Source: Streptomyces sp. NBC_01497 (GTDB lineage Bacteria > Actinomycetota > Actinomycetes > Streptomycetales > Streptomycetaceae). Taken from it: a stretch of 64,000 nucleotides of DNA. Made by a program: the position numbers and the translations under genes. The notes beneath the pieces were generated by a model. That model did no database searches. It was not told where the DNA came from and saw only the letters and a program-made list of their open reading frames with translations. The stretch lies in the NCBI RefSeq assembly GCF_036250695.1, contig NZ_CP109427.1, forward strand, positions 8,488,979 to 8,552,978, in the 5' to 3' direction. Within the stretch, counting starts at the first letter, position 1, and every line of letters begins with the position of its first letter. Below are positions 1 to 64,000 of the stretch, one piece after another.

Positions 1-160
1 TTCTCAGGTGCTTGACCCGTGGGACCTGGCGACTCTGGCATCGAGGGGGCGCTCTCGTCGTCGCTTGCCACCCGGCGCGGGAGTTGCGCACCGCGCGCGT
101 GCAGTGTGCGCACCGTTGGCGATTCGGGCCGCAGGCACGTGCAGATGCGTGAGCGCTGCT

Positions 161-1102
161 TCACCGGACGCGGATGATCGTCTTTCCGTTGATCTTCTGG
201 GTCGGGTTGAAGGCAGCGACAGCATCGTCGAGGCTCGCGACCTGGCCGATATGCGTCCGCAAACGTCCGTCCTGCACTCGCCGAGCGATCTCGCCCAGTT
301 GGGCGCGGTCGGAGACAACAACGAAGTCGACCGCCAGGCCGTTGGCCGGCCGCGCCTCCGGCGGGCCGGTGACCGTCACGAAGGTTCCTCCAGCTCGCAC
401 CAGCCGGGCCGATCGTGCGCCGATGTCGCCGCCGAATACGTCGAACACGAAGTCGACTCCGCCGACGTCTTCCAGCGTGTCGTTGTCGAGGTCGACGAAC
501 TCGTACGCGCCGAAGTCGAGTGCGCCCTTGCGATGGGCGGCGCGTCCGGTGCCGATGACGTACGCACCGGCCTCGCGTGCGAGCTGCGCCGCCATCGAAC
601 CGACCGCGCCTGCGGCGCCGTGCACGAGCACGCTCTGCCCCGCCGAGAGGTGACCGTGCTCGAACAGCCCCTGCCAGGCGGTCAGGCCCGTCATCGCGAC
701 GCTCGCGCCGACCGTGAAGTCGACGTCACCGGGCAGCGGCGCGAGGTTGCGCGCCTCGACGACGACGTACTGCGCGAGGGTGCCGTCGCGGGTCCAGTCC
801 GTGATGCCGAACACACGCTGTCCGACCGACAGCCCCGCCGTTCCAAAGCTGAGCGAGGTGACCACTCCGGCCACCTCGTGACCGGGGATCGACGGCGTCC
901 GGTCCCGGCCGAGGCGATCGACCCAGGTCGAGGGCCACTCCAGCTCGTTCCCGGTGAAACCCGACGCATGAACTTCCACGACGACATCACCGTAGTTCGC
1001 GCCGTCAAGACTGGCGAGCCGCGCCGCGTCCGGATCGGGCCGCTCAGCCAGCGTCATCCCTGCGGTTCCGGCAGCCGGGTCCGTGACCACGATCGCTTTC
1101 AT
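161..1102 (-). CDS. Zinc-independent MDR-family NADPH:quinone reductase-like oxidoreductase
   Basis: A 313-residue protein of the medium-chain dehydrogenase/reductase superfamily, the quinone-reductase branch that uses NADPH and no catalytic zinc. An N-terminal GroES-like part contains GHEVAGVV (about residues 74-81). The nucleotide-binding Rossmann part contains VLVHGAAGAVGS (about 159-170). The C-terminus ends in the usual catalytic-fold segment (VASLDDAVAAFNP...GKTIIRV). The length fits the family and the gene looks intact. It starts at an ATG with an upstream purine-rich stretch (AGAAAGAGGCAG). The substrate cannot be told from the sequence. A broken second copy of the C-terminal part lies directly upstream (1180-1410). 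Confidence 0.85.
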   Translation of the reverse strand: MKAIVVTDPAAGTAGMTLAERPDPDAARLASLDGANYGDVVVEVHASGFTGNELEWPSTWVDRLGRDRTPSIPGHEVAGVVTSLSFGTAGLSVGQRVFGITDWTRDGTLAQYVVVEARNLAPLPGDVDFTVGASVAMTGLTAWQGLFEHGHLSAGQSVLVHGAAGAVGSMAAQLAREAGAYVIGTGRAAHRKGALDFGAYEFVDLDNDTLEDVGGVDFVFDVFGGDIGARSARLVRAGGTFVTVTGPPEARPANGLAVDFVVVSDRAQLGEIARRVQDGRLRTHIGQVASLDDAVAAFNPTQKINGKTIIRVR

Positions 1103-1179
1103 CTGCCTGCCTCTTTCTACGCTGGTCTTTGTTCGTCCCCGTCACGACGTGACGGGATATGGGTGGTATCTCCGCTCCC

Positions 1180-1410
1180 TACGGGCGGATCTGGCTGATC
1201 GTCATTCGCTTGGCCGGAGAACGCCGCAACCGCATCATCGAGGGTTGCGACGTTGCCGGTGACTGTCCGCAGGCGTGCGCTGGGCAAGATCGCCCAGTTG
1301 GGCGCGGTCGGAGTAGACACCGAAGTCGATCGCCGGGCCGTTGGCCAGCACCTACCGCCGATCACGTCGAAGACCAGCGCCGAGGCCGGTGCGTACGTCT
1401 TCGCCTGCGA
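1180..1410 (-). pseudogene. Degenerate second copy of the oxidoreductase C-terminus
   Basis: Two minus-strand frames together recover the end of the neighbouring oxidoreductase. One frame reads ANGPAIDFGVYSDRAQLGDL (compare ANGLAVDFVVVSDRAQLGEI in 161-1102). A second frame continues with NVATLDDAVAAFSGQ (compare QVASLDDAVAAFNPT). At least one frameshift and the loss of the N-terminal two thirds make it nonfunctional. It is either a tandem-duplication remnant or a fragment of a related gene. Confidence 0.6.
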
Positions 1411-1475
1411 CTGCTTAGCCAGGCCGGGGGCTGCGCCGGAAGCTCGACGGCGGGCGCGGCTGGCAGACTGCGGGC

Positions 1476-1715
1476 TCAGTCGGCGATGGGGCCGACGACT
1501 TGGGGGATTTCGAACAGGTTGCCGGTGTCTCCGGTGTGCAGGAATGCGACGTTGCTGTCGCCGGGGATCCGTCCGCTGCGGGCGTGGTCGAGCATTCCGG
1601 CGAGTCCCTTGCCGGTGTAGACGGGGCCGACGAAGACGCCTTCAGCTCGGGCCAGCTCGCGGATGGCCTCTGTGCTTTCGGGGGACGCGACGGCGTATTC
1701 CTCGCCGATGGAACG
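1476..1715 (-). pseudogene. C-terminal fragment of a PLP enzyme (D-cysteine desulfhydrase / ACC deaminase type)
   Basis: The reading frame holds EEYAVASPESTEAIREL, then GVFVGPVYTGKGLAGM and FLHTGDTGNLFEIP. This is characteristic of the C-terminus of fold-type II PLP enzymes of the D-cysteine desulfhydrase/1-aminocyclopropane-1-carboxylate deaminase group, including the glycine-rich phosphate-side loop near HTGD. The PLP-lysine domain is absent: upstream of about 1715 the frame turns into low-information arginine-rich translation. It is a truncated gene. Confidence 0.6.
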
Positions 1716-1965
1716 CTGGTCGGAGGACTCGGGCGCCACCGACACCCCGTGCGCTTCCTGCGGCTGCGCACCGACGTGGCGGCGGACAGCCTGTGAGCGT
1801 CGGCGACGACCCACCGGTGATATCGCGGCGCTCCCTCGCAGCCCACTCCTAGGCGGTGCACGGAGCGGCCCCCGGTAGTCGCCTCCCGCCAGTATGAGGC
1901 GGCCCGAACGTCAGGCGCCGAGCACCGCCGACTGGGCCAGCAAGTACGCCAACCGGTTCGGGTGC

Positions 1966-2415
1966 TTACGGCCGTCGTTGTCTCCGTGACCATCTGCGCG
2001 GGGCAGGAACAACTGAGTGCAGGACGCTGGCGCGGGGGCATAGCGTCTGGCGGCCGGCGGCATGGCCGCCGGGGTCGTCTGCGAGTCGGATGGCTGCTGT
2101 GATCCGTTTGCCTACGGGTTCTCGGCGGATACGGAAGGTCTGACACACGGCCATCACGATTTCCAGTCCGTGCTCCATGAGGCACGGGCCGGGCGCGTAC
2201 CTGCGGGCATTGGTTACCAGTTCACTCACCACCAGCTGCACCGTGTCCATCGCCCGCTGCGACACCGGTAGCCCGTGTTCGGTTTGCACGATGGTGAGGA
2301 AGTCCCGGGCCGTTTCACGGGCCTGCGCGATTTCCGCGCTGTCCTCGAGCACGAGGGACGCGAGGAGGGGACGGTCGACGAGCGGCTCGCCCTCGTTGTG
2401 CGAAACAGTCTCCAT
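1966..2415 (-). pseudogene. Anti-sigma-type ATP-binding protein (HATPase) with an internal deletion
   Basis: The protein starts well (METVSHNEGEPLVDR; GGGGGG-type ribosome binding site just upstream) and carries the N-box region LVVSELVTNARRYAPGPC of Streptomyces RsbW-like ATP-binding anti-sigma proteins. It then jumps directly from PGPCLME to HGLEIVMAVC, a segment that normally lies about 30 residues later. The missing stretch is where the family has its G1 box, which contacts ATP. The last ~45 residues do not resemble the family. An internal deletion plus a changed tail makes it most likely inactive, though it could still be translated. Confidence 0.6.
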
Positions 2416-2639
2416 GGGCCCCCCTTAGTCTCGAAGGACCGTACATCTTTCTCATCATCTGCCCCTGACAGGCTCCAATATCCGCACACCGGCAAGGCAT
2501 AGACCCCAACTGCGCCAAAGGCCGGGCGAAGGGCTGAACACCCGCAAAGCAGCCCCGCCGGACGGGCGAGAACGACGAGGCCGCGCAAGACGGTCCCACA
2601 GTCAGGAGGTCTGCAGCGGGTTTTCTGGACGACGCCTTG

Positions 2640-3330
2640 CAGCAGCGCGCCCGCTACCGCCGCCCCCGCGCTGCGGCGGCCGCCACCACTGCGCCGGCGC
2701 ATCTGGTCGTCTTCGACGCCTTAGAACACCGCGGCCGCGCCCTCCTGGGCGAGTCGCTGGGGAGCGATGGGACCTGCTGGTGGACGTCTTCGAGCGGCGC
2801 TCCCTCCACGCGCCCTGGACTCTGGTGCCGTGCACGCGCGATCGGACGGTGGCGCTCGGCTGGTTCGATCCGGCGTGGGTGAGGCGGGTATCGAGGGCGT
2901 GGTGGTGAAGCCGGTTGCCGGCACCTACCGGCCGGGCGAGCGGGTGAGCTGGTCCAAGGTCCGTCGCGTACAGCACGGCTGAGGGACTGGTTGCCGGAGT
3001 GACCGGCCGTCCGGGCGCGCCGGCGACGCTGCTGCTGGGCCGCCACGACGCGGTGGGCGGTCTGCGCTTGGTGGCGCGCACGACGCCGCTGTCCCGAGAG
3101 GCTCGCGCGGAGGTGGGCGCCCTGCTCACTCCGGCAGGCGTGGGCATCCCTGGTACGGGGGCCTCTTCTCCGCTGGGTGGGGTAGCCGCGAGATGCTCGA
3201 GGTCGAGCCGGTGGAACCCGTCGTCGTGGTGGAGTTCCGCGTGGACAGCGCGCTCGACCACGGCCGCCACCGCCACCCCGTGCGTTACTTGCGCATCCGT
3301 CCGGACCTGGAACACGGAGACCTCTGACCC
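2640..3330 (+). pseudogene. Frameshifted C-terminal part of an ATP-dependent DNA ligase
   Basis: Frame-hopping translation gives LVVFDALEHRGRALLGESL, then GEAGIEGVVVKPVAGTYRPG (ligase motif V, the lysine-containing KPV segment) with WSKVRR, then LGRHDAVGGLRLVARTTPLS. After one more frame change it reads HPWYGGLFSAGWGSREMLEV and VRYLRIRPDLEHGDL. These are the end of the nucleotidyltransferase domain and the OB domain of an actinobacterial ATP-dependent ligase. The catalytic-lysine motif I region is absent and several indels are present. A second, shorter fragment of the same kind lies at 14580-14900. Confidence 0.6.
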
Positions 3331-3442
3331 CTACACGCTGTGCGTCTCTACCGGCACCCGGGATGTCGGGGCGGCACTGGAGGTCGCACGGCAGCGGCTG
3401 GCGGAAGCCGCCCAGGTGACACGCGACGCCGTCGCTGCCTGA
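3322..3442 (+). pseudogene. DUF5133 C-terminal remnant
   Basis: The frame reads PYTLCVSTGTRDVGAALEVA followed by RQRLAEA. This matches the C-terminus of DUF5133 proteins, including the intact copy in this window at 6453-6677 (SYTLCISTGTRSIDTALRAA). The N-terminal half is missing. It abuts the broken ligase. Confidence 0.5.
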
Positions 3443-3657
3443 CCGTCCGGCGCGTCCCGTCCGCAACACCCAGGCTGGGGAGCAGGGTTGACGTGGCCGC
3501 GGCGTAATCTCGGCGAAGGGGACTGTCGGCACCTTGAGTGTGGCAGTCCCCTTCTGCGTCTCCTTGCCGGGCGCCGTATGCGGCGCCCTGGCCCCCAGGA
3601 CGTACGAGAGCCGCGGCAGGGCGGCGGCGTGGGATGAGGGCGGGGCGGAATCGACAG

Positions 3658-3681
3658 GTTTACTGCTCCGATCGGGGGATA
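3658..3681 (+). promoter_or_regulatory. Candidate SigB/F-type promoter
   Basis: GTTT at 3658-3661 is followed after 14 bases by GGGATA at 3676-3681. This is close to the GTTT-N14-GGGTAT type used by Streptomyces SigB/SigF/SigG-family RNA polymerase. It lies about 40 bases before the ATG at 3722 and would fit autoregulation of the sigma gene that follows. It is a sequence match only. Confidence 0.4.
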
Positions 3682-3840
3682 GCGGGCAACTGCCCACCAC
3701 GGCACGGAGGAGGTTTCCCGCATGTCTGTCAGCACCGTACTCACCGCTCCAGCTCCCATATCCGCGCCTCGTGAAGAAGTGTCGGGTGGCTTGCCGTTGG
3801 TGGAGGATCCGCAGGCGGTGGCCCCTGCGGTGCGCGGGCG

Positions 3841-4593
3841 GTGTCGAGGGTGTTCTTCGACCGGCTGCAGAGCTTGGAGGAGGGAACCCGCGAGTACGCG
3901 TATGCGCGTAACACGCTGATCGAGATGAACATGTCGCTGGTCCACTTCGCGGCCCGCCGCTTCAACGGCAGGACCGAGATGGAGGATGTGATCCAGGTCG
4001 GCATGGTCGGCTTGATCAAGGCCATCGACCGTTTCGACCTCTCGCGCGAGACGGAGTTCACGACCTTCGCCGTCCCCTACATTGTCGGGGAGATCAAGCG
4101 GTTCTTCCGTGACACCAGCTGGGGCGTGCACGTCCCCCGCCGGCTGCAGGAGCTGCGTGTGGAGCTGGCCAAGGCCCGTGACGTCCTGCACACCCGCCTG
4201 GACCGTGACCCCACCGTCGCCGAGCTCGCCGCGTATCTCGGCCGGCCGCAGGAGGAGGTCGCGGAGGGCATCATCGCCGCCAACGGCTACAACACTGACT
4301 CCCTCGACATGCCCTACGACCATGGTGACGGCGCCCGCGCCCGCAACGTGAGCCTCTCCGAGTTCACCGGCGCCCTCGACCCCGGCATGGAACTTGTTGA
4401 AGACCTCACCTCCCTCGCCCCGCTCGTCGCCAAGCTAGGCGAACGCGACCGGCGCATCCTGCACATGCGCTTCGTCGAAGAGAAGACCCAGTCGCAGATC
4501 GGCGAAGAACTCGGCTACTCCCAGATGCACGTCTCCCGCCTCCTCGCACGAGCCCTCAAGACCCTGCGCAGTGGCCTGCTCACCGAGAAATAA
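3841..4593 (+). CDS. SigB/SigF/SigG-family RNA polymerase sigma factor, N-terminus frameshifted
   Basis: A group 3 (SigB/F/G) sigma factor. It has region 2 with the -10-recognition helix (EMEDVIQVGMVGLIKAIDRF), region 3, and a region 4 helix-turn-helix (TQSQIGEELGYSQMHVSRLL). Such factors control stress and developmental promoters and are usually held by RsbW-like anti-sigma proteins. The ancestral start appears to be ATG 3722, which has a strong GGAGGAGG site at 3704-3711 and typical N-terminal residues (MSVSTVLTAPAPISAPREE). A one-base loss around 3830 puts that start out of frame with the rest. Only a GTG at 3841 without a ribosome binding site remains in frame, so expression is doubtful. 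Confidence 0.75.
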   Translation: MSRVFFDRLQSLEEGTREYAYARNTLIEMNMSLVHFAARRFNGRTEMEDVIQVGMVGLIKAIDRFDLSRETEFTTFAVPYIVGEIKRFFRDTSWGVHVPRRLQELRVELAKARDVLHTRLDRDPTVAELAAYLGRPQEEVAEGIIAANGYNTDSLDMPYDHGDGARARNVSLSEFTGALDPGMELVEDLTSLAPLVAKLGERDRRILHMRFVEEKTQSQIGEELGYSQMHVSRLLARALKTLRSGLLTEK

Positions 4594-4689
4594 GTTCCCA
4601 GCATGCGGCCTGTGAGGGCGCTCACACATTCGTTTGCTGCGGGGGGCGCCGGGTAGCGGAGTTTTTGCTGGCGTGGCCTGGGGAGGTCC

Positions 4690-4746
4690 GCCGTCATACA
4701 GCGGTGGGGCCCATCGATTCGATGGGCCCCACCGCTGTATGACGGC
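4690..4746. terminator. 28-bp perfect inverted repeat after the sigma gene
   Basis: Arms 4690-4717 and 4719-4746 are perfectly complementary, beginning GCCGTCATACAGCGGTGGGG, with essentially no loop beyond the central base. The repeat sits about 100 bases after the sigma stop codon. No T-tract follows, which is common for Streptomyces terminators. The palindrome is symmetric and could terminate transcription from both sides. Confidence 0.6.
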
Positions 4747-5199
4747 CGCGCGAGGCCGCGTTCCGTGTCGCTCACCACCGACCGGGCGGCGGTGGCGAGG
4801 TAGGGCCGCGGCTTGTGCCCGCCGGGTGCCGGCCGGGCTGTTGAACGAGGACGATGGGTCTGCTCGTTCGCGGACGGAGAGGGCTCTTGTGGGATTCTTC
4901 GTCACTGCACCGCGTCAACTCCCCTCGCGATGGTCTTGCTCCTGCCGTCCACGGCCCCGGATACATGGTCGGCGGCGGTCGGCCGCGCCGCGCAGCTGCT
5001 CGCTTCGGCATGGGGCGCCAGTCGCGGCCGCAGAGCTGAGGGATGGGCTCGCGGGCTTTGGCGTGAGGTGCGCGACCAGGTTTGCTCGCGCCCGGTGCAG
5101 CAGGCGAACGGTCGGTGGTGTGGGCATCGCCTGGGACTTCACAGCCCGGCAGGGGTGGGGCGACTTCGCAGAGCCCGATCTGTCGGTGGTCGAGCGGGT
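4747..5199. other. No recognisable gene
   Basis: All frames here give arginine/proline-rich translation without family features. I see only the tail of the palindrome at the left edge. Confidence 0.5.
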
Positions 5200-5641
5200 G
5201 GCGCCGCGTTGCGCAGCGCCTCCTGGACGTCGGCGTTACTGTGCCGGTGCCGATGGTCGCGGCGGGCCGGCTGGTGGTAGCGGTGCCCGTCGCATCGGTG
5301 GTGAGCGCCATCAGCGTGATGGCGCTCGGCTGCCGCTGCGAACGGCCCGGCAACGTGCACCTGGTCGTGGACGGCCTGCGGGTCGAGGCGAGTGCCAGCT
5401 CATCACGGACGGCCGCCTGGCCGCAGGCCACATCCGCCGTGCCCTGGGCGCGCACGGGTTCACGCCGTGGACGCGGGGCCGGAACCGAGTGAACGCCAGC
5501 ATCCTGCACGTGGCTGCCGCGAGCATGGACGAGGACTTCGACCCGCAGAACAACGTGATCCTCGCTGCGGGTCGCCAGCCGCTTGTAGGCCGCGAGCTGG
5601 AGTTCGCCGCGCTGGACAGCCTCGCGGCTGACGCCCAGTAG
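5200..5641 (+). pseudogene. Broken gene of unknown function
   Basis: Two frames have protein-like composition. One runs through VAQRLLDVGVTVPVP to about NVHLVVDGLRVEASA. A shifted frame continues CQLITDGRLAAGHIRRALG, SILHVAAASMDEDFD and LVGRELEFAALDSLAA to a stop at 5639-5641. I read this as one gene with a frameshift around 5395. I do not recognise the family. Confidence 0.3.
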
Positions 5642-5820
5642 GGCGCCGCTCCAGGTCGCGCTCCCGGTCGCGTCTGGGAGTCATGGCGCGCACCGCCGAA
5701 AAGATGCTCTGACCTGCTGGACAAGGGGCCGGTTGGGGTGGCTGCGCCACGCTGGCTACTTCCCTGTGCTGTGTCTTGCGCGCGTGGTTGCGTCGGGGAA
5801 CTGCTGGTTGGAGCTGTCGG

Positions 5821-6181
5821 CTACTGAGTGTCCAGTTCGCCGTCGGGTCGGCAGCCGGGGCAGGATTCCGCGCCGTGGGCGAGGGCGTCCAGGGCCTGTT
5901 GTTGGGTGCAGGCGTGTCCGTCGTCGTGGCGGGAGATGAGGAAGCAGCCCATTGTGTGGAGTCGTATGGGTCGTCCGTCTTCGTGGTGGATCCGCCACGG
6001 TCGCTCGGCCGCACGCTGGGCGATCATCGTATGCCGGGTCTGCTTCGCCGATGGGCTGGCGTACGCGAGAAGGGAATCGGCCGGCGGTTCCGCCGGTCGG
6101 CCTTATCCCTTGCACTGCGGCCCGTGCCGGGTCACCGAGACGGCGACGGTCGGGATACGGCGGTTGCGGAGGCCAGACCAC
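5821..6181 (-). pseudogene. DUF6233-like protein, frameshifted
   Basis: The C-terminal part (5821-6027) has the features of Streptomyces DUF6233 proteins: TMGCFLISRHDDGHACTQQQ, ALDALAHGAESCPGCRPDGE. Two Cys pairs sit in the usual G-C and C-x2-C-R-P-D places. The N-terminal continuation (to about 6181) is in another frame, so the gene is split by an indel. The function of the family is unknown. Confidence 0.45.
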
Positions 6182-6452
6182 GAGCGGGCGTTATGGCCGT
6201 CACCTCAGGGAAGTTGAGGGGCCGTTCAGCCGTCGCGGGGAGGGAACGAAGCCGCGCGGGTCTCGCCGAGTGCGGCGAGGTGGCCGGCGGACATGCCGAG
6301 GACGGAAGCCGACCAAGGCGAGAGCGACCTTTGCCAGAGACGATCGCAGCCTCTCGGTGCGCTGGTCGTGTCGTCGCGTCAGTCCGGTTATCGCTGCTGC
6401 AGTCCTCGCGTGGGCGACGGCTGTGCCTGCTGTCGCGTGGGTGGTCGCGGGG

Positions 6453-6677
6453 TCAGGCGGCGATGGCGGGTGGCTGGGGAGCCGAGTCCGTCAGTCTCTG
6501 TCGAGCGGCGCGCAGGGCGGTGTCGATGCTGCGTGTGCCGGTGGATATGCACAGTGTGTAGGAAACGTCCTCCAGGCGCTGCCGGGCCTCGGCGGAGCCT
6601 TCCTCGGCATGCAGGGTGTGGAGCGTCTCGTACTGCTCGACAAGTTCCTGCAGCACGGCGGGGTGGGCCATCAGCAT
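6453..6677 (-). CDS. DUF5133 family protein
   Basis: A 74-residue protein: MLMAHPAVLQELVEQYETL, then HAEEGSAEARQRLEDVSYTL and CISTGTRSIDTALRAARQRL. These are the conserved segments of the small DUF5133 proteins common in Streptomyces, with no known function. I place the start at ATG 6677 because GAGGAG lies seven bases upstream (complement of 6685-6690). Longer in-frame starts exist but lack a site. It lies next to the STAS gene on the same strand. Confidence 0.75.
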   Translation of the reverse strand: MLMAHPAVLQELVEQYETLHTLHAEEGSAEARQRLEDVSYTLCISTGTRSIDTALRAARQRLTDSAPQPPAIAA

Positions 6678-6727
6678 GGCGGCTCTCCTCATGGGGATCG
6701 GGCGAACGTGCTCCGGTATCGCGGCGG

Positions 6728-7129
6728 TCACGTCCGCGTCGGGGCGGTGAAAAGGTCGGTCGTGCCGGTGAGGTCGAGGACGCGACGCACGATGGGGCTG
6801 GCCGTGAGCAGAGTCAGGGACTTCCCCTCCGCGACGGCATGCTGCCGGGCTTCGAGCAGGGCGCCCAGGGCCGAGCAGTCCCAGAAGCTGACAGCGTCGA
6901 GGCGGAGGTCGACTCCCCGATGTGAAGCGCGCAGGGCCTGAACCAGGTGATCGCGGACCAGGTACCGGGCCTCATGGTCGACCTCTCCCCGTATCGCGAC
7001 CGAGATCCGCGCATGGTCCGGTGCGCTGGTGATGGTCGTCAGACAGCGTGGACCCGCTGTGCGCGTCCGGCCCGCGGCCCGTGCGGGGGTAGGGGAGGCG
7101 CTCGGCGCAGTGCCTACTTTCCCGGACAT
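6728..7129 (-). CDS. STAS-domain anti-sigma factor antagonist
   Basis: A 133-residue protein with a single STAS domain (about residues 37-130): ISVAIRGEVDHEARYL, VDLRLDAVSFWDCSALGAL, ASPIVRRVLDLTGTTDLF. Proteins of this kind bind RsbW-like anti-sigma kinases and release the sigma factor; the Ser in DCSALG is the usual phosphorylation position. Start ATG 7129 is preferred because AAGGGG lies seven bases upstream; a GTG at 7147 is the alternative. A broken anti-sigma (1966-2415) and a sigma factor (3841-4593) are nearby, but no operon links them. Confidence 0.8.
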   Translation of the reverse strand: MSGKVGTAPSASPTPARAAGRTRTAGPRCLTTITSAPDHARISVAIRGEVDHEARYLVRDHLVQALRASHRGVDLRLDAVSFWDCSALGALLEARQHAVAEGKSLTLLTASPIVRRVLDLTGTTDLFTAPTRT

Positions 7130-7229
7130 GGCCAGCCCCTTACACAAGCACGTCGGACGTCTTCAGATACCGGAAATATAGTTCACGTGTCAGGGTGACG
7201 CAATCAGCCTGTTGGCCTAGCATGGGCGG

Positions 7230-7565
7230 ATGGATACAGTGCCGGAGACCCGCATCGGATGGACGTTCCTCACCAACCATGCGCGCGTGCTGACGGCCAT
7301 TGCGGACAACCCCTCTGTTCGCATCCGGGACATCGCTGCGCACTGCCGGCTGACCGAGCGAGCCGTTCAGAAGATCATCACGGACCTGGAAGAGGACGGA
7401 TACCTCTCCCACATCCGTGAAGGGCGCGCGAACACGTACCGGATCGTTCCGGGCAAAGTGCTGCGCCACCCCGCGGAAGCGGGCCTCACCGTGGGCTCGC
7501 TCCTATCCCTGCTCGTTCAGGACGAGTCCGAACGCTCGCCGCAGTACGCCCACGTCAAACAGTGA
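7230..7565 (+). CDS. Winged-helix (MarR-like) transcriptional regulator
   Basis: A 111-residue single-domain DNA-binding protein. Residues about 14-75 form a winged helix: ARVLTAIADNPSVRIRDIAA, then LTERAVQKIITDLEEDGYLS as the recognition helix, and HIREGRANTYRI as the wing. It is transcribed divergently from the STAS gene across a ~100-base gap that is less GC-rich than the surroundings and should hold both promoters. The ligand and targets are unknown. Confidence 0.75.
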   Translation: MDTVPETRIGWTFLTNHARVLTAIADNPSVRIRDIAAHCRLTERAVQKIITDLEEDGYLSHIREGRANTYRIVPGKVLRHPAEAGLTVGSLLSLLVQDESERSPQYAHVKQ

Positions 7566-8037
7566 CAGCCCGCTTCCATCACCTCCTCGGTACGGGACGC
7601 GGCAAGCGTGCCGAGGCGCGCAGTCGACGCGTCTGAAGGCGGATGGCGGTGGGCCCGAGGTGCTGCGGCGGCTGGGCCAGCCCGGCGGGCAGCCTCGCTG
7701 TGAGCCTTCGCCACGAAGGCGCGGGTGAATTCGGTGAGGTGGTAACAGGCGGGTGCTGCCTGGCCGCTGACGAAGGGGAGGCCCCACAGCGACGTGAACG
7801 CATCGACTGCCCTGTGGGGACGCGGGTAGATGTCCGCATCGAGTTGCAGGGGGCAGGGCGCAGGCGCGGGGGGACATCCCGAACGCTGCGCCGGGCCGGA
7901 CCTCGCGAGCCTCCGCCTGGCTGAACCCTCCAGGAGGCGCCTCGTTCAGGCAGGAATGCTGACAATCAACGCTCGGCGATCGGGAGCTCCTGCCCCTGAG
8001 GAGGCTCGCAACGGCAAATCCGATGTCCCGCCGCGCC
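7566..8037. other. No recognisable gene
   Basis: Frames here are short or arginine/proline-rich and none shows family motifs. I see no RNA gene or repeat. Confidence 0.5.
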
Positions 8038-8346
8038 TCATAGGGCCGTTCCGTGTCGACGACATGAAGCCCTGCCGGCTTCGTCGCGGGCGGCTTCAAG
8101 CAGTTCACGCCAGGAGGCAACCGTGGGGCGCCGCTTCAGGACGGCTCGGCGCTCCCGTTCTGTCATCCCTCCCCATATGCCGAACTCGATGCGTTCGTCC
8201 AAGGCGTAGGCGAGACACTCGGTACGCACCGTGCAGCCATGACAGACGGCCTTGGCGCGGCTTTGCGCTGCCCCCTGCACGAAGAGGTCATCCGGGTCGG
8301 AGACACGGCAGGCGGATCGGATTCGCCAGTCATAGTCCCAGGTCAT
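8038..8346 (-). CDS. WhiB-like iron-sulfur transcription factor
   Basis: Starting at ATG 8346 the protein is 102 residues. It has the four WhiB cysteines (C13, C35, C38, C44; the central motif is CHGC), the GIWGG turn at 56-60 and a basic tail (MTERERRAVLKRR). WhiB-like proteins bind a [4Fe-4S] cluster and work with the primary sigma factor. The coding frame stays open well upstream, but that part has no family similarity. The ribosome binding site is weak (GGCGG). Confidence 0.8.
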   Translation of the reverse strand: MTWDYDWRIRSACRVSDPDDLFVQGAAQSRAKAVCHGCTVRTECLAYALDERIEFGIWGGMTERERRAVLKRRPTVASWRELLEAARDEAGRASCRRHGTAL

Positions 8347-9400
8347 GCGGCACACCGCCACAGTTGAATGACAGTCATGCAAACACCATAGAAAGTGAGG
8401 GCTCGCCAGGGACAGCACAAGTTGAACGGTCACCCAATCGGGTGGTTGATGTGATGTACATCTAGCTTCGAGTGCAGCGGCGATGGAAGGCTCGACCAGA
8501 TGCCCCTGCGGGCCGCTGCGTCGAGTCGTCGTCCTCAAAGCCCGGTCTCGACCTGGGCCCAGCCGGCGCACGAGCGGCATGCCGAGACGTCGTTCCCAGC
8601 AGACCGCGAGGCGCTTGACGAACCTGCTCACGACTGCGACATGGATACGGCCGCAGTGACCGCATCGCGAACGCATCCAGAGTTCAACTTCATTCAGCAC
8701 TCGGTCATTTGTAGTCATTCATTGTGATCATTGGACTATCGGTTTGACCCTCGGTGATGAGCGGGTCGGGTCCACGTCACGGACGCCCGCCGACGCCTCG
8801 TCCCCGCTGTCCCACAGCCCAGTCCTGCAGAGCCACGGCGCGGGCAAGCATTCGCCTGACCGAGTCACCCGGCTCCAAGACCCGCCGCCGCCGGCGGCAG
8901 GGCAGCCCTCCACAGGGCTGCCCTGCCCGATCGCCCACGACGGTCCTTGCTTCACCGCTGCCACGCCGCGCTCGCTCTTGGCAGGAGGAGCATCGGCCTC
9001 GGTACTGGCACGTGATCCGATAGGGTCCAGCTATGTCCTACATCTTCGTCCGTGTTCGGACTGCCTAAGACGCATGCCGCCGAGTCGTTCATCGACCGGC
9101 GCCAGTTGAGGAACCCGCAGGAGACCACCGCGGTCTCACGGCACTGCCCTGCAGGTATCGCTCGACCTTGACCGTCGACGCGCACCGTCGCTGGTGAGCG
9201 CTTCCACGCTATGTGCTGCCCGTGAGGGGAAGGCACACGCTGGTTCGTCGCTTTCACCGGCCTGTGCGCCCGGCCACTGAACCGCGACGCGCCTGGTGAC
9301 AGGTGCGCCCGTTTCTCCTTCAGCTTCGGCGGATCACCGCGCCGGCATCGCCCCTCAGGTATGCCTGCCGCGCCGCCCACCGGACATTGGACTGACCCGT
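8347..9400. other. Gene-poor stretch
   Basis: I find no convincing coding region in any frame. The composition is mixed and the translations are low-information. It may be decayed coding DNA. Confidence 0.45.
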
Positions 9401-9620
9401 ATGACATCCGTCTCCAGCAACTCCCCCCGCCCGCTGCCCGCTCGCCATGCGAGTACCACCTTCGTTCTCGTGCACGGCTCTGGCTCCAGCTCGTTCATGT
9501 GGGCCCCATCCAGCGCGAACTGGCACTGCTCGGCCATCGCAGCTTCGCCGTCGACCTGCCCGGGCACGGCTTCGACGCCCAGTACCCAGCCGCCTCATCA
9601 GATTCGATCACAGAGGGCCC
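9401..9620 (+). pseudogene. N-terminal fragment of an alpha/beta hydrolase
   Basis: From ATG 9401 the frame reads MTSVSSNSPRPLPARHAS, then TTFVLVHGSGSSSFMW with the oxyanion-hole HG motif of the alpha/beta-hydrolase fold. After a frameshift near 9500 it continues in another frame with IQRELALLGHRSFAVDLPGH, where DLPGHG is the usual end of strand 4. Everything after strand 4, including the nucleophile elbow, is missing. Confidence 0.6.
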
Positions 9621-9832
9621 TTGGCCGGGCCTGTGACGGCCTGATTGCTGCCTCGTGATGGGTTGGGAGCTGCGGGCCATGGGCGACTGAGACGACCAGG
9701 GGCGCCACTGACGTCGGAGGACAGGGTAGATTTCAGCCAGGTTAAGAGCATTAACGAGCCACTTTATTCGAACGACATTCGTTCGGCTCGCCGAGCTTGC
9801 CAAGCTGACCCCCAAAATCACGGGGAGGAACC

Positions 9833-10264
9833 ATGTCAGCACCCTTCTTCCGTCGAATCATGACGGCGATAGCAACCACAATCCTTGCCCTCGGCGCCGC
9901 CTTCGCCGCAACGAGTCCGGCGCAGGCCGCATCAGGAAACGGTCCCGGCGGAGGCGACGACTACCAAACCATCACGTGGTACGCGAGCGCAGGGGGTCGC
10001 TGTGAGGGAGAGGTCCGCTATCTGAATCAGTACGCCTACGGTTTGTACATCAACGCACAGGTTGCCGTCGGTTGTACTTTCTGGATTGAGCGCTCCAGTG
10101 ACGACGGCTACACATGGCCCGGCGTCTTCTATCAGCGTTCCCTCTCCACTACCAGCTCCGACTACTCGTCCCCCGGAGTGCTGGACAGTTCGGCCTACCT
10201 GGCTCGGGTGTGCTTTCACTTCAACGTCAGTGGTGCGGCACGCCACTGCAGCAATCCGATCTGA
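9833..10264 (+). CDS. Small secreted protein with four cysteines
   Basis: A 143-residue protein with a Sec signal peptide: basic MSAPFFRRIMT, hydrophobic AIATTILALGAAFAA, and likely cleavage after TSPAQA. The mature ~110 residues are rich in Tyr, Ser and Gly and contain four Cys (in GRCEG, VGCTF, ARVCF, RHCSN), which could form two disulfides. I do not recognise a catalytic motif. The ribosome binding site GGGGAGGA precedes the ATG at a good distance. The gene is isolated. The 130 bases upstream are less GC-rich than the surroundings and probably carry its promoter. Confidence 0.75.
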   Translation: MSAPFFRRIMTAIATTILALGAAFAATSPAQAASGNGPGGGDDYQTITWYASAGGRCEGEVRYLNQYAYGLYINAQVAVGCTFWIERSSDDGYTWPGVFYQRSLSTTSSDYSSPGVLDSSAYLARVCFHFNVSGAARHCSNPI

Positions 10265-10389
10265 TTGCTGAGCTGATCTGTCACAAGGTGTGAATCGTCA
10301 ACCGCTGCGGTTGCGCCTGATGTGCTGTGAGCGGCGGCAGCAGTGGGGGCCGCAACCAAGTCGGTCGCCCGTGCAGGCGGTCCTCCTGC

Positions 10390-10956
10390 CGCGGGGGCAC
10401 CGGGCGACACGCTGGTTGCGGCTGCCCAGCCGCCTGTGCCGTGCGGGCACGCGGCCGCGGAGGCTTCCGCGCGGGCGCGTGCTTGCTGACCGCGCCCGAG
10501 GGCGAGGTGTGCTTCGGCCTGGTGGAGGGCGAGTTCACCTTCATCGAAGCCGAAGCGTCCGGGCGCAGCGCCGTCCGGGTCGGCTTCGAGTTCGTGCAGC
10601 GCGGTGTGCAGGGCGTCGTCGGGGCGCTGGAGGCGGGCGAGGGCCGGCAGGAGTGCCCACGCATTGAGCTGGGCCCGGGGCAGGCCTGCGGGGGCGAGAT
10701 GGGTGCCGCGTTCGGCGTAGGCGAGGGCGGTGTCGTAGCGTTGGGTGGTGCGGGCGACCATGCTGTGCGCGCCCCACGCCCAGGCGGTCAAGCGGTTGTC
10801 GCCGGTGCGTTCGCCCCATGCCGCCGCGGCGGACAGGTGGGTGCGGGCACCGGTGAGGTCGTCCAGATGGAAGGCCAGATTGCCCAGGAGCGCGGAGAGC
10901 CAGCCGATCTGACGCTGCCGGACTCGGACCCGGGCCGCGGGCCGCGGCCCGGGCAC
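10390..10956 (-). pseudogene. TPR-containing regulator fragment
   Basis: The translation IGWLSALLGNLAFHLDDLTG, AHSMVARTTQRYDTALAYAE and ELALHQAEAHLALGRGQQAR has the spacing of TPR-type helices. It resembles the C-terminal half of Streptomyces XRE/TPR regulators. No DNA-binding domain precedes it, and the frame degenerates at both ends. A related fragment of another such gene lies at 31730-32160. Confidence 0.45.
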
Positions 10957-11067
10957 GCGGCCCGGGAGCTGGTTGGCGGCCCGTTGGACGGCCTCCTGGT
11001 CGACGTGACCGGCTGGGACACCGAAGCCCTCGTGGAGGGCGCGGCGCTGGTCACTGAGATCGGCACC

Positions 11068-11148
11068 TACGGCCCGGGCGGCCGGGCCATGTATGGCCCC
11101 CGCAATGGCGAGCCGGGCAAGTGGGACTGGGAAGGCGACACCCCCTGA
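11068..11148 (+). repeat. Gene-end fragment, copy 1 (related to 13533-13612)
   Basis: Translates as YGPGGRAMYGPRNGEPGKWD followed by WEGDTP and a stop. The same C-terminal sequence recurs in degraded form at 13533-13612, where an in-frame TAG follows GGRAM. Both are tails of the same lost gene family. Confidence 0.55.
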
Positions 11149-11234
11149 GTCACGTTGGTGCCCCGGGGCAAGCTGAAGTGTCGAGCAGGAGGCTTCCCAT
11201 CCCTCCTGGCTGGTCTGCCGATGGGGCAGGGGGG

Positions 11235-12008
11235 TCAGCCTGTGAACGCGTCCTTCAGCCGGGAGACCAGGCCTTGCTGGCCTGGCTGGAAGTGGCCCGG
11301 CGGGCGTTCTTCGCCACCCCGTAGGCCTCCCAGGTCCCGCAGGAGACGCTCCTGGACTGGGCTGAGGTCGGTGGGCGTGCGCACCTCGACGTGGAGGAAC
11401 AGATCGCCGCGTTCGCCCCTGCGGAAGTGGGTCACGCCTCGGTTGTTGAGGGTGATCTTGTCGCCGGATTGCGTGCCGGGAGGGATGTCGATGTCTTCGA
11501 GGCCGTCCAGGGTTTCCAGCGGCACCTCGGTGCCGAGTGCGGCGGCCACCATCGGGATGGTGACCGTGCAGTGGAGGTCGTCGCCCCGGCGTTGGAAGAT
11601 GGGGTGCGGTTGCTCGCGGACTTCCAGGTACAGGTCGCCGCCTGGGCCGCGTTCGCCTTCACCGGCGAATTGGATTCGGGTGCCGTTGTCGACGCCGGGT
11701 GGGATTTTCACGCTGAGCGTGCGGCGGATGCGGACGCGCCCGTCGCCGGCGCATTCCGCGCACGGGTGTGGGAGCAGGGTGCCGAAGCCCTCGCACTTGG
11801 GGCACGGCTGCGGAGATCCTTCCGAGTTGCCGGAGGACGGCCCCGCGAAGACGCGACCTTGTCCGAGGCAGTCGGGGCACACCGGCGCGGTGGTGCCTGG
11901 CGCGGTCATCTTGCCCTCGCAGACCTGGCAGACGTCAGCTGTCTCCACCTGAACGTCCCGGATGATGCCGAAGGCGATCTCTTTGAGGTCCAGCTCCACG
12001 GGGATCAT
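11235..12008 (-). pseudogene. DnaJ lacking its J domain
   Basis: About 257 residues corresponding to the middle and C-terminal parts of an actinobacterial DnaJ. It has four Cys pairs of the zinc region (CQVCEG, CPDCLGQG, CPKCEGFG, CAECAGDG), then the substrate-binding beta domains (SVKIPPGVDNGTRIQFAGEG, TLDGLEDIDIPPGTQSG) and the end QPGQQGLVSRLKDAF. The J domain with its HPD tripeptide, which activates Hsp70 ATPase, is absent: upstream of about 12040 the frame is unrelated. Without it the protein cannot act as a normal co-chaperone. The break coincides with the 3' end of the HTH gene at 11935-12816. Confidence 0.7.
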
Positions 12009-12816
12009 GGCGTCCTGCCCGCGGCGTACTCGCGGCAGGGGGAAGTGAGGAGTCTCCCAGGCGGCACCCGCCGGGGGCCGCATCCTTGCTCTGGCTGTCC
12101 GCGGCGTCGTTCGCAGACCTGGCTTCGTTGGCTGCGTCCGTGATGGCCTGCTCACGTATGCGAGCAGCATCGGCGGCGGCCTGTTCCCGTTCCTGGCGGG
12201 CTTCTTCGAGCTCCCCGGCGATCCGGGTGTGCTGCCGTGCCTTCTCGGCGGCGGCCTGGTCGCGGTCTGCCTGGGCCTCGGCCAGGATTTCCTCAGCCCG
12301 CGCGAGCGCCACCGCCTCGATGGCCTCCGCCTTGCGGTGGGCGTCGGCCAACACGGATGCCGTCGCTTCTTCGGCAGCCGGGTCTTTCGGGTTCGTCGGC
12401 TCGCCCTCAGGCGCAAGAACTAATGCGGGCCGCCCGCGCGCAGCTCGGCCGCGGACGGAGCTCTCGCGCATGAGGTCCAGCTCGCTCCACCGGTGGCGCC
12501 AGAGCTTCAACTCGTGTGCTTGGTAGGAGGGAGGATCACATGGCCGGCCGTCTTCTCCGTGAGCGAGCAGGGTGCGGACGAGCGCGACCAGCGTGGGCAG
12601 CTGCGGGAGCCTGTTGCCGTTGAAGATGCCGCTGACCGTGCCCTGGGGGAGGGGACGCGCGGAGTCGATCTGCTCGGCGCGGCGGGTGATGTCCCGGTAG
12701 GAGGGCTTGCCCCGGTCCCTGCACAGCTGCTTCAGGTCCTGCGCGAATGCGGCAAGTCCCCTGTCGAAGTCGCCTTCGTGTGGTCTGTCGCCGTCGTTGA
12801 TGTCGTCCACCTGCAT
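11935..12816 (-). CDS. HTH protein with a long C-terminal coiled coil
   Basis: The N-terminal ~110 residues look like an XRE-type helix-turn-helix used in Streptomyces (SYRDITRRAEQ, PQGTVSGIFNGNRLPQLPTL). Residues about 165-250 are a heptad-rich, Ala/Glu/Arg coiled coil (AEEILAEAQADRDQAAAEKA). The last ~45 residues overlap the truncated dnaJ in another frame and are low-information, so the native 3' end is probably lost through the same rearrangement. GGGGGG precedes the ATG at 12816. A role such as a DNA-binding filament or partition-like factor is possible but not shown. Confidence 0.6.
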   Translation of the reverse strand: MQVDDINDGDRPHEGDFDRGLAAFAQDLKQLCRDRGKPSYRDITRRAEQIDSARPLPQGTVSGIFNGNRLPQLPTLVALVRTLLAHGEDGRPCDPPSYQAHELKLWRHRWSELDLMRESSVRGRAARGRPALVLAPEGEPTNPKDPAAEEATASVLADAHRKAEAIEAVALARAEEILAEAQADRDQAAAEKARQHTRIAGELEEARQEREQAAADAARIREQAITDAANEARSANDAADSQSKDAAPGGCRLGDSSLPPAASTPRAGRHDPRGAGPQRDRLRHHPGRSGGDS

Positions 12817-12854
12817 CCCCCCGCACCCTGCGTGAGCCCAGCGTAGGACCGGGA

Positions 12855-12947
12855 GAACGGAACGGTGCGGAACTCCGCTGAACGCGGTGGAACGCCTCCT
12901 TTCGTTCGATGGCGTTCCTCGGTGCTCGGCCTTCTGCCGTTCCGTTC
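12855..12947. promoter_or_regulatory. Nested inverted repeats rich in GGAAC
   Basis: GAACGGAACGG (12855-12865) is the exact inverse of CCGTTCCGTTC (12937-12947). Nested inside are GGAACGCC (12889-12896) and GGCGTTCC (12911-12918). The block lies 40-130 bases upstream of the HTH gene start. It may be its operator or an ECF-type (GGAAC) promoter cluster. Confidence 0.45.
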
Positions 12948-13133
12948 CACAGGTGCAGGTCAGAGCCGTGTGAGGCGCTTTCGTAGAGGTACGACGTACT
13001 CGGCTGACGGCCCGTGCACAACGGGGTCGTCGGCCGGCGTCTCCTCTTCAAGGGAAACGCGAGGGCCGCGCCCGCCTGGGGCAACGGCTTGTCCCAGGAA
13101 GGGGTGTCGGGCCCGTGGTGGGCTCGGCAGGTT

Positions 13134-13175
13134 GGGGCCTGCCTGGCAGATGTCGAGTCCAGACAGGCAGGCCCC
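13134..13175. terminator. 12-bp stem-loop before the small membrane protein
   Basis: GGGGCCTGCCTG (13134-13145) pairs with CAGGCAGGCCCC (13164-13175) across an 18-base loop. It ends 20 bases before the GTG start of the next gene, so it may be a terminator for upstream transcription or a 5' leader structure. Confidence 0.5.
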
Positions 13176-13194
13176 TGGACCCGAGAGGCCCACT

Positions 13195-13482
13195 GTGAAC
13201 GTAACGCTGAACCTTCCCATCGTCCTGGTGGCGGTCATCGCGATCGTCGCCGGGGCGATCGTCTACCGATCCCTTCCCGCCCACGGACTGGGCGCTGCGG
13301 GCACCCCCTCGCGGGGTGAGCGACTGGCCGCGGCCGTCGTGACGACCGCCGGCGTGATCACCATCGGGGCCTTCCTGCTGACCGGTGTTCGCCAAGGCGG
13401 AGCAGAAGGAGTGTCCGGACCGGCCCCTGCAGCGGCCACACCGGTATCGACTCCGTCGGCCGGCGGGGGCGCCCCTCGATGA
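13195..13482 (+). CDS. Small two-helix membrane protein
   Basis: A 95-residue protein with two predicted membrane helices (LPIVLVAVIAIVAGAIVY near the start; AAAVVTTAGVITIGAFLLTG in the middle) and a flexible Pro/Ala/Ser tail. GTG 13195 is chosen because GAGAGG lies eight bases upstream. Small proteins like this are common on Streptomyces plasmids and integrative elements, for example near spread genes, but I see nothing that identifies the function. Confidence 0.6.
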   Translation: MNVTLNLPIVLVAVIAIVAGAIVYRSLPAHGLGAAGTPSRGERLAAAVVTTAGVITIGAFLLTGVRQGGAEGVSGPAPAAATPVSTPSAGGGAPR

Positions 13483-13532
13483 CTGTGTGCGGGCGCGGGC
13501 ATGCGTGCCCCTTCCGCGCGGCCGCCGGCGAC

Positions 13533-13612
13533 TACGTCCCCGGCGGCCGCGCCATGTAGGAGCCCCGCAACGACGTCCGGCGAAGTGGGACTGGGAAGAC
13601 GACACCCCCTGA
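13533..13612 (+). repeat. Gene-end fragment, copy 2
   Basis: A degraded relative of 11068-11148: YVPGGRAM, then a TAG stop, then in a shifted frame AKWDWEDDTP and the same stop region ending at 13612. Confidence 0.5.
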
Positions 13613-13672
13613 GTAGCGCCTGTTCAAGGGCCCGCGACTGAGCTGTATTTCGCGTTCCGTATCGTTTCGTCA

Positions 13673-14145
13673 GTGACGAAAGAGCCGGTGAGTGACGAGC
13701 AGGAGCGGCGGTCGGTGCGCGAGCAGCTGGTCGCGCGCACGTGCGCGTGGTGCGGGAAGCCGATGCCCTACAAGGGCACGGGGCGCCCGCCGAAGTACTG
13801 CGGGCCCGCTCACCGCACGCGGGCCTACGAGCTGCGTACGGCGCAGGCCGTGCCCGGCGCCCGCCGGACGAGGGCGGCCTCACGCGGGAGCCGGCGACGC
13901 GGGTGGTGGAGCGCACGGAGACGATCGTGCGCACGCTCGTGCGCCGGAGGCCGGGCGAGGTACGGGAAGTCCCGGCGGCCCGGCTGAGCGGCGAGCCGTA
14001 CACCCTGCCCGAGGACGCGGTGGAGTGGGCGCAGGCCCTCGCGCAGCTGCGTCGAATCGCGATGGCCGGCGGCGTGCCGGGTGTGGCGCGTGAGCCGCTG
14101 GCGCGAGCTTGCGAGGCGGCGGCCCGAGCCCTACGGGCCGCGTGA
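13673..14145 (+). pseudogene. Zinc-binding-motif protein, frameshifted
   Basis: From GTG 13673 the frame gives VARTCAWCGKPMPYKGTGRP then PKYCGPAHRTRAYELR. This is a CxxC...C-x3-H arrangement likely to bind zinc, seen in uncharacterised proteins of Streptomyces mobile elements. The natural continuation (RVVERTETIVRTLVRR, SGEPYTLPEDAVEWAQAL, to the stop at 14143-14145) is in a different frame. One indel near 13850 therefore splits the gene. Confidence 0.5.
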
Positions 14146-14579
14146 GCGACGAAGGGCGAGATGCGCCGAGCCGACCGCTTCATCCCGCAGGCGGGTGCGG
14201 GCGCGGGAGCGCCAGTCGCGGCCTCCACTGATGTGCCGGCCACCGGCCTCACCGGTGTTCCGCCGTACGCGCCGAGGCGTAGCCGCGTTCTGCCGGTGCG
14301 GCCGGCTGCGGCGTGGTGCTTCTGGTGGCCCGCTGGTTTGCCCATCGTGGTGAGGCGGGAGACGTCTGGTGCCCGGGCGGGCGGTGCCGGCCGGGTGGAG
14401 ACGAACGCGGCTGCCGACCGGGCCCCGGCCGGCAAACCATTCACCAGGGCGGCTGCGAGCAGCCCGGCCGCAGTGGCCTTGGTGACGATCCTGGCGCGCA
14501 TGGCGTTCACTGTGCCGCCCGGATCCGCGGTGCCGGCGTCGGCGCATGGCCGGGACACTGCAACGGGTGACCATGGCGG
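14146..14579. other. No convincing gene; possible secretion-signal remnant on the minus strand
   Basis: Reading leftward from 14500 on the minus strand gives MRARIVTKATAAGLLAAALV, which looks like a signal peptide. It is followed by low-information translation running into unrelated sequence. I treat it as a remnant at most. Confidence 0.3.
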
Positions 14580-14900
14580 CCGCGGGTGGATGACGCTCGG
14601 ACGGCATGGCCCGGCCGGGCGCCTGCATCTGGTCGCCCGCACGGCACCGCTATCTGCGGCCGACCGCGCCCAGCTCGGTCCGCTGCTCACCCCCGCCGGG
14701 CCCGGGCACCCTGGCAGGGCGTCACCTTCAGCGCGTCGTGGGGATCACGCGAGCCCCTGGAGTTCACGCCTGTCCAGCCCATGCTCGCGGTCGAATTCCG
14801 CACAGACAGTGCTGTCGACCCAGTGCGGACGGACGACCGGGGCGCCACTGACAGCCGGTCCGCTTCCTACGGCCGCGCACCGACACGGCAGCGGACAGCC
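14580..14900 (+). pseudogene. Second ATP-dependent DNA ligase C-terminal fragment
   Basis: The frame reads RLHLVARTAPLSAADRAQLG then PLLTPAGPGHP, and in another frame VTFSASWGSREPLEF and MLAVEFRTDSAVDPV. These correspond to the OB-domain end of the ligase fragment at 2640-3330. It is frameshifted and truncated on both sides. Confidence 0.5.
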
Positions 14901-15845
14901 TGTGAGCGCTGCCACCGGTAAGCCTCGCGTCGGCGACTCCGTCCGCGTGCGAGCCGGTCAACTACTCAAAGGCTCCACCTCTCGTGGGTGATCACCAGAC
15001 ATGCCTCGTGACGGAACCATGCCAGGCGTCGACTGCCCCGACGTACGAGCACTCCGAGCGGCGTGGTGAGAGCACCTTCCGCGCCGGCCCCGCCCTGATG
15101 GGCACGCAGGCCCAAGCCCAAGCCCGGGAGCGGGGGTTGGGCCGCCTACGATGACTCAGTGACCGACCGCCGCACGCTTGGCTCCGGCCCTCAGGACTCC
15201 GCCCACAGCATCCGCGGCTCCCAGGACGACCTCCTCAACGACCTGCCCGGGACCCGCATCCCCGACCTTGACGCCCTGCGAGCCCGGGGAGTCCTCGGGG
15301 CGCGCACGCGACGTCTCCGACTCCGCGGCGACGCCTCGGCGCCGGCAGTGGTGGCCTTCGGGAAGCGCCGGCCGGCATCGCTGACTGACGCCCTCAAGGC
15401 GGAAGGGTCTCTCAGTGCCAGGCGGTGCACACGGTTGTTGCGCTCGGGGACGATCCGCAGGTGCGCGCCGCGTAGCCGGGGCCGTCATAGCGCCAACCGC
15501 CCGTGGTCTGCTGAAGGCTCTGCGCATGCGGGTCATCCGTGGACCCGGCCCGGACTGTGTAGGTGCCCACCCGCCGGGTGCGGCCGCCGTGACGCGCAGC
15601 GGGCTGGGATCCTCGACGTCGCCTGGTCGGTAGGGACCGGGCCGATGCGGCACGCGAGCCAAGATGCAAGGTCCGGTGCGGCCGGCGGGTGTGCGGCGAG
15701 CGAGCGCAGGGGGATCCCGGACCCTGCTTCGGGGCGGCCGCGGCCGCGAGCGTGGCACCCGCAGAGGTGGTGCCGGTCGGGTCCGGGGGCCGGCGTCCCC
15801 TGCCTATGTCAGCCACGTTCTGGATGCCTGCGGCTTCCCGCCCAC
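14901..15845. other. Gene-poor stretch with weak coding traces
   Basis: One plus-strand frame from 15159 opens with protein-like sequence (DDLLNDLPGTRIPDLDALRA) and continues to about 15410 before becoming low-information. I do not recognise it; it may be the start of a broken gene. Confidence 0.35.
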
Positions 15846-15925
15846 ATGATCCGGTGCACTCGCCTGCTCGACCTGCTCAACACTCTGGATCCCAAACTCG
15901 TCGCAGCCGCATTCGGTATGGGGAG
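15846..15925 (+). pseudogene. Recombinase-tail fragment
   Basis: MIRCTRLLDLLNTLDPKLVA then AAFGM resembles the C-terminal tail of Streptomyces phage-type integrase-like proteins, where LNxLDPKLVAAAFGM recurs. Nothing else of the enzyme is present. The identification is by remembered motif only. Confidence 0.35.
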
Positions 15926-16106
15926 GCTCCGCACCATGACTACCGCCTGGAGCAGGGGGCTCCCTTGCTGTTGTGTCCTCACCACCGCGGTGAGGACACT
16001 GACCGGGCGTGTGCACCGTGCCCGAGTTGCGGAACAGCTCCATGTGGGTGTCGGATCACCGAAGCAGCACGCGCGCGGGTCGCAGTTCGTGGCTCGAGAG
16101 CAATGA

Positions 16107-19100
16107 GTGCCGGGGGCGGGGCGTATGACGGGGTGGACGGAGTTTTCGTGGCGGCGCCGGGTGATCCCGGTGGGGGAGATGCCCGGACTGGACCGCTACG
16201 GGTGGCCGCTGCTGACTGAACGCCGGGGTCGTTCTGTGGCCGGCACACTGGCAGACCAGCGGCACGTGCCGGTTCTGGTCCTGCACGGTGAGCGGGGGCT
16301 GGGCAAATCCATGGCCTTGAAGCAGGAGCAGGCGGCGCTTGCCCACGACGGTGCCTGTGCCGCCTGGGTCGATCTGGGGGCCTGCACCGACGCCGGAGAA
16401 GCGGACAGGCAGTTCGACCGGGCTTTCCTGCGCCCGCCAGGAACCCAGGGCTCGTGGTACGTCCTGCTGGACGGCCTGGATGAGGGGCTCAACGAGTTTC
16501 CGGCGCTGGACCGGAAGTTGGCCACGCACCTGGAGGGACTCGGTGCTGTCGACCGTGCGAATCTGCGGCTGCGGATCTCCTGTCGCACCGCCCGCTGGCC
16601 GGTACGCCTGGAGGACAGGCTGCGCCGCCTGTGGCCAGCTGACCAGACATCGGTCATGAGCCTTGCCCCGCTCAGCCGTGAAGACGTGGTGATGGCCAGT
16701 GAGGCCACGGGCGTGAGCGACACCGAGGAGTTCACCACCGCCCTGCGGCACCGCGGGCTCATCGCACTGGCGACCAGCCCGATCACCCTGCGGCAACTCC
16801 TGCACGGCTACACCGACACCGGCGCGCTGCCGCAGACTGTCGGCCAGGCCTATCGCGATGCGTGCCTGCACCTGTGTGCGGAGACACGCCGTCCCAACTC
16901 GGCGCAGCAGCTTCATGCCCAGGCGGCACCGGAGCACCTGCTCACAGTCGCCTCGCGCGTTGCGGCCGTGCTGCACTTCGGCCCGTACGCCGCGTTGTCC
17001 GACCAACCGGACCGGTCCGGGGCACCGGCCGGCGACCTGCACCTGTCGTCGCTGATCGGCGCCGAGCCTGGGCCTTTGGGCGGCACCATCGCGTGCACGA
17101 CCAGCGAACTGCGGCAGATCACCGAGTCCGGGCTCCTCGCCCCAATAGGGGAGCTGCGGTGGACGTTCGCCCATCGCAGCTATCAGGAGTACCTGGCCGC
17201 ACTCTTCCTGCGGACCCGGGCGCTGGCCCCGCCAGTTCTGCGCGAGTTGCTGTGGATCGGGAGCGGGAAGAGCAGGCATGTCCTGGAAGCACATCAGGAA
17301 GTCGCGGCCTGGCTGGCCACGGACGACGACACGGTGTTCGAGGACCTCCTGCGCGATGATCCGCTGGCGCTGCTCCAGGCCGACTTGTCCGCGCGCGGCC
17401 CCTCAGACCGCGCCCGAGCCGCCGAGGCCCTGCTCGCCCTGCTGGCGCAAGACGACACCCTGCGACTCGACCACGCTCAGTTGCACCGCCTGGACCATCC
17501 CGCTCTGCCGGACCAGCTTCGCCCCTACCTGTCGCCGACCACCGCACCTCATCTGGTTTACGCGGCGGTGAGCATCGCCCAGGCATGCCGCCTCGACCAG
17601 CTCAACGACGCCCTCCTCAACGTGGCCGAGGTCGCGGAAGATCGCCCTGCCGAAATACGCCGCGCCGCTGTCGAGACCGTCACCGCCCCCGCCGCGCCGC
17701 AACTGCTCCGCCTTCGGAAACTGGCCGAGACCCCCTCTCCGGAAGTGGTTGCGGCAGCCCTCGAACACCTCTATCCGGCACATCTGAGCGTGACAGAGCG
17801 CCTGGCCCTGTTCCGCGATCCGGATCCGGCACACATCGGAGCGGCCTACCTGCACCGCCAGGCTGTTCCCGAGGGCCTGGACCCAGCGACGATCATGGAA
17901 GCGGTGACGTGGGCCGGTGCGGTCCTGGGCGATCCCGACACCAGGGCCAGCCGTGCCCTGGCCCTGGGCGTCCTGGCTCGCGCGGTCACTCTGGCCGAAG
18001 ACGCCTCCATTCCCGCAGACGAGATCCTGCCACTGCTCGGTGATGCCTTTCTCGGTATGGCCGCGTGCGAGGACGACCTTTACCATTACCGGCTCCAAGA
18101 CCACCTCAGGGCGCTGGACACCACCCTGGCGTCGGCCGTGTGCACCAGGCGCCGCCTGACCCTACACCTGCTCGCCACCGCCGGGCCCGGGCAATGGTTC
18201 GTCCTTCTCGGAGTCTTCGGGGCAGGGCTCCTGCCTGCGGACGACGTCCTGTACTGGATGGAGCACTGGGACCTGCTGGAAGGACTTCCCTCGCAAATGG
18301 TCCGCACGGTGGTGCGGTTCGGACCGCCGGAAGACGCCCTGGAACGACAGCGGGCAGAAACCGCTCGGGCCGCACACCCGTCCCTCGCAGAGTTCACCGC
18401 CTGGTGGGACGCGCCACCTGCCGAAACCCCCAGGCACACGCGCATCGCGGAAGAGCGCGAACACCGACGCCGAGGCAACACCTACGACGAGTCAGACCTG
18501 CGCGGCGCCCTGCACGCCGCACGCACCGCTGACAGCACTGAGGTCCGCGCGGCGTGGGCCAGGGTGCTGAACCAGCTGCAGCGCACGCCGGACGGCGCCC
18601 AGCCCCGCTCCTTCGAGCCACTGCTCACCCTGGCGGACCTGGCGCCTTCCCGCCCACTAGCAGGCAGCGACCTCGCTGGTCTGCTCGCCGAGACTGCTCT
18701 GCACGTACTGCGCACGGCCCCTGTGGTGACTGTCGATGATCTCGTGGCAGACGGGGCGGACGTTTGGCGGGTCCCCGAGCTCGCAGCCTTCGCCGTTGCC
18801 GGCGATCCCTCGCAGATCTCCTGCGATCCGGACAGGTGGGGCGGCTGGGCTCTGGCCCTGGCAACCGTCCACACCCATGACCAGGCATCGCAGGACCTGA
18901 AGCGCGATCTCCTTCGGCGGTGCCCGCAGACTGCCGAGGACGGGCTCCGGAAACTTCTGCCGACGATTCTGGATGCCGTCACTGAACACACCGTCCGCAG
19001 TGTCGCGCGCTCCCTCGCCCACTTCCCCGACTGCAGGCCCGCGTTGTTGTCCTGGGCCCGGAATGCCGACGTCGACCCGGAACGCTGGCATGCCGTCCTG

Positions 19101-20324
19101 GCCGAGCTGTCCGCCGTAGGCGACCGTGACGCCACCGACCAGCTGGCAGTCGCCTTGCGGGACGATCCCGCAGACCACAAGCCGGGCACCCCCGCCAGAC
19201 GGCACTGGACGCTGGCCTGCCAGACCCTCCTGCACGACAAGAACCTCGCGGTGTTCTGGTCGGATATCAGCTGCCGCCTCACCGATCCCGTCATTCTCAC
19301 GGACTTCCTCCATGTAACCGCCGGGAATCCGGAGGCGGTATACGGATGGCCGTCGGGGCTTGGCCAATTGTCAGAGGACGACCTGGCCGGCCTCTACCGG
19401 CTGATCTGCGAACAGGACGACCTCGCCGCATTGCGCATCTGGCCGTGGCGTACAGGTTTCGTCGGAGGCGACGAGCGGGTCGCCGAACTCATCCAGGCTC
19501 TGCCCGAGCTCATCGCCAGGAAGGAATCCACCCAGGCGGCCGCTGTCCTGGATGACCTCGCCAGCAGCTACAGCGACGTGCCGGCCCTGCGAAGGCTCGC
19601 GCGCATCACCGGCCGCATCGCAGCCGCCTCCCTGGCCACTCCCGTCGCGGCCAAGGAACTCATCACCCTGGCCGACAACCACAGGCTCCGCCTGGTACGC
19701 GACGAACACCAACTGCTCGAGGTCGTCCTGGAATCCCTCCAAGCCCTACAAGACGACGTTCAGGGCGACAACGGAACGTCCGTCAACCTATGGAACAGGG
19801 ACACGGACCGTTTCACGGCCAGCACCAAGTGCTGGCCGTGCTGGGAAGACGATCTATGCGACGCCGTCACGGCCTTCCTCCGCCGCGACATCGGCACCCG
19901 CGGCATCATCATCAACCGCGAAGTGGAGATCAGGCGCTCGGGCCTGCCCGGGCAGCGCACCGACATCCACATCGACGCTCCCGTCTCCGACGGCAGCGAC
20001 CGGCCTGCCCTGAGCTTGATCATCGAATGCAAAGGCTGCTGGAACAACGAGCTGAAGCACGCCATCCCACGCCAGCTTGCCGCCTACCTAACCCGGCCCT
20101 GGACAGCCGGCCTCCTCCTGGTCGGCTACTTCGACTGCACCCGCTGGAACCACCAGCGACGCAGCTGCCCTGTAACCGACCACAGCCTCCAGAACGTCAC
20201 CGACACCCAGAAATCCCAGGCGGCCCGGCTCAAAGACCAGTTGTCGCTACCGGTCGACGCCTTCATCCTCGACTGCCGACTCCCCGGACCAGAAAGCGAC
20301 TGGCGCAAAAGTACAGCGACCTGA
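16107..20324 (+). CDS. NACHT/STAND-type NTPase with C-terminal PD-(D/E)XK nuclease
   Basis: A ~1400-residue protein. An NTPase module near the N-terminus has Walker A GERGLGKS (61-68) and Walker B YVLLDGLDEG (118-127), the D-x-x-D-E form typical of NACHT domains. It is followed by a winged-helix-like region (FAHRSYQEYLAALFLR). The next ~900 residues are leucine/alanine-rich helical repeats (HEAT/TPR-like), likely the sensing scaffold. The C-terminal ~130 residues form a restriction-type nuclease fold with D1286 or D1289 and E1307-C-K1309 in the order expected of PD-(D/E)XK enzymes. By architecture it is a candidate anti-phage sensor that would cut DNA after NTP-driven oligomerisation. GTG 16107 and ATG 16125 are both plausible starts. 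It stands alone, with no obvious partner gene. Confidence 0.75.
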   Translation: MPGAGRMTGWTEFSWRRRVIPVGEMPGLDRYGWPLLTERRGRSVAGTLADQRHVPVLVLHGERGLGKSMALKQEQAALAHDGACAAWVDLGACTDAGEADRQFDRAFLRPPGTQGSWYVLLDGLDEGLNEFPALDRKLATHLEGLGAVDRANLRLRISCRTARWPVRLEDRLRRLWPADQTSVMSLAPLSREDVVMASEATGVSDTEEFTTALRHRGLIALATSPITLRQLLHGYTDTGALPQTVGQAYRDACLHLCAETRRPNSAQQLHAQAAPEHLLTVASRVAAVLHFGPYAALSDQPDRSGAPAGDLHLSSLIGAEPGPLGGTIACTTSELRQITESGLLAPIGELRWTFAHRSYQEYLAALFLRTRALAPPVLRELLWIGSGKSRHVLEAHQEVAAWLATDDDTVFEDLLRDDPLALLQADLSARGPSDRARAAEALLALLAQDDTLRLDHAQLHRLDHPALPDQLRPYLSPTTAPHLVYAAVSIAQACRLDQLNDALLNVAEVAEDRPAEIRRAAVETVTAPAAPQLLRLRKLAETPSPEVVAAALEHLYPAHLSVTERLALFRDPDPAHIGAAYLHRQAVPEGLDPATIMEAVTWAGAVLGDPDTRASRALALGVLARAVTLAEDASIPADEILPLLGDAFLGMAACEDDLYHYRLQDHLRALDTTLASAVCTRRRLTLHLLATAGPGQWFVLLGVFGAGLLPADDVLYWMEHWDLLEGLPSQMVRTVVRFGPPEDALERQRAETARAAHPSLAEFTAWWDAPPAETPRHTRIAEEREHRRRGNTYDESDLRGALHAARTADSTEVRAAWARVLNQLQRTPDGAQPRSFEPLLTLADLAPSRPLAGSDLAGLLAETALHVLRTAPVVTVDDLVADGADVWRVPELAAFAVAGDPSQISCDPDRWGGWALALATVHTHDQASQDLKRDLLRRCPQTAEDGLRKLLPTILDAVTEHTVRSVARSLAHFPDCRPALLSWARNADVDPERWHAVLAELSAVGDRDATDQLAVALRDDPADHKPGTPARRHWTLACQTLLHDKNLAVFWSDISCRLTDPVILTDFLHVTAGNPEAVYGWPSGLGQLSEDDLAGLYRLICEQDDLAALRIWPWRTGFVGGDERVAELIQALPELIARKESTQAAAVLDDLASSYSDVPALRRLARITGRIAAASLATPVAAKELITLADNHRLRLVRDEHQLLEVVLESLQALQDDVQGDNGTSVNLWNRDTDRFTASTKCWPCWEDDLCDAVTAFLRRDIGTRGIIINREVEIRRSGLPGQRTDIHIDAPVSDGSDRPALSLIIECKGCWNNELKHAIPRQLAAYLTRPWTAGLLLVGYFDCTRWNHQRRSCPVTDHSLQNVTDTQKSQAARLKDQLSLPVDAFILDCRLPGPESDWRKSTAT

Positions 20325-20477
20325 CCGTCCAAGGGGCGCCCCACGGGGATCATGCGTGCATGAGCGCCTCGGCCCGCCCCTCGCCCCCCACCGTCCGTCG
20401 GCCCGGTCCTACCGAGCGGGTGGGGTTGTTTCCGCGGCAGGCCGAGGGCGTGCAAAAGGCGGCGCGTCAGACGCCCG

Positions 20478-21749
20478 TCACGACGTCGGCATGTGCATAT
20501 GCCAGGCCAGAGGTAGCAAGAGCCCCCCTGGTACGGGTTGCCCGGTGGGAGGCACCAGGCCGACAGGCGGAATAGAGCCCGTTGCTTGCGAGAATCGGAC
20601 CGTGCTACCTGAAAACCGCGCACCGGTGAAGTCAACCGTGCTGCGGGAGAAGTCAGCCATGACGAAGGCGATAGTGCCGCCAGAGAACCATGCGCCGGTA
20701 AATGTGACGGTGCTACCGGAGAAACGTGCGTGGGTGAAGTCGACGGTGCCGCCGGAGAACCGCGCTACGGTGAAGATGAGCGTTCCTCCGGAAATCTCCG
20801 CAGTGGCGAAGGTGACGGTGCCGGCGGAGAACCGAGCGGCGGTGAAATCGATAATGCCGCCGGAGAACCGAGCGTCGGAGAAATCGACGGTGCTACCGGT
20901 GAACCGTGCGTGGGTGAAGTCGACGGTGCCGCCGGAGAACCGCGCGCCGAACTGAACGGTGCCGCCGGAGAACTCCGCGGCGAAGCCGACGGTGCCGCTG
21001 GAGAACTCCGCGTCGGTAAAGGTGACCGTACCGTCGGCGAAGCGCGCCCCGGTGAAGACGACCCTGCCGCCGGAGAAGACGGCTCCATCGAAGCTGCCGC
21101 CGTCGAAATGGCACCCCGTGAAGTCGAGGTCGTGGCCCTGCCAGGAGTGAACGTGCTCGCACGAGAGGCGAAGGTGGTCGCGGATGAGGCGGATGACCGT
21201 GTGCCGTACTTCTCGCACCGCCAGGTATGCATGCCGAGCATTCTGGTCGGCGGGGTCCAGGGCGGCCTCCGCCGTATAGGGGAGCCGGAGGTAGGCGCAC
21301 AGGACGTCGATGCAGGTCTGGCGCAGTTCGCGGGTGGGGGCGTCGTCGGCGAGGCCGGCCAGGGCGTGGACGCCGCCGAGCTGTACCGCGGGCGAGGCGT
21401 CGCCGAGCTGGGAGACGGCGGTGGTGAAGCGCTCGTTGTGCAGGCGGGTGGCGTCTCGCAGCGCGCCGTCCTCGTCGACGCGCTGCCGCCGGTATGCCAC
21501 GACGAGGGCGACGAGCGCGCCGGCGCCGGCCACGACGCCGAAGGACAGTTTCACCAGGTCGAACAGCGTTTTGGAGTCGATGCGGTGCTCGGGCTTGAGG
21601 CCGTGCGCGTCGAGCAGGTCCCAGCCGGCGAAGAAGACTGCGCCGGCCACGACGATGGCCGTCACGAACGTCAGGGTCAGGACAGGTCCGACGGGCCATA
21701 AGCGCAGTCCGCGCTGTTCGCTGCGGCGCCTCGGCAGATTCACATTCAC
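20478..21749 (-). CDS. Membrane protein with a pentapeptide-like repeat domain
   Basis: A 423-residue protein. Two membrane helices lie near the N-terminus (VLTLTFVTAIVVAGAVFFAG; LSFGVVAGAGALVALVVAY). A conserved cytoplasmic region follows (LHNERFTTAVSQLGDASPAV, QLGGVHALAGLADD). The C-terminal half is a long run of ~12-residue repeats of the form ARFSGGTVDFTH, which should fold as a right-handed beta-helix. This architecture is frequent in Streptomyces and has no established function. The repeat DNA itself is visibly periodic between about 20600 and 21110. Confidence 0.75.
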   Translation of the reverse strand: MNVNLPRRRSEQRGLRLWPVGPVLTLTFVTAIVVAGAVFFAGWDLLDAHGLKPEHRIDSKTLFDLVKLSFGVVAGAGALVALVVAYRRQRVDEDGALRDATRLHNERFTTAVSQLGDASPAVQLGGVHALAGLADDAPTRELRQTCIDVLCAYLRLPYTAEAALDPADQNARHAYLAVREVRHTVIRLIRDHLRLSCEHVHSWQGHDLDFTGCHFDGGSFDGAVFSGGRVVFTGARFADGTVTFTDAEFSSGTVGFAAEFSGGTVQFGARFSGGTVDFTHARFTGSTVDFSDARFSGGIIDFTAARFSAGTVTFATAEISGGTLIFTVARFSGGTVDFTHARFSGSTVTFTGAWFSGGTIAFVMADFSRSTVDFTGARFSGSTVRFSQATGSIPPVGLVPPTGQPVPGGLLLPLAWHMHMPTS

Positions 21750-22241
21750 ACAGCAGCAGACCCGTCACACGGCCCGGCGGTTGCACCGGTCTCGCTACGC
21801 ACCGGCCGCGGGCAGACGCGTGGGCCGGCCGCGCTGCCCCGGGCGGCCGTGAAGCCTTGGGGCGAGCCGGGCGTGCGCCGCGCGTGGGAGGGGGCGGGGT
21901 GGGCGAAACGTGCCTGGTCTACGTCAGGTTCGGAAGCAGGGCGGTCAACTGCGGAGTGACGTCGGTCACTTGCTGCAAGTGCAGATGCACTTTCCCTTTC
22001 GGGTGCGTGGAGTTGTGCCTGCTCAGAGGGTGGTTTGCGTGCATTTATTGAATATGGAACTACCTAGTGTGTGCATCTGATCATCTGTGAGTGATTTTTT
22101 TGGGTTCCGGGTTGAGTGTTTCGGGCGTCTTCTCGACATCGTGAGGGGTGTGGAGCTCTCGCTCCGCCGGCGCATGCTTCTTGCTGTGCTGCCCTAAACG
22201 AAGAGGACCTGTTTGATGGAGACAGCACGCTGGAGGCTCGC
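21750..22241. other. Intergenic region, locally AT-rich
   Basis: No gene is seen. Bases about 22020-22120 are unusually AT-rich for this DNA (for example TTATTGAATATGGAAC) and probably hold the promoter of the sigma-like gene that follows. Confidence 0.5.
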
Positions 22242-22867
22242 GTGAACGACGACGACGCCTTCGAGGGCACCTCGCCGGAGTCCGGGCAGCGGCCCGTGGG
22301 CGAGCTCCGGCAGCTGCCGCTGGACTTCGAAGCCCTCTACCTCGGGCATCAGGAGTTCTTCCACGCGTTCGCCGAGATCCACCTCGGTGGCCGCCGCACC
22401 GCCGAGGAGGTCGTGCATCGCGTCTTCCAGGACATCCTGGCCACCTGGGGCCAGCTGCTCAGGAAGGGCGACCTGGAACAGCAGACCCTCGCGGTCCTCA
22501 CCCGCCACGTCCAGGCCCGCCTCGTCTACGACCGGCGCGACCCCGCCTACCTGTTCGACGGCCCGATCCACGAGGCCGCGCGGGCGTGCGCGAGCAGTTG
22601 GAGCTGACGGAGAGTGCCACCGGCCTCTACGACGCGATACACGCCCTGCCCGGCCGCCAGTTCAACGCGATCGTCATCCGCTACGTCCTGGGCTACTCGA
22701 CCAAGCAGGTCGCCCGGTTCATGGGCCTGGACGAGCGGACCGCCGGCTACCACCTGCGCGAGGCGAAGAAGCGCCTCGCCACCCAGCTGCGCGTCGACCT
22801 GCGGCCGACCCGCAAGTCCAAGAACACCAAGAGCACCCAGTCCAAGGGGAAGGGGACAGCCGAATGA
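22242..22867 (+). pseudogene. ECF-like sigma factor split by a frameshift
   Basis: The first frame (22242-22607, GTG start with GGAGG five bases upstream) has a region-2-like segment: LPLDFEALYLGHQEFFHAFA and RRTAEEVVHRVFQDILATWG. The next frame (22586-22867) has the region-4 helix-turn-helix: DAIHALPGRQFNAIVIRYVL, YSTKQVARFMGLDERTAGYH. A one-base loss around 22580-22586 separates them. If real, it leaves the factor without its -35-binding half. A sequencing error or rare frameshifting is the alternative. The following gene starts in an ATGA overlap, so the two form one operon. Confidence 0.6.
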
Positions 22868-23538
22868 CCGTCACGATCGAAGATCTCCTGGAAGGCGCGG
22901 CGCTCCCGACCACGGCGCCGGAGCGGACCGGCTTCGACGTCGGGGTCGGGCTGCGCCGCCTGGCGGCCGAGCCGGTCGCGCCGGCCGACGACGTCGCCCG
23001 GGCCACCGCGGCGAGTCAGCGGCTGTCGGTGGTGTGCCGGTGGATCATCAACGCGCCGGACGCCGGGGCCCAGGTCGACCGCCTCGCTGACCGCGCGGAC
23101 GAGGAGCGCCAGGAGGTGGCGCCCGTCGACGGGGAGCTCGTCTTCGCGTGCCTGCTCTTTCTGGCCGGGCACCCGGAGTCGGCGAAGTTCTGGTGGCAGC
23201 TCGCGGCCGGCGCCGGCGACCGCGTGGCCGCCTACTGCCTCCACCAGCACCACCTGGCCCTCGGCGAGGACCGCGAGGCGCGGCACTGGCGCCACCAGCT
23301 GGCCGAGGCCCTCGCCGAGGACCGCGGGACGGAGGTCGTCGACGACGTCTTCCTCGACAGCATGGGCCTGGTCGCCCAGTGGGTGCGCCGCAACGGCTCG
23401 AAGGCCCACCCGCCCACCGGCGACCTGGAGATGGAGGTCGACCGCCTGGCCGACGAGGACGAGCAGACCTGCGGCATCGTCCACCTGCCCGACCACCGCC
23501 TGGCCCGGCGCATGATCCGCGAGTTCACCCGCCCCTGA
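22864..23538 (+). CDS. Uncharacterised partner of the sigma-like gene
   Basis: A 224-residue acidic protein starting at ATG 22864, overlapping the stop of the sigma-like gene by four bases. The middle (FACLLFLAGHPESAKFWWQL, AYCLHQHHLALGEDREARHW) looks like Sel1/TPR-type helical repeats. No membrane segment and no catalytic motif are seen. The tight coupling suggests a regulator of, or co-factor for, the sigma factor, but this is context only. Confidence 0.6.
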   Translation: MTVTIEDLLEGAALPTTAPERTGFDVGVGLRRLAAEPVAPADDVARATAASQRLSVVCRWIINAPDAGAQVDRLADRADEERQEVAPVDGELVFACLLFLAGHPESAKFWWQLAAGAGDRVAAYCLHQHHLALGEDREARHWRHQLAEALAEDRGTEVVDDVFLDSMGLVAQWVRRNGSKAHPPTGDLEMEVDRLADEDEQTCGIVHLPDHRLARRMIREFTRP

Positions 23539-23667
23539 CCGGGCAACCGGCCGCGGCCGGTACATGCGAAAGGGAGCCCTCGTCCCGGCACCGGTTTGCG
23601 AGGCCAACAGCCGGGGGGCTCCCTGCGCGGCATCCGCCCCACCTCAACGAAAAAGGAGGAACACCCT

Positions 23668-23868
23668 GTGAGCGAGACTAACAAGGCCGGCCCCCGGGCG
23701 GACTGGCTTGAGCAAAACGAGCGCGCCGCCTCAGGCCGGCGACGGCTCGCCGCCCGCCGACGCGACGCGCAGGTCTACGTCGTGCGCGGGGCGGCGTACG
23801 GGATCGGCAGCGGAGCGATTGGTCTGCTGTCTGGTGGGCCCAGCACCACCTCTGATCCGTGTGCATGA
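23668..23868 (+). CDS. Small basic protein of unknown function
   Basis: 66 residues from GTG 23668, with a strong AAGGAGG site nine bases upstream. The first half is basic (ERAASGRRRLAARRRDAQVY), then VVRGAAYGIGSGAIGLLSGG could be a weak membrane-associated segment. It is followed directly by a terminator, which supports it being a real 3'-terminal gene. Confidence 0.5.
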   Translation: MSETNKAGPRADWLEQNERAASGRRRLAARRRDAQVYVVRGAAYGIGSGAIGLLSGGPSTTSDPCA

Positions 23869-23896
23869 GCGCGCGACGTTCCCCGACCCGCGCTCA

Positions 23897-23934
23897 GAAG
23901 AGGGGCCCGGGAGCTACGCTCCGGGCCCCTCTTC
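23897..23934. terminator. Rho-independent-type terminator
   Basis: GAAGAGGGGCCCGG (23897-23910) pairs perfectly with CCGGGCCCCTCTTC (23921-23934) around a 10-base loop. It is followed by CGTTTCCGTCTC, a mildly T-rich tail. It ends the 22242-23868 gene cluster. Confidence 0.75.
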
Positions 23935-23949
23935 CGTTTCCGTCTCAAG

Positions 23950-24290
23950 CCCACCTGCGCAGCGGCCTGTCCGAGGACGGCGGCCGCCGCGTGGCCGGGC
24001 GCGCTCGGGGCCCTGGCCCTCATCGCCTCGGTGACACTGTCCCTCCTGCTCATCCGCCCCCGCCTGCGCGGCAACGGCTTACAGGACCGCGGCTCCTTCG
24101 CCTTCTTCGCCACCGCGTCTGAGGCCGCCCTGACCGAGGACCTGACGACGGATTGCCGCCGCGTCCGCCTCCAGGTCCTCAGCGCCCTGGCCCTGCGCAA
24201 GATGCGGGCCCTGACCCCTCGCGTGCGACGCCTGCCTCGCGGCGGTCGTCACCATCGCGGCCGCGATCTGACAAATCCGTTAGTGATCAC
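23950..24290 (+). pseudogene. Pycsar-effector-like (DUF5706) C-terminal remnant
   Basis: One frame gives a membrane helix and the segment after it: GALGALALIASVTLSLLLIR, PRLRGNGLQDRGSFAFFATA, then RLQVLSALALRKMRALT. A shifted frame then supplies a second helix and stop (CDACLAAVVTIAAAI). This order resembles the C-terminal part of the two-helix membrane proteins annotated as Pycsar effectors. There is no usable start codon, the N-terminus is missing and a frameshift lies near 24220. Confidence 0.45.
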
Positions 24291-24444
24291 TAGATGAGTG
24301 ATGTGCTGGCCTGGGTATCTAGTGATCGTTTCAGGATTTTTTGCTGTGGTGTGGTGCGTCTCTGAGCTGGGGTTTTCGTGGAGGTGCGGAAGCCGGAGGG
24401 GCTCTGGAGTGCAGATTCAGTGATCGTCTTGGAATGTAGTGATC
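24281..24444. repeat. Four AGTGATC repeats in an intergenic region
   Basis: TAGTGATC occurs at 24281-24288 (as the palindrome TAGTGATCACTA, 24281-24292), 24320-24327 and 24437-24444, with AGTGATC at 24419-24425. Between them is an A/T-rich tract (TTTCAGGATTTTTT). Four copies of a 7-mer in about 165 bases of GC-rich DNA suggests binding sites. What binds is unknown. Confidence 0.5.
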
Positions 24445-24751
24445 GGCGTGGGATTTCTCTATCGCTGCGTGGTTCAGGTGGATTGGTCTGTGCTGGTCAG
24501 GGGGCTGGCGGGCCGTGTCTGAGTGGCGGCAGGGTCAGCGCCTGGCTTTCCGGAGCGCTGGCCAGGGCTGACCGAGCTGTGTCGGCCCGCGACGAGGAAG
24601 CCGTTCTTCGACGTACTGATGACGCGGGTCGATCCCGGTCAAGGGGCGGGGCTGCGAAGGTGCTCAGTCCAGTTGGGGCCAATCCGCGTCCGTGGTCTCG
24701 TTCGTGCCGTTTCCCGGTGGGATGTCAGTGCCCGCTCCTAGTCTTTCCGTC

Positions 24752-25489
24752 ATGACATCAGCGATGCCCAAACGGCCGGTCAGTGAACTCCCGGGCGATC
24801 CCGCCCGTCTTCACCTCCGCTACGGCCACGGACATCCCGCAGTGCCGTACGACTCCGAGGACACCCTGGAACCCTGGCACGTCGCGGTCACTTACGGGAC
24901 GGCGGGCGACGAGGAGTGGGAAGACGATGAAGAAGGGGGCGGCCACGCTCCGGCCGCGGGCTCCGAGATCGGGCACCTCATCCTGTGGAGGCTGCGTGAC
25001 TACACTGGCGACAACCGGTGGGAGGCGGCAGACGCCGAATCCGGCGATCTTGAGGTAGTTGTCTCCGCCGTTCTTGGCCGTTCCGGACGCACGGGCTACA
25101 GCGCCGCGTTCGAGAAAGTGGTCACACATCCTGTCGGCGATCTGCTGATCCTCGACCGCGTCAGCCTGGACAAGGCGTGGAGGGGTTTCGGACTCGGCCC
25201 GGCGCTGGCCGTCGAGGCGATCCGCCGTCTGTCCGGGGGCTGTTGCGCGGTAGCGGTGTTTCCCGGCATGGGCGAGTACCCCGAAGACCGCGAGCAGGTC
25301 ACCGAGGCCTATCGGCTCCAGGCGAAGAAGAAGATCGCCGCATTGTGGGAGAGCATCGGCTTCCAGCCGTTCCGCCGCGGGGTATGGCTCCTGGACACTG
25401 CCTTGCGCCGACCGGAGGAACTCATGCAGGCCCGGCGCGCTCAACTGCGCGCGCTCGGCACGGCCTTCCAACAGCCCGGGTCCGTCTGA
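24752..25489 (+). CDS. GNAT-like acetyltransferase
   Basis: A 245-residue protein starting at ATG 24752. The C-terminal half has GNAT motif A: LLILDRVSLDKAWRGFGLG, where RGFGLG is the acetyl-CoA pyrophosphate loop, followed by PALAVEAIRRLSGG. A motif-B-like end follows (ALWESIGFQPFRRGVWLLDT). The acidic N-terminal ~100 residues are not family-typical. The substrate is unknown. It reads in the same direction as the following genes but is well separated from them. Confidence 0.65.
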   Translation: MTSAMPKRPVSELPGDPARLHLRYGHGHPAVPYDSEDTLEPWHVAVTYGTAGDEEWEDDEEGGGHAPAAGSEIGHLILWRLRDYTGDNRWEAADAESGDLEVVVSAVLGRSGRTGYSAAFEKVVTHPVGDLLILDRVSLDKAWRGFGLGPALAVEAIRRLSGGCCAVAVFPGMGEYPEDREQVTEAYRLQAKKKIAALWESIGFQPFRRGVWLLDTALRRPEELMQARRAQLRALGTAFQQPGSV

Positions 25490-25635
25490 GAGCGGCCCCG
25501 GCGGACGCCACGGCTGGCACAGACGGCACCGGCGCGTGCCGGCGAGACCGCGTACGATCCGGCTTTTCCTGCGGGCGCCGCATCGCGCGGATGACACGAA
25601 CAGCGACGAAACAGACAGAGGGGGAGCGGGGCATC

Positions 25636-26379
25636 GTGGGGGAGCGGCAGTCGGTGGACGAGGACATCCAGGATGCGCTGGACTGGGCACGGCAGCGCCT
25701 CAAGGAGATGGGCGTCTTCGAGGCGGAGGACGGACTGCGGTGGGCGGCGGCCCAGGGGCTCGTCCTGTCCGTGTGGCGCAATGGTCCGATTGAGGACGCG
25801 CACGCCTCCCGGCCGACCAGCCGGCGCAAGGCATTGCATGACGGGACGATGTTCGCCCGCAACACCTGGCTCACCCGGTAGGCGTTCGACGTCCTGGGCT
25901 CCGACGACCAGTTCCGTCTCTATGAGTTGGAGGACCTGGTCCTGGACCGGGACATGGTCTGGCCGGGCTGTGAGGGGACCCTGACGGACTTCGGCTGGGG
26001 GTTCCTCGGAGAGATCAAGAAGCAGGTGAAACAGCGCATCGACATGTTCAGGCACTTCGAGAAGAGCCTGCCGCCGGACGACTTCCTCGTCTTCGCCGGT
26101 GCTCCACGGATCGGGACCCACGACGACCACTACGGGATGCCGAAATGGCCTGCCTGCGTGGAAGCGGCGGTGCGCCGGCTGCGCGGCGAGGACGAGGAGT
26201 TCTGGCGCGTACGGGGCGACTTGATGACCCGCATCGGCTCTGCTCCGGCTGCCGTCACCGCGGACCTTGAGGCAACCCGGAAACGGTTGCTGGAGTCGCC
26301 GTGGGAACTCGGCGCCGAGAACCTGGGCTGGTTCTCCTGGAACCCGATCCTGCAGCCACCGGACAGGACGACACTCTAG
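25636..26379 (+). pseudogene. Uncharacterised gene with an in-frame TAG
   Basis: One frame is coding-like on both sides of a TAG at 25879-25881. Before it: VDEDIQDALDWARQRLKEMG and LVLSVWRNGPIEDAHA. After it: FDVLGSDDQFRLYELEDLVL, LTDFGWGFLGEIKKQ and PRIGTHDDHYGMPKW, ending at 26379. A GTG at 25636 with GGGGGAG upstream is the likely start; ATG 25591 is an alternative. The stop could be a real nonsense mutation or an error. The family is not recognised. Confidence 0.5.
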
Positions 26380-26666
26380 ATGCGCCGTGGCCGGCGACCG
26401 ATGAGTTGTCGAACCTCGGCGCATCGACGAATTGCCCCACCGACGTCGCCGTTTCGGCGGAGACTCCGCTACTGCCGCCCCGGCCTGCCTTCGGTCGGCC
26501 GGGGCGCGTCCTGCTGGACCTTGGGTGCCACAAACCGGTCGCAAGCCCACCCGGTTGCGACTCTTCGTGAACGAAGCGGCACCGGCCTTGTCGCTGCATC
26601 GGCCAGACCATGAACCAACGCAGTCTTCCCCTCACCCGCGACTGCCCCGCGGCCTAGCCTGGCCAG

Positions 26667-27635
26667 GTGCAGAGCGCCTTGGCAGATTCTATTCCCGTCG
26701 GGCTGATGAGCCGCTACAACATCCCCGTCGACCGGTTCTACGGCCGGCAGATGGATGTGGTCACGCGGCCGGACCGCACCCACGTACACAGCGATCGCAG
26801 ATGCGGTGCCCGGCCAAGCGCCCGCCCACGGGAAGCACGTCGTGCTCGCTTCGACGCGGACATCGCATCCCGCATGTGCGGATGCTGCCGGGTGGAAACC
26901 GTTACCGCTGACAACTCTCTGTCGGATGTCCTCGTCGACCTTGTTTCACTCTGTGAGCTTCTCGCCGAAGAGGCCGAGGAAGCAGAGAGCCGGGAAGAAC
27001 CCGCCTACGTACCGGACTTCCTGGGGCCGAACTTCAACTGGGATCACTGGCGGACCCTGCAGACTGAGCTGTCGCAGACTGCACACGGCCTGCAGGCGCA
27101 CCCCTGGCTGCACGACTGGGCCCGCTCCACGCTGGAACGCGCCGTCGCCTGCGTGGAACGCCGGTGTAGAGAACAACAGAGCATCATCGAAACGGCCCTA
27201 CTCCACCAGGCCACCGTCGAGCTGCAGCAGGTTGGAGCCACCACGCAGTCGGCACGAATCTGGCAGGAGTGGCGGCAGCGGCAGGACTCGACCGACAGCA
27301 CCAGCCCGGACTATGCCGCCTACGCCCTCAGCGCCCGGCTTCAGCTCTCCGACAGAGACACCGCCCACGCTGGCGCGGAGAGCGTGGAGGTCAGCGTGCG
27401 GCTTCCTCCCCTTGGAAGCGACCCAGACGCATGCACCGCGGTGGAACCCCTGTCGCTTTGGGAGACCACCGCGATCGTGGCCTACACGACATCCGCCGAC
27501 TGGATCCGGGGCATCGTCACCCTGGCCGCGCCGCCCATCATCGCGCAGGAGCTGCTGAACCCGGCCAGGGCACTCGACATCTTCCACCACCCGTCCGGTG
27601 CAGGCCGCAAGCCACCACCGTCCCCGGCCCAATGA
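26667..27635 (+). CDS. Uncharacterised protein
   Basis: A 322-residue protein with a short Cys/His segment near the N-terminus (THVHSDRRC, CGCCRVETV) that could bind a metal. An acidic helix follows (ELLAEEAEEAESREE), then a mostly helical region (HDWARSTLERAVACVERRCR). It precedes the GmrSD-type gene by ~225 bases on the same strand and may be co-selected with it. I do not recognise the family. Confidence 0.5.
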   Translation: MQSALADSIPVGLMSRYNIPVDRFYGRQMDVVTRPDRTHVHSDRRCGARPSARPREARRARFDADIASRMCGCCRVETVTADNSLSDVLVDLVSLCELLAEEAEEAESREEPAYVPDFLGPNFNWDHWRTLQTELSQTAHGLQAHPWLHDWARSTLERAVACVERRCREQQSIIETALLHQATVELQQVGATTQSARIWQEWRQRQDSTDSTSPDYAAYALSARLQLSDRDTAHAGAESVEVSVRLPPLGSDPDACTAVEPLSLWETTAIVAYTTSADWIRGIVTLAAPPIIAQELLNPARALDIFHHPSGAGRKPPPSPAQ

Positions 27636-27860
27636 CCCGGTCGGCCCGTCCAGAAGGCAATCCGCGGAGCAGCAGCCGTCGTGCGGTCGCCGGCGGCTGC
27701 ATGGGCAGCAGCATCGCCCGGCCCTGACGGGCTGGGGACGACATAGTCGCCTGCGCCGATGTTTCTGCACGCTGCCGACCAGACTCCCGCGCCGTCTGTA
27801 CGCCGCGGCGCCGGATTGGGAGCATGACGGGATATGCCTGGCAGGTGGAGGGGTGGTTGC

Positions 27861-30077
27861 GTGGGGGCGGACGAGATCAGGTCTCAGGGATTCAACCTGA
27901 ATGAGCTGTTCCGTGACGTGACGTACGAGATCGACTACTACCAGCGTGACTACACCTGGGGTGACGAAGAAGTCCGCACCCTGCTGCGGGACTTGTGCGA
28001 TTCGTTCAAGCACTGGTTGGGCGACTCCGCGTACCGGCGCCGCCCCCACACCGCGCCGCAGTACTTCCTCGGCCCCTTCGTCTACCACGAGCCGTCGGAA
28101 AAGCGCCGCTTCCTCGTCGACGGTCAGCAGCGCTTCGTCACTTTGCACCTGCTCTTTTTGCAGCTGAGACTGTCGGCCCAGGAAGCCGGTGATACCCACA
28201 CGGTCGACCAACTCAACCGTGTCATCACGACCGACGGGAAGCACTTCAGCGTCGCCATCACCGACCACGACCCCGTCTTGCAAGCCGTCAGCGAGGGCCG
28301 CAAATACGAGGCCGGCGCGGGGGACTCCCTCTCCCGCCGCAACCTGTGGGCACGCGGCCAGCAGATCGAATCCCAGCTCGCCGAGGAACTCGACGCCGAG
28401 AAACTCCACCCCTTCACCGAATGGCTCCTGACACGCGTGGTCCTGGTGGGCATCCGCGCGGCAGGCCCCGACCACGGCTACCGCATGTTCGAGACGATGA
28501 ATGACCGCGGCGCCCGCCTCACCACCGTCGACCTCCTCAAGAGCCATCTGCTGTCCAACGTCGGCTCCGCTGAAGATCAGCTGAATACCCAGTGGCAGGA
28601 GATGCTGCGGGAACTCTCCACCGACCGCGATGACCCCCAGGCGGCATCCCGCTTCCTCAAGGCATACCTCCTTGCCCGCTGCGCGCGCGAGGACTGCGAC
28701 GAGGACCGCCGCCAGATCACCACCAACCTCAACGTGTGGGTACGCCACAACGCGGAGTACCTCGGCCTGACCCCGGGACGCCCCGATCACTTCCTCAACT
28801 TCGTGCAGAATCTGCTGAGGACGGCCCGTCTGTACAGGCCCGTCCTCGCCGCCACCCGCACCCTGAAGATGGACGGCGACCGCCTGGAGACGGTGCTGTT
28901 CAACGAGCGCAACGGCCTCGGCGTCCAGTCCGTCGCCGTGCTCGCTGCCATCGCCCCCGACGACCGGCCCACCGACGCCAAGGACAAGGGCCGCCTTGTC
29001 GCCTCCTACATCGACCGCTGGTACGCCCTGCGGATCCTGCAGGATCTGCCCGTCCAGTCCGCCGACGCCGACGCCCTGGTCCACACCGAGCTCGTCCCCC
29101 TCCTGCGCGGCTGCCGCACCGTCGCCGACGTCGCCTCCACACTGGGCGACCTCGCCCAGCAAAACGGGAACCCGGTGCGCGAAGCAATCACCCTGGGCCT
29201 GCGAGGCAACAACGCCCATCAGATCCGCTATCTCCTCGCCCGCGCCACCGCTTACGCCGACGAGGCCTGCAAAAAGCCCTTCGACATCCTCGCCTACCTC
29301 GACCGCGACCAGTTCCACATAGAACACCTGTGGGCCAACCACCACCATCGCGTCGCCGGTGACATCCCTGACCCGGTCGTCTTCCGCAGCCGCCGCAACC
29401 AACTCGGTGGCCTCGGCCTGCTGAGGGGCCGAGAGAACTCCAGTATCAATGACCTCCCCTTCGGCGACAAGAACCGCCTCTACGCCCGCAACAACGTCCT
29501 CCTGGGCGTCATGGCCCCTGAATACGATCACCGCAACCCTGAGCTGCGGGACTTCATCAAGGCACACCAACTCGACAAGCACATGCGGGCCTTCGGGCCG
29601 AGAGAGACCATGACCACGGTCATCGAGACCCGGCAGGAGCTGTATCTGCGCCTGTTCGAATGCATCTGGAAACCCGAACGCCTGGGGTTGCCCGTCTCTG
29701 CTGCCGTTGCACCTCCGCAACGCGACGCCAGCCAGCCGGTCGCCCGTCCGCGCCAGGCCCCTCCACGGCGCAGAGCGGCTTCTGGCCGACGCACCGACGT
29801 GGCCAGGATGATCGACGCCCAAGTTCTGACAGCCGACACCCGGATCGTGCTCACCTACCGCGCCACCGAGCACTGGGCCACCATCGACGCGAACGGCGGC
29901 ATCATCCTCGCTGCGACCGGAGGCACGCCCTACGGCCGGGTCGACGAGGCCGGGGCCGTCGCCCGTGGCACCAAGACCTGCCAGGGCATGAACGAATGGC
30001 ACATCGAAGACGAGAACGGAGTACGCGTCAGCCTGCGAACCATCCGTGACCGCGCGGCGGCGGCCGGCGCGCTGTAG
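27861..30077 (+). CDS. GmrSD-type (DUF262/DUF1524) modification-dependent nuclease with RAMA-like tail
   Basis: A 738-residue protein. The N-terminal DUF262 domain has YQRDYTW (27-33) and the DGQQR motif (87-91), the ParB-like NTPase signature of GmrS. A helical middle leads to a DUF1524 HNH-type nuclease region with FHIEHLWANHH (about 484-494) and a downstream RRNQLGGLGLL. The last ~80 residues (648-730: RIVLTYRATEHWATIDANGG, NEWHIED) resemble a RAMA domain, found on enzymes that read modified DNA. GmrSD enzymes cut phage DNA carrying modified cytosines, so a modified-DNA reader at the C-terminus fits. GTG 27861 is chosen because GGAGGGG lies just upstream. Confidence 0.8.
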   Translation: MGADEIRSQGFNLNELFRDVTYEIDYYQRDYTWGDEEVRTLLRDLCDSFKHWLGDSAYRRRPHTAPQYFLGPFVYHEPSEKRRFLVDGQQRFVTLHLLFLQLRLSAQEAGDTHTVDQLNRVITTDGKHFSVAITDHDPVLQAVSEGRKYEAGAGDSLSRRNLWARGQQIESQLAEELDAEKLHPFTEWLLTRVVLVGIRAAGPDHGYRMFETMNDRGARLTTVDLLKSHLLSNVGSAEDQLNTQWQEMLRELSTDRDDPQAASRFLKAYLLARCAREDCDEDRRQITTNLNVWVRHNAEYLGLTPGRPDHFLNFVQNLLRTARLYRPVLAATRTLKMDGDRLETVLFNERNGLGVQSVAVLAAIAPDDRPTDAKDKGRLVASYIDRWYALRILQDLPVQSADADALVHTELVPLLRGCRTVADVASTLGDLAQQNGNPVREAITLGLRGNNAHQIRYLLARATAYADEACKKPFDILAYLDRDQFHIEHLWANHHHRVAGDIPDPVVFRSRRNQLGGLGLLRGRENSSINDLPFGDKNRLYARNNVLLGVMAPEYDHRNPELRDFIKAHQLDKHMRAFGPRETMTTVIETRQELYLRLFECIWKPERLGLPVSAAVAPPQRDASQPVARPRQAPPRRRAASGRRTDVARMIDAQVLTADTRIVLTYRATEHWATIDANGGIILAATGGTPYGRVDEAGAVARGTKTCQGMNEWHIEDENGVRVSLRTIRDRAAAAGAL

Positions 30078-30161
30078 CCGGTCAGGCAGGTCTGTCGACG
30101 GCTACCCCGATCCCGGTCAGCGAAATGAGCGAGGGATCGCTTCGGCAGAGTATGTCCTGGA

Positions 30162-30480
30162 ATGGCGAGCAAGACGGTCGAGGCTGTGCTGTTTCCGGGG
30201 ATCGATGTGCGAGTGGAGCGCGTCAGCGACTCCTCCGACGTCCTTGTGGTGGACGCGGTGTCCACCGCGCGCCCGGGCCGGTGCCCGGACTGCCGGAAAC
30301 AGGTGAGGCGCAGACACAGCACGTACCAACATGCCCTAGAAGAAAGGCTGTTGGGGTCTCGCCGGGTCATAGTCCGGCTGCGGGTCCGCCGGTACTTCTG
30401 TGACCGGAAGAGCTGTTCCCGCAAGACGTTCGTCGAGTAGGTGCCGGGACTGTCCGAGCGGCACCGCCGCTCCAGCACCG
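30162..30480 (+). pseudogene. ISL3-family transposase N-terminal fragment
   Basis: MASKTVEAVLFPGIDVRVER then CPDCRKQVRRRHSTYQH and VRLRVRRYFCDRKSCSRKTF is the zinc-binding N-terminal region of ISL3-family transposases. It parallels the intact copy at 38574 (CPVCGVVTGKVHGYHG, VRRLVCPVLGCRRQTF). A TAG follows FVE, and then a few more family residues (VPGLSERHRR) before similarity ends. It is a truncated, dead IS from a different family member. Confidence 0.7.
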
Positions 30481-30651
30481 GCAACGTCTTCGTTCGCGGG
30501 CCCGGCTGGGGGAGTAGAGGGGTTACACGAGTGGCCCGGCCTTCAGGCCAGGCCTGCTCGCGTACGCGGTTATGAGCTTGGCTGCCAGAGCGGACCGGTG
30601 CCGGACCGAAAATCCTGCCCGCATGTCAGTGGGGCTGGCGACACTTGGTCC

Positions 30652-31704
30652 ATGATGCTCGACCGTGCCGACTTGGCACCGCCACTGCTGGTCTCCTCCG
30701 GATCGGCGTTCAACCCCATGGTGCTAGACCGGCCGACGCTGCTGCCCATCCTCGATGCCAATGCGCTGCTGGTCGAAGCCTGCTCTCTGGCCAGGCACGG
30801 CGGCCGGCAGGACCGGGTCACCGCGCTGGCCGGCACCGGCCACGCCACCCCGTACACCGCCGCGCACGTCCCCGGCGAAGTCGACGAACACCTGGCCAAG
30901 ATGGCCGACCACTTCGAGGTAGCGGAGCGTCAGGCACGCCGCGTGCTCGATCAGCAGATATGGCCCGCCCTTCGGGTGGTCGACCTGGAGATCCGTGATC
31001 ACCTGTCCTGGCGGACCCGTCACATCCTGCGGGTCGACCGGGAGATGCCGCTGAAGTACCGGGGCGACCCGGACGACGCGCCCACGATGGCGCTCGCAGA
31101 GTTCCTGGGGCCGTGCGTCATCGTCTCCCAGTACAGTGTCTTCGCCCGCTTCGGGTTCGCCGTCATCGAGTGGATCCCCGTCGCCCAGAGCGTGCTGCGC
31201 CTGGCCGGCCTGGAGGCCACCGCCGCGAACGGCCTGGTACTCATCGAGCTGGTACTCCGGCTGTTCGGCGAGGGCACCCACCGCCTGGTGGCCCTTGTCG
31301 CGCGCAACCCGCTGGCCGCGACGGCCGCCGTGGGCGGCCTGCTGTGGTGGTGCTACCACCGCGGCTACCTGACCCGCGACAACTGGCGGCGGGGCCTCTC
31401 GCGGATGGGGGATGCAGCTATGCCGCTGCTGGAGCTGGCCGAAGCCGGGATGATGGAGCACCAGACGCTCAGTGACTCACTTCTGGTGGTAGAGCCCCCG
31501 GTCTACCCGACCAGCGAGCAGTTGGCCGCCCGCTACCTCGCGCGCTGCGGCCGGCCCCTGATGCCCGGCGAACTGCGTGACGCGCTCGCCCGACGCGGCC
31601 ACACGGTCTCCGCCGCGCAGTTGAAGAGGGACATGCTCGCCCACGGCGCGTTCATCCGCGCCCCAGGCGACCTGTGGACCGTCGGCCGCCCGGTGCAGCG
31701 ATAG
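30652..31704 (+). CDS. PIN-domain ribonuclease-like protein with winged-helix tail
   Basis: A 350-residue protein. The N-terminal ~180 residues look like a PIN nuclease: LPILDANALLVEA (first Asp), HVPGEVDEHLAKM (Glu) and RGDPDDAPTMALAEFLGPCV (Asp pair). These are the acidic positions that hold metal in PIN RNases. A hydrophobic middle segment (AATAAVGGLLWWCYHRGYL) and a C-terminal helix-turn-helix-like part (MPGELRDALARRGHTVSAAQ) follow. It stands alone, without a small antitoxin next to it. In this island it may be a defence or toxin-type RNase. Confidence 0.6.
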   Translation: MMLDRADLAPPLLVSSGSAFNPMVLDRPTLLPILDANALLVEACSLARHGGRQDRVTALAGTGHATPYTAAHVPGEVDEHLAKMADHFEVAERQARRVLDQQIWPALRVVDLEIRDHLSWRTRHILRVDREMPLKYRGDPDDAPTMALAEFLGPCVIVSQYSVFARFGFAVIEWIPVAQSVLRLAGLEATAANGLVLIELVLRLFGEGTHRLVALVARNPLAATAAVGGLLWWCYHRGYLTRDNWRRGLSRMGDAAMPLLELAEAGMMEHQTLSDSLLVVEPPVYPTSEQLAARYLARCGRPLMPGELRDALARRGHTVSAAQLKRDMLAHGAFIRAPGDLWTVGRPVQR

Positions 31705-31729
31705 CACGATCGCGCTCAGAAATCCGAGT

Positions 31730-32160
31730 CAGAGGGCCAGGACGTCCCGCAACTTCCGTACGGCGCACTCGTGATGGCGCTCGGTGGGGGATCGCCTCGT
31801 ACGGGTCCAGGGCGCAGCGGTGGACCAGGCGGGTGCGGTAGTCGGCCAGCAGCGTGGCCAGGGTGGCAGTCGTACGGCGGCAGGCCTGTTCGCTGTCGCC
31901 GTCGTGGTGGGCACAGGCGGCCGGCGTCGATGTGCAGCAGGGCGCGCGTCACGGTGCTGGCCGACGCCGACAGCTCCGGCGCCCGCTGCTGGCTCTCGCG
32001 GGCGCGGGCCGTGTCTGCGAGCGTGGTGTAGGCGTGGCTGAGGTGGACGCGGTGCTTCTTCTCGCCGTACGCCAACCAGGTGTCCGCCCCTTCTCTCTCG
32101 GGGAGCCGTTTCATGAGAGCGCCGGCATCCGCGAGCGCGGCGCGGGCCTGCTCACCCACG
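31730..32160 (-). pseudogene. TPR-regulator C-terminal fragment
   Basis: From about 32159 leftward: ARAALADAGALMKRLPEREG, YGEKKHRVHLSHAYTTLADT, ARAREsQQRAPELSASASTV (case ignored). After a frameshift there is a degraded end. It matches the C-terminal helices of Streptomyces XRE/TPR regulators. The DNA-binding end is missing. Confidence 0.45.
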
Positions 32161-32325
32161 ACCAGGTCCAGCAGTACGCTCTGCCCGCGGCCGCGGGCAA
32201 GCGCGACGACCCGTGATGGCCGGCCTTCGCCCGCCGCTACGGCTTCGATACGACCATCCCGTGCAATGGGAAGTCGAAGCCCTCGAACAGCTGCAGCTCA
32301 CCCCCAAGATCACGGAGCGGACCTC

Positions 32326-33795
32326 ATGCCTGAACTTCCGGCCCCCGGTCCCACCGGCGTGCGGATTGCCGGCGATAAATACCAGTGGCTCTGGGCCTGG
32401 CAGGGCTGCGTCACAGCACTGCGGGACGCCGCTACCCGCGCACCCAACCCGGTTGTCTGCGTCGGTGTCGAGGCCGACCAGGTGGGCAATCTGGACGACG
32501 TTGTCCTGTACCGGGCCAGCCCTCCGCACACCTACGCCCAGGTGAAGTACACCGCTGACGCCGCCACCCCCGTCAACGAGACGTACCTGTTCACTCCCAG
32601 CGCCTCCGGCGGCCCCTCGCTCCTGAAGAAGATCACCCAGAGCTGGCAACGTCTGACCGTCGACGGGGTGCCGGTCGACGTGGCACTGATCAGCAACCGG
32701 GCGCCCGACCCCGCTGACTCGCTCGTCTCGCTGCGTGATCCACGTACCCAGACCCTCATGCCCAAGGCCGGTCAGCAAGGACCCCGATCCGCGAAAGGCC
32801 AAGCCCGCGGGCGCTGGGCGGCGAACGCCGGGACAGACGAAGAGCAGCTTCTCGACCTGCTGCGCGTGCTGCGTTTCGACATCGCCCGCGACCCCTTGCA
32901 CCTCCACGAACACCTGCAGCTGCTGATGTTCGCTGCGGGCCTTCGCCCCGACACGGCTGCGGTGCAGGCCGGCGCGGACTGGGTGGCCCGCCAGGTGATC
33001 AACGGTCAGCGCACGCTGTCCCTGGCCCAGATCACCGATGCCGTCCAGACGCTCGCGCTCACGGCCGGTCCCAACCGCGCCGTCGTGTCGATCGCCACCC
33101 TCAAGCCCGACCCGATGGCCGACGACGCCGACTACGCTGTCGACTGGGCCGACCGCTTCGAGGGAGACACCGCCTACTCCAAGTACCGCCCCAAGGCCCC
33201 CGCTACCTGGGTGCAGCTCCAGGAGGAGATCGAGGCGGCGCCCCACCGGCTTCCCCCCGGAACAGCCGCCGTGGCGGTAACCGGCAGCCTGCGCCTTGCG
33301 CCCGCCTTCCTCACCGGCAGCGCCTTCCGCATGGTCACCGGCGCCGACTTGGCAGTACTCCAGCGCGGCCAACTCTGGTCCTCCACCGAGCCCTACGACA
33401 CGGCGCTCGCCCCCGCCCAGGAGACCCACGCGATCGGCCGGGGCCAGGACCTGGCCGTGGCCATCGCGGTGGCCACCGACCCCACCGCCGACGTCCTGGA
33501 GTTCCTGCGATACCGGCAACTACCGGTATCGCGCCTCCTGGTCCTGCGCCCGCCCACCGGCGCCAAGGACAACTCGATCCCCGACGCCGCCACCGCCAAC
33601 GCCCTGGCCGTCGGTATCCGTGACGCTCTTCGTACGGCCAGCCGCGGCGCATCCCGGATCCACCTCTTCCAGGCATGCCCCATGGGCCTGGCCCTGCTGC
33701 TCGGCCACCGCTGGAACCGGCTGCGCCCCACCGTGGTGTACGAGCACGTGGCAACGCAGGACGTCTACGAGGCGGCCTTCACCGTGGACGCCTGA
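32326..33795 (+). CDS. cap4: CBASS effector: Cap4-type dsDNA endonuclease fused to a SAVED domain
   Basis: A 489-residue protein. The N-terminal ~200 residues contain a restriction-like core with E49, D57/D58 and the QVK triplet (72-74), following GYQ-type residues (GDKYQWLWAWQG). This is as in the DUF4297-like nuclease of Cap4. The C-terminal ~170 residues have SAVED features: GQDLAVAIAVATDPTADVLE, then HLFQACPMGLALLLGHRW, which in Cap4 binds the cyclic oligonucleotide. Binding should trigger indiscriminate cutting of double-stranded DNA. ATG 32326 has GGAG at a good distance. The CD-NTase gene follows after 237 bases containing an inverted repeat. Confidence 0.85.
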   Translation: MPELPAPGPTGVRIAGDKYQWLWAWQGCVTALRDAATRAPNPVVCVGVEADQVGNLDDVVLYRASPPHTYAQVKYTADAATPVNETYLFTPSASGGPSLLKKITQSWQRLTVDGVPVDVALISNRAPDPADSLVSLRDPRTQTLMPKAGQQGPRSAKGQARGRWAANAGTDEEQLLDLLRVLRFDIARDPLHLHEHLQLLMFAAGLRPDTAAVQAGADWVARQVINGQRTLSLAQITDAVQTLALTAGPNRAVVSIATLKPDPMADDADYAVDWADRFEGDTAYSKYRPKAPATWVQLQEEIEAAPHRLPPGTAAVAVTGSLRLAPAFLTGSAFRMVTGADLAVLQRGQLWSSTEPYDTALAPAQETHAIGRGQDLAVAIAVATDPTADVLEFLRYRQLPVSRLLVLRPPTGAKDNSIPDAATANALAVGIRDALRTASRGASRIHLFQACPMGLALLLGHRWNRLRPTVVYEHVATQDVYEAAFTVDA

Positions 33796-33850
33796 ACCAC
33801 ACCCGCCTCAGCCTCAAGAAGCAGGCGCTACGGACCCCACCACACATCTG

Positions 33851-33904
33851 AACGCCCCGGCACCACCCCGCCCCGCAGGCGGCGGCTGACGACGCCGGGG
33901 CGTT
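33851..33904. promoter_or_regulatory. 11-bp inverted repeat between effector and CD-NTase genes
   Basis: AACGCCCCGGC (33851-33861) pairs with GCCGGGGCGTT (33894-33904). It could attenuate read-through from the effector gene, so that effector and cyclase are set at different levels, or it could be an operator. Confidence 0.45.
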
Positions 33905-34032
33905 GTCAGTGGCGGGTCCTAGGCTTGTCGGAAGGAACAGCTGTCGGTGCTGCCAGCTCGCCCGCCGACCGTCTCCTGACGGCCGGCGGCGGCGCGCACT
34001 CGGGCTGAACGACGAGCCTGAGGAGGCACGTG

Positions 34033-34998
34033 ATGGGGATCAACGACGCGTTCGATCAGCTCCAGGGAGAGGTCAACGCCGATATCGACCAGGTCAAGCT
34101 GGCGCGCGAGCGCCGGGACACCTTCAAGAAGGCCCTGCTCGGCGAGGAGGACGTCCTGGAGACGTTCGGCTCGGGATCCCTGAGCCGAAGCACCCAGCTC
34201 AAGCCCATCCACGACGTGGACATAGTCGTGGTCTACGACGCGGCCGCGCACCCGGGCTGGGGCGCACCGGGCGACAGCGCGGGCGATGCCCTGGAGCACG
34301 CCAGCGGTCAGATCCACCGGCTGGGCCAGACCTACGGCACCGTCGCCCAGGAAGTCCGTCGGGCCGCTCCGCGCAACCATGCGGTCAAATGCTTCCTGGA
34401 CGACAAGGACGAGGAGGAGGCGTTCACGGTCGACGTCATGCCGGCACTGCGCCAGAGCGACGGCACCCTGCTGATCCCGGAGAAGCTCAACCGCCGCTGG
34501 GTCCCGGCAGACCCGGAGTACCTGATCCGCAAGGTCGCCGAGCACCAGGGCGAGTGGGAGCACTTCCGCCCGCTGGTGCGGGTACTCAAAGACTGGCGCC
34601 ACAGTGCGCCGGTCCAGGGCCGCGTCAAGTCCCTGGTCGTGGAGGTCCTCGCACTGAAGTGCATGCCGAAAGAGGGCAGCCGCGCGGAAGGACTGAAGAC
34701 GTTCTTCACCGCCGCCGCGGTCAGGGTCAACGAAGGAGTCTCGGATCCCGCGGGCCTGTGCGGGGAGGTGCAGCCCGACCTGGACTACGCCGGACTCTCC
34801 GACGCGTTCGCCGATGCCGCGGACCTCGCTGAGCGGGCCTGCGCCGCTGCTGCTGCCGGGGACACCGACGGTGCGCTGCGACTGTGGCAGGACATCTTCG
34901 GCGACGGTTTTCCCGCACCCGCCAAGCCCACGTCGAAGATCACGGGCACACCCGCCCTGATCGCACCTCGGCCGATCAAGGACGCACCCCAGGGATGA
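34033..34998 (+). CDS. CBASS CD-NTase (cGAS/DncV-like nucleotidyltransferase)
   Basis: A 321-residue cyclic-oligonucleotide synthase. The nucleotidyltransferase motif FGSGSLSRSTQ (45-55) carries G46-S47. D61 and D63 (HDVDIVVV) with D134 (FTVDVMPAL) complete the acidic triad. On phage infection such enzymes make cyclic di- or trinucleotides, here presumably read by the SAVED domain of the preceding gene. AGGAGG lies six bases before ATG 34033. The gene overlaps the next by four bases (ATGA). Confidence 0.88.
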   Translation: MGINDAFDQLQGEVNADIDQVKLARERRDTFKKALLGEEDVLETFGSGSLSRSTQLKPIHDVDIVVVYDAAAHPGWGAPGDSAGDALEHASGQIHRLGQTYGTVAQEVRRAAPRNHAVKCFLDDKDEEEAFTVDVMPALRQSDGTLLIPEKLNRRWVPADPEYLIRKVAEHQGEWEHFRPLVRVLKDWRHSAPVQGRVKSLVVEVLALKCMPKEGSRAEGLKTFFTAAAVRVNEGVSDPAGLCGEVQPDLDYAGLSDAFADAADLAERACAAAAAGDTDGALRLWQDIFGDGFPAPAKPTSKITGTPALIAPRPIKDAPQG

Positions 34999-35591
34999 CG
35001 GCCATGGTCAGGCCCGAACCTGAACCGATCACATGGTGGAAAGCCGAACCCCGGCGTCTTGAAAGGGACCAGGCCGAGATCACCGCCCGGTTCAGCGCCC
35101 TGGTGTGGAACAGTGACGGCGCCGGCACCTGGACCGGCGTCCTGCCGCGCTGGCCGTTCGACCGTCCAGAACCGCCGAACCTCAGTGCCTGGGTGGGGGA
35201 GCAGGGGCTGCGCCTGACCGTTGCCTACAACCAGGCCTACCCCATGGTGGAGCCCTCTCTGCAGCCCCTGGACCCCGTACCGCTGCCCCAGGAGTGGACC
35301 CAGACCCGCTGGCACGTCAACGGAGACGGCACCCTGTGCCTGCTGCGGGAACACGCCTGGTGGACCGGACGGGACTCGCTCATCGACCTGCTGCTCAAAG
35401 CGGCTGGATGGCGGCTGGAGTACGCGCTGATGAAACACGGCGTCATCCAGGAGATGTCCCACTGCGGCATCGTCAGCGACAACCGCCACGATCACCTCTT
35501 CTCCCAGCCGCCGCCCGCAGTCGGTGAAACCGATACCGCACCCGCAACCGGCCAAGCGGACACCGGCCCGAAGGCAGAGGCGCCGTGCTGA
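34995..35591 (+). CDS. E2-like conjugating protein of the CBASS operon
   Basis: A 198-residue protein with the E2 core layout: RLEIDQAEI-type start (RLERDQAEITARFSAL), then TRWHVNGDGTLCLLREHAWW, where Cys115 sits in the position of the catalytic cysteine. A helical end follows (LIDLLLKAAGWRLEYALMKH) and a loose acidic tail. In type II CBASS an E2 part works with an E1 to attach the CD-NTase C-terminus to target proteins and prime synthesis. Here it is a separate gene rather than fused to E1. Confidence 0.75.
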   Translation: MTAMVRPEPEPITWWKAEPRRLERDQAEITARFSALVWNSDGAGTWTGVLPRWPFDRPEPPNLSAWVGEQGLRLTVAYNQAYPMVEPSLQPLDPVPLPQEWTQTRWHVNGDGTLCLLREHAWWTGRDSLIDLLLKAAGWRLEYALMKHGVIQEMSHCGIVSDNRHDHLFSQPPPAVGETDTAPATGQADTGPKAEAPC

Positions 35592-36859
35592 TTCTCTTTC
35601 CGCACCTGGCTGCCGCCACGATCCGCCAGGCCGGCACATGGGGCTACCTGACCCTGCGTGTCAGCGCCCCGGACGAACTGGCCGTGGTGTGCGCCCTGTC
35701 GGACGGCGACAACCCCAGAGTCCCGGTCGACCCCGAGCCCGCCGAACGGCTCCTTGCGAACTGCGACCCCGCTCCGATCAGCCTGTGGTATCGGGTCGAC
35801 CCCGCCTTGCACCTGGCCTGGGCGCACTGCCACGCCCGCCAGGACACGGTCATTCCCCGAACAGCATTCCGGGACGCCGTACGCGGCGGCTACCGGACCT
35901 TCGGAACGCCCTACCTTGCCGTGACCTACGCGCCCGGCGTGGCAGAGGCCTTCCCCGGCGCCGCACTGCCCGACCTGGTCGCCTGGCAAGTCACCCCAGA
36001 AGGCGCCCTCCCGCTCGACATCCTCATCCAGCCCGCCGTCACCGGCATCGCCCAACTGGAGCCGCACTGGCCGGCAGCGCACCTGCAGAAGACCCACGCT
36101 CTCCTGGTCGGGGCCGGCAGCATCGGCAGCGCCACTGCCCACGCACTGGCCGGCTACGGCATCGGACAGCTGACCCTGATGGATCCCGACCGCCTGTCCT
36201 GGCACAACCTGGTGCGCCACACCAGCGCCAGCCGCTACATCGGCCGCCACAAAGTCACAGCCCTGGCCGAAGAGCTCACCCGGCTGCGCCCGGACACCCA
36301 GGTTCAACCGCTGCCCTGGGACGTGATCGCCCAAGCAGACCGTGTACGGGCGCTGCTTCCCACCGTCGACATCGTGGTGTGCACCGCCGACGGCGTCGCG
36401 GCCCGCAGAACCATCGGCCACCTCGCACGTCGTGCCGGCGTCACCGCCGTCCTGGCATGCGTCCTGCAGGACGGCGCCATCGGCGAGGTACTCAGGCTCC
36501 AGCCCTGGCCCCGCCACGGCTGCCTGACCTGCCGCCGTCAAACGCTGGTGAACAACGGGGGCATGGACCCCGAGCCCGCCCTGGACGCCGGCTACGGCAC
36601 CGGCACACGCCACCGACCGATGACCGCAGTCGGCCCCGATCTGCACCTGGTCGCCCACCTCGCGGCCAAAACAGCCGTAGCCACCGTCTTGGAACGCGCC
36701 GGGCACCCCGACCAGCGGCTGCCCGGCGAACACGCGCTCCTGGCACTGCGCCGCCAGCCCGACTGCTCCCCGCCGTTCGACCTGAACCGCACCGGCGAAC
36801 TGCGCTGGCTGCCCGCACCGCCCCCCGAACCGCGCTGCCCCACATGCGAAGCACCATGA
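35585..36859 (+). CDS. ThiF/E1-like activating enzyme of the CBASS operon
   Basis: A 424-residue protein. An N-terminal ~165-residue domain of its own precedes the ThiF Rossmann fold, with GAGSIG (176-181), D200 at the end of strand 2, and HNLVRH. Two Cys pairs (CLTC near 313-316 and CPTC at the very C-terminus) should form the adenylation-domain zinc site. It should activate the CD-NTase C-terminus with ATP and hand it to the E2. The start GTG overlaps the E2 gene and the stop overlaps the JAB gene, so translation is coupled. Confidence 0.8.
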   Translation: MLILFPHLAAATIRQAGTWGYLTLRVSAPDELAVVCALSDGDNPRVPVDPEPAERLLANCDPAPISLWYRVDPALHLAWAHCHARQDTVIPRTAFRDAVRGGYRTFGTPYLAVTYAPGVAEAFPGAALPDLVAWQVTPEGALPLDILIQPAVTGIAQLEPHWPAAHLQKTHALLVGAGSIGSATAHALAGYGIGQLTLMDPDRLSWHNLVRHTSASRYIGRHKVTALAEELTRLRPDTQVQPLPWDVIAQADRVRALLPTVDIVVCTADGVAARRTIGHLARRAGVTAVLACVLQDGAIGEVLRLQPWPRHGCLTCRRQTLVNNGGMDPEPALDAGYGTGTRHRPMTAVGPDLHLVAHLAAKTAVATVLERAGHPDQRLPGEHALLALRRQPDCSPPFDLNRTGELRWLPAPPPEPRCPTCEAP

Positions 36860-37374
36860 CCGTCCAACAGCCGGTCACCCGGGTACGCATGACCGCCCGA
36901 GCGGTCCGCAGCATCACGACAGAGCTGGCCACCAACGACCACGACACCGAAACCGGTGGCATCCTTCTGGGCCGCCACGATCGCGACACCGTCGTCGTTC
37001 GCCACGCCGGCACCCCCGGCCCCGCCGCCGTACGGACACCGACATCCTTCCTGCGCGACCTGGCACATGCTCAAGCCTTCGCGGACCAGGCGTTCGCCGC
37101 CGACGGCAGCGTCTGGATCGGCGAATGGCACACCCATCCCACGGGCGCCACGACGACCCCCAGCCCGCGCGATGCAAGCACCTACCGCCGGCTCCTGGAT
37201 GACCCGGAATTGGCCTTCCATACCCTCATCGCCGTCATCCTCGCCCCTCACCAGGGCAACTGGGCAGTCGAGGCATGGGCCTGCCGCCACCACAGGATCA
37301 CGGCCACGCAACTGCAGCTCCCCATACGCCTCACGTCCTCGACAGACCACCGTGACCATGGAGGCTCGTCATGA
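36856..37374 (+). CDS. JAB/MPN metalloprotease (Cap3-like)
   Basis: A 172-residue JAMM peptidase. E32 (TETGGILLG) and H92-T-H94-P with S103 and D106 (WHTHPTGATTTPSPRD) supply the zinc-binding motif. In type II CBASS the Cap3 peptidase removes the CD-NTase conjugate and resets the system. The start overlaps the E1 stop by four bases. Confidence 0.85.
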   Translation: MTVQQPVTRVRMTARAVRSITTELATNDHDTETGGILLGRHDRDTVVVRHAGTPGPAAVRTPTSFLRDLAHAQAFADQAFAADGSVWIGEWHTHPTGATTTPSPRDASTYRRLLDDPELAFHTLIAVILAPHQGNWAVEAWACRHHRITATQLQLPIRLTSSTDHRDHGGSS

Positions 37375-37408
37375 CCACCCCGGCCGGACCCCGATGGAGG
37401 TCTCTTCC

Positions 37409-38269
37409 GTGAAGCGCGCTCGTGCCACGTTGCTGCTGACCGAGATGCTCGACCGCCTGGAAGGAGGCGAATGGCCGCTGGACCTGGTCGACCAGATCCT
37501 GGTGTTCGGCTCCTACGCCCGCGGCGCGCTGGAGCCGCACGACGTCGACGTCGTGGTGGAGCACCGCACCGACAACCGGCTGACGTCCGAGTTCGTCCAT
37601 GCCCTGTCCTACGGCGGCGATCCGTCCGGATCGATGAAACGCGCCTTGAAAGGCCGCAGCCGCGGCCTGCAGCTCCACTTGCGCGAGCGCAGCACCCTGG
37701 AGGAGGACGGCTTCCCCTTGACCGTGCTGTGGACCCGCCCCGAACCCGTCGCCACCGCCCGCGCCCGCCTGGCCGCCCTCACCCCCGACCCCACCGCCGG
37801 CCGGGCCCCGCGCGACCACATGATCGAGGCATTCGAGGGCCTGGACCGGTGGATACCACGACCAGTCCGCATCGAACTCGTCGACCTGGTCTCCCGGGGA
37901 GCCATCCGCATCGACCGCCTGGACCTGCCCGACGCGGTACCGCAGCATCCAGCAGCGCTCGAAGCACTGCACCGCTGGACCGAGACCAGCCCGCTGCGCC
38001 GCGCCGCCGCCGGGGCACTGGCCCATCTGGAGAGCACCGAGCACACCGTGGACCACGTGCTACTCCACGGTGAACCCTTGACAGGTAGCCACTACAGCGC
38101 TCCCTCGCCCACGGTGGGGATCGGACTCGGCTGGCGCGGCTTCGGTTACCTGTCCCGATTGCTGGAAGATGTGAGCGATTGGTTCGAGGTGATCCGCCCG
38201 ACCCGGACCCAGCCCCTGCATACCCTGCACCTGACCGTCCTTGACCACACTGCCGTGAGGGCGCGCTGA
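37409..38269 (+). CDS. Second nucleotidyltransferase at the end of the CBASS operon
   Basis: A 286-residue protein with an N-terminal nucleotidyltransferase motif, FGSYARGALEPHDVDVVVE. This has the G-S-x(n)-D-V-D arrangement of MNT/Pol-beta-type enzymes and is quite different from the CD-NTase at 34033. The rest is helical and not recognised. GTG 37409 is chosen for GGAGG eight bases upstream. It starts 34 bases after the JAB stop, so it is probably co-transcribed. It may modify RNA or protein, or it may be an additional immune module. It is not part of the standard type II gene set I know. Confidence 0.7.
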   Translation: MKRARATLLLTEMLDRLEGGEWPLDLVDQILVFGSYARGALEPHDVDVVVEHRTDNRLTSEFVHALSYGGDPSGSMKRALKGRSRGLQLHLRERSTLEEDGFPLTVLWTRPEPVATARARLAALTPDPTAGRAPRDHMIEAFEGLDRWIPRPVRIELVDLVSRGAIRIDRLDLPDAVPQHPAALEALHRWTETSPLRRAAAGALAHLESTEHTVDHVLLHGEPLTGSHYSAPSPTVGIGLGWRGFGYLSRLLEDVSDWFEVIRPTRTQPLHTLHLTVLDHTAVRAR

Positions 38270-38519
38270 CCGCGCCGGCGCGGATCCACTCCAACGGCTC
38301 CCTGCCTTCCTCGCTACCCGCACCACACCCGACTTTCCCTGCCCGGCCCCCCTTCCGGTCCGGACTCGAAAGCGGACCGGGGGAGGAGTATTGATCGCAC
38401 CGTCCTCAATAGACGGAGCGACAACCGCCAACCCATCGGCCGTGACGCTATGGAGCTTCCGTCCTACGGCCCCGTTCACTGCGCACGGTGTGCGGCGCGC
38501 ACGGGTCTGTAAAGCGAGC
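38270..38519. other. Non-coding gap before the IS
   Basis: No intact gene is seen. A minus-strand frame (GAVGRKLHSVTADGLAVVAP) looks like a short transposase or other coding scrap, not further identifiable. Confidence 0.4.
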
Positions 38520-40147
38520 GGCTCTGTTCCGTAGTCGGTGGTGACGTTGAGTCGTCGCATGCCATCATGAGACATGACTGACATCAACTCCCTTGTAGGT
38601 GTGGTGTTTTCCGGGTTGTCGGCGCTGGTCATCGAGGATGTGGAGGACGGTGGCGAGGTGATCCGGGTGACTGCCCGGACCCGGGATGTTCCCGTGCCCT
38701 GTCCGGTGTGCGGGGTGGTGACGGGGAAGGTGCACGGGTATCACGGCCGGACGGTGGCGGATGTGCCGGTGGACGGCCGCCGGGTCGTGGTCCATGTCCG
38801 GGTGCGGCGTCTGGTCTGCCCGGTCCTGGGCTGCCGGCGGCAGACCTTCCGCGAGCAGGTGCCCGGGCTGCTGGAGCGCCTCCAGCGCCGCACCACGCGT
38901 CTGACCGGCCAGATCTCCGGGGTGGTCAAGGAGTTATGCGGCCGGGCGACCTCCCGCCTCACCCGCATCCTGGTCACGCCCGTTTCCTACGCCACCGCCC
39001 TGCGCCTGCTGCGGCGCATCCCCACCCCGACGGTGCGCGTTCCACGGGTTGTCGGGGTCGACGACTTCGCCCTGCGCCGCCGGCACCGCTACGCCACGAT
39101 CATCATCAACGCCGAGACCGGGGAACGCATCGACGTACTCCCCGACCGCGAGGCCGCCATCCTGGAGGCATGGCTGCGCGGGAGGACCGGGATCGAGGCC
39201 GTATGCCGCGACGGCTCGGCCACCTACGCCGAGGCGATCCGCCGGGCGCTGCCCGGCACGGCGCAGGTCAGCGACCGCTGGCACCTGTGGAGCAACCTGT
39301 GCGACAAGACCCTGGCCGAAGTCCGCGCCCACGCCCCCTGCTGGGCCACCGTCAACCCGCCCCGTCCCGGCGGGGTGCGCGAGCAGACCACCCGCGAGCG
39401 CTGGCACAAGGTCCACGACCTCCTCGACAAAGGCGTTGGCCTGCTGGACTGCGCTCGCCGCCTGGACCTGTCCCTGAACACGGTCAAGCGCTATGCACGC
39501 ACCCCCGAGCCGCCCACCGAGCGCATCGCCCCACGCTATCGGCCCACCCTGGTCGACCCCTACCGCGAGCACCTGCGCACGCGTCGCGCAGCCGAGCCCG
39601 GCGTGCCCGTCACGCACCTCCTGCACGAGATCAGGGAACTCGGCTACACCGGCAGTGCCAACCTGCTGGTCCGCTACCTCAACCAGGGCCGCGCCGAAGG
39701 CGACCGCCCCGTCACCACCCCCCGCCGCCTCGCCCGGCTCCTGCTCACCCACCCCGACCACCTGCGGACCAAGGACACCGACCTGCTCAGCCTCCTCACC
39801 GCGACCTGCCCCGAGATGACCCAGCTCACCGCCCTCATCCGCGACTTCGCCGCCCTGCTGACACCCGCCAGCGGCAACGACTCCAAGCTCACCGAGTGGA
39901 TCACCCAGGCCCGCGGCGCAGACCTGCCCCACCTGCACACCTTCTGCAACGGCCTGGAACTCGACCGCGCCGCCGTCAACGCCGGCCTGACCCTCCCCTG
40001 GAGCAACGGCCGCACCGAAGGCGTCAACACCCACACCAAGAAGATCATGCGGCAGATGCACGGCCGAGCCGGATTCGAGCTCCTCCGCCACCGCATCCTA
40101 CTCAGCACATAGACACCCAACGTCACCACCGACTACGGAACAGAGCC
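38520..40147 (+). mobile_element. ISL3-family insertion sequence with perfect 30-bp terminal repeats
   Basis: Left end 38520-38549 (GGCTCTGTTCCGTAGTCGGT onward) is the exact reverse complement of 40118-40147. The element is 1628 bases and carries one intact transposase. Perfect ends and an intact gene suggest recent insertion. I do not see a clear 8-bp target duplication: flanks are ...AAAGCGAGC and GGTGAGCGT.... It separates the CBASS operon from the Wadjet locus. Confidence 0.88.
38574..40112 (+). CDS. ISL3-family transposase
   Basis: A 512-residue transposase. The N-terminal zinc-binding region has CPVCGVVTGKVHGYHG and C-x4-C. The DDE catalytic domain begins at VVGVDDFALRRRHRYATIII, continues with VCRDGSATYAEAIRRALPGT and QVSDRWHL. 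The C-terminal part has WSNGRTEGVNTHTKKIMRQM, which carries the catalytic Glu. It is intact and lies inside perfect inverted repeats. Confidence 0.9.
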   Translation: MTDINSLVGVVFSGLSALVIEDVEDGGEVIRVTARTRDVPVPCPVCGVVTGKVHGYHGRTVADVPVDGRRVVVHVRVRRLVCPVLGCRRQTFREQVPGLLERLQRRTTRLTGQISGVVKELCGRATSRLTRILVTPVSYATALRLLRRIPTPTVRVPRVVGVDDFALRRRHRYATIIINAETGERIDVLPDREAAILEAWLRGRTGIEAVCRDGSATYAEAIRRALPGTAQVSDRWHLWSNLCDKTLAEVRAHAPCWATVNPPRPGGVREQTTRERWHKVHDLLDKGVGLLDCARRLDLSLNTVKRYARTPEPPTERIAPRYRPTLVDPYREHLRTRRAAEPGVPVTHLLHEIRELGYTGSANLLVRYLNQGRAEGDRPVTTPRRLARLLLTHPDHLRTKDTDLLSLLTATCPEMTQLTALIRDFAALLTPASGNDSKLTEWITQARGADLPHLHTFCNGLELDRAAVNAGLTLPWSNGRTEGVNTHTKKIMRQMHGRAGFELLRHRILLST

Positions 40148-40281
40148 GGTGAGCGTACAGACCCCTTCGCGCTCGCCGACCCGCGGCGAATGGATCTTCA
40201 GCGGACTGAGCGCCGCCCTCGTCGGCATTCTCGGATGAAGGGGAAGAAAAGGGTCGGCGCCTGAGGAAGTGATGTCTCACC

Positions 40282-41523
40282 TCATTCCTGCGGGGATCTG
40301 GGCCGTCCCTCGTCGTGGGGTAGCTGCGAGGGGTGGCTGTGAAGGCTGGCCAGTGCTGTCTGGACGGCGGAGAAGCGTATCCGTTCTTGTTCCAGTCGTA
40401 TGCCGTGCCCGAAGTCGTCGTCCACGAGACTCTGGTAGAGGTCGGTTTCCTCGCCGGTCAGTGACTGCAGGTGTTCCTGGGTGGGCTTGGGCTCCTTCAC
40501 CCACTGGCCCCGGTGGGCCGTCAGGGTGGAGCGGTCCATCAGGATCGACTCCGTGTGGGGGAAGACGCGGCGCAGTCGGTCGAGGATCGCGAAACCGTGG
40601 GTGTCCAGGTCGCCCCAGTACACGAGTCGCTTGTCGTGGAGCCAGTGCAGTTCGGCGAGCCGGGTGACGGCGTATCCGCTGCCGAGGATCACCATGCTCG
40701 CGGGCTGGGGCGGGAAGGCGAGGTAGGTGGTCTCGTTCTCGACGATGAAGATGGTTGTGATGTCGGGCGGGGATGCGGTGAACTCATCGACGCGCACGGT
40801 CAGTTCGTTGAATCCGGCGATAGAGGTGTCGCTGAGGAGACGGAATCTGGCGTAGGCGGGCTTGCCCCGGAAGCGGAAGCGGGCGGTGAAGCTGGTGCGC
40901 GGCGCTTCGGTGTCGATCCGGTCGGCGGGCAGGCAGTGCTCCAGCAGAGTGGTCAGGATGGCGCGGTGGCTCTCGATGAACTTGGTGTCCACGCCCGGTA
41001 CGTCGATCTGCCGTAGATAGAGCGGCGGACCCTGGTAGTCCAGGATCCAGCGGACGGTCTGGTGCAGGCGCTCCCAATCCGTTTCGAGGTCCAGGACTTT
41101 CATGGGATAGGCGGTCATCCAGGCCGCAAGCTCAGGGGTGGCCTTTCGGGCGGAGGCCAGCAGCGTTTGGAAGCGGTGGACGGCGCTGGTGACGCCGAGG
41201 AGGTCCCACAGCTGTTCGCGGCGGTCGATCCATGCCTGGTGAGGGAGGTCGTTGGCGCCGACGACGCGTCCTCCGACTCGCCGGTGCTCGATGCGCGAGA
41301 ACTGCTGCCGGGCGGAGTCCCAGGTGTGGACCCAGGTGCGGACGGCGTCGAAGTCGCGGGTCAGCTCGGAGGGTTTGGGGCCGCCCAGCGGGATGCAGAG
41401 CGGTTCGAAGGGATGTTGCTCGGCGAGCGCGGTGAGGAAGTCACCGCGCATCCAGCGTCTGCGCAGGCGGTCTGTGACGTCTGCGGGTGTGGTCCATGCC
41501 CGGCGGTCGGTCGGCGCCACCAT
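40282..41523 (-). CDS. jetD: Wadjet nuclease subunit JetD
   Basis: A 413-residue DUF3322/DUF2220 protein. The C-terminal half has a Toprim-like core (IFIVENETTYLAFP; RLVYWGDLDTHGFAILDRLR), which in JetD is the nuclease that cuts captured DNA. It is the last gene of the jetABCD operon: its ATG comes one base after the jetC stop (TGACATG). Confidence 0.88.
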   Translation of the reverse strand: MVAPTDRRAWTTPADVTDRLRRRWMRGDFLTALAEQHPFEPLCIPLGGPKPSELTRDFDAVRTWVHTWDSARQQFSRIEHRRVGGRVVGANDLPHQAWIDRREQLWDLLGVTSAVHRFQTLLASARKATPELAAWMTAYPMKVLDLETDWERLHQTVRWILDYQGPPLYLRQIDVPGVDTKFIESHRAILTTLLEHCLPADRIDTEAPRTSFTARFRFRGKPAYARFRLLSDTSIAGFNELTVRVDEFTASPPDITTIFIVENETTYLAFPPQPASMVILGSGYAVTRLAELHWLHDKRLVYWGDLDTHGFAILDRLRRVFPHTESILMDRSTLTAHRGQWVKEPKPTQEHLQSLTGEETDLYQSLVDDDFGHGIRLEQERIRFSAVQTALASLHSHPSQLPHDEGRPRSPQE

Positions 41524-41524
41524 G

Positions 41525-44500
41525 TCAGTGCCCCCGGCCGGTGCCGGCGCCCTGCAGCGCGGACAGGGTGTGGGCGAGGCGCTCCTGGCGGTACTGCGTG
41601 ATGGTCAGGGTCCGCAAGCGTGAGTCGTGGCCGTCGGGGTTGTCGACGAAGCCGACGGCGGACACGTACGGCTCGATGACGTGGATCTTTTGGAGGGGTG
41701 TGACGATGAGGAGTTGCAGGCCGAGCCGTTTGAAGAGGTCGAGGGCGAATCGGGCGGAGTCCTCGGAGCCGCGGCCGAAGGCTTCGTCGATGACGACGAA
41801 TCGGAAGGTCTTGGATCGGGCCGAGTTCCAGTCGAGTTTGAACTGGTAGGCGAGGGAGGCGGCAAGGATGGTGTAGGCGAGTTTCTCTTTCTGTCCGCCG
41901 GACTTGCCGCCGGAGTCGGAGTAGACCTCATACTCGGTGTCGTCCTCCCGCCGCCGCTCACTGGCGCTGAAGACGAACCAGTAGCGCACGTCCGTGACGC
42001 GGCGGGTCCACGCACGGTCAGCCTCGGTGTGCCCTTCGCGGCCCTTGAAGCGTTCGATGAGACGGCGGACCTGGTGGAACTTCTCTTCGGAATAGGTGTC
42101 CGAGTGGTCGTCGGCCAGGGCGTCGTCCGTGCAGGCACGCAGTTCGGTGATGAAGTCGCGGATCTCGACGTTGGGCGTGCGATCGGTCTTCAGCGTGATG
42201 TAGCGGCCGGGGTTGTAGTCGATGCCGGCGAGTGAGTCGTTGATGATGGCGACGCGTTCGCCGATCTGGTCGGCCTGGCTGGTCAGCTGCGCGTGGAAGC
42301 CCGCGATGTCACGGATGACGTTTGTCTTCAGGTAGCTCTTGAACTGCTCCTGGAAGCGGGGCAGATCATCGGCGACCAGGCGCTGGTGCAGTTCGCGGTA
42401 GCCGCGGGCGGAGTTCACCGAGTCGTCCAGTTCGCCTGTCTCCACCGGGTACTCGCGGCGGAAGGCGCCCATCTTGGAGGCGATCGCCTGGCCGATGCGG
42501 TTCTGCTGGATGCTGAAGCGGTCCTTGGCCGAGGCCAGCTCGCCGTGCACACGGCTTTCCGCGGCAGTGCACTCGCTCACCGTCCGGCAGGCCAGCCGTG
42601 TCTGGGCCAGGCGCTGCTCGATGGCGGGAAAGTGTGCGCGGGCGGCTGCGCAGTCAGGCTCGTCCAGCAGGGCCCGGGCGGCGTCGTGCTCACGCGTCGC
42701 GGTCTTGAGGGCCTCGTTCAGGCCGCCGATGGCCAGGCCTGCCTGTTCACGGTCGTCTTCCGCCTGGGCGATCTCCTTCGCGAGCACCTCCAGGCGGCGG
42801 GTGATCTGGTCCAGGTCCTCGGAGGACTCCTCAAGGCGCCGCTTCTCCTCGGCCAGCGCCGTGATGCGGCTGACGGCCGAGGCCCAGTCGATCTCGCTGT
42901 AGTCGCGGGTGGTTGCGAGCTGGGCGAGGATCTGGCCGCGAGTGATGCTGTTGGTATGGGCGGTCTCGATGCTGATTTTCCTCTTATTGAGGTCTTTTTG
43001 TTCCTTTTGCGTGCCGCGGGCCTGGTCGAGGAGAGCGTCGATCTTCAGCTGGTTGGTCCAGCCCAGAACGTAGGAGCTGCGGTCGTCGATGCGGGTGGTG
43101 TCGTTCTTCTCGTGACGGCCCCGCGCCCCCTTGACCAAACCCTGCGGGGTGATCGCCAGGTCGGCCCGCTTGAAGTCCGCCATCGTCTCGGCGCAGATGT
43201 GTCCGGCGCGGCGGTCCAGCTCGCTGGCCAGCCAGTGGGCGAACGGGGACTCTGCCTTGACCTCCAGTTTGGAGGCCAGGACAGGGGCTTCGGTGTGCTG
43301 CGGGCGCCGCACCGGGACTGTTTCGGGGACGCGGAAGTAGACGAGCCGGGCACCGAGGTGGTGCGCGTTGATCCACTCCGACACGGGAGAGTACAGGTCG
43401 TGCGGGACCAGCAGCGAGAGCGCGAAACCCCGCAGCAGCCGTTCTGCGGCGCCGACCCATGCCTGCTCGTCGGCCCGGACCTGGATCAGTTCGCCGGCGA
43501 ACGGCAGCGCACTCTCCTCGATCCCGAGCTCATGGCACAGGCGGGCGCGCAGATCCAGCTGCTTCTTGGGAATGTTGCTGCGCCGGGAGCGGAGGCTGAC
43601 CAGCTCCTCGCCCAGTTCCGTCGCCTGCTGGCGCAGGCGGTTGGCATCGACCGCGAGGGCGCTCAGGGCTTCCCGGGTCTCCTGCTGCACCGTGGTGGCG
43701 GCTTGTTGGGAGTCGGCGATCTCCTGGAGGCGTTCGGTGAACTGTTCTGCGCTGCTGACAGGGCTGAGCTCCACCTGACCCAGCAGAGCGGCGTGGTCCC
43801 TTGCCCTGCGCTGACGGTCATCGCGGGCGCGCGACTCCCGTTCGATCTCCCTTTCCAGTTCGCCGAGGCGAGCGCCGCCCATTCCCGCGCGCTGCAGCTC
43901 CAACCGGCTGTGCTGCCCGTGAAGATCCTTGAGCCGGTCCTTCGCGGCCCCCCGGTCGTTCTCGTGGCGGCTCAGATCACGCTTCAGCGTGAGACGGTCC
44001 GCCTCCAGCAGGGCGGACTTGCGCTGGGCGAAGAAGAACCGCAGGGCGCTTTGCTGCGCGACGGCCTCGTCGATACTCCTGGCGAGGACGTCGTGCTGGT
44101 CGCACTCTTGAAGCAGTGGCGTGAGGGCGTCGATCTGGGCGCGTGCGCGCTGCACCGACTCATACGTGGTGGTCAGGGCGTCGAAGTGCGCCACGATCGT
44201 CTCGGTCATCATGGCTGCGTCGAAGGGTTCCAGCATGTGGCTGCGGACGAAGTCGTCGAGGCTGCCGACGGACTTCATGGACACCGTCTGGTGGAAGAGT
44301 TCCAGGGCCTGCTCGGACTCGATGCCCATGCGGCGGCGGAAGTCCTTGCTGTAGGCGGCGAACGACGGGTGCACCCGTACGCCGCTGCCGGTCAGCCGCT
44401 TCTTGAGGGACCTGACGTCGGTACCGAAGTCGGAGAAGTCGTCCGTGACGGACAGGGCCCGGTCCGCGGTGAGGAACAGGCGCTCCGGCTGGGTGGCGTT

Positions 44501-44944
44501 GCCGTCGGCCATCCAGAAAACCTGCGCGAGAGTGACCGTCGCGTCGTAGCCGCGGTTGGTGAACACCCCCAGGATCACCGAGTAGTTGCCCGGCTGGCGC
44601 AGGGCGACCGGACGGGTCGTGCCGGTGGCCTCGTTGCGTTCGGACTTGTAGTGGCCCAGGACGTAGGAGCGCAGGCTGCGTTCGCGGCTCTCCGCGCCGG
44701 CGGCCCGGTTGTAGGCGATGCGGTTCGCGGGCATGAACAACGTGGTGACCGCGTCGACCAGGGTGGACTTTCCCGAGCCGATGTCGCCGGTCAGCAGGGC
44801 GTTGGCGCCGCCGACTCCCAAGGACCACACGCGCTGGTGAAAAGTGCCCCAGTTGTACACCTCCAGCCGCTCCAGCCGGAACCCGGCCAGGTCGAGATCG
44901 GGGGAGGCGTCGGTGACGAACGGGCCGGACTGAGCGGGGATCAC
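41525..44944 (-). CDS. jetC: Wadjet SMC-like ATPase JetC
   Basis: A ~1140-residue MukB-like SMC ATPase. Walker A is GDIGSGKST near the N-terminus. Long coiled-coil arms run through the middle. The C-terminal ATPase half has the signature [19 protein letters not shown] and Walker [14 protein letters not shown]. Wadjet extrudes and cleaves small closed circular DNA such as plasmids. The GTG start overlaps the jetB stop (GTGA), so I do not use the longer in-frame upstream extension. Confidence 0.9.
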
Positions 44945-45558
44945 TGCTGTCCTTCCGGGGTGGTGGGGGCCGCGTACCGGGCCAGGTTCGTTTCGAAGTC
45001 GGCAAGCCACTGCCCGTCGACATAGGCCTTGATGATCCGCTGCACCTCGTACAACTGCTCCTGGTGCTTGGCGCGGCGCAGGAACTGCAGCTCCACGGCC
45101 TTGGTGATGTACGTGTCGATCTGGTCGACCAGACGCGCCTCGTTGCTGCCGGTGGGCAGGAACATGCGGATCATTTCCACGATCTCGTCGCGGGTGATCA
45201 TCAGCCGGGTCTCGCCGGACCCGGCGTCGAATTCCGCCAGCCGCTTGCGCAGCAGCACGATCAGCAGACTGACCGGGTACGACAGGGACCGGCGGGGCAT
45301 CAGGCGCGGCGCAGCCAAGCGCGGATCTGCGTTCTCCTCCTCGGGCTGGGAGCGCAGGAACGCATAGCCCTCGGCTTCGTCGATCACCACGGTCAGGCCC
45401 ATGACGTCGACGTAGTCCTGGACGCGGGCGCGCAGTTGGAGCAGCGCTTCCCAGGCCCGCTCATGCTGGTCACGGAAGAGGGGCCCCTTGAGCAGCTGGT
45501 TGACCGGCAGGGACAGGCTGCGGGTCTGCTGTGGCATGGGTGGCACAGGCGTGGTCAT
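44941..45558 (-). CDS. jetB: Wadjet KITE subunit JetB
   Basis: A 205-residue DUF4194 protein (MukE-like): [20 protein letters not shown], then [20 protein letters not shown] and [20 protein letters not shown], the two winged-helix segments. It bridges the JetA kleisin and JetC. It overlaps both neighbours by four bases, as expected for a tightly coupled complex. Confidence 0.85.
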
Positions 45559-47105
45559 GACTGCTCCTCCTTGCCCGAGGCCCAGGTGGCGCCGGAGATG
45601 GTGCGGGCGAACGCCGCCACGGGGGCTTGGACGACGTGCTGGACGCCGTCCGCGCCGGCCCAGGTGATCTCTTCGCGGCGGCTGTCGTCGAAGACCACCG
45701 TGAAACCGTCCCCGGACAGCGCGAGGTACGCGACCAATTCAGCGAGCCCCTGCTCCAGCGGGTGCTGGCGCACGAGGTCCGCCAGGGACACCTGAGCCTG
45801 CAGATCCAGTGCGCGCCGGACGGCCTCGACGAGCCGGGCCGGGTCCACATAGACCGCTTCGAACAACGCGTCGGCCGCGAACTCCTCATCCCCCACACGG
45901 ATGTCGGCGCTGTCGATCGGCGTCCGGGTCACGGGCGCGTACAGCGGTCGTTCCATCGGCAGAGTGATGGTTGGGGCGGCGGCGTCGATCTCCACGATCA
46001 GGTCCATGCCGGGCGTATCACGCAGTGCGATCGCGCGGGCCTCAATGCCGCTCATCAGTTCCATGACCCGGCGGTCCTCGGACCAGGCCCGGTCGTCGAG
46101 GAAACGCCGCAGCTGCTCGGAGAGCTGGCGGACGGTCGCCTGGGTGCGCTCGGCGGCGTCCAGCCAGTCCCGGGGGATGCGCCGCATGCGGGGGTCGGGT
46201 TCGCCGATGGCGTCCATGGCTTCGACCGCGGCCAGGAGTTTCTTGAACTCGTCCTGGCGGCGGTGGGAGAGCAGGAAGCCGTAGAACGCCTGGAAGCTCC
46301 TGCCCTGGTCCGATTCGGCGATGCTCTCCCGGCTGGTGAGGATCTCGTCCAAGAGCTCGCCCTTGCTGCCGTCCCACACGGCGATCTTCCGGCGCAGTTC
46401 CCGGTCCAGGTCGCGGAAATTGGCCTCGACCTCACGGAAATCGGCGAGCAGGTCGTGTGCGGTGGCGGTCAGCTGTTGGTAGCGGTCCCGCAGACCGGAA
46501 CTGTCGAGTACGTCCACGTCGCCGGCCTCGGCCCGGGCGATCTCTTCGTCGATCTCCAGACGCCGACGCTGCAGTTCCTCGAGCCGCGCCTCGGGATCGG
46601 TCTCGGCCCCGAACGTCATCTGCCTCAGCAGGTCGAAGATGGTGTTGAGACGTGACTCGGTACCGATGAAGGACCGGACCTGAAGTGACCGGATCCAGGC
46701 GATTGCCTTCTCCACCGCCGGAGTCGCGTCATAGTGCGGCTCGTCCGAGTCCGCCGGATAGTACTTGCGCAACCAGCCCGACTGCGGCCCCGACCAGTCG
46801 TCCAGATACGCCTTCGCGGACTTCGGGAACGCCCCCTGGCCAAGTCGCTCATTGAGTGCGAACAACTCGTCGTCCAGACGATCGGCCAGCTCCACACCGG
46901 CGATCGAACGGGTGCCATGCTCGACGAAGACCTTGTTGAAGAAGCTCAGCATCAGTGCCGCGTTGTCCGCCCGCAGCAGCTTCCAGGCGGAATGGTGTCT
47001 GCGCAGCGCGACCAGTTCGTCGTAGTCCAAGCTTCCCACCCCAGATTCCCGCTCACGCCGTGTGCGGGCAGTGCTCGCGTGCAGCGGCGTACCTCCCTCT
47101 GTCAT
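45555..47105 (-). CDS. jetA: Wadjet kleisin subunit JetA
   Basis: A 516-residue DUF3375 protein (MukF-like): [60 protein letters not shown], and a C-terminal winged-helix part ([20 protein letters not shown]). It is the first gene of the jetABCD operon. GAGGG precedes the start. The start could also be an internal codon before YDELVALR. Confidence 0.85.
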
Positions 47106-47117
47106 GCGTCACCGCAC

Positions 47118-47318
47118 GCTGATGCCGACATGTGCGTAAAAGCTTCGATACCCACGCCTGCACCGTAAAGCCCACCACTGACAACGGCGCTGCGTCGTGG
47201 GCGGTGGCCCCTACCGTGCTCACCGGTGCGATGCTTGCCCGCTGCGGTTGAATGTGCGGTGCCTGCCTGGTGAGCGCTCTGCACGAACGCGCTGGCTCGT
47301 CCGGCTGTCGGCATCAGC
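47118..47318. repeat. Inverted 13-mer pair flanking the jetA upstream gap
   Basis: GCTGATGCCGACA (47118-47130) and its exact inverse TGTCGGCATCAGC (47306-47318) lie 175 bases apart, between jetA and the older TnsC gene. TGT/ACA termini are typical of Tn7-like ends, so one copy may mark the boundary of the older element. An operator pair for jetA is the alternative. Confidence 0.4.
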
Positions 47319-47342
47319 CGATCGAGCTGGGGCGGTAGCGGT

Positions 47343-48470
47343 TCAGCTGAGCTGGGCTGTTGCGGCGTCGATCTCTTTCATGGTGATGTTCTCGCTGCCG
47401 GTGCGGATCGCGATGACGGCGGCGGTGGAGATGACGTAGGTGAGGGCTTTGAAGTAGCCGCCGGTGCGCCGGTGCAGTTCGGCGGCGTGTTTGCTCAGGG
47501 CGTTTCCCTCGAGCCGGTACAGGCTCAAGTCGGCCTCGAAGCCCGCCAGTACGCGCCGGAACATCTCCTGTTCCTTGGCCTTGGTGCCCAGGGGCAGGGG
47601 GTGCAGCCAGGTCACCGGCAGCAGCGCGGCGGGGGAGGGCGAGACGGGCTCAGCCGGTTGTCCCGCCTGCTCGAGCCGTACCCGGTTCTCCTCGCTGACC
47701 CGGGTCAGGTCCTGGGCCAGGATGCGGGCCTGGTGCAGGAGGTGGCTGGCGCCGGTGCCGCAGAAGATGAGCGAGATGCCCAGCTTGTCGCGCAGGTAGT
47801 CGAAGTAGGGCAGTACGTTCGCCAGTTGCGGCGGCGAGGCCCGGTTGATGTCGTCGATGAGCAGCAGACGGGTCTGTGCCGTTTCCAGGACGTAGTTGAC
47901 CGGCAGGGTCACGTCCTGGTGCCGGCGCATCTCCAAGACTTCCGCGAGGCTCTTCGGCTCGGGGTTGAGACCCAGGTAGGATCCGATCTCCCAGACCCAG
48001 TTCACCCTCAGCTCCGGGTCCGCGGGGGTGGTGATGTGCACCACCGGGATCGTGTTTGGCTGCCTGCCGTTCGTGGCGGCCTCGACCTCCTGCTGGGCGG
48101 TGCGCCCGATCGCACGCAACAGGCAGGTCTTGCCGGTGCCTGCGGGCCCGTCGATGACATGGTCCATCAGGCCCTCACGGCACCCGCTGTTGCGGTGGAC
48201 CGCCTCGACGACCGTCTCTTGCATGTGCGTCATCGCGTCGGTGGGCACCATCCGCAGGTGCCGGTGGTAGGCGATGGCCTGCTCGTCCGACTTCCTGTCC
48301 TCGGCGGGACTGCTGCCCGCCGCCAGAACGGGCGGGTTCACCTCCTCGTCGACGAAGTGGGTCCAACCGGTGAGCTGGAACAGCGGAAGAGGCCGCATCG
48401 GAGTGTCCCTCAGCTGCTGACGCAGACGGGCTTCACGCTTGTTACGCAGTTCGACGGACGCCTTCATCAC
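47343..48470 (-). CDS. TniB/TnsC-like AAA+ ATPase of an older Tn7-like element
   Basis: A 375-residue AAA+ protein with Walker A DGPAGTGKT (107-115), Walker B RLLLIDDINR and the sensor region ISLIFCGTGAS. TnsC/TniB links target-site selection to the transposase. The gene looks intact. Its partner TnsB immediately upstream (48590 onward) is truncated, and no TnsA or TniQ belonging to this set is present, so the system is almost certainly nonfunctional. It is distinct in sequence from the TnsC at 51000-52070. Confidence 0.8.
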   Translation of the reverse strand: MMKASVELRNKREARLRQQLRDTPMRPLPLFQLTGWTHFVDEEVNPPVLAAGSSPAEDRKSDEQAIAYHRHLRMVPTDAMTHMQETVVEAVHRNSGCREGLMDHVIDGPAGTGKTCLLRAIGRTAQQEVEAATNGRQPNTIPVVHITTPADPELRVNWVWEIGSYLGLNPEPKSLAEVLEMRRHQDVTLPVNYVLETAQTRLLLIDDINRASPPQLANVLPYFDYLRDKLGISLIFCGTGASHLLHQARILAQDLTRVSEENRVRLEQAGQPAEPVSPSPAALLPVTWLHPLPLGTKAKEQEMFRRVLAGFEADLSLYRLEGNALSKHAAELHRRTGGYFKALTYVISTAAVIAIRTGSENITMKEIDAATAQLS

Positions 48471-48589
48471 GCTTCTTCCTCATCACGGTTCCTGCCTCAC
48501 ACCTCCAGATCTAGCCCCGGCCCCGGAGGATGCGTCCGCCCCCGGGGCCGTCCCACGGCCGCGTCGTCCACGGCCCCTGCGCCGGCCGC

Positions 48590-50125
48590 CTACATCTCCC
48601 ATACGTCGTCCTCGGCACCGTCATCACCGTCCGGATCGAGGTCGTCGAGGAGTTCCGCTTCGACGACCTCGTAGGCAACTGCCGGTGTTTCGGCCGTGGG
48701 GGCGTCCGGCGGGCTGCTGTCGCCGTTGTCGGGGAAGAGCGCTGCCAGTGGATGCGGGGCCTGCCCGTTGTCCGACGGCTGGTCCGCGCTGCCCGGGCCT
48801 GCGGGCAGCGCGGGGGAGACGGGTGCGGGCGGGGGAGCCAGAGGAGAGATGGGCAGCGCTGGGTAGGGACGCAGCGTCGACAGGTCGAACTCTTCCAGGT
48901 CCGCGTAGGGGTCGTGGGAGGGCTGTTCGGTCTCCAACGCCAGCCCCTGGAAGGGTGGTTCGGCTCCGGTGCGCTTGGGCGGCGGCCTGCGGCTGCGCCG
49001 CCTGCGTTCGCGCTGCGCCAGGGCCAGGGCGATCGCCTCCTCGTCCTGCTCGCTGCCGCCTGCCGCACGGTGCTGCTCGGCATGTTCCTGCCACATGTCT
49101 GCGGTCCACGGATCGTGCAGCAGGTGCCGGAGCCGGAAATCGCAGGTCACCCAGGTGTTGGCCGTGTGGTCGTAGAGCCACACCCGCTCGGGGCGGTAGG
49201 GGTTGAAGCGGCATTCCCACTTGCCCCCTGCGCCGGGCAGCTTCGAGCCGCCGCGCAGGAGGACCTCGCGGTAGTGTGCGGCGTCCTGAGCGACGGGCTG
49301 ATAGGTCCGATAGTCGATCATGAAGCCGCCCTTGCCGGGGGTGACCCACTGCGACAGCAGGAAGAAGCGGTTCTGGGTGGGGGAGAGCGGCACGGCCCGG
49401 TAGCCGCTGCGGGCCACCTGGACGGCGTACATGTCGTTGGGTGACAGCACGATGTGGGGGCGGAACGGGTCGCGCAGCCCCGCATCGGGGGTCTGCTGGT
49501 ACTCCAGTGCCACCCATTCCTGGGCCATCTGCTGGAGCTCGGCGATCGTGTACAGCGGCATCCGCTCGATGCCGCGGCCGCGCTTCTTGTGGCTGCGGCC
49601 CTGCCAGCCGTGCCGCACGTGCTGGCTGAAGCGGTGCGCGAGGGTGATGAAGAAGTGCTCGACGAGCGGCTTGTCGGGCGCGGTTCTCTTGCGCGCCGGG
49701 CGGCGGGCGATGCGCAGCCGGTCGCAGACCTCGGTGAAGTGCTCGCTGACGTAGGGGCTGCCCTGGTCGTAGATGATCAGTTCGGGGCGGATGACCGGGC
49801 GGGCGGCGGTGGCCTCGGTGAACCGTTCATCCGCAGCGCGAAGCGCGCCGAACGGCAGGCTGGAGGCGGCGGCCGCGCTGAGCGGGTCCCAGCCGGGCAT
49901 CACCGGCCAGGGCGCGAGAGCCTGGGCCAGCATCAGGGTCAGGTCGATCGCCCGGGTCGCCCGGCCTGCGTGTCCGTTCTCGGCGTCCCGGGGGCGACTG
50001 GGCGTGATCATCAGCGCGCACATGCTGTGGGTGGCCACGTCGATCAGTGAGGACATCTCGGTGGCGGTGGGCCGGCCGTCGTCGCCGCGGGCCAGGATCC
50101 GCAGCGGCGTGGTTGTGATTCCGAG
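48590..50125 (-). pseudogene. TnsB-like transposase, N-terminus lost within the catalytic domain
   Basis: The retained part starts inside the RNase-H-like DDE domain (TTTPLRILARGDDGRPTATE). It has the second Asp (LIIYDQGSPYVSEH, D97 from ATG 50056) and the Glu (APDKPLVEHFF, E133), then the beta-barrel and C-terminal TnsC-contact region. The first catalytic Asp should sit just before TTPLRIL; the frame instead reads NLGITTTPL. Upstream of about 50125 it becomes unrelated Pro/Ala-rich translation. About 250 N-terminal residues are therefore gone. The break falls exactly where the repeats of the next element begin. Confidence 0.8.
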
Positions 50126-50285
50126 GTTCGTAGCTGGTGTGGCGAGGGCTGCTTGAGCTGGGGTGTTGGTGATTCCCTGATAAGGAGTCCGGCGCTTACG
50201 GGGAGCTGGAGACAGTGGTGATGGGGCGTCTGGCCTGTGGTTGTTCGGGGTTCGTTGATAACGGCGGTGTGGTGTTGGTGATGGG
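50113..50285. repeat. Candidate transposon end with TnsB-site-like repeats
   Basis: GGTGTTGGTGAT occurs identically at 50162-50173 and 50271-50282. Related copies are TTGTGATTCC (50113-50122) and GTGGTGAT (50215-50222). All are in the same orientation, with 50-60-base spacing. Ordered imperfect repeats next to a broken TnsB gene and before the tns operon fit the end of a Tn7-like element, where TnsB binds several sites. The exact terminus is not resolved; TGT at 50115 or 50164 are options. Confidence 0.5.
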
Positions 50286-50359
50286 CTCCGGTATCTAAAG
50301 GGTCGGTGCGGGTTTGTGCTGGTCAGCGGCTTGCTGCATGGTCGGGGTCTGCTGGTGGG

Positions 50360-50992
50360 CTATGCCGTTGCTGTCGGGTGGGGGTTGCCGCCGGTCCAGT
50401 ACAGGGCGGTGTCGATGTCGCGTGCGGTCCAGCCGGCGGCGTGTGCTCCGCCGTGGTGGAGGAGGTCGTCGAGGAGCTGGAGGTAGCGGCCGTAGCGTCC
50501 CGGTGTGGGGGTGAGGGGGAGGCGGAGGGTGTCGAGGGCGTGTTGGACGCGGCGGTCGTAGACGGCCATCCGCTGGGGTGCTGCTGCGGTGAGGATGGCT
50601 GAGGCGAGGGCGTCGCCGGTGCGGAAGCCGGGCAGTTCCCAGATGATGCCGCGCCCCGTGCGGGCGGCCTCCCCGCGCGAGATGGTGGTGTCGCGGACGG
50701 CGGTGACGACTCGCTCGGTGACGGCTCGGACCTGGGTGTCGGGCAGGGACATCAGTTCTGTCACCCAGCGGGTTTGTGCGGAGAGCCGTTTCCAGACGAC
50801 GAGGGCTGCGATGTCCGTCTTGCCGAGGCTGCCGGTGTGCTCGGTTCGCTGCGCGACGTCGTGGAGGACCTCGTCGTAGTGGGGTGAGACGCCTGCCAGG
50901 TAGTCGGCGCGGGCGGGGATCAGGGTGTCCCAGGCCTGCCGGCAGAGGGCAGCGAACTCGTCGCCGCCTGGCGTTTCGGTGGTCGTCTTCAT
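50360..50992 (-). CDS. Uncharacterised protein of the tns operon, possibly helix-hairpin-helix
   Basis: A 210-residue mostly helical protein starting at ATG 50992, eight bases from the TnsC stop and therefore co-transcribed. The central segment LPGFRTGDALASAILTAAAP then QRMAVYDRRV has the shape of a helix-hairpin-helix element followed by a conserved Asp, as in DNA-glycosylase-like folds. This is a pattern judgement only. It is the most inward gene of the element, next to the proposed transposon end. Its position suggests an accessory transposition or end-binding role. Confidence 0.6.
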   Translation of the reverse strand: MKTTTETPGGDEFAALCRQAWDTLIPARADYLAGVSPHYDEVLHDVAQRTEHTGSLGKTDIAALVVWKRLSAQTRWVTELMSLPDTQVRAVTERVVTAVRDTTISRGEAARTGRGIIWELPGFRTGDALASAILTAAAPQRMAVYDRRVQHALDTLRLPLTPTPGRYGRYLQLLDDLLHHGGAHAAGWTARDIDTALYWTGGNPHPTATA

Positions 50993-50999
50993 GTCCGCA

Positions 51000-52070
51000 T
51001 CATGCCGTTCTGGCGGGTTGGCGGGTTCGGGGGCGGCTTGCTTCTTCGGCGAGGTGGTCGAGCTGGATAGCTTCGAGCGCCTTTTTGGTGATGCGTTCGG
51101 TGCCGTCGCAGATGGCGGTGATCGCTGCTTGGCGGATGAGGCGGGCGAGGCTTCCGATGCGGCCGGCGGTGCGCTGGTGGAGGTAGGAGGCGTGGCGGGG
51201 GAGTGTGCCGGGTGTGTGCTGGGTGAGGTCGAGGGCGTTCTCCATGTCGGTGATGAGATCGGTGAAGGGGCGGGTGTTTCCGTGGCGGGCGGGGAGGGGG
51301 CCGCAGGTGATGAGGCTGGCGCGGCCGGCGAGTTGGGCGCCGCGTACTCCGGAGAACAGCGTGGTTGAGGCGACGTCGATGCCGGTGTAGACGAAGGTTG
51401 CTCTGATGCGTTCGGTGAGGTCTTTGAGCAGGTCGGCGGCTTCGGCGCCGGTGGTCGTGCGCGGGTTGAGGCGGTGGATCTCGTCGATGAGGACCAGGCG
51501 GACGCCAGCGGCGGTGTAGGTGTGGCAGACGGCCTCGGTGATCTGGGTCTGGGTCATGCGGGTGGTGACGGGGATGCCGAGGTAGCGGGCGAATTCGGTG
51601 GCCAGGGTTTTCGCGGTGGCGCCGGCCGGCACCAGCAGGTACGCGACCGGTGTCTGCTGGTGGGTGCGTCCGGGCGGGGCGGGGTGTTTTCGGGTGTGGG
51701 CGAGGTGGCAGGTGCGTCCGACTTCGAGGAGGGCGGTCGTTTTCCCGGCCGCGGCGGGGCCGGTGACGATCAGTGAGGGCCGGGCGGTGGTCTGCTGGTG
51801 GCGGCCGAGGAGCATCAGGGTGCGGACCTGGGTGGCGAGGGTGTTGATGGCGGGGGTGCGGACGGTGACGAACGCGGAGTGGTAGGCGAGGCGTTCTTCC
51901 GTGCTGCGTGGGGTGTCGCCGGGCTGGGGCGGGGTGAGGGGCGGGGTGGTGGCGAAGCGTTGCCAGCCCTGCCAGGTGGTGATCGGCCATTCCGGCTCGA
52001 CTGCCTGCGTGCCAGGCGGCGGTGCCTCGGTGTTGGCGGGGGCGTGGTGGTTGCGTGCGGGGCTGGTCAC
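51000..52070 (-). CDS. TnsC/TniB-like AAA+ regulator
   Basis: A 356-residue ATPase with Walker A GPAAAGKT (104-111), Walker B VRLVLIDEIHR (DE at 196-197) and the sensor ATFVYTGIDVAST. It should assemble on DNA at the site chosen by TniQ and activate TnsA/TnsB. The frame stays open far upstream, but the GTG at 52070 overlaps the TnsB stop (GTGA) and family similarity begins shortly after, so I start it there. Confidence 0.85.
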   Translation of the reverse strand: MTSPARNHHAPANTEAPPPGTQAVEPEWPITTWQGWQRFATTPPLTPPQPGDTPRSTEERLAYHSAFVTVRTPAINTLATQVRTLMLLGRHQQTTARPSLIVTGPAAAGKTTALLEVGRTCHLAHTRKHPAPPGRTHQQTPVAYLLVPAGATAKTLATEFARYLGIPVTTRMTQTQITEAVCHTYTAAGVRLVLIDEIHRLNPRTTTGAEAADLLKDLTERIRATFVYTGIDVASTTLFSGVRGAQLAGRASLITCGPLPARHGNTRPFTDLITDMENALDLTQHTPGTLPRHASYLHQRTAGRIGSLARLIRQAAITAICDGTERITKKALEAIQLDHLAEEASRPRTRQPARTA

Positions 52071-54229
52071 CAGTTGAGGGCTTCCTGAGCGGGGTCGTAG
52101 AGGCCGAGTCCGGTGTACGGGACGGGCACGTCGCTGGTGTCGCCGGGTCCGAGTTCGTCTTCGCTGTCGGCCTGTTCTGGTTCGTCGGGCTGGTCGTCGA
52201 GGTCGTCGAGGTCGTCGATGCTGTCGTCGTCCCAGGCGTCGTCCCAGGCGTCGGCCTGCGGGGCCGGATCGTAGGGAGGGCGGGTGCCGGCTGCGGGCGG
52301 GGGTGTTTTCAGTGGTGCGGCGCGGGTGATCAGGCGCTGTTCGCCGGGGGTAGCGGTGCCGGCGTGGGCGCGGCGCATGAGCTGGTCGAGGGCGTCGGCG
52401 AGGTCGGCTTCGTGGGTGTCGCGGTCGCTGTGGCGGGTGGTGATCGTTTTGATGTGCTGCCAGGTGGCGCTGTTGAACGGCTGGTGAATGTGGTCGCGGT
52501 GGATCCACGGGATCTCTGTCAGGTGTCCGTCGGGCAGGCGGATCCAGACCTGGCGGGCGTCGTGGGGGTTGGTGTGGACTTCCCATTTGCCGCCGCGTGC
52601 GGTGACGGGGGAGGGCTGACCGCGGTAGGGGGCGAGGACATCGTGGTCGTAGGTGCGGTGGTCGACGCGGATGCCGCGTTCGGTGATGGCCTGCCAGCGC
52701 ACCGGCAGCAGTTCGAGGTAGTCGCTGCCGCTCAAGGGGAGGGGCACGTAGCCGGTCACGGCGATAAGCGCGGCCCACATCTGGTTCGGGGTGAGAGCCT
52801 TCTTCGGCAGGGTGGGGTGGCGCAGGCCTTCGTGGGGGCGGTGGTGGTAGTGGATCAGCCATTCGTCCAGAAGGTCCTGCATCTGGGCGACGCTGAAGCA
52901 GGCCTCGCCTTCGGCGTCCGGTCCGCGGCGGGTGACGTCGGAGCCGGTGTAGCCGGGCAGGTGCTGGCACAGCAGGGCGTTGACCGTGCCGAAGGTGCGT
53001 TCGACGATGCCTTTGGCGGCGGGGGCGTGGGGCGGGGTGGGCTGGACGCTGATGCCGAGGGTTTCGCAGGCGGCGGTGAACGCCGTGGACAGGTAGACCT
53101 TGCCCCGGTCCACGACGATCGTCTCGGGCACCACCACCGGCCGGGCAGCCGCGCCCTCGAGCCGTTCGTCCAGGTCCATCAGCCGCTGTAGCTGGGGGAG
53201 TTGGGTGTGGGCGAGGCACAGTGCGTCGGGCCAGGAGGGACGGGCCGCGTGCGGGACGGCCATCTCGGCGAGCAGCAGGGCCGCGTCGACTGCCTTGGTG
53301 CCGGCGGGCCGCAGGACCGCGGCGAGGATGGCGCGGGTGGCGACGTCGACGGCGATCGTGAGTTCGGGCCGGCCGGTGGTGCCGTCGTCGAAGACGGCCA
53401 GGACGTCCAGCCGTGTGGTGTCGACCTGCACCTGCTCGCCCGGCCGCAGCGCCACGGTCGGGGTGAACGCCTGTCCGCCGGTGGGGGAGGGGAGAGTACG
53501 GGCGGGGCGGTGGGGGTGTTCGGCAGGGTCGGCGAGCTGGTGGACGAGCCGGTAGAAGGTGGCCTGGGAGGGGGCGGGCACTGTGCCGCGGCCGTGCCGG
53601 TCGGTAAGGATCTGTGTGACCAGGGGCATCAAGCCCTTGACGGTGCCCTTGGAACGGCCGCGCTGGCGGCGCAGCGCTTCCTCGATGGCGGCGATGACGC
53701 GTTCGTCGGTGCGCCCGGTAGGCACGGGCCGACGGGTGGTGCGGTGGTCAACCAGCCCCCACAGTCCCTGCTTGCGGTAGGCCAGGCGCATGCGCTGCAC
53801 CGTGGTCCGGGAGACAGGGCCGAAGCCGATCGCGGTCAGCTCCGTGGCCTTGGCCTCCTCGCGCTGTGCGAGGGTGAACCGGTCGGGGTCGTACTCGGCC
53901 CGGGGCGCCCCGTCGCTGTCCGTCCCGCCGGGCAGGCCGGTCTCCACCTCGCGGATGTGCCGCTGCCAGGCCAGTGCCTTGCGCCGCGCGTCCTCGGGCG
54001 CGGTTTCGAACAGACCCCACTGCGTTGCGGCCTGGGGCATTTCGGCGCCCACGATGGTGAAGGACGGGTCGGCGAACAGGTGTCCGGCCACGACCGTCTC
54101 GTCTTCGCCTGTTTCACCGGCGAGGTGGACCTGCTGCCCCGCCATCGCGATGACCTGCCAGGTGCGGTCACGGAAGCGGACGTGCGCTCCGACCTGCAGC
54201 ACCGGCCGGCCGCCACGCCGCACGCTCAC
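52067..54229 (-). CDS. TnsB/TniA-like DDE transposase
   Basis: A 720-residue retroviral-integrase-type transposase. N-terminal DNA-binding helices include a helix-turn-helix (FGPVSRTTVQRMRLAYRKQG). The DDE triad is complete: D270 (VQVDTTRLDV), D374 (TIVVDRGKVYLS), E410 (AAKGIVERTFG). Next come a Mu-type beta-barrel and a C-terminal acidic tail (DDDSIDDLDDLDDQPDE) likely to contact TnsC. It binds the transposon ends and joins them to the target. It overlaps both neighbouring genes by four bases. Confidence 0.9.
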   Translation of the reverse strand: MSVRRGGRPVLQVGAHVRFRDRTWQVIAMAGQQVHLAGETGEDETVVAGHLFADPSFTIVGAEMPQAATQWGLFETAPEDARRKALAWQRHIREVETGLPGGTDSDGAPRAEYDPDRFTLAQREEAKATELTAIGFGPVSRTTVQRMRLAYRKQGLWGLVDHRTTRRPVPTGRTDERVIAAIEEALRRQRGRSKGTVKGLMPLVTQILTDRHGRGTVPAPSQATFYRLVHQLADPAEHPHRPARTLPSPTGGQAFTPTVALRPGEQVQVDTTRLDVLAVFDDGTTGRPELTIAVDVATRAILAAVLRPAGTKAVDAALLLAEMAVPHAARPSWPDALCLAHTQLPQLQRLMDLDERLEGAAARPVVVPETIVVDRGKVYLSTAFTAACETLGISVQPTPPHAPAAKGIVERTFGTVNALLCQHLPGYTGSDVTRRGPDAEGEACFSVAQMQDLLDEWLIHYHHRPHEGLRHPTLPKKALTPNQMWAALIAVTGYVPLPLSGSDYLELLPVRWQAITERGIRVDHRTYDHDVLAPYRGQPSPVTARGGKWEVHTNPHDARQVWIRLPDGHLTEIPWIHRDHIHQPFNSATWQHIKTITTRHSDRDTHEADLADALDQLMRRAHAGTATPGEQRLITRAAPLKTPPPAAGTRPPYDPAPQADAWDDAWDDDSIDDLDDLDDQPDEPEQADSEDELGPGDTSDVPVPYTGLGLYDPAQEALNW

Positions 54230-55050
54230 TGCCCCTCCCCGCTGCCCGGGCCGCCGTGGCCGTTCGCACCGCCGGCGCCGGTGCTGACGAGGACCCGCTC
54301 GTTAAGCGGTACGTCCAGGGGCGCGGTGAGGTGTCCGTGCCACAGGGCGTGGAAGACGGCGGGCAGGACTTCGATCGGGTCGCCCACCGCTTCGACGCCC
54401 TCGATCAGCGGCTGCGGCTGTGCGAACACCTCACGCAGGGCGGCCGCGAGACGGGGATGGCCGGCGTTGCGGGGGTGGCGGTACCCGGCCAGCCATTTCA
54501 GGTTTGCCGAAAGCGTCTTCTCCAGCGGCTCAAGGCGCCGGTAGCTCCAGCCGGCCTGCGCGCACGCCGCCTCAAGGACCGTCGCAGCACGCTGCGCCCG
54601 CTCGCCGCCGGCCTCCAGGTGGTTGGGGCAGTCGGCCAGCAGGGCGGTGCCGTCGCGGTGGCGGGCGAAGAGCTGCGGCACCCACGAGCGGACCTGGCCG
54701 CGCGCGTCCCGCCACAGCAGACGCACCGGCCGCCCGGCCAGGCCGACCACCTCGGGGTCGCGGTCCAGCACCGTCAGCTGCGCCCGCATCGCGGCCGACC
54801 CGCACGCCACATGCCGGCCGGTCGTGGCCGACCACCACTGCCCAGGACCCCACCGCCGCCTCGGCACCACCGGGAACGCCGACACCGGCTCCAACTCCTC
54901 GAAGGCCACCGCGAGAACCGCGTCCGCCCACCGCTGCTGCACCACCTGCCCGAGAGGATCGACGAAGACCGCCTCCCACTCGGATCCGGTATCCGTCTGC
55001 ATGCGCTGTGAGCGGCCACCTGCTGCGGCCGCTGCGTCCTTGCTGCCCAC
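54226..55050 (-). CDS. TnsA-like protein with degenerate nuclease site
   Basis: A 274-residue protein located and coupled like TnsA. It keeps the family landmark WWSATTGRHVACGS (72-85) and VPQLFARHRDG (124-134). In actinobacterial TnsA-like endonucleases I expect Glu shortly after the first landmark, Asp in place of this Gln (xPDxFA), and a basic residue on the next strand. Here these positions read SAAMRAQ, VPQLF and LLADCPN. If so, it cannot make the 5' cuts that turn Tn7 into a cut-and-paste element. GTG 55050 and ATG 55002 are both possible starts. Confidence 0.65.
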   Translation of the reverse strand: MGSKDAAAAAGGRSQRMQTDTGSEWEAVFVDPLGQVVQQRWADAVLAVAFEELEPVSAFPVVPRRRWGPGQWWSATTGRHVACGSAAMRAQLTVLDRDPEVVGLAGRPVRLLWRDARGQVRSWVPQLFARHRDGTALLADCPNHLEAGGERAQRAATVLEAACAQAGWSYRRLEPLEKTLSANLKWLAGYRHPRNAGHPRLAAALREVFAQPQPLIEGVEAVGDPIEVLPAVFHALWHGHLTAPLDVPLNERVLVSTGAGGANGHGGPGSGEGQ

Positions 55051-55180
55051 GCGCCCCAGTCAAGCCCGTCCTGCCAGTGCGGCGGGCCGCTTCACGGATT
55101 TTGATCACGAGTGCCGGGCCATGAGGTAGTGCCCTGCGGATCGTGGTCCCTGCAGAGCCTGCCTGCCTCCTGACACTTAC

Positions 55181-56587
55181 TCACCGCTCCTTTCCCGGCC
55201 GCTCGTTGCGCTGGTCCGCGAGTGCCTCGGCCAGGACATCGGCCGGCAGACGGGCCCAGCGCGCCAGGTCCTCCAGCGCCATCCCGGCCGCGAAGGCTGC
55301 TGCTGCGCTCTCCCGGACGGCCTGCTCGATCAGTGTGGCGGCATGGCCGAGGTTGCCCAGCAACTGCTGCGCGGCGTCGGCGGTCTTGCCGTACTGGGCG
55401 CCGCGCAGCTGGGTCAGCTGCTCTTCGGCGTCGTTGACCAGGCTGCTGATCAGCGCCCGCTGCTCGGCCGGCACCGCAGAGCGCCACGTGGTGCCCGAGC
55501 CGGGCGCGCTACGTTCCTTGGACAGGACGCGCAACTGTCCGGCCATGGTCGCGGGCTGGTGTTCCTGGCGCAGCCACCACGGATCGTTGTCGTAGCCGGG
55601 CGGGCCGCCGGCGCCACGACGGATGCGGATGACGGCGCCCATCCACGAGGTCAGCGGGCCGCCGTAGTCGGTTGCCGCCAGCGGCCCCAGCCACCCCCGC
55701 CCGACGCGCTCACCGAGTCGGCGGCAGAACGCCCCGTCGGAGGGCAGCGCCCGCGGCCGCCCGGCACCGCTGTCCCTCCACACCAGCTCGGCCATCGCCG
55801 GGTCCAGCAGCGCGTCGGCCACGGCCACCACCTCGGGGAAGACGACCGCGTCCCGGCCCACGATCCGCCACCGCTCCAGCTCTGTACCGGCGTTGCCGCC
55901 CGCGACCTGGTGCAGCCGCTGAGGCCACAGCGTCTCCCGCTCCCAGTGCAGAGCCTGCTCCCACCACCGGGCCACCACCGCATAAGCCAGAGCGAACACC
56001 CTCTCCGGCTCCGCTCCAGCCCGTACCGCCCGCCGCGTCACACCAGTCCACCGCCGCTGCGCCGCGGCCACTTCCGGCACACCCCGTACGTCCAGATACT
56101 CAAGAGGCTGGTCGGCGTCGGCGTCCAGGAGCCACCGCCCGTGCCGGACACACACCCGCTCCCATCGCGGCGCGTACCGCACCACCCGCACGGCCGTCCC
56201 CGCGCGCCGGGCCGCGCACAGACGGCAGCCGAAGGCGACCGGCCCGGCGACCGCACCCCCGGTCCGCCACGCGGCCGCCGGCACGCTGTTCTTTCTGGCC
56301 GACAGCTTGGCGTCCTGCTGTCCCCAGGACGGCAACGCCCGCGCCAGCACGTCTTCCTCGACGCCGCACATGCCTGCCAGTAGCTGTCGTCCGGGCGGGT
56401 TCAGCAGCACCTCGGCGTCGGCCCGCGTGCCCCCGCCGTCGTGCCCCGGCGGGTAGTTGCGCCACTGCCAGCACGACCGCAACACCTTCGCTTCCATCCC
56501 GTAACGGCCCGCGATGCGGCAGATCAGCGACGAGGTCGTCTCCCCCTGAAGGGGAACTGTCCGCAGCAGGCCGGGGTGATGGGTCAC
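55181..56587 (-). CDS. TniQ target-selection protein
   Basis: A 468-residue TniQ/TnsD-type protein. The N-terminal signature is LLRTVPLQGETTSSLICRIA. A zinc site is made by CRLC (residues about 121-124) and CVRH (about 145-148). A long helical DNA-reading C-terminal part follows. TniQ proteins choose the insertion site and recruit TnsC. It is similar in its first ~200 residues to the longer TniQ-HA at 56828-60103, so the two are paralogues with different reading parts. Confidence 0.82.
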   Translation of the reverse strand: MTHHPGLLRTVPLQGETTSSLICRIAGRYGMEAKVLRSCWQWRNYPPGHDGGGTRADAEVLLNPPGRQLLAGMCGVEEDVLARALPSWGQQDAKLSARKNSVPAAAWRTGGAVAGPVAFGCRLCAARRAGTAVRVVRYAPRWERVCVRHGRWLLDADADQPLEYLDVRGVPEVAAAQRRWTGVTRRAVRAGAEPERVFALAYAVVARWWEQALHWERETLWPQRLHQVAGGNAGTELERWRIVGRDAVVFPEVVAVADALLDPAMAELVWRDSGAGRPRALPSDGAFCRRLGERVGRGWLGPLAATDYGGPLTSWMGAVIRIRRGAGGPPGYDNDPWWLRQEHQPATMAGQLRVLSKERSAPGSGTTWRSAVPAEQRALISSLVNDAEEQLTQLRGAQYGKTADAAQQLLGNLGHAATLIEQAVRESAAAAFAAGMALEDLARWARLPADVLAEALADQRNERPGKER

Positions 56588-56827
56588 TTCACCACGGTCT
56601 CGTGTCCGCCGTCCCGGCGGGCGCTTTTGCAGCGGATGCCCAGGCGCCCCGTCCTCCTGGGGCCGTCACTTCTACTCGACGGAGCCACCTTCAGACCGTT
56701 TTTCCTGCCACCTCCTGCTACCCCTGTGACCTGCGAAGGCGATGCGACAGGCCGGGAGACAGGGGGAGTTGGGAAAAGATCTTGGCCATCGGCACGCCCT
56801 ACGTGATCACTCTCGGAAGTCTCACCG

Positions 56828-59800
56828 TCACGCTTCACGCAAGGTGCCTTGCCGACTCGAAGCCTCAGGGCGGATACCGATGGTGCTCAGCAGGGCCTGT
56901 TGGTGGGGGTGGAGTTGGTGCCAGAGGACGGTTTGTTTACGGGCCCAGCGCTGAAGCTCGGGCGGGAGGGGCTGGCCTGTGGTGCGGAGGGTGCGGTGCT
57001 GGTGGTACTTGCGTTGCCAGGCGAAGGGCCAGGGCGGGTTCCACCAGGGGTCGAGGACGGTGAGTTCTTGCAGGGTGAGGGCGGACAGGAGGCCAGCGCG
57101 GGCTTTGCGCCGTTGCTGGATGAGCCAGTGCCCCAAGGCGAAGCCGTGGTGCTGGGTGTGTTTGAACACGGCTAGGTGGCCGTGGGCGGCGGCGTAGGCA
57201 CGGGCGTGGGGGAGGCCTTCGCCTGCGGGATAGCGGTGCGCGGTTGTAGGAGCCGGTACGGGTTCGGTGGCGGGCGTGGCGCCGAGGTTGGCCAGGAGCT
57301 CTTGCTGGGTGGGATGGAGGCTGTCCCACAGCCTTGTCTGGGTGGTGGCCCAGCGTCGCTGGGCCACGGTCAGGTTGCCGCTGGCAGGGGCGGCGTGTGC
57401 CCGGTGGTAGGCGCGCTGCCACGCCAGGGGCCAGGGCGGGTTCCAGTGCGGGTCAAGGGCGTTCAGCGCGGCGATCCGGGCCGGATCGGTGCGCCCGTCA
57501 GCCACGCGGTGTCGCTGGCGTAGGAGCCAGGTACCGAGGGGATAGCCGTTGTGGCGGGTCCGTTCGGCCACGGCCAGATGCCCGTGTTCGGCGGCATAGC
57601 TACGTGCGTGGGCGAGCCCTGTGTCTACGCGGGCGGGGCTTCGATCGGCTTCGGTCACTGCGCGGGCGACGGCAGAGGAGATGCCGATGTCCGCGAGGAG
57701 ACTCTGCTGATCGAGTTGCAGAACGTCGTGCTGGACGCACTGACGGTGCAGCCACACTGTCACCTCGTCCTCGTCCCTGCCGCGATGCGGGCCAAGCACG
57801 TTCAGCTGGCCTTTCCGCCATCGCTTACGGGCCCGCTGGTAACTCCGCTGCCAGGGAAAGGGCCAGGGCGGGTTCCACCAGGGATCCAGTTCGGCCAGCA
57901 GCCGGCCACGCAGCCACACGCCTTCGGTGGCTTGAGCGTGCCGACGGTCCTGGCGGCGCTGCTCCACCAGCCAGCGGCCCAGGGCAAACCCGTCGTGCAC
58001 GTACTCGGAGGCAACCGCAAGGTGCCCGTTTACCGCGGCGAAGGAACGAGCACTGGCCATGCCGTCCAAAGCCCACAGACCGGCAGCAGCAATCTGCTCG
58101 TTCACGGCCTGGGATGCCCCGGACCCGCCCTGCACTTTCGCGGCTTCCTCGGCTGTGATGCCGATGTCTGCCAGCAGGCGCTGCTGATCGGGGTCCAGAC
58201 GCCGATACGCGGCGCACTGCCGCGACAACCACAGGGCAAGATCTGCTTCGACTCCTGGAAAGCCGCCCCCCACATCGAGCCCGCCCCGGCTCTCCACCAG
58301 CCGCCGGGCCTGTGCGTAGGAGCGCTGCCATGTCAGCACCCAGGGCGGATTCCACCAGGGGTCGACGGCGTCGAGGGCACGGGAGTGCTCCGTAGGTTCC
58401 CGGTTCTCGCGGGCCCTGCGGCGCTGGTGCACGAGCCACGACCTCAGCGGATACCCCTGGTACATCGCGTCCTTGCCCGAGACGGCCAGGTGACCCTGCT
58501 CGGCGACGTAGGACCTGGCGTGCGTCAGCCCCGTTTCGAAGCCGGCCTGGATGGGGATCCGCCGCGGCAGAGCGGTGCGGGCCGCCTCGGCCGTGATCCC
58601 GATGTCCGCCAGCAGACGCTGCTGCTCAGGATGGAGAGTGCTGTAGTGGGTGCACTGCAGATACAGCCACTCGCCGTTGAGGATCTGGGTGCCGGGGAAT
58701 CCCGCGGCCGCATCGGGCGGGCCGGCGACTGCGGCGTGATCGCGCGCCCGGTAGTACGAGCGCTGCCACTGCACCGACCAGGGGACGTTCCACCACGGGT
58801 CCAAAACCGCGAGAGCCTGTGCACGGTCCGGCCCTATTGCCCACGCTCTGGTCTGGACGTTGCTCAGCCATTCCCCAAGCCGATAGGAATCGATCACGGT
58901 GTCCTGCGGGACTGCGAGATTGCCGTGTTCGCGCACGTAGCGGCTGGCATGCACCAGGCCGGCCGCGAAGGCTTCGTCCGCCTGCCGGCTGTGTCCGCGC
59001 CGCCGTTTGCCTTCCGCGCTACGGCCGCCGGACCCCACATGCGCCCGTACCGCGAGTTCGTCCACCAGAGGGAGCTGACGGTGCGCCGGAGCCACCGCCC
59101 ACATCGCCTGTTCCGCAGCCCTTGTCCCACCCTGTGCCCGCACGCACTGATAAGCCCACGCAAAGAGAGGACCTGACGTCTCCTGCGCCAGCTGCTCCAC
59201 GTACCAAGGCCTCCGCACACAGCCCGCAACAGCAGTTAAAAGCGACGGCAGATCAGCCAGGCGAAAAGGAAGATGGCCCTGTGCATCGGCCACCACGCGG
59301 CGCCGGAAGCCGTCACTGGCAAGCAGAGTGGCCAGAGCAACGGTCTCCGGATAGATCACCAGTTCCCGAGCCACAACCCGCCACACATCCTGGTCCAAGC
59401 CGTCACTGTCCAGGCTCCGCAGCCGCGCCGACCACAAATGCTCCTGCGGCCACGTCTGCCACCACCACGACGACGCCACCGCCCGCGCCACCTCAAAAGC
59501 ATCCGACGCCAGCGCGGAACGACGCAGCAGCCTCACGTGACGGCGCTGGGCGTCCAGCACCTGCCCGCACCCGGCCAGGTCCATCACTCGGCCCGCCGTG
59601 CCCGGGATATGCATCAGCCACCGGCGATGAGACGGGCACACCCGCTGCTGCGGCCCCAGATACAGGCGAGCGGTCTCCCTCCTTCCGGTACGCCGCGCCG
59701 TGCATTCAGGGCAAGCCGGCCCCCAGCACCGAACCTTCTCCGCGGTGTGGTGAAACTGCGCTGCCGGCCCTATAGCGAACCGTCGACGGGGCTCCTCCTG

Positions 59801-60103
59801 CGCCCAGGCAGGCAGCGCCCGCAGCAGACGATCCTCCGGGACGCGACACAGCTGCGCTACCCGGTTCCGGGCCTCCTGGTTCAGGTAGATCTCGCTGTCC
59901 AGCTGCGCCCTGCCCATCGCGTTCGGCAGCCCGTCCACATCGACGACCGCCGCCAGCAGGTCCCTGAACGCCATGCCGTAGCGCGCCGCCAGCCGCGTCA
60001 GGAACGACTGCGTCATCTCGCCCTGCAGCGGTCCCACGCGCAGCACACCGCTCGGCAGCGCGAGCCCCTCAACTGCTGCCGGTGCCTTACTCTCGCCGCT
60101 CAT
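56828..60103 (-). CDS. TniQ fused to five helicase-associated (HA) repeats
   Basis: A 1091-residue protein. Residues 1-345 are TniQ-like: SGVLRVGPLQGEMTQSFLTR, zinc site C131-x2-C134 with C156-x2-H159. From about residue 372 to the end come five ~145-residue units. Each has HARSYAAEHGHLAV-type, YPLGTWLLRQRR-type, LDPWWNPPWPFAWQR-type and LHPxQQELLANLGI-type segments. These are the HA domains otherwise found behind the helicase in telomere-associated (TtrA) proteins, including the next gene. I infer that the HA array reads or docks on telomeric DNA or proteins and directs TnsC there. ATG 60103 is chosen (GGGGTGG upstream). Confidence 0.85.
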   Translation of the reverse strand: MSGESKAPAAVEGLALPSGVLRVGPLQGEMTQSFLTRLAARYGMAFRDLLAAVVDVDGLPNAMGRAQLDSEIYLNQEARNRVAQLCRVPEDRLLRALPAWAQEEPRRRFAIGPAAQFHHTAEKVRCWGPACPECTARRTGRRETARLYLGPQQRVCPSHRRWLMHIPGTAGRVMDLAGCGQVLDAQRRHVRLLRRSALASDAFEVARAVASSWWWQTWPQEHLWSARLRSLDSDGLDQDVWRVVARELVIYPETVALATLLASDGFRRRVVADAQGHLPFRLADLPSLLTAVAGCVRRPWYVEQLAQETSGPLFAWAYQCVRAQGGTRAAEQAMWAVAPAHRQLPLVDELAVRAHVGSGGRSAEGKRRRGHSRQADEAFAAGLVHASRYVREHGNLAVPQDTVIDSYRLGEWLSNVQTRAWAIGPDRAQALAVLDPWWNVPWSVQWQRSYYRARDHAAVAGPPDAAAGFPGTQILNGEWLYLQCTHYSTLHPEQQRLLADIGITAEAARTALPRRIPIQAGFETGLTHARSYVAEQGHLAVSGKDAMYQGYPLRSWLVHQRRRARENREPTEHSRALDAVDPWWNPPWVLTWQRSYAQARRLVESRGGLDVGGGFPGVEADLALWLSRQCAAYRRLDPDQQRLLADIGITAEEAAKVQGGSGASQAVNEQIAAAGLWALDGMASARSFAAVNGHLAVASEYVHDGFALGRWLVEQRRQDRRHAQATEGVWLRGRLLAELDPWWNPPWPFPWQRSYQRARKRWRKGQLNVLGPHRGRDEDEVTVWLHRQCVQHDVLQLDQQSLLADIGISSAVARAVTEADRSPARVDTGLAHARSYAAEHGHLAVAERTRHNGYPLGTWLLRQRHRVADGRTDPARIAALNALDPHWNPPWPLAWQRAYHRAHAAPASGNLTVAQRRWATTQTRLWDSLHPTQQELLANLGATPATEPVPAPTTAHRYPAGEGLPHARAYAAAHGHLAVFKHTQHHGFALGHWLIQQRRKARAGLLSALTLQELTVLDPWWNPPWPFAWQRKYHQHRTLRTTGQPLPPELQRWARKQTVLWHQLHPHQQALLSTIGIRPEASSRQGTLREA

Positions 60104-60196
60104 GCCACCCCACTCCGTCGGCCCCGCTTCTCGTAACCACCTGCGAGCCACACCCAGTTACGGAACGGAGGGGTCTGCGCACCGATCAAGCAGCAT

Positions 60197-62848
60197 TCAT
60201 GCCCACTCGACTCCCAGCTCCGCGAGGGCAGCGCGCTGCTCCTGCGCGAGCTTGTCGCGGCGGGTCTTGGTGTTGGAGACCCACACGCCCAGCTTCACGG
60301 TCACCGGTTCAGCCTCGCCGCCGACCGTGATCCGCTCTGCATGAGCCCTGGGGACGCGGTCGTGGCCTTCGCGGGCGATGTACTGAGCGAGAGCCGCAAG
60401 GCCCCGCTGGAAGGCCATCGACGCCTTCCCGGAGCCCTTGGTCGTGGTGGCCGGGACGGGCCGTTCGGCAGGCTTCACGCCCAGCCCGGACAGGCGCTGT
60501 TGCTGCTCCTTCGGCAGCTCCGTCCAGGAGCTGACTTGCCGCTGGAGCCATCGGCCAAGGTCATCACCTTCGAAGAGCACGCCCGGCTCAATCTGCGGCA
60601 GCATGCCGTCGGCGTCGACGAGGTCGGCGAGGATGCGGTAGTGGCGTTGCCAGTCCAGCGGCCACGGGCAGTCCCAGTCCTCATCGATGGCGGTCAGGTG
60701 CGCGGCCCGTACCGCGGCGCGCTCGGGGTCCTTCCCGAGGCCGCCCTTGCGGCGCAGATTGGCCATGTGCTGCCCGATGGGCACCATGCCCTTGGCCTCG
60801 CTCTCGCCCCACACGGCGTCCTGACGGGGTGCGAGGTGCCCGGTGGCCCGCCTGTACGAGCGCAGCGCGGCGAGCTTGGTCTCCCAGGCTTCCTCACCCG
60901 GCTCCCACACCATCCCGGCCTCTTCGGCGTCCAGCAGCTCCTTGCGCCGCTCCTCCAGCTCCCCGGCCCGCAGCGCCTTCCGCTGCTTGTGGACCCAGCG
61001 CCCAAGGGGAAAATCTTTCGTCACCCCGACCTGGGTCTCTGTGTCGTAGGGAACGGCGTAGAGGCCGGTGATCTCGTTCTCCGCCCGCCAGCGGAGCAGG
61101 GCCTGGTAGCCCTCCAGCCAGACGAGGCTGTCCGGCCGGTAGACGCGGGTACGCAGGAACGCGGCGATCGTGGCGGCGTCCCGGGGAGTGCTGAAGTGGA
61201 GCAGAGCGGATTCGGCGGCGGCCTGGGTGTCGTCGTGCTCCTGGTCCTCGCCGTCGCCCGCGCCGTCGGCGCCGATGATCTGGCCGTTCTCGTCTCGCTG
61301 GATGTGGACCTTGCGCTTGCCGCTGGTGAGGGCGCGGGAGGCGAGCTGCTCAACGAGTCGTTCATCATGACTGCGGAGCCCTTGCAAAACGGCTACAAGG
61401 GGGCGGAACGAGGCGGAGGCGACCATGTCGTTCGGGTCCTCGTTCGGCTCCAGGAAGATCGGCACGATGATCCTGGCCACCTTGGTGGAGCCGTCGCGGT
61501 TCAACCTCAGCGCGCGGCCGATGTTCTGCACGATCTCCACCTGGGAGCCGCGGGTGTCCGCGAAGCAGATCGAGTCGACTCCCCGCTCGCCGGTGATGTC
61601 CACGCCCTCACCGAGAACGCGAACGCTGGCGAGGAATGCCCGGTGCACCCGGCGCCCGGCCGCGTCGATGCCATTGGCGAACTGCCGCAGCGCCTCCCGC
61701 CGCTCGGCTACGAGGTGGTCACCGCACAGCCACGCCGACCACACCCGGTCCGGCGGGACGTGGCGGCCGGCCTCCAGCTCGTAGAACTCCGCGTCGATCG
61801 AGGACGCGGGGAGCTTGTCGGCGGCGGCCAGATCGGCGTCGGAGGCGTCGTTCAGGAACAGCGCGGCAGCCGTCTCGGGCAGCTTGTCCGCGAACGCACG
61901 GGCCTCTTCGACCTTCTGGTGGAACGTCATGACCGTACGCAGGTTGTACGCGGCGGCGTGCTCCAGGAGCGCGGTCTGCAACAGCGCCAGGCGCCTGCCG
62001 CGCCGCGCCTCCTCCGACTCCCCGAGGACAGGCGAGGGGTCGCGGATCTCCAGCACGTCGATCTCGAACCCGGCAAGGATTTCGCGCTCGATGGCCTCGC
62101 TCAGACCGAGCTCTGCGAGCCACGCGCCGTACGTGCCCTCCGGGTCGTCCGACATGGTCGCGATCTCCGCCTCCTGGCCGTCCGCGCCCTTCTGCGGGCG
62201 GGCCGCGGCGAGGATACGCGGGGTGGCGGTGAGGTAGAGCCGGAAGTCCGCCGGGATACGGGCGTTGTCGTGGATCGCCGCCCACGGACGCCCAAGATCA
62301 CCAGCGGTTCCATGTGCCTCATCCACGATGGCGAGGTCGAAGCCGTCCATGCGCTGCCCGTAGAGCCGCTCCCCGCCCGCCAGAGCGGCCTCCAGCGGCC
62401 CGCGAACCCTCCGCTGGCCCTCGGGCGCGTCGATGTCCTCCCGGTCCACGAGAGAGGCGTACGTGGCGAACACGACCACGGGCCCGTGCCCGGCCCACAG
62501 AGCGAGCTGGATCGGGTTCGTGGTGGTGCGCACCCCGAGCGAGCCCAGGACCGCGTCGTTCTCCAGCGAGCACACGGCGACCATCGGCGCCCGGTGGCCC
62601 ACCGCCCGCCACGCCTGGGCGGTCTGCGCGAGCAGGTCCAGGGTCGGCACCGTGATGAGGATCCGGCCGTCCGCGAACGACTCCAGCGCGCACGCAGCAG
62701 CGGTGATCGTTTTGCCGGATCCGGTCGCGGAGACGATCGTGCCCCGGGCACCCTGCGGGGGCGGAGATGATCTTGCAGTAAATTCTACCCATCTGCGGAA
62801 ACTCGTTTTCTGGTCCAGTTGGTGTTTCCGAAGCTGTACGTGCGGCAT
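60197..62848 (-). CDS. ttrA: TtrA-like telomere-associated helicase
   Basis: An 883-residue SF2 helicase. Motif I is ATGSGKT; the DEAH box is DLAIVDEAHGTAG; motif VI is QNIGRALRLNRDG. The last ~280 residues carry HA modules (AALRSYRRATGHLAPRQDA, IDEDWDCPWPLDWQRHYRI, LPKEQQQRLSGLGV). TtrA-type genes sit next to the telomeres of Streptomyces chromosomes and linear plasmids. I start it at ATG 62848 because the helicase fold begins there (LRKHQLDQ); the frame is open further upstream. It ends 94 bases before the TniQ-HA gene, on the same strand. Confidence 0.85.
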   Translation of the reverse strand: MPHVQLRKHQLDQKTSFRRWVEFTARSSPPPQGARGTIVSATGSGKTITAAACALESFADGRILITVPTLDLLAQTAQAWRAVGHRAPMVAVCSLENDAVLGSLGVRTTTNPIQLALWAGHGPVVVFATYASLVDREDIDAPEGQRRVRGPLEAALAGGERLYGQRMDGFDLAIVDEAHGTAGDLGRPWAAIHDNARIPADFRLYLTATPRILAAARPQKGADGQEAEIATMSDDPEGTYGAWLAELGLSEAIEREILAGFEIDVLEIRDPSPVLGESEEARRGRRLALLQTALLEHAAAYNLRTVMTFHQKVEEARAFADKLPETAAALFLNDASDADLAAADKLPASSIDAEFYELEAGRHVPPDRVWSAWLCGDHLVAERREALRQFANGIDAAGRRVHRAFLASVRVLGEGVDITGERGVDSICFADTRGSQVEIVQNIGRALRLNRDGSTKVARIIVPIFLEPNEDPNDMVASASFRPLVAVLQGLRSHDERLVEQLASRALTSGKRKVHIQRDENGQIIGADGAGDGEDQEHDDTQAAAESALLHFSTPRDAATIAAFLRTRVYRPDSLVWLEGYQALLRWRAENEITGLYAVPYDTETQVGVTKDFPLGRWVHKQRKALRAGELEERRKELLDAEEAGMVWEPGEEAWETKLAALRSYRRATGHLAPRQDAVWGESEAKGMVPIGQHMANLRRKGGLGKDPERAAVRAAHLTAIDEDWDCPWPLDWQRHYRILADLVDADGMLPQIEPGVLFEGDDLGRWLQRQVSSWTELPKEQQQRLSGLGVKPAERPVPATTTKGSGKASMAFQRGLAALAQYIAREGHDRVPRAHAERITVGGEAEPVTVKLGVWVSNTKTRRDKLAQEQRAALAELGVEWA

Positions 62849-62959
62849 GGAGAACTTTCTTTCAGTGAGGTCTACGGTTCGTTGTCCGACAATGAAGCCG
62901 AGGTGATTGCGGTGTACTGGCGGTGATGGACGTAGCTCTGGTTGGGATGTTGGGGGACG

Positions 62960-63571
62960 ATGCGGGAGATGGATGGGGCAGCGAAGTTGGTAGAGGCGGC
63001 GGGTTGTGGCGATCTGGAGCTGATGACAAGTCTGCTGGGCAAGGGCACACCGGTCGACGGCAGAGATCGAGAGGGCCGTACTCCTCTGGATCGTGCTCTG
63101 TGGGCGGGGCGGCACGGAGCTGTCTGTCTGCTCCTGGCTGCGGGCACGAACACTGAACAGCCCATCGGGCAGTACGCCGAGACGCTGCCACTGCGCTTCA
63201 CCGCTGAGCGTGGAATGCAGACCATGGCCCGCATTCTGCTGGAGGCCGGGGCAGAGCCTGATGGCCGACTGTGTGAGGGGCGGGCAACCGCCTTGATGGT
63301 GGCGGCCACCGAAGGACAGGAGGGCATCGCTGAGATGCTGCTGGACCACGGAGCATGCCTGGAGTCGGTGGGACGGGGCCGGACACCGCTGGAATGGGCG
63401 GCGTCCGGGGGCAGGCCGGCAGTCGTCCGGCTGTTGCTGGACCACGGCGCCACCCGGATAGCCGAGGCACTGGCCCAAGCTGGCCGTGGCGCCAACCGCT
63501 GGAAACACACTCCTGAGCGCCAAGCAGAGTACACGGAGACAATCTCCATGCTCCTGGCCGCAAGCAACTGA
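62960..63571 (+). CDS. Ankyrin-repeat protein
   Basis: A 203-residue protein of four to five ankyrin repeats: LVEAAGCGDLELMTSLLGKG, REGRTPLDRALWAGRHGAVC, ATALMVAATEGQEGIAEMLL, GRTPLEWAASGGRPAVVRLL. ATG 62960 has GGGGGA directly upstream. It is the last gene before the telomere-like sequence and is divergent from the helicase across ~110 bases. Partners are unknown. Terminal genes are often lost or gained with the end. Confidence 0.75.
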   Translation: MREMDGAAKLVEAAGCGDLELMTSLLGKGTPVDGRDREGRTPLDRALWAGRHGAVCLLLAAGTNTEQPIGQYAETLPLRFTAERGMQTMARILLEAGAEPDGRLCEGRATALMVAATEGQEGIAEMLLDHGACLESVGRGRTPLEWAASGGRPAVVRLLLDHGATRIAEALAQAGRGANRWKHTPERQAEYTETISMLLAASN

Positions 63572-64000
63572 CCCTGAACCGCCGTTCCTCTCTCAGAATT
63601 CCGGAAAGGTTCCCGGATGGCTGGGGGTATCCCGCCTTTCCGCCAACAATACATGGTGCATCAACCGTGATGCACACGGTCCACTAGAACCCACACGAAC
63701 GAGCCCCCCACCCCTCGCAGCCAGCCCGGCCCGCGCCAGCGGGCCCCAACGGGCCTGGAGGCGCAGCCGGAAGGACCGTCAGGCGGGGGAGCGCAGCGGA
63801 CCCGCCCCGGGCCGAAGCGAAGCGAAAGCCCCCAGCGAAGGCGCAACCTTCACCCCGTTCCGGGAGCGCAGCGAACGGAACCTCACCCCACGGGCGCAGC
63901 CCGTGGGGTGAGTGGCCGCGCAGCGGGCCACCAGCGCTCCCGCGGAGCGGAGCGCAACCACCTGCGCAGCAAGGTGGTTCGCTTGCATTGCGCGCAGCGC
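63572..64000. other. Subterminal telomere-type region, no gene
   Basis: No coding region is seen. The first ~140 bases are ordinary. From 63728 the sequence is a close series of short GC-rich palindromes (separate entry). Confidence 0.7.
63728..63979. repeat. Telomere-type palindrome cluster
   Basis: GGCCCGC/GCGGGCC (63728-63734, 63739-63745); CCGTTC/GAACGG (63855-63860, 63873-63878); CTCACCCCACGGGC/GCCCGTGGGGTGAG (63882-63895, 63899-63912, loop GCA); TGGCC/GGCCA (63913-63917, 63926-63930); GCGCTCC/GGAGCGC (63934-63940, 63949-63955); AACCACCT/AGGTGGTT (63956-63963, 63972-63979, loop GCGCAGCA). Hairpins with GCA-type loops are the hallmark of Streptomyces 3' overhangs that are patched by terminal protein. 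Confidence 0.75.

What the first reader, a model, noticed from the sequence alone, without database searches (positions are those of the whole stretch)
50115..64000. A Tn7-like transposon whose outer boundary appears to be the telomere
A complete tnsABC plus two tniQ genes, all on one strand, lead without interruption into a TtrA-like helicase and telomere-type palindromes. I see repeats that could be a transposon end only on the inner side. The simplest reading is an element that mobilises a whole chromosome end: one end is a TnsB-bound end, the other is the telomere. Such elements have, as far as I recall, recently been described for linear bacterial genomes. This locus would be a well-preserved example with its own helicase.
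Basis: partly seen in the sequence, partly recalled or inferred. Interest (0 to 1): 0.95.

Follow-up and report, generated by a model that had tools for sequence, protein, structure and literature searches.

The report
Transposon ending in a bacterial telomere
A 13.9-kb block carrying Tn7-type transposition genes sits at all four ends of this Streptomyces genome's two contigs, joined to three different sequences at one exact inner base and ending outward in the telomere, so it is likely a mobile element that carries the chromosome end with it; such telomeric transposons are a recently named class, and this one lacks the DNA-cutting residues that would let it cut itself free, so it is predicted to spread by copying.

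Summary
The window ends at a chromosome contig end. Block 50114-64000 lies at all four ends of the genome's two contigs, 99.96-100% identical, and meets three different inner sequences at one base, each followed by TGTGATTCC. No second TnsB-type end was found near the telomere. Relatives cluster at replicon ends: 30 of 32 listed plasmid records over 100 kb, 4.8 expected. In another genome a related block lies at ends of both contigs.

New here: the TnsA-like subunit has lost its nuclease residues throughout the telomeric clade (64 of 64 readable loci), while relatives inside chromosomes keep them. TnsA state tracks location: 30 of 31 inactive against 2 of 14 intact within 100 kb of a contig end. 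This predicts replicative spread. The block cuts into tnsB of an older, different element of the same kind: serial telomere takeover.

Telomeric transposons are already published (Hsieh et al. 2025; citation seen, text not held), so this is a new member of a known kind. Movement itself is untested.

The parts
50114..50360 (+). Inner end (predicted TnsB-bound end), starts TGTGATTCCGAGG; point at which three contexts diverge
   Evidence: alignable to inner ends of 13 other loci
50360..50992 (-). 210-aa protein of unknown function, next to tnsC; 544 database homologues, no Pfam or NCBIfam family
51000..52073 (-). TnsC (TniB/AAA ATPase); Walker A GPAAAGKT and Walker B VLIDEIH by eye
   Evidence: the longer ORF 51000-53219 overlaps tnsB in another frame
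52067..54229 (-). TnsB transposase, 720 aa, DDE residues present (QVDTT ... VVDRG ... IVERT) by eye
   Evidence: Tn6677 TnsB E 1.5e-18
54226..55050 (-). TnsA-like subunit with lost nuclease residues (GSAAMR, VPQLFAR, ADCP in place of ESWLER, PDYFAR, VDCR)
   Evidence: predicted fold matches Tn7 TnsA
55181..56587 (-). TniQ-type protein, 468 aa
   Evidence: Same stretch of L038 matched both this protein (34%, 357 aa) and TniQ-HA (44%)
56828..60151 (-). TniQ fused to helicase-associated (HA) repeats, 1107 aa; predicted target selector
60197..62848 (-). Terminal TtrA-like helicase with 4 HA repeats (ORF open to 63523; relatives suggest a start near 62848)
63690..64000 (.). Telomere palindromes; contig end
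47309..50113 (-). Remnant of an older, different Tn7-like element of telomeric type (3' part of tnsB 48590-50056, tnsC 47343-48470), cut by the new element at 50114
   Evidence: 90% to S. cellulosae plasmid NZ_CP109223 24195-26998, where tnsB is annotated complete; homology to it stops at 50113

Best explanation
This block is a Tn7-like element with one predicted TnsB-type end on its inner side and the telomere as its outer boundary, it lies at all four ends of the two contigs of this genome, and because its TnsA-like subunit lacks the nuclease residues it likely spreads by copying its telomere on to other chromosome arms rather than by cutting itself out. Shown: the four copies, the three junctions at one base, the telomere at the outer side, the loss of TnsA's active-site residues in every readable member of the clade, and the decapitated older element under the chromosomal copy. 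Inferred: TnsB joins the inner end (probably two inner ends, held together by the telomere proteins) to a target near another replicon end, choosing it through TnsC with TniQ and TniQ-HA; the 5' strand is not cut; replication from the target runs outward through the element to the telomere, where end-patching by Tap/Tpg finishes it; the old arm end beyond the target is lost and the donor keeps its copy. Tap and Tpg genes are not in the element but lie elsewhere, once on C1 and once on C2.
For: Four copies, 99.96-100% identical, three inner contexts, one junction base (junctions). The 2 and 3 differences of C2's copies from the window are indels in the terminal palindromes. No second end. Location: 30 of 32 plasmid records over 100 kb; 30 of 31 inactive against 2 of 14 intact within 100 kb, 22 of 31 against 1 of 14 within 25 kb, 19 of 20 against 1 of 13 genomes with all readable copies near an end. 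TnsA residues: D absent in 64 of 64 readable loci; in the 120 listed of 511 database homologues, the closest ones, E2 to M in 119, D to Q in 118 (H and R in one each) and R to P in 120. The inactive rows form one side of a TnsB tree. A TnsA active-site mutant gives over 95% cointegrates (PMC8188705, passages). Tap/Tpg in trans. A related block on both contigs of G117 (6,599 bp, 99.97%), on two plasmids of NBC_00984 and on both ends of an S. longwoodensis plasmid, each with different flanks.
Against: No transposition was observed. TnsA loss could be compensated by another nuclease. Identity among copies could be kept by recombination after the first insertions. Clade members lie inside replicons in H102, H107, L051, L072, L120, G204 and, as incomplete genes, G069, G165 and G189. 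TnsA and location are confounded with descent: one or two changes underlie the counts. In one search the count of 16 of 18 against 0 of 6 within 25 kb of a contig end includes L042, which is near only because its contig breaks at the inner end, and contig ends of drafts need not be replicon ends.
Confidence: 0.86

Rival explanations
1. Telomeric element moving by cut-and-paste with two inner ends bridged by the telomeres, the 5' strands being cut by a host nuclease or by a residual activity of TnsA.
For: As I recall it, the published model for telomeric transposons uses two inner ends bridged by the telomere system. TnsA is kept as a well conserved protein with the TnsA fold.
Against: Nuclease residues lost in every readable member; copies remain at all four ends, which copying explains more directly.
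Confidence: 0.25
2. Telomere exchange by homologous recombination between replicon ends, with no transposition; the tns genes are passengers.
For: The two chromosome ends are identical over about 64 kb and symmetrical matches at 113 kb suggest more, so terminal repeats are kept alike. NBC_01362's two ends look recombined inside the element.
Against: All three junctions fall on the same base, at an end conserved in relatives; draft contigs of other species break at the same base. Recombination has no reason to stop there.
Confidence: 0.06
3. An ordinary two-ended Tn7-like transposon that happened to land next to a telomere.
For: tnsABC and tniQ are standard Tn7-like genes.
Against: No outer end; helicase and telomere belong to the block at four ends; the family sits at ends.
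Confidence: 0.03
4. Assembly artefact: one repeat copied on to four contig ends.
For: All four contigs stop at the same terminal base, some 20 bp short of a full telomere; reads could not be checked.
Against: The copies carry different small indels in their last 300 bp; the same pattern in other genomes and in annotated plasmids.
Confidence: 0.04

Closest known systems
Telomeric transposons (Hsieh et al., Science 2025, eadp1973, PMC12664552; text not held, citation seen, content recalled)
   Same: Tn7-like genes, one specific transposon end, telomere as second boundary, replacement of native telomeres; recalled as reported for cyanobacteria and Streptomyces
   Different: Here the nuclease residues of TnsA are lost across the clade, a TniQ is fused to HA repeats, and Tap/Tpg lie outside the element. 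Whether that paper reports any of this I could not check
Tn7 and other Tn7-like transposons
   Same: TnsA fold, TnsB, TnsC, TniQ; TGT-type end
   Different: No second end found; TnsA nuclease residues lost; no single target site seen
Tn5053-like and type V-K CAST elements (no TnsA, copy-and-paste)
   Same: Predicted replicative outcome without 5' cutting (PMC8188705, passages)
   Different: TnsA is present but predicted inactive; outer boundary is a telomere, so no cointegrate is expected
TtrA terminal helicase and telomeres of Streptomyces plasmids and chromosomes (PMC8743542, abstract, outline and passages)
   Same: Inward-transcribed terminal helicase, hairpin telomere, Tap/Tpg in the cell
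   Different: Here helicase and telomere form the outer part of a transposition module

Membership tests
Telomeric transposon | One specific transposon end on the inner side, at a fixed base | tested here: met
Telomeric transposon | Second boundary is the telomere, no second specific end | tested here: met
   (outermost ~20 bp not in the contigs)
Telomeric transposon | Family members lie at replicon ends | tested here: met
   30 of 32; 30 of 31 with readable inactive TnsA; exceptions listed in the report
Telomeric transposon | Movement using two inner ends bridged by the telomere system (recalled) | not testable with these tools
   No experiment possible
Tn7-like transposon | TnsB with DDE, TnsC ATPase, TniQ | tested here: met
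Tn7-like transposon | TnsA nuclease with active-site residues | tested here: not met
   Fold met, residues lost; descent from Tn7-like elements is clear, full family function is not
Tn7-like transposon | Two ends and a target-site duplication | tested here: not met
   One end only; last 5 bases at the junctions GTGGT, GGCAG, CCGAC do not pair up
Archetypal Streptomyces telomere | Hairpin palindromes of the archetypal class, with Tap and Tpg in the cell | tested here: inconclusive
   Layout like pSV2 by eye, 75-77% to three relatives, only a 30-base match to pSV2 itself, first palindrome not in the contig; Tpg and Tap over cut-off on C1 and C2; class name recalled

The most novel reading that the evidence does not exclude
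Streptomyces telomeric transposons are a replicative class that works because TnsA was disarmed: strand transfer of the inner end into another arm, followed by replication out to the telomere, caps the target with a new copy while the donor keeps its own, so one element takes over every end in a cell and then displaces older telomeric elements. TnsA inactivation evolved with the telomeric way of life, possibly twice.
Probability: 0.45. Interest if true: 0.85.

Novelty: new member of a known kind. Interest (0 to 1): 0.62.

Why it matters
It offers a way to explain how Streptomyces telomeres and terminal repeats are swapped and made alike within one cell: a transposon replaces them. The correlation between a disarmed TnsA and the telomeric habit turns the open question of how a one-ended element moves into a bench test with two proteins. 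The stacked remnants show repeated takeover of chromosome ends, and the inner-end motif gives a way to annotate element boundaries in many genomes.

Tried and rejected
Two-ended transposon: no outer end. Linearisation of a circular plasmid in one event: the two C2 junctions lack reciprocal 5-bp duplications, so two events are more likely. A single attachment site: 42 flanks of 200 bp or more (many boundaries only extrapolated, one flank read N) gave a helicase gene at the junction in 6 and genes of another telomeric-type element in 2; in the other 34 none of my reference genes lay at the junction. All 6 helicase cuts keep the 3' part. Of seven helicase cuts, four fall at codons 680-729 of 883, one of these beside an unidentified element (G204), and three at 520, 599 and 832: suggestive only. 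TniQ-HA as the cause of helicase targeting: 984p2, 1362_L and 1650_R landed in a helicase gene though no TniQ-HA gene is annotated in their blocks. Two ends of the internal, live-TnsA relatives: the tnsC side starts TGT-like, the other side stayed unclear. The 210-aa protein as a substitute nuclease: no family found. Sequence and profile searches of TnsA against solved structures gave only weak or designed-protein matches; the fold search found Tn7 TnsA. A first location count (39 of the 90 listed matches: 20 of 21 against 1 of 9) left out matches on long contigs; one search adds them (56 of 90).

Papers: Hsieh et al. 2025 was not held. Searches for telomeric transposons with Tn7 or Streptomyces, for ttrA and telomeres and for inactive TnsA listed, in titles and abstract starts, nothing that describes TnsA loss in telomeric elements; that is not proof that none is in print. 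Passages of PMC10293859, PMC8649781 and PMC12624138 held nothing on this element.

Full report
WHERE IT IS. The window is bases 1-64000 of contig C1 (minus strand) of a two-contig genome of 9,081,801 bp. C1 is 8,552,978 bp and C2 528,823 bp. The genus is taken as Streptomyces: two genomes listed as same genus have contigs of 6,599,506 and 31,259 bp, the lengths of the S. fulvorobeus and Streptomyces sp. IMTB 2501 contigs.

THE BLOCK AT FOUR ENDS. I fetched the last 60 kb of the other three contig ends and compared them with the window. C1's right end is identical over all 59,979 bp fetched; a further 4,000 bp are identical at both ends and symmetrical partial matches at 113 kb suggest a longer terminal repeat. 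C2's ends carry the block as their terminal repeat: 99.986% to the window over 13,887 bp (left) and 99.978% over 13,890 bp (right), 99.964% to each other; other stretches shared by C2's ends are dispersed and mostly inverted or far less alike. All three inner contexts diverge immediately before TGTGATTCCGAGG at window 50114. The differences of C2's copies from the window are small indels in the terminal palindromes.

INNER END. The homologous inner end aligns over about 290 bp in 14 loci, with conserved blocks. Terminal bases differ among subfamilies: TGTGATT here, T(A/G)ACGCT or CTAACGC elsewhere. Seven draft contigs of other species stop within 0-1 bp of it, as expected if several different flanks follow. 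An S. longwoodensis plasmid (14,329 bp identical at both ends, different flanks) and two plasmids of NBC_00984 (9.2 kb, 99.96%) repeat the pattern.

OUTER END. Nothing like the inner end was found at 62.5-64.0 kb (best E 0.063). The terminal DNA folds into hairpins, has the layout of pSV2's end by eye and 75-77% identity to three relatives. The ends of 1362, 984 and 1334, which belong to the same transposon clade, showed no similarity to it at E 1e-3; if those records reach the true ends, TnsABC is indifferent to the outer sequence (inference). Tpg and Tap genes are on C1 near 428-431 kb and on C2 near 484-486 kb, none in the element.

THE FAMILY SITS AT ENDS. Of the 40 best plasmid records listed for TnsB (4194 matched in all), 37 have at least 59% identity; 35 lie within 25 kb of a record end, 30 of them transcribed inward (four of the other five are in records under 40 kb). 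Of the 32 over 100 kb, 30 lie within 25 kb, 4.84 expected. In the genus search 64 of 295 genomes matched, with at most three candidates scored per genome. In G108, G066, G228 and G151 two copies sit symmetrically at both ends of one contig; G047, G082 and G154 also have matches near both ends; G197 has different elements at its two ends.

WHAT THAT PREDICTS. In a Tn7-like CRISPR transposon the TnsA D90A mutant gave over 95% cointegrates, and functional TnsA decides between cut-and-paste and copy-and-paste (PMC8188705, passages). With a telomere as outer boundary, replication would run off the end instead of making a cointegrate: the target arm would be capped and the donor unchanged. This is inference.

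SERIAL TAKEOVER. Just inside 50114 lies the 3' part of a distant tnsB (33% identical to the element's own) and its tnsC. It is 90% identical to an S. cellulosae plasmid in which tnsB is annotated complete and followed outward by TnsA, TniQ and HA helicase genes; homology to that plasmid stops at 50113, and to a second one (L143) at 50119. C2's left copy lies in a helicase gene, with homology stopping at the junction. Two element sets in one orientation were seen in L038, L057 and L072 and partly in L109; L107 showed a second tnsC (5 of 91 loci). L075 and L109 lie on one contig, and G204 C2 carries two elements 29 and 102 kb from its end.

TARGET. Six of 42 flanks are helicase genes, two are genes of another telomeric-type element. 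No single site emerges. TniQ-HA is a plausible selector because it shares HA repeats with the helicase; untested.

LIMITS. No reads, no experiment. Hsieh et al. 2025 could not be read, so the novelty of the TnsA result is open.

Noticed in passing
window 40282-47105 (-): Complete Wadjet set (JetA DUF3375, JetB DUF4194, JetC SMC-like, JetD) directly inside the older element's remnant
   Followed up: partly
window 27834-38269 (+): Further defence-like genes: GmrSD (27834-30077), SAVED (32080-33795), ThiF (35585-36859), nucleotidyltransferase (36956-38269), perhaps CBASS
   Followed up: no
window 38574-40112 (+): ISL3-type transposase; similar DNA within 60 kb of both C2 ends
   Followed up: no
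G204 C2 around 688,863 (L198-L199): A 96% relative of this element is cut in its helicase gene 8 bp from the C2L insertion point; the DNA beyond starts with GTGAC-type repeats and matches no known inner end
   Followed up: partly
element between TniQ and TniQ-HA, window ~56795: In NBC_00212 and G204 extra DNA sits at this point (with an ABC-three component system in NBC_00212, not read in G204); the window copy has none
   Followed up: no
L120 (NZ_CP107767): An inactive-TnsA, TniQ-HA element in a record annotated as circular, with helicase fragments on either side
   Followed up: no
G000:C2:481280-481710: Partial Tpg-like matches below cut-off next to the tap-tpg pair of C2, perhaps a broken gene
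   Followed up: no
L028 and L027 (NBC_01362): The two ends of one plasmid share telomere, helicase and TniQ at 99.9% but their tnsB genes are only 82% alike, a sign of recombination inside the element
   Followed up: no
G069 C1 9476271, G165 C1 11621140, G189 C1 4794949: Incomplete or interrupted TnsB genes of the clade 142 kb, 389 kb and 4.8 Mb from a contig end; perhaps relics of arms once terminal
   Followed up: partly
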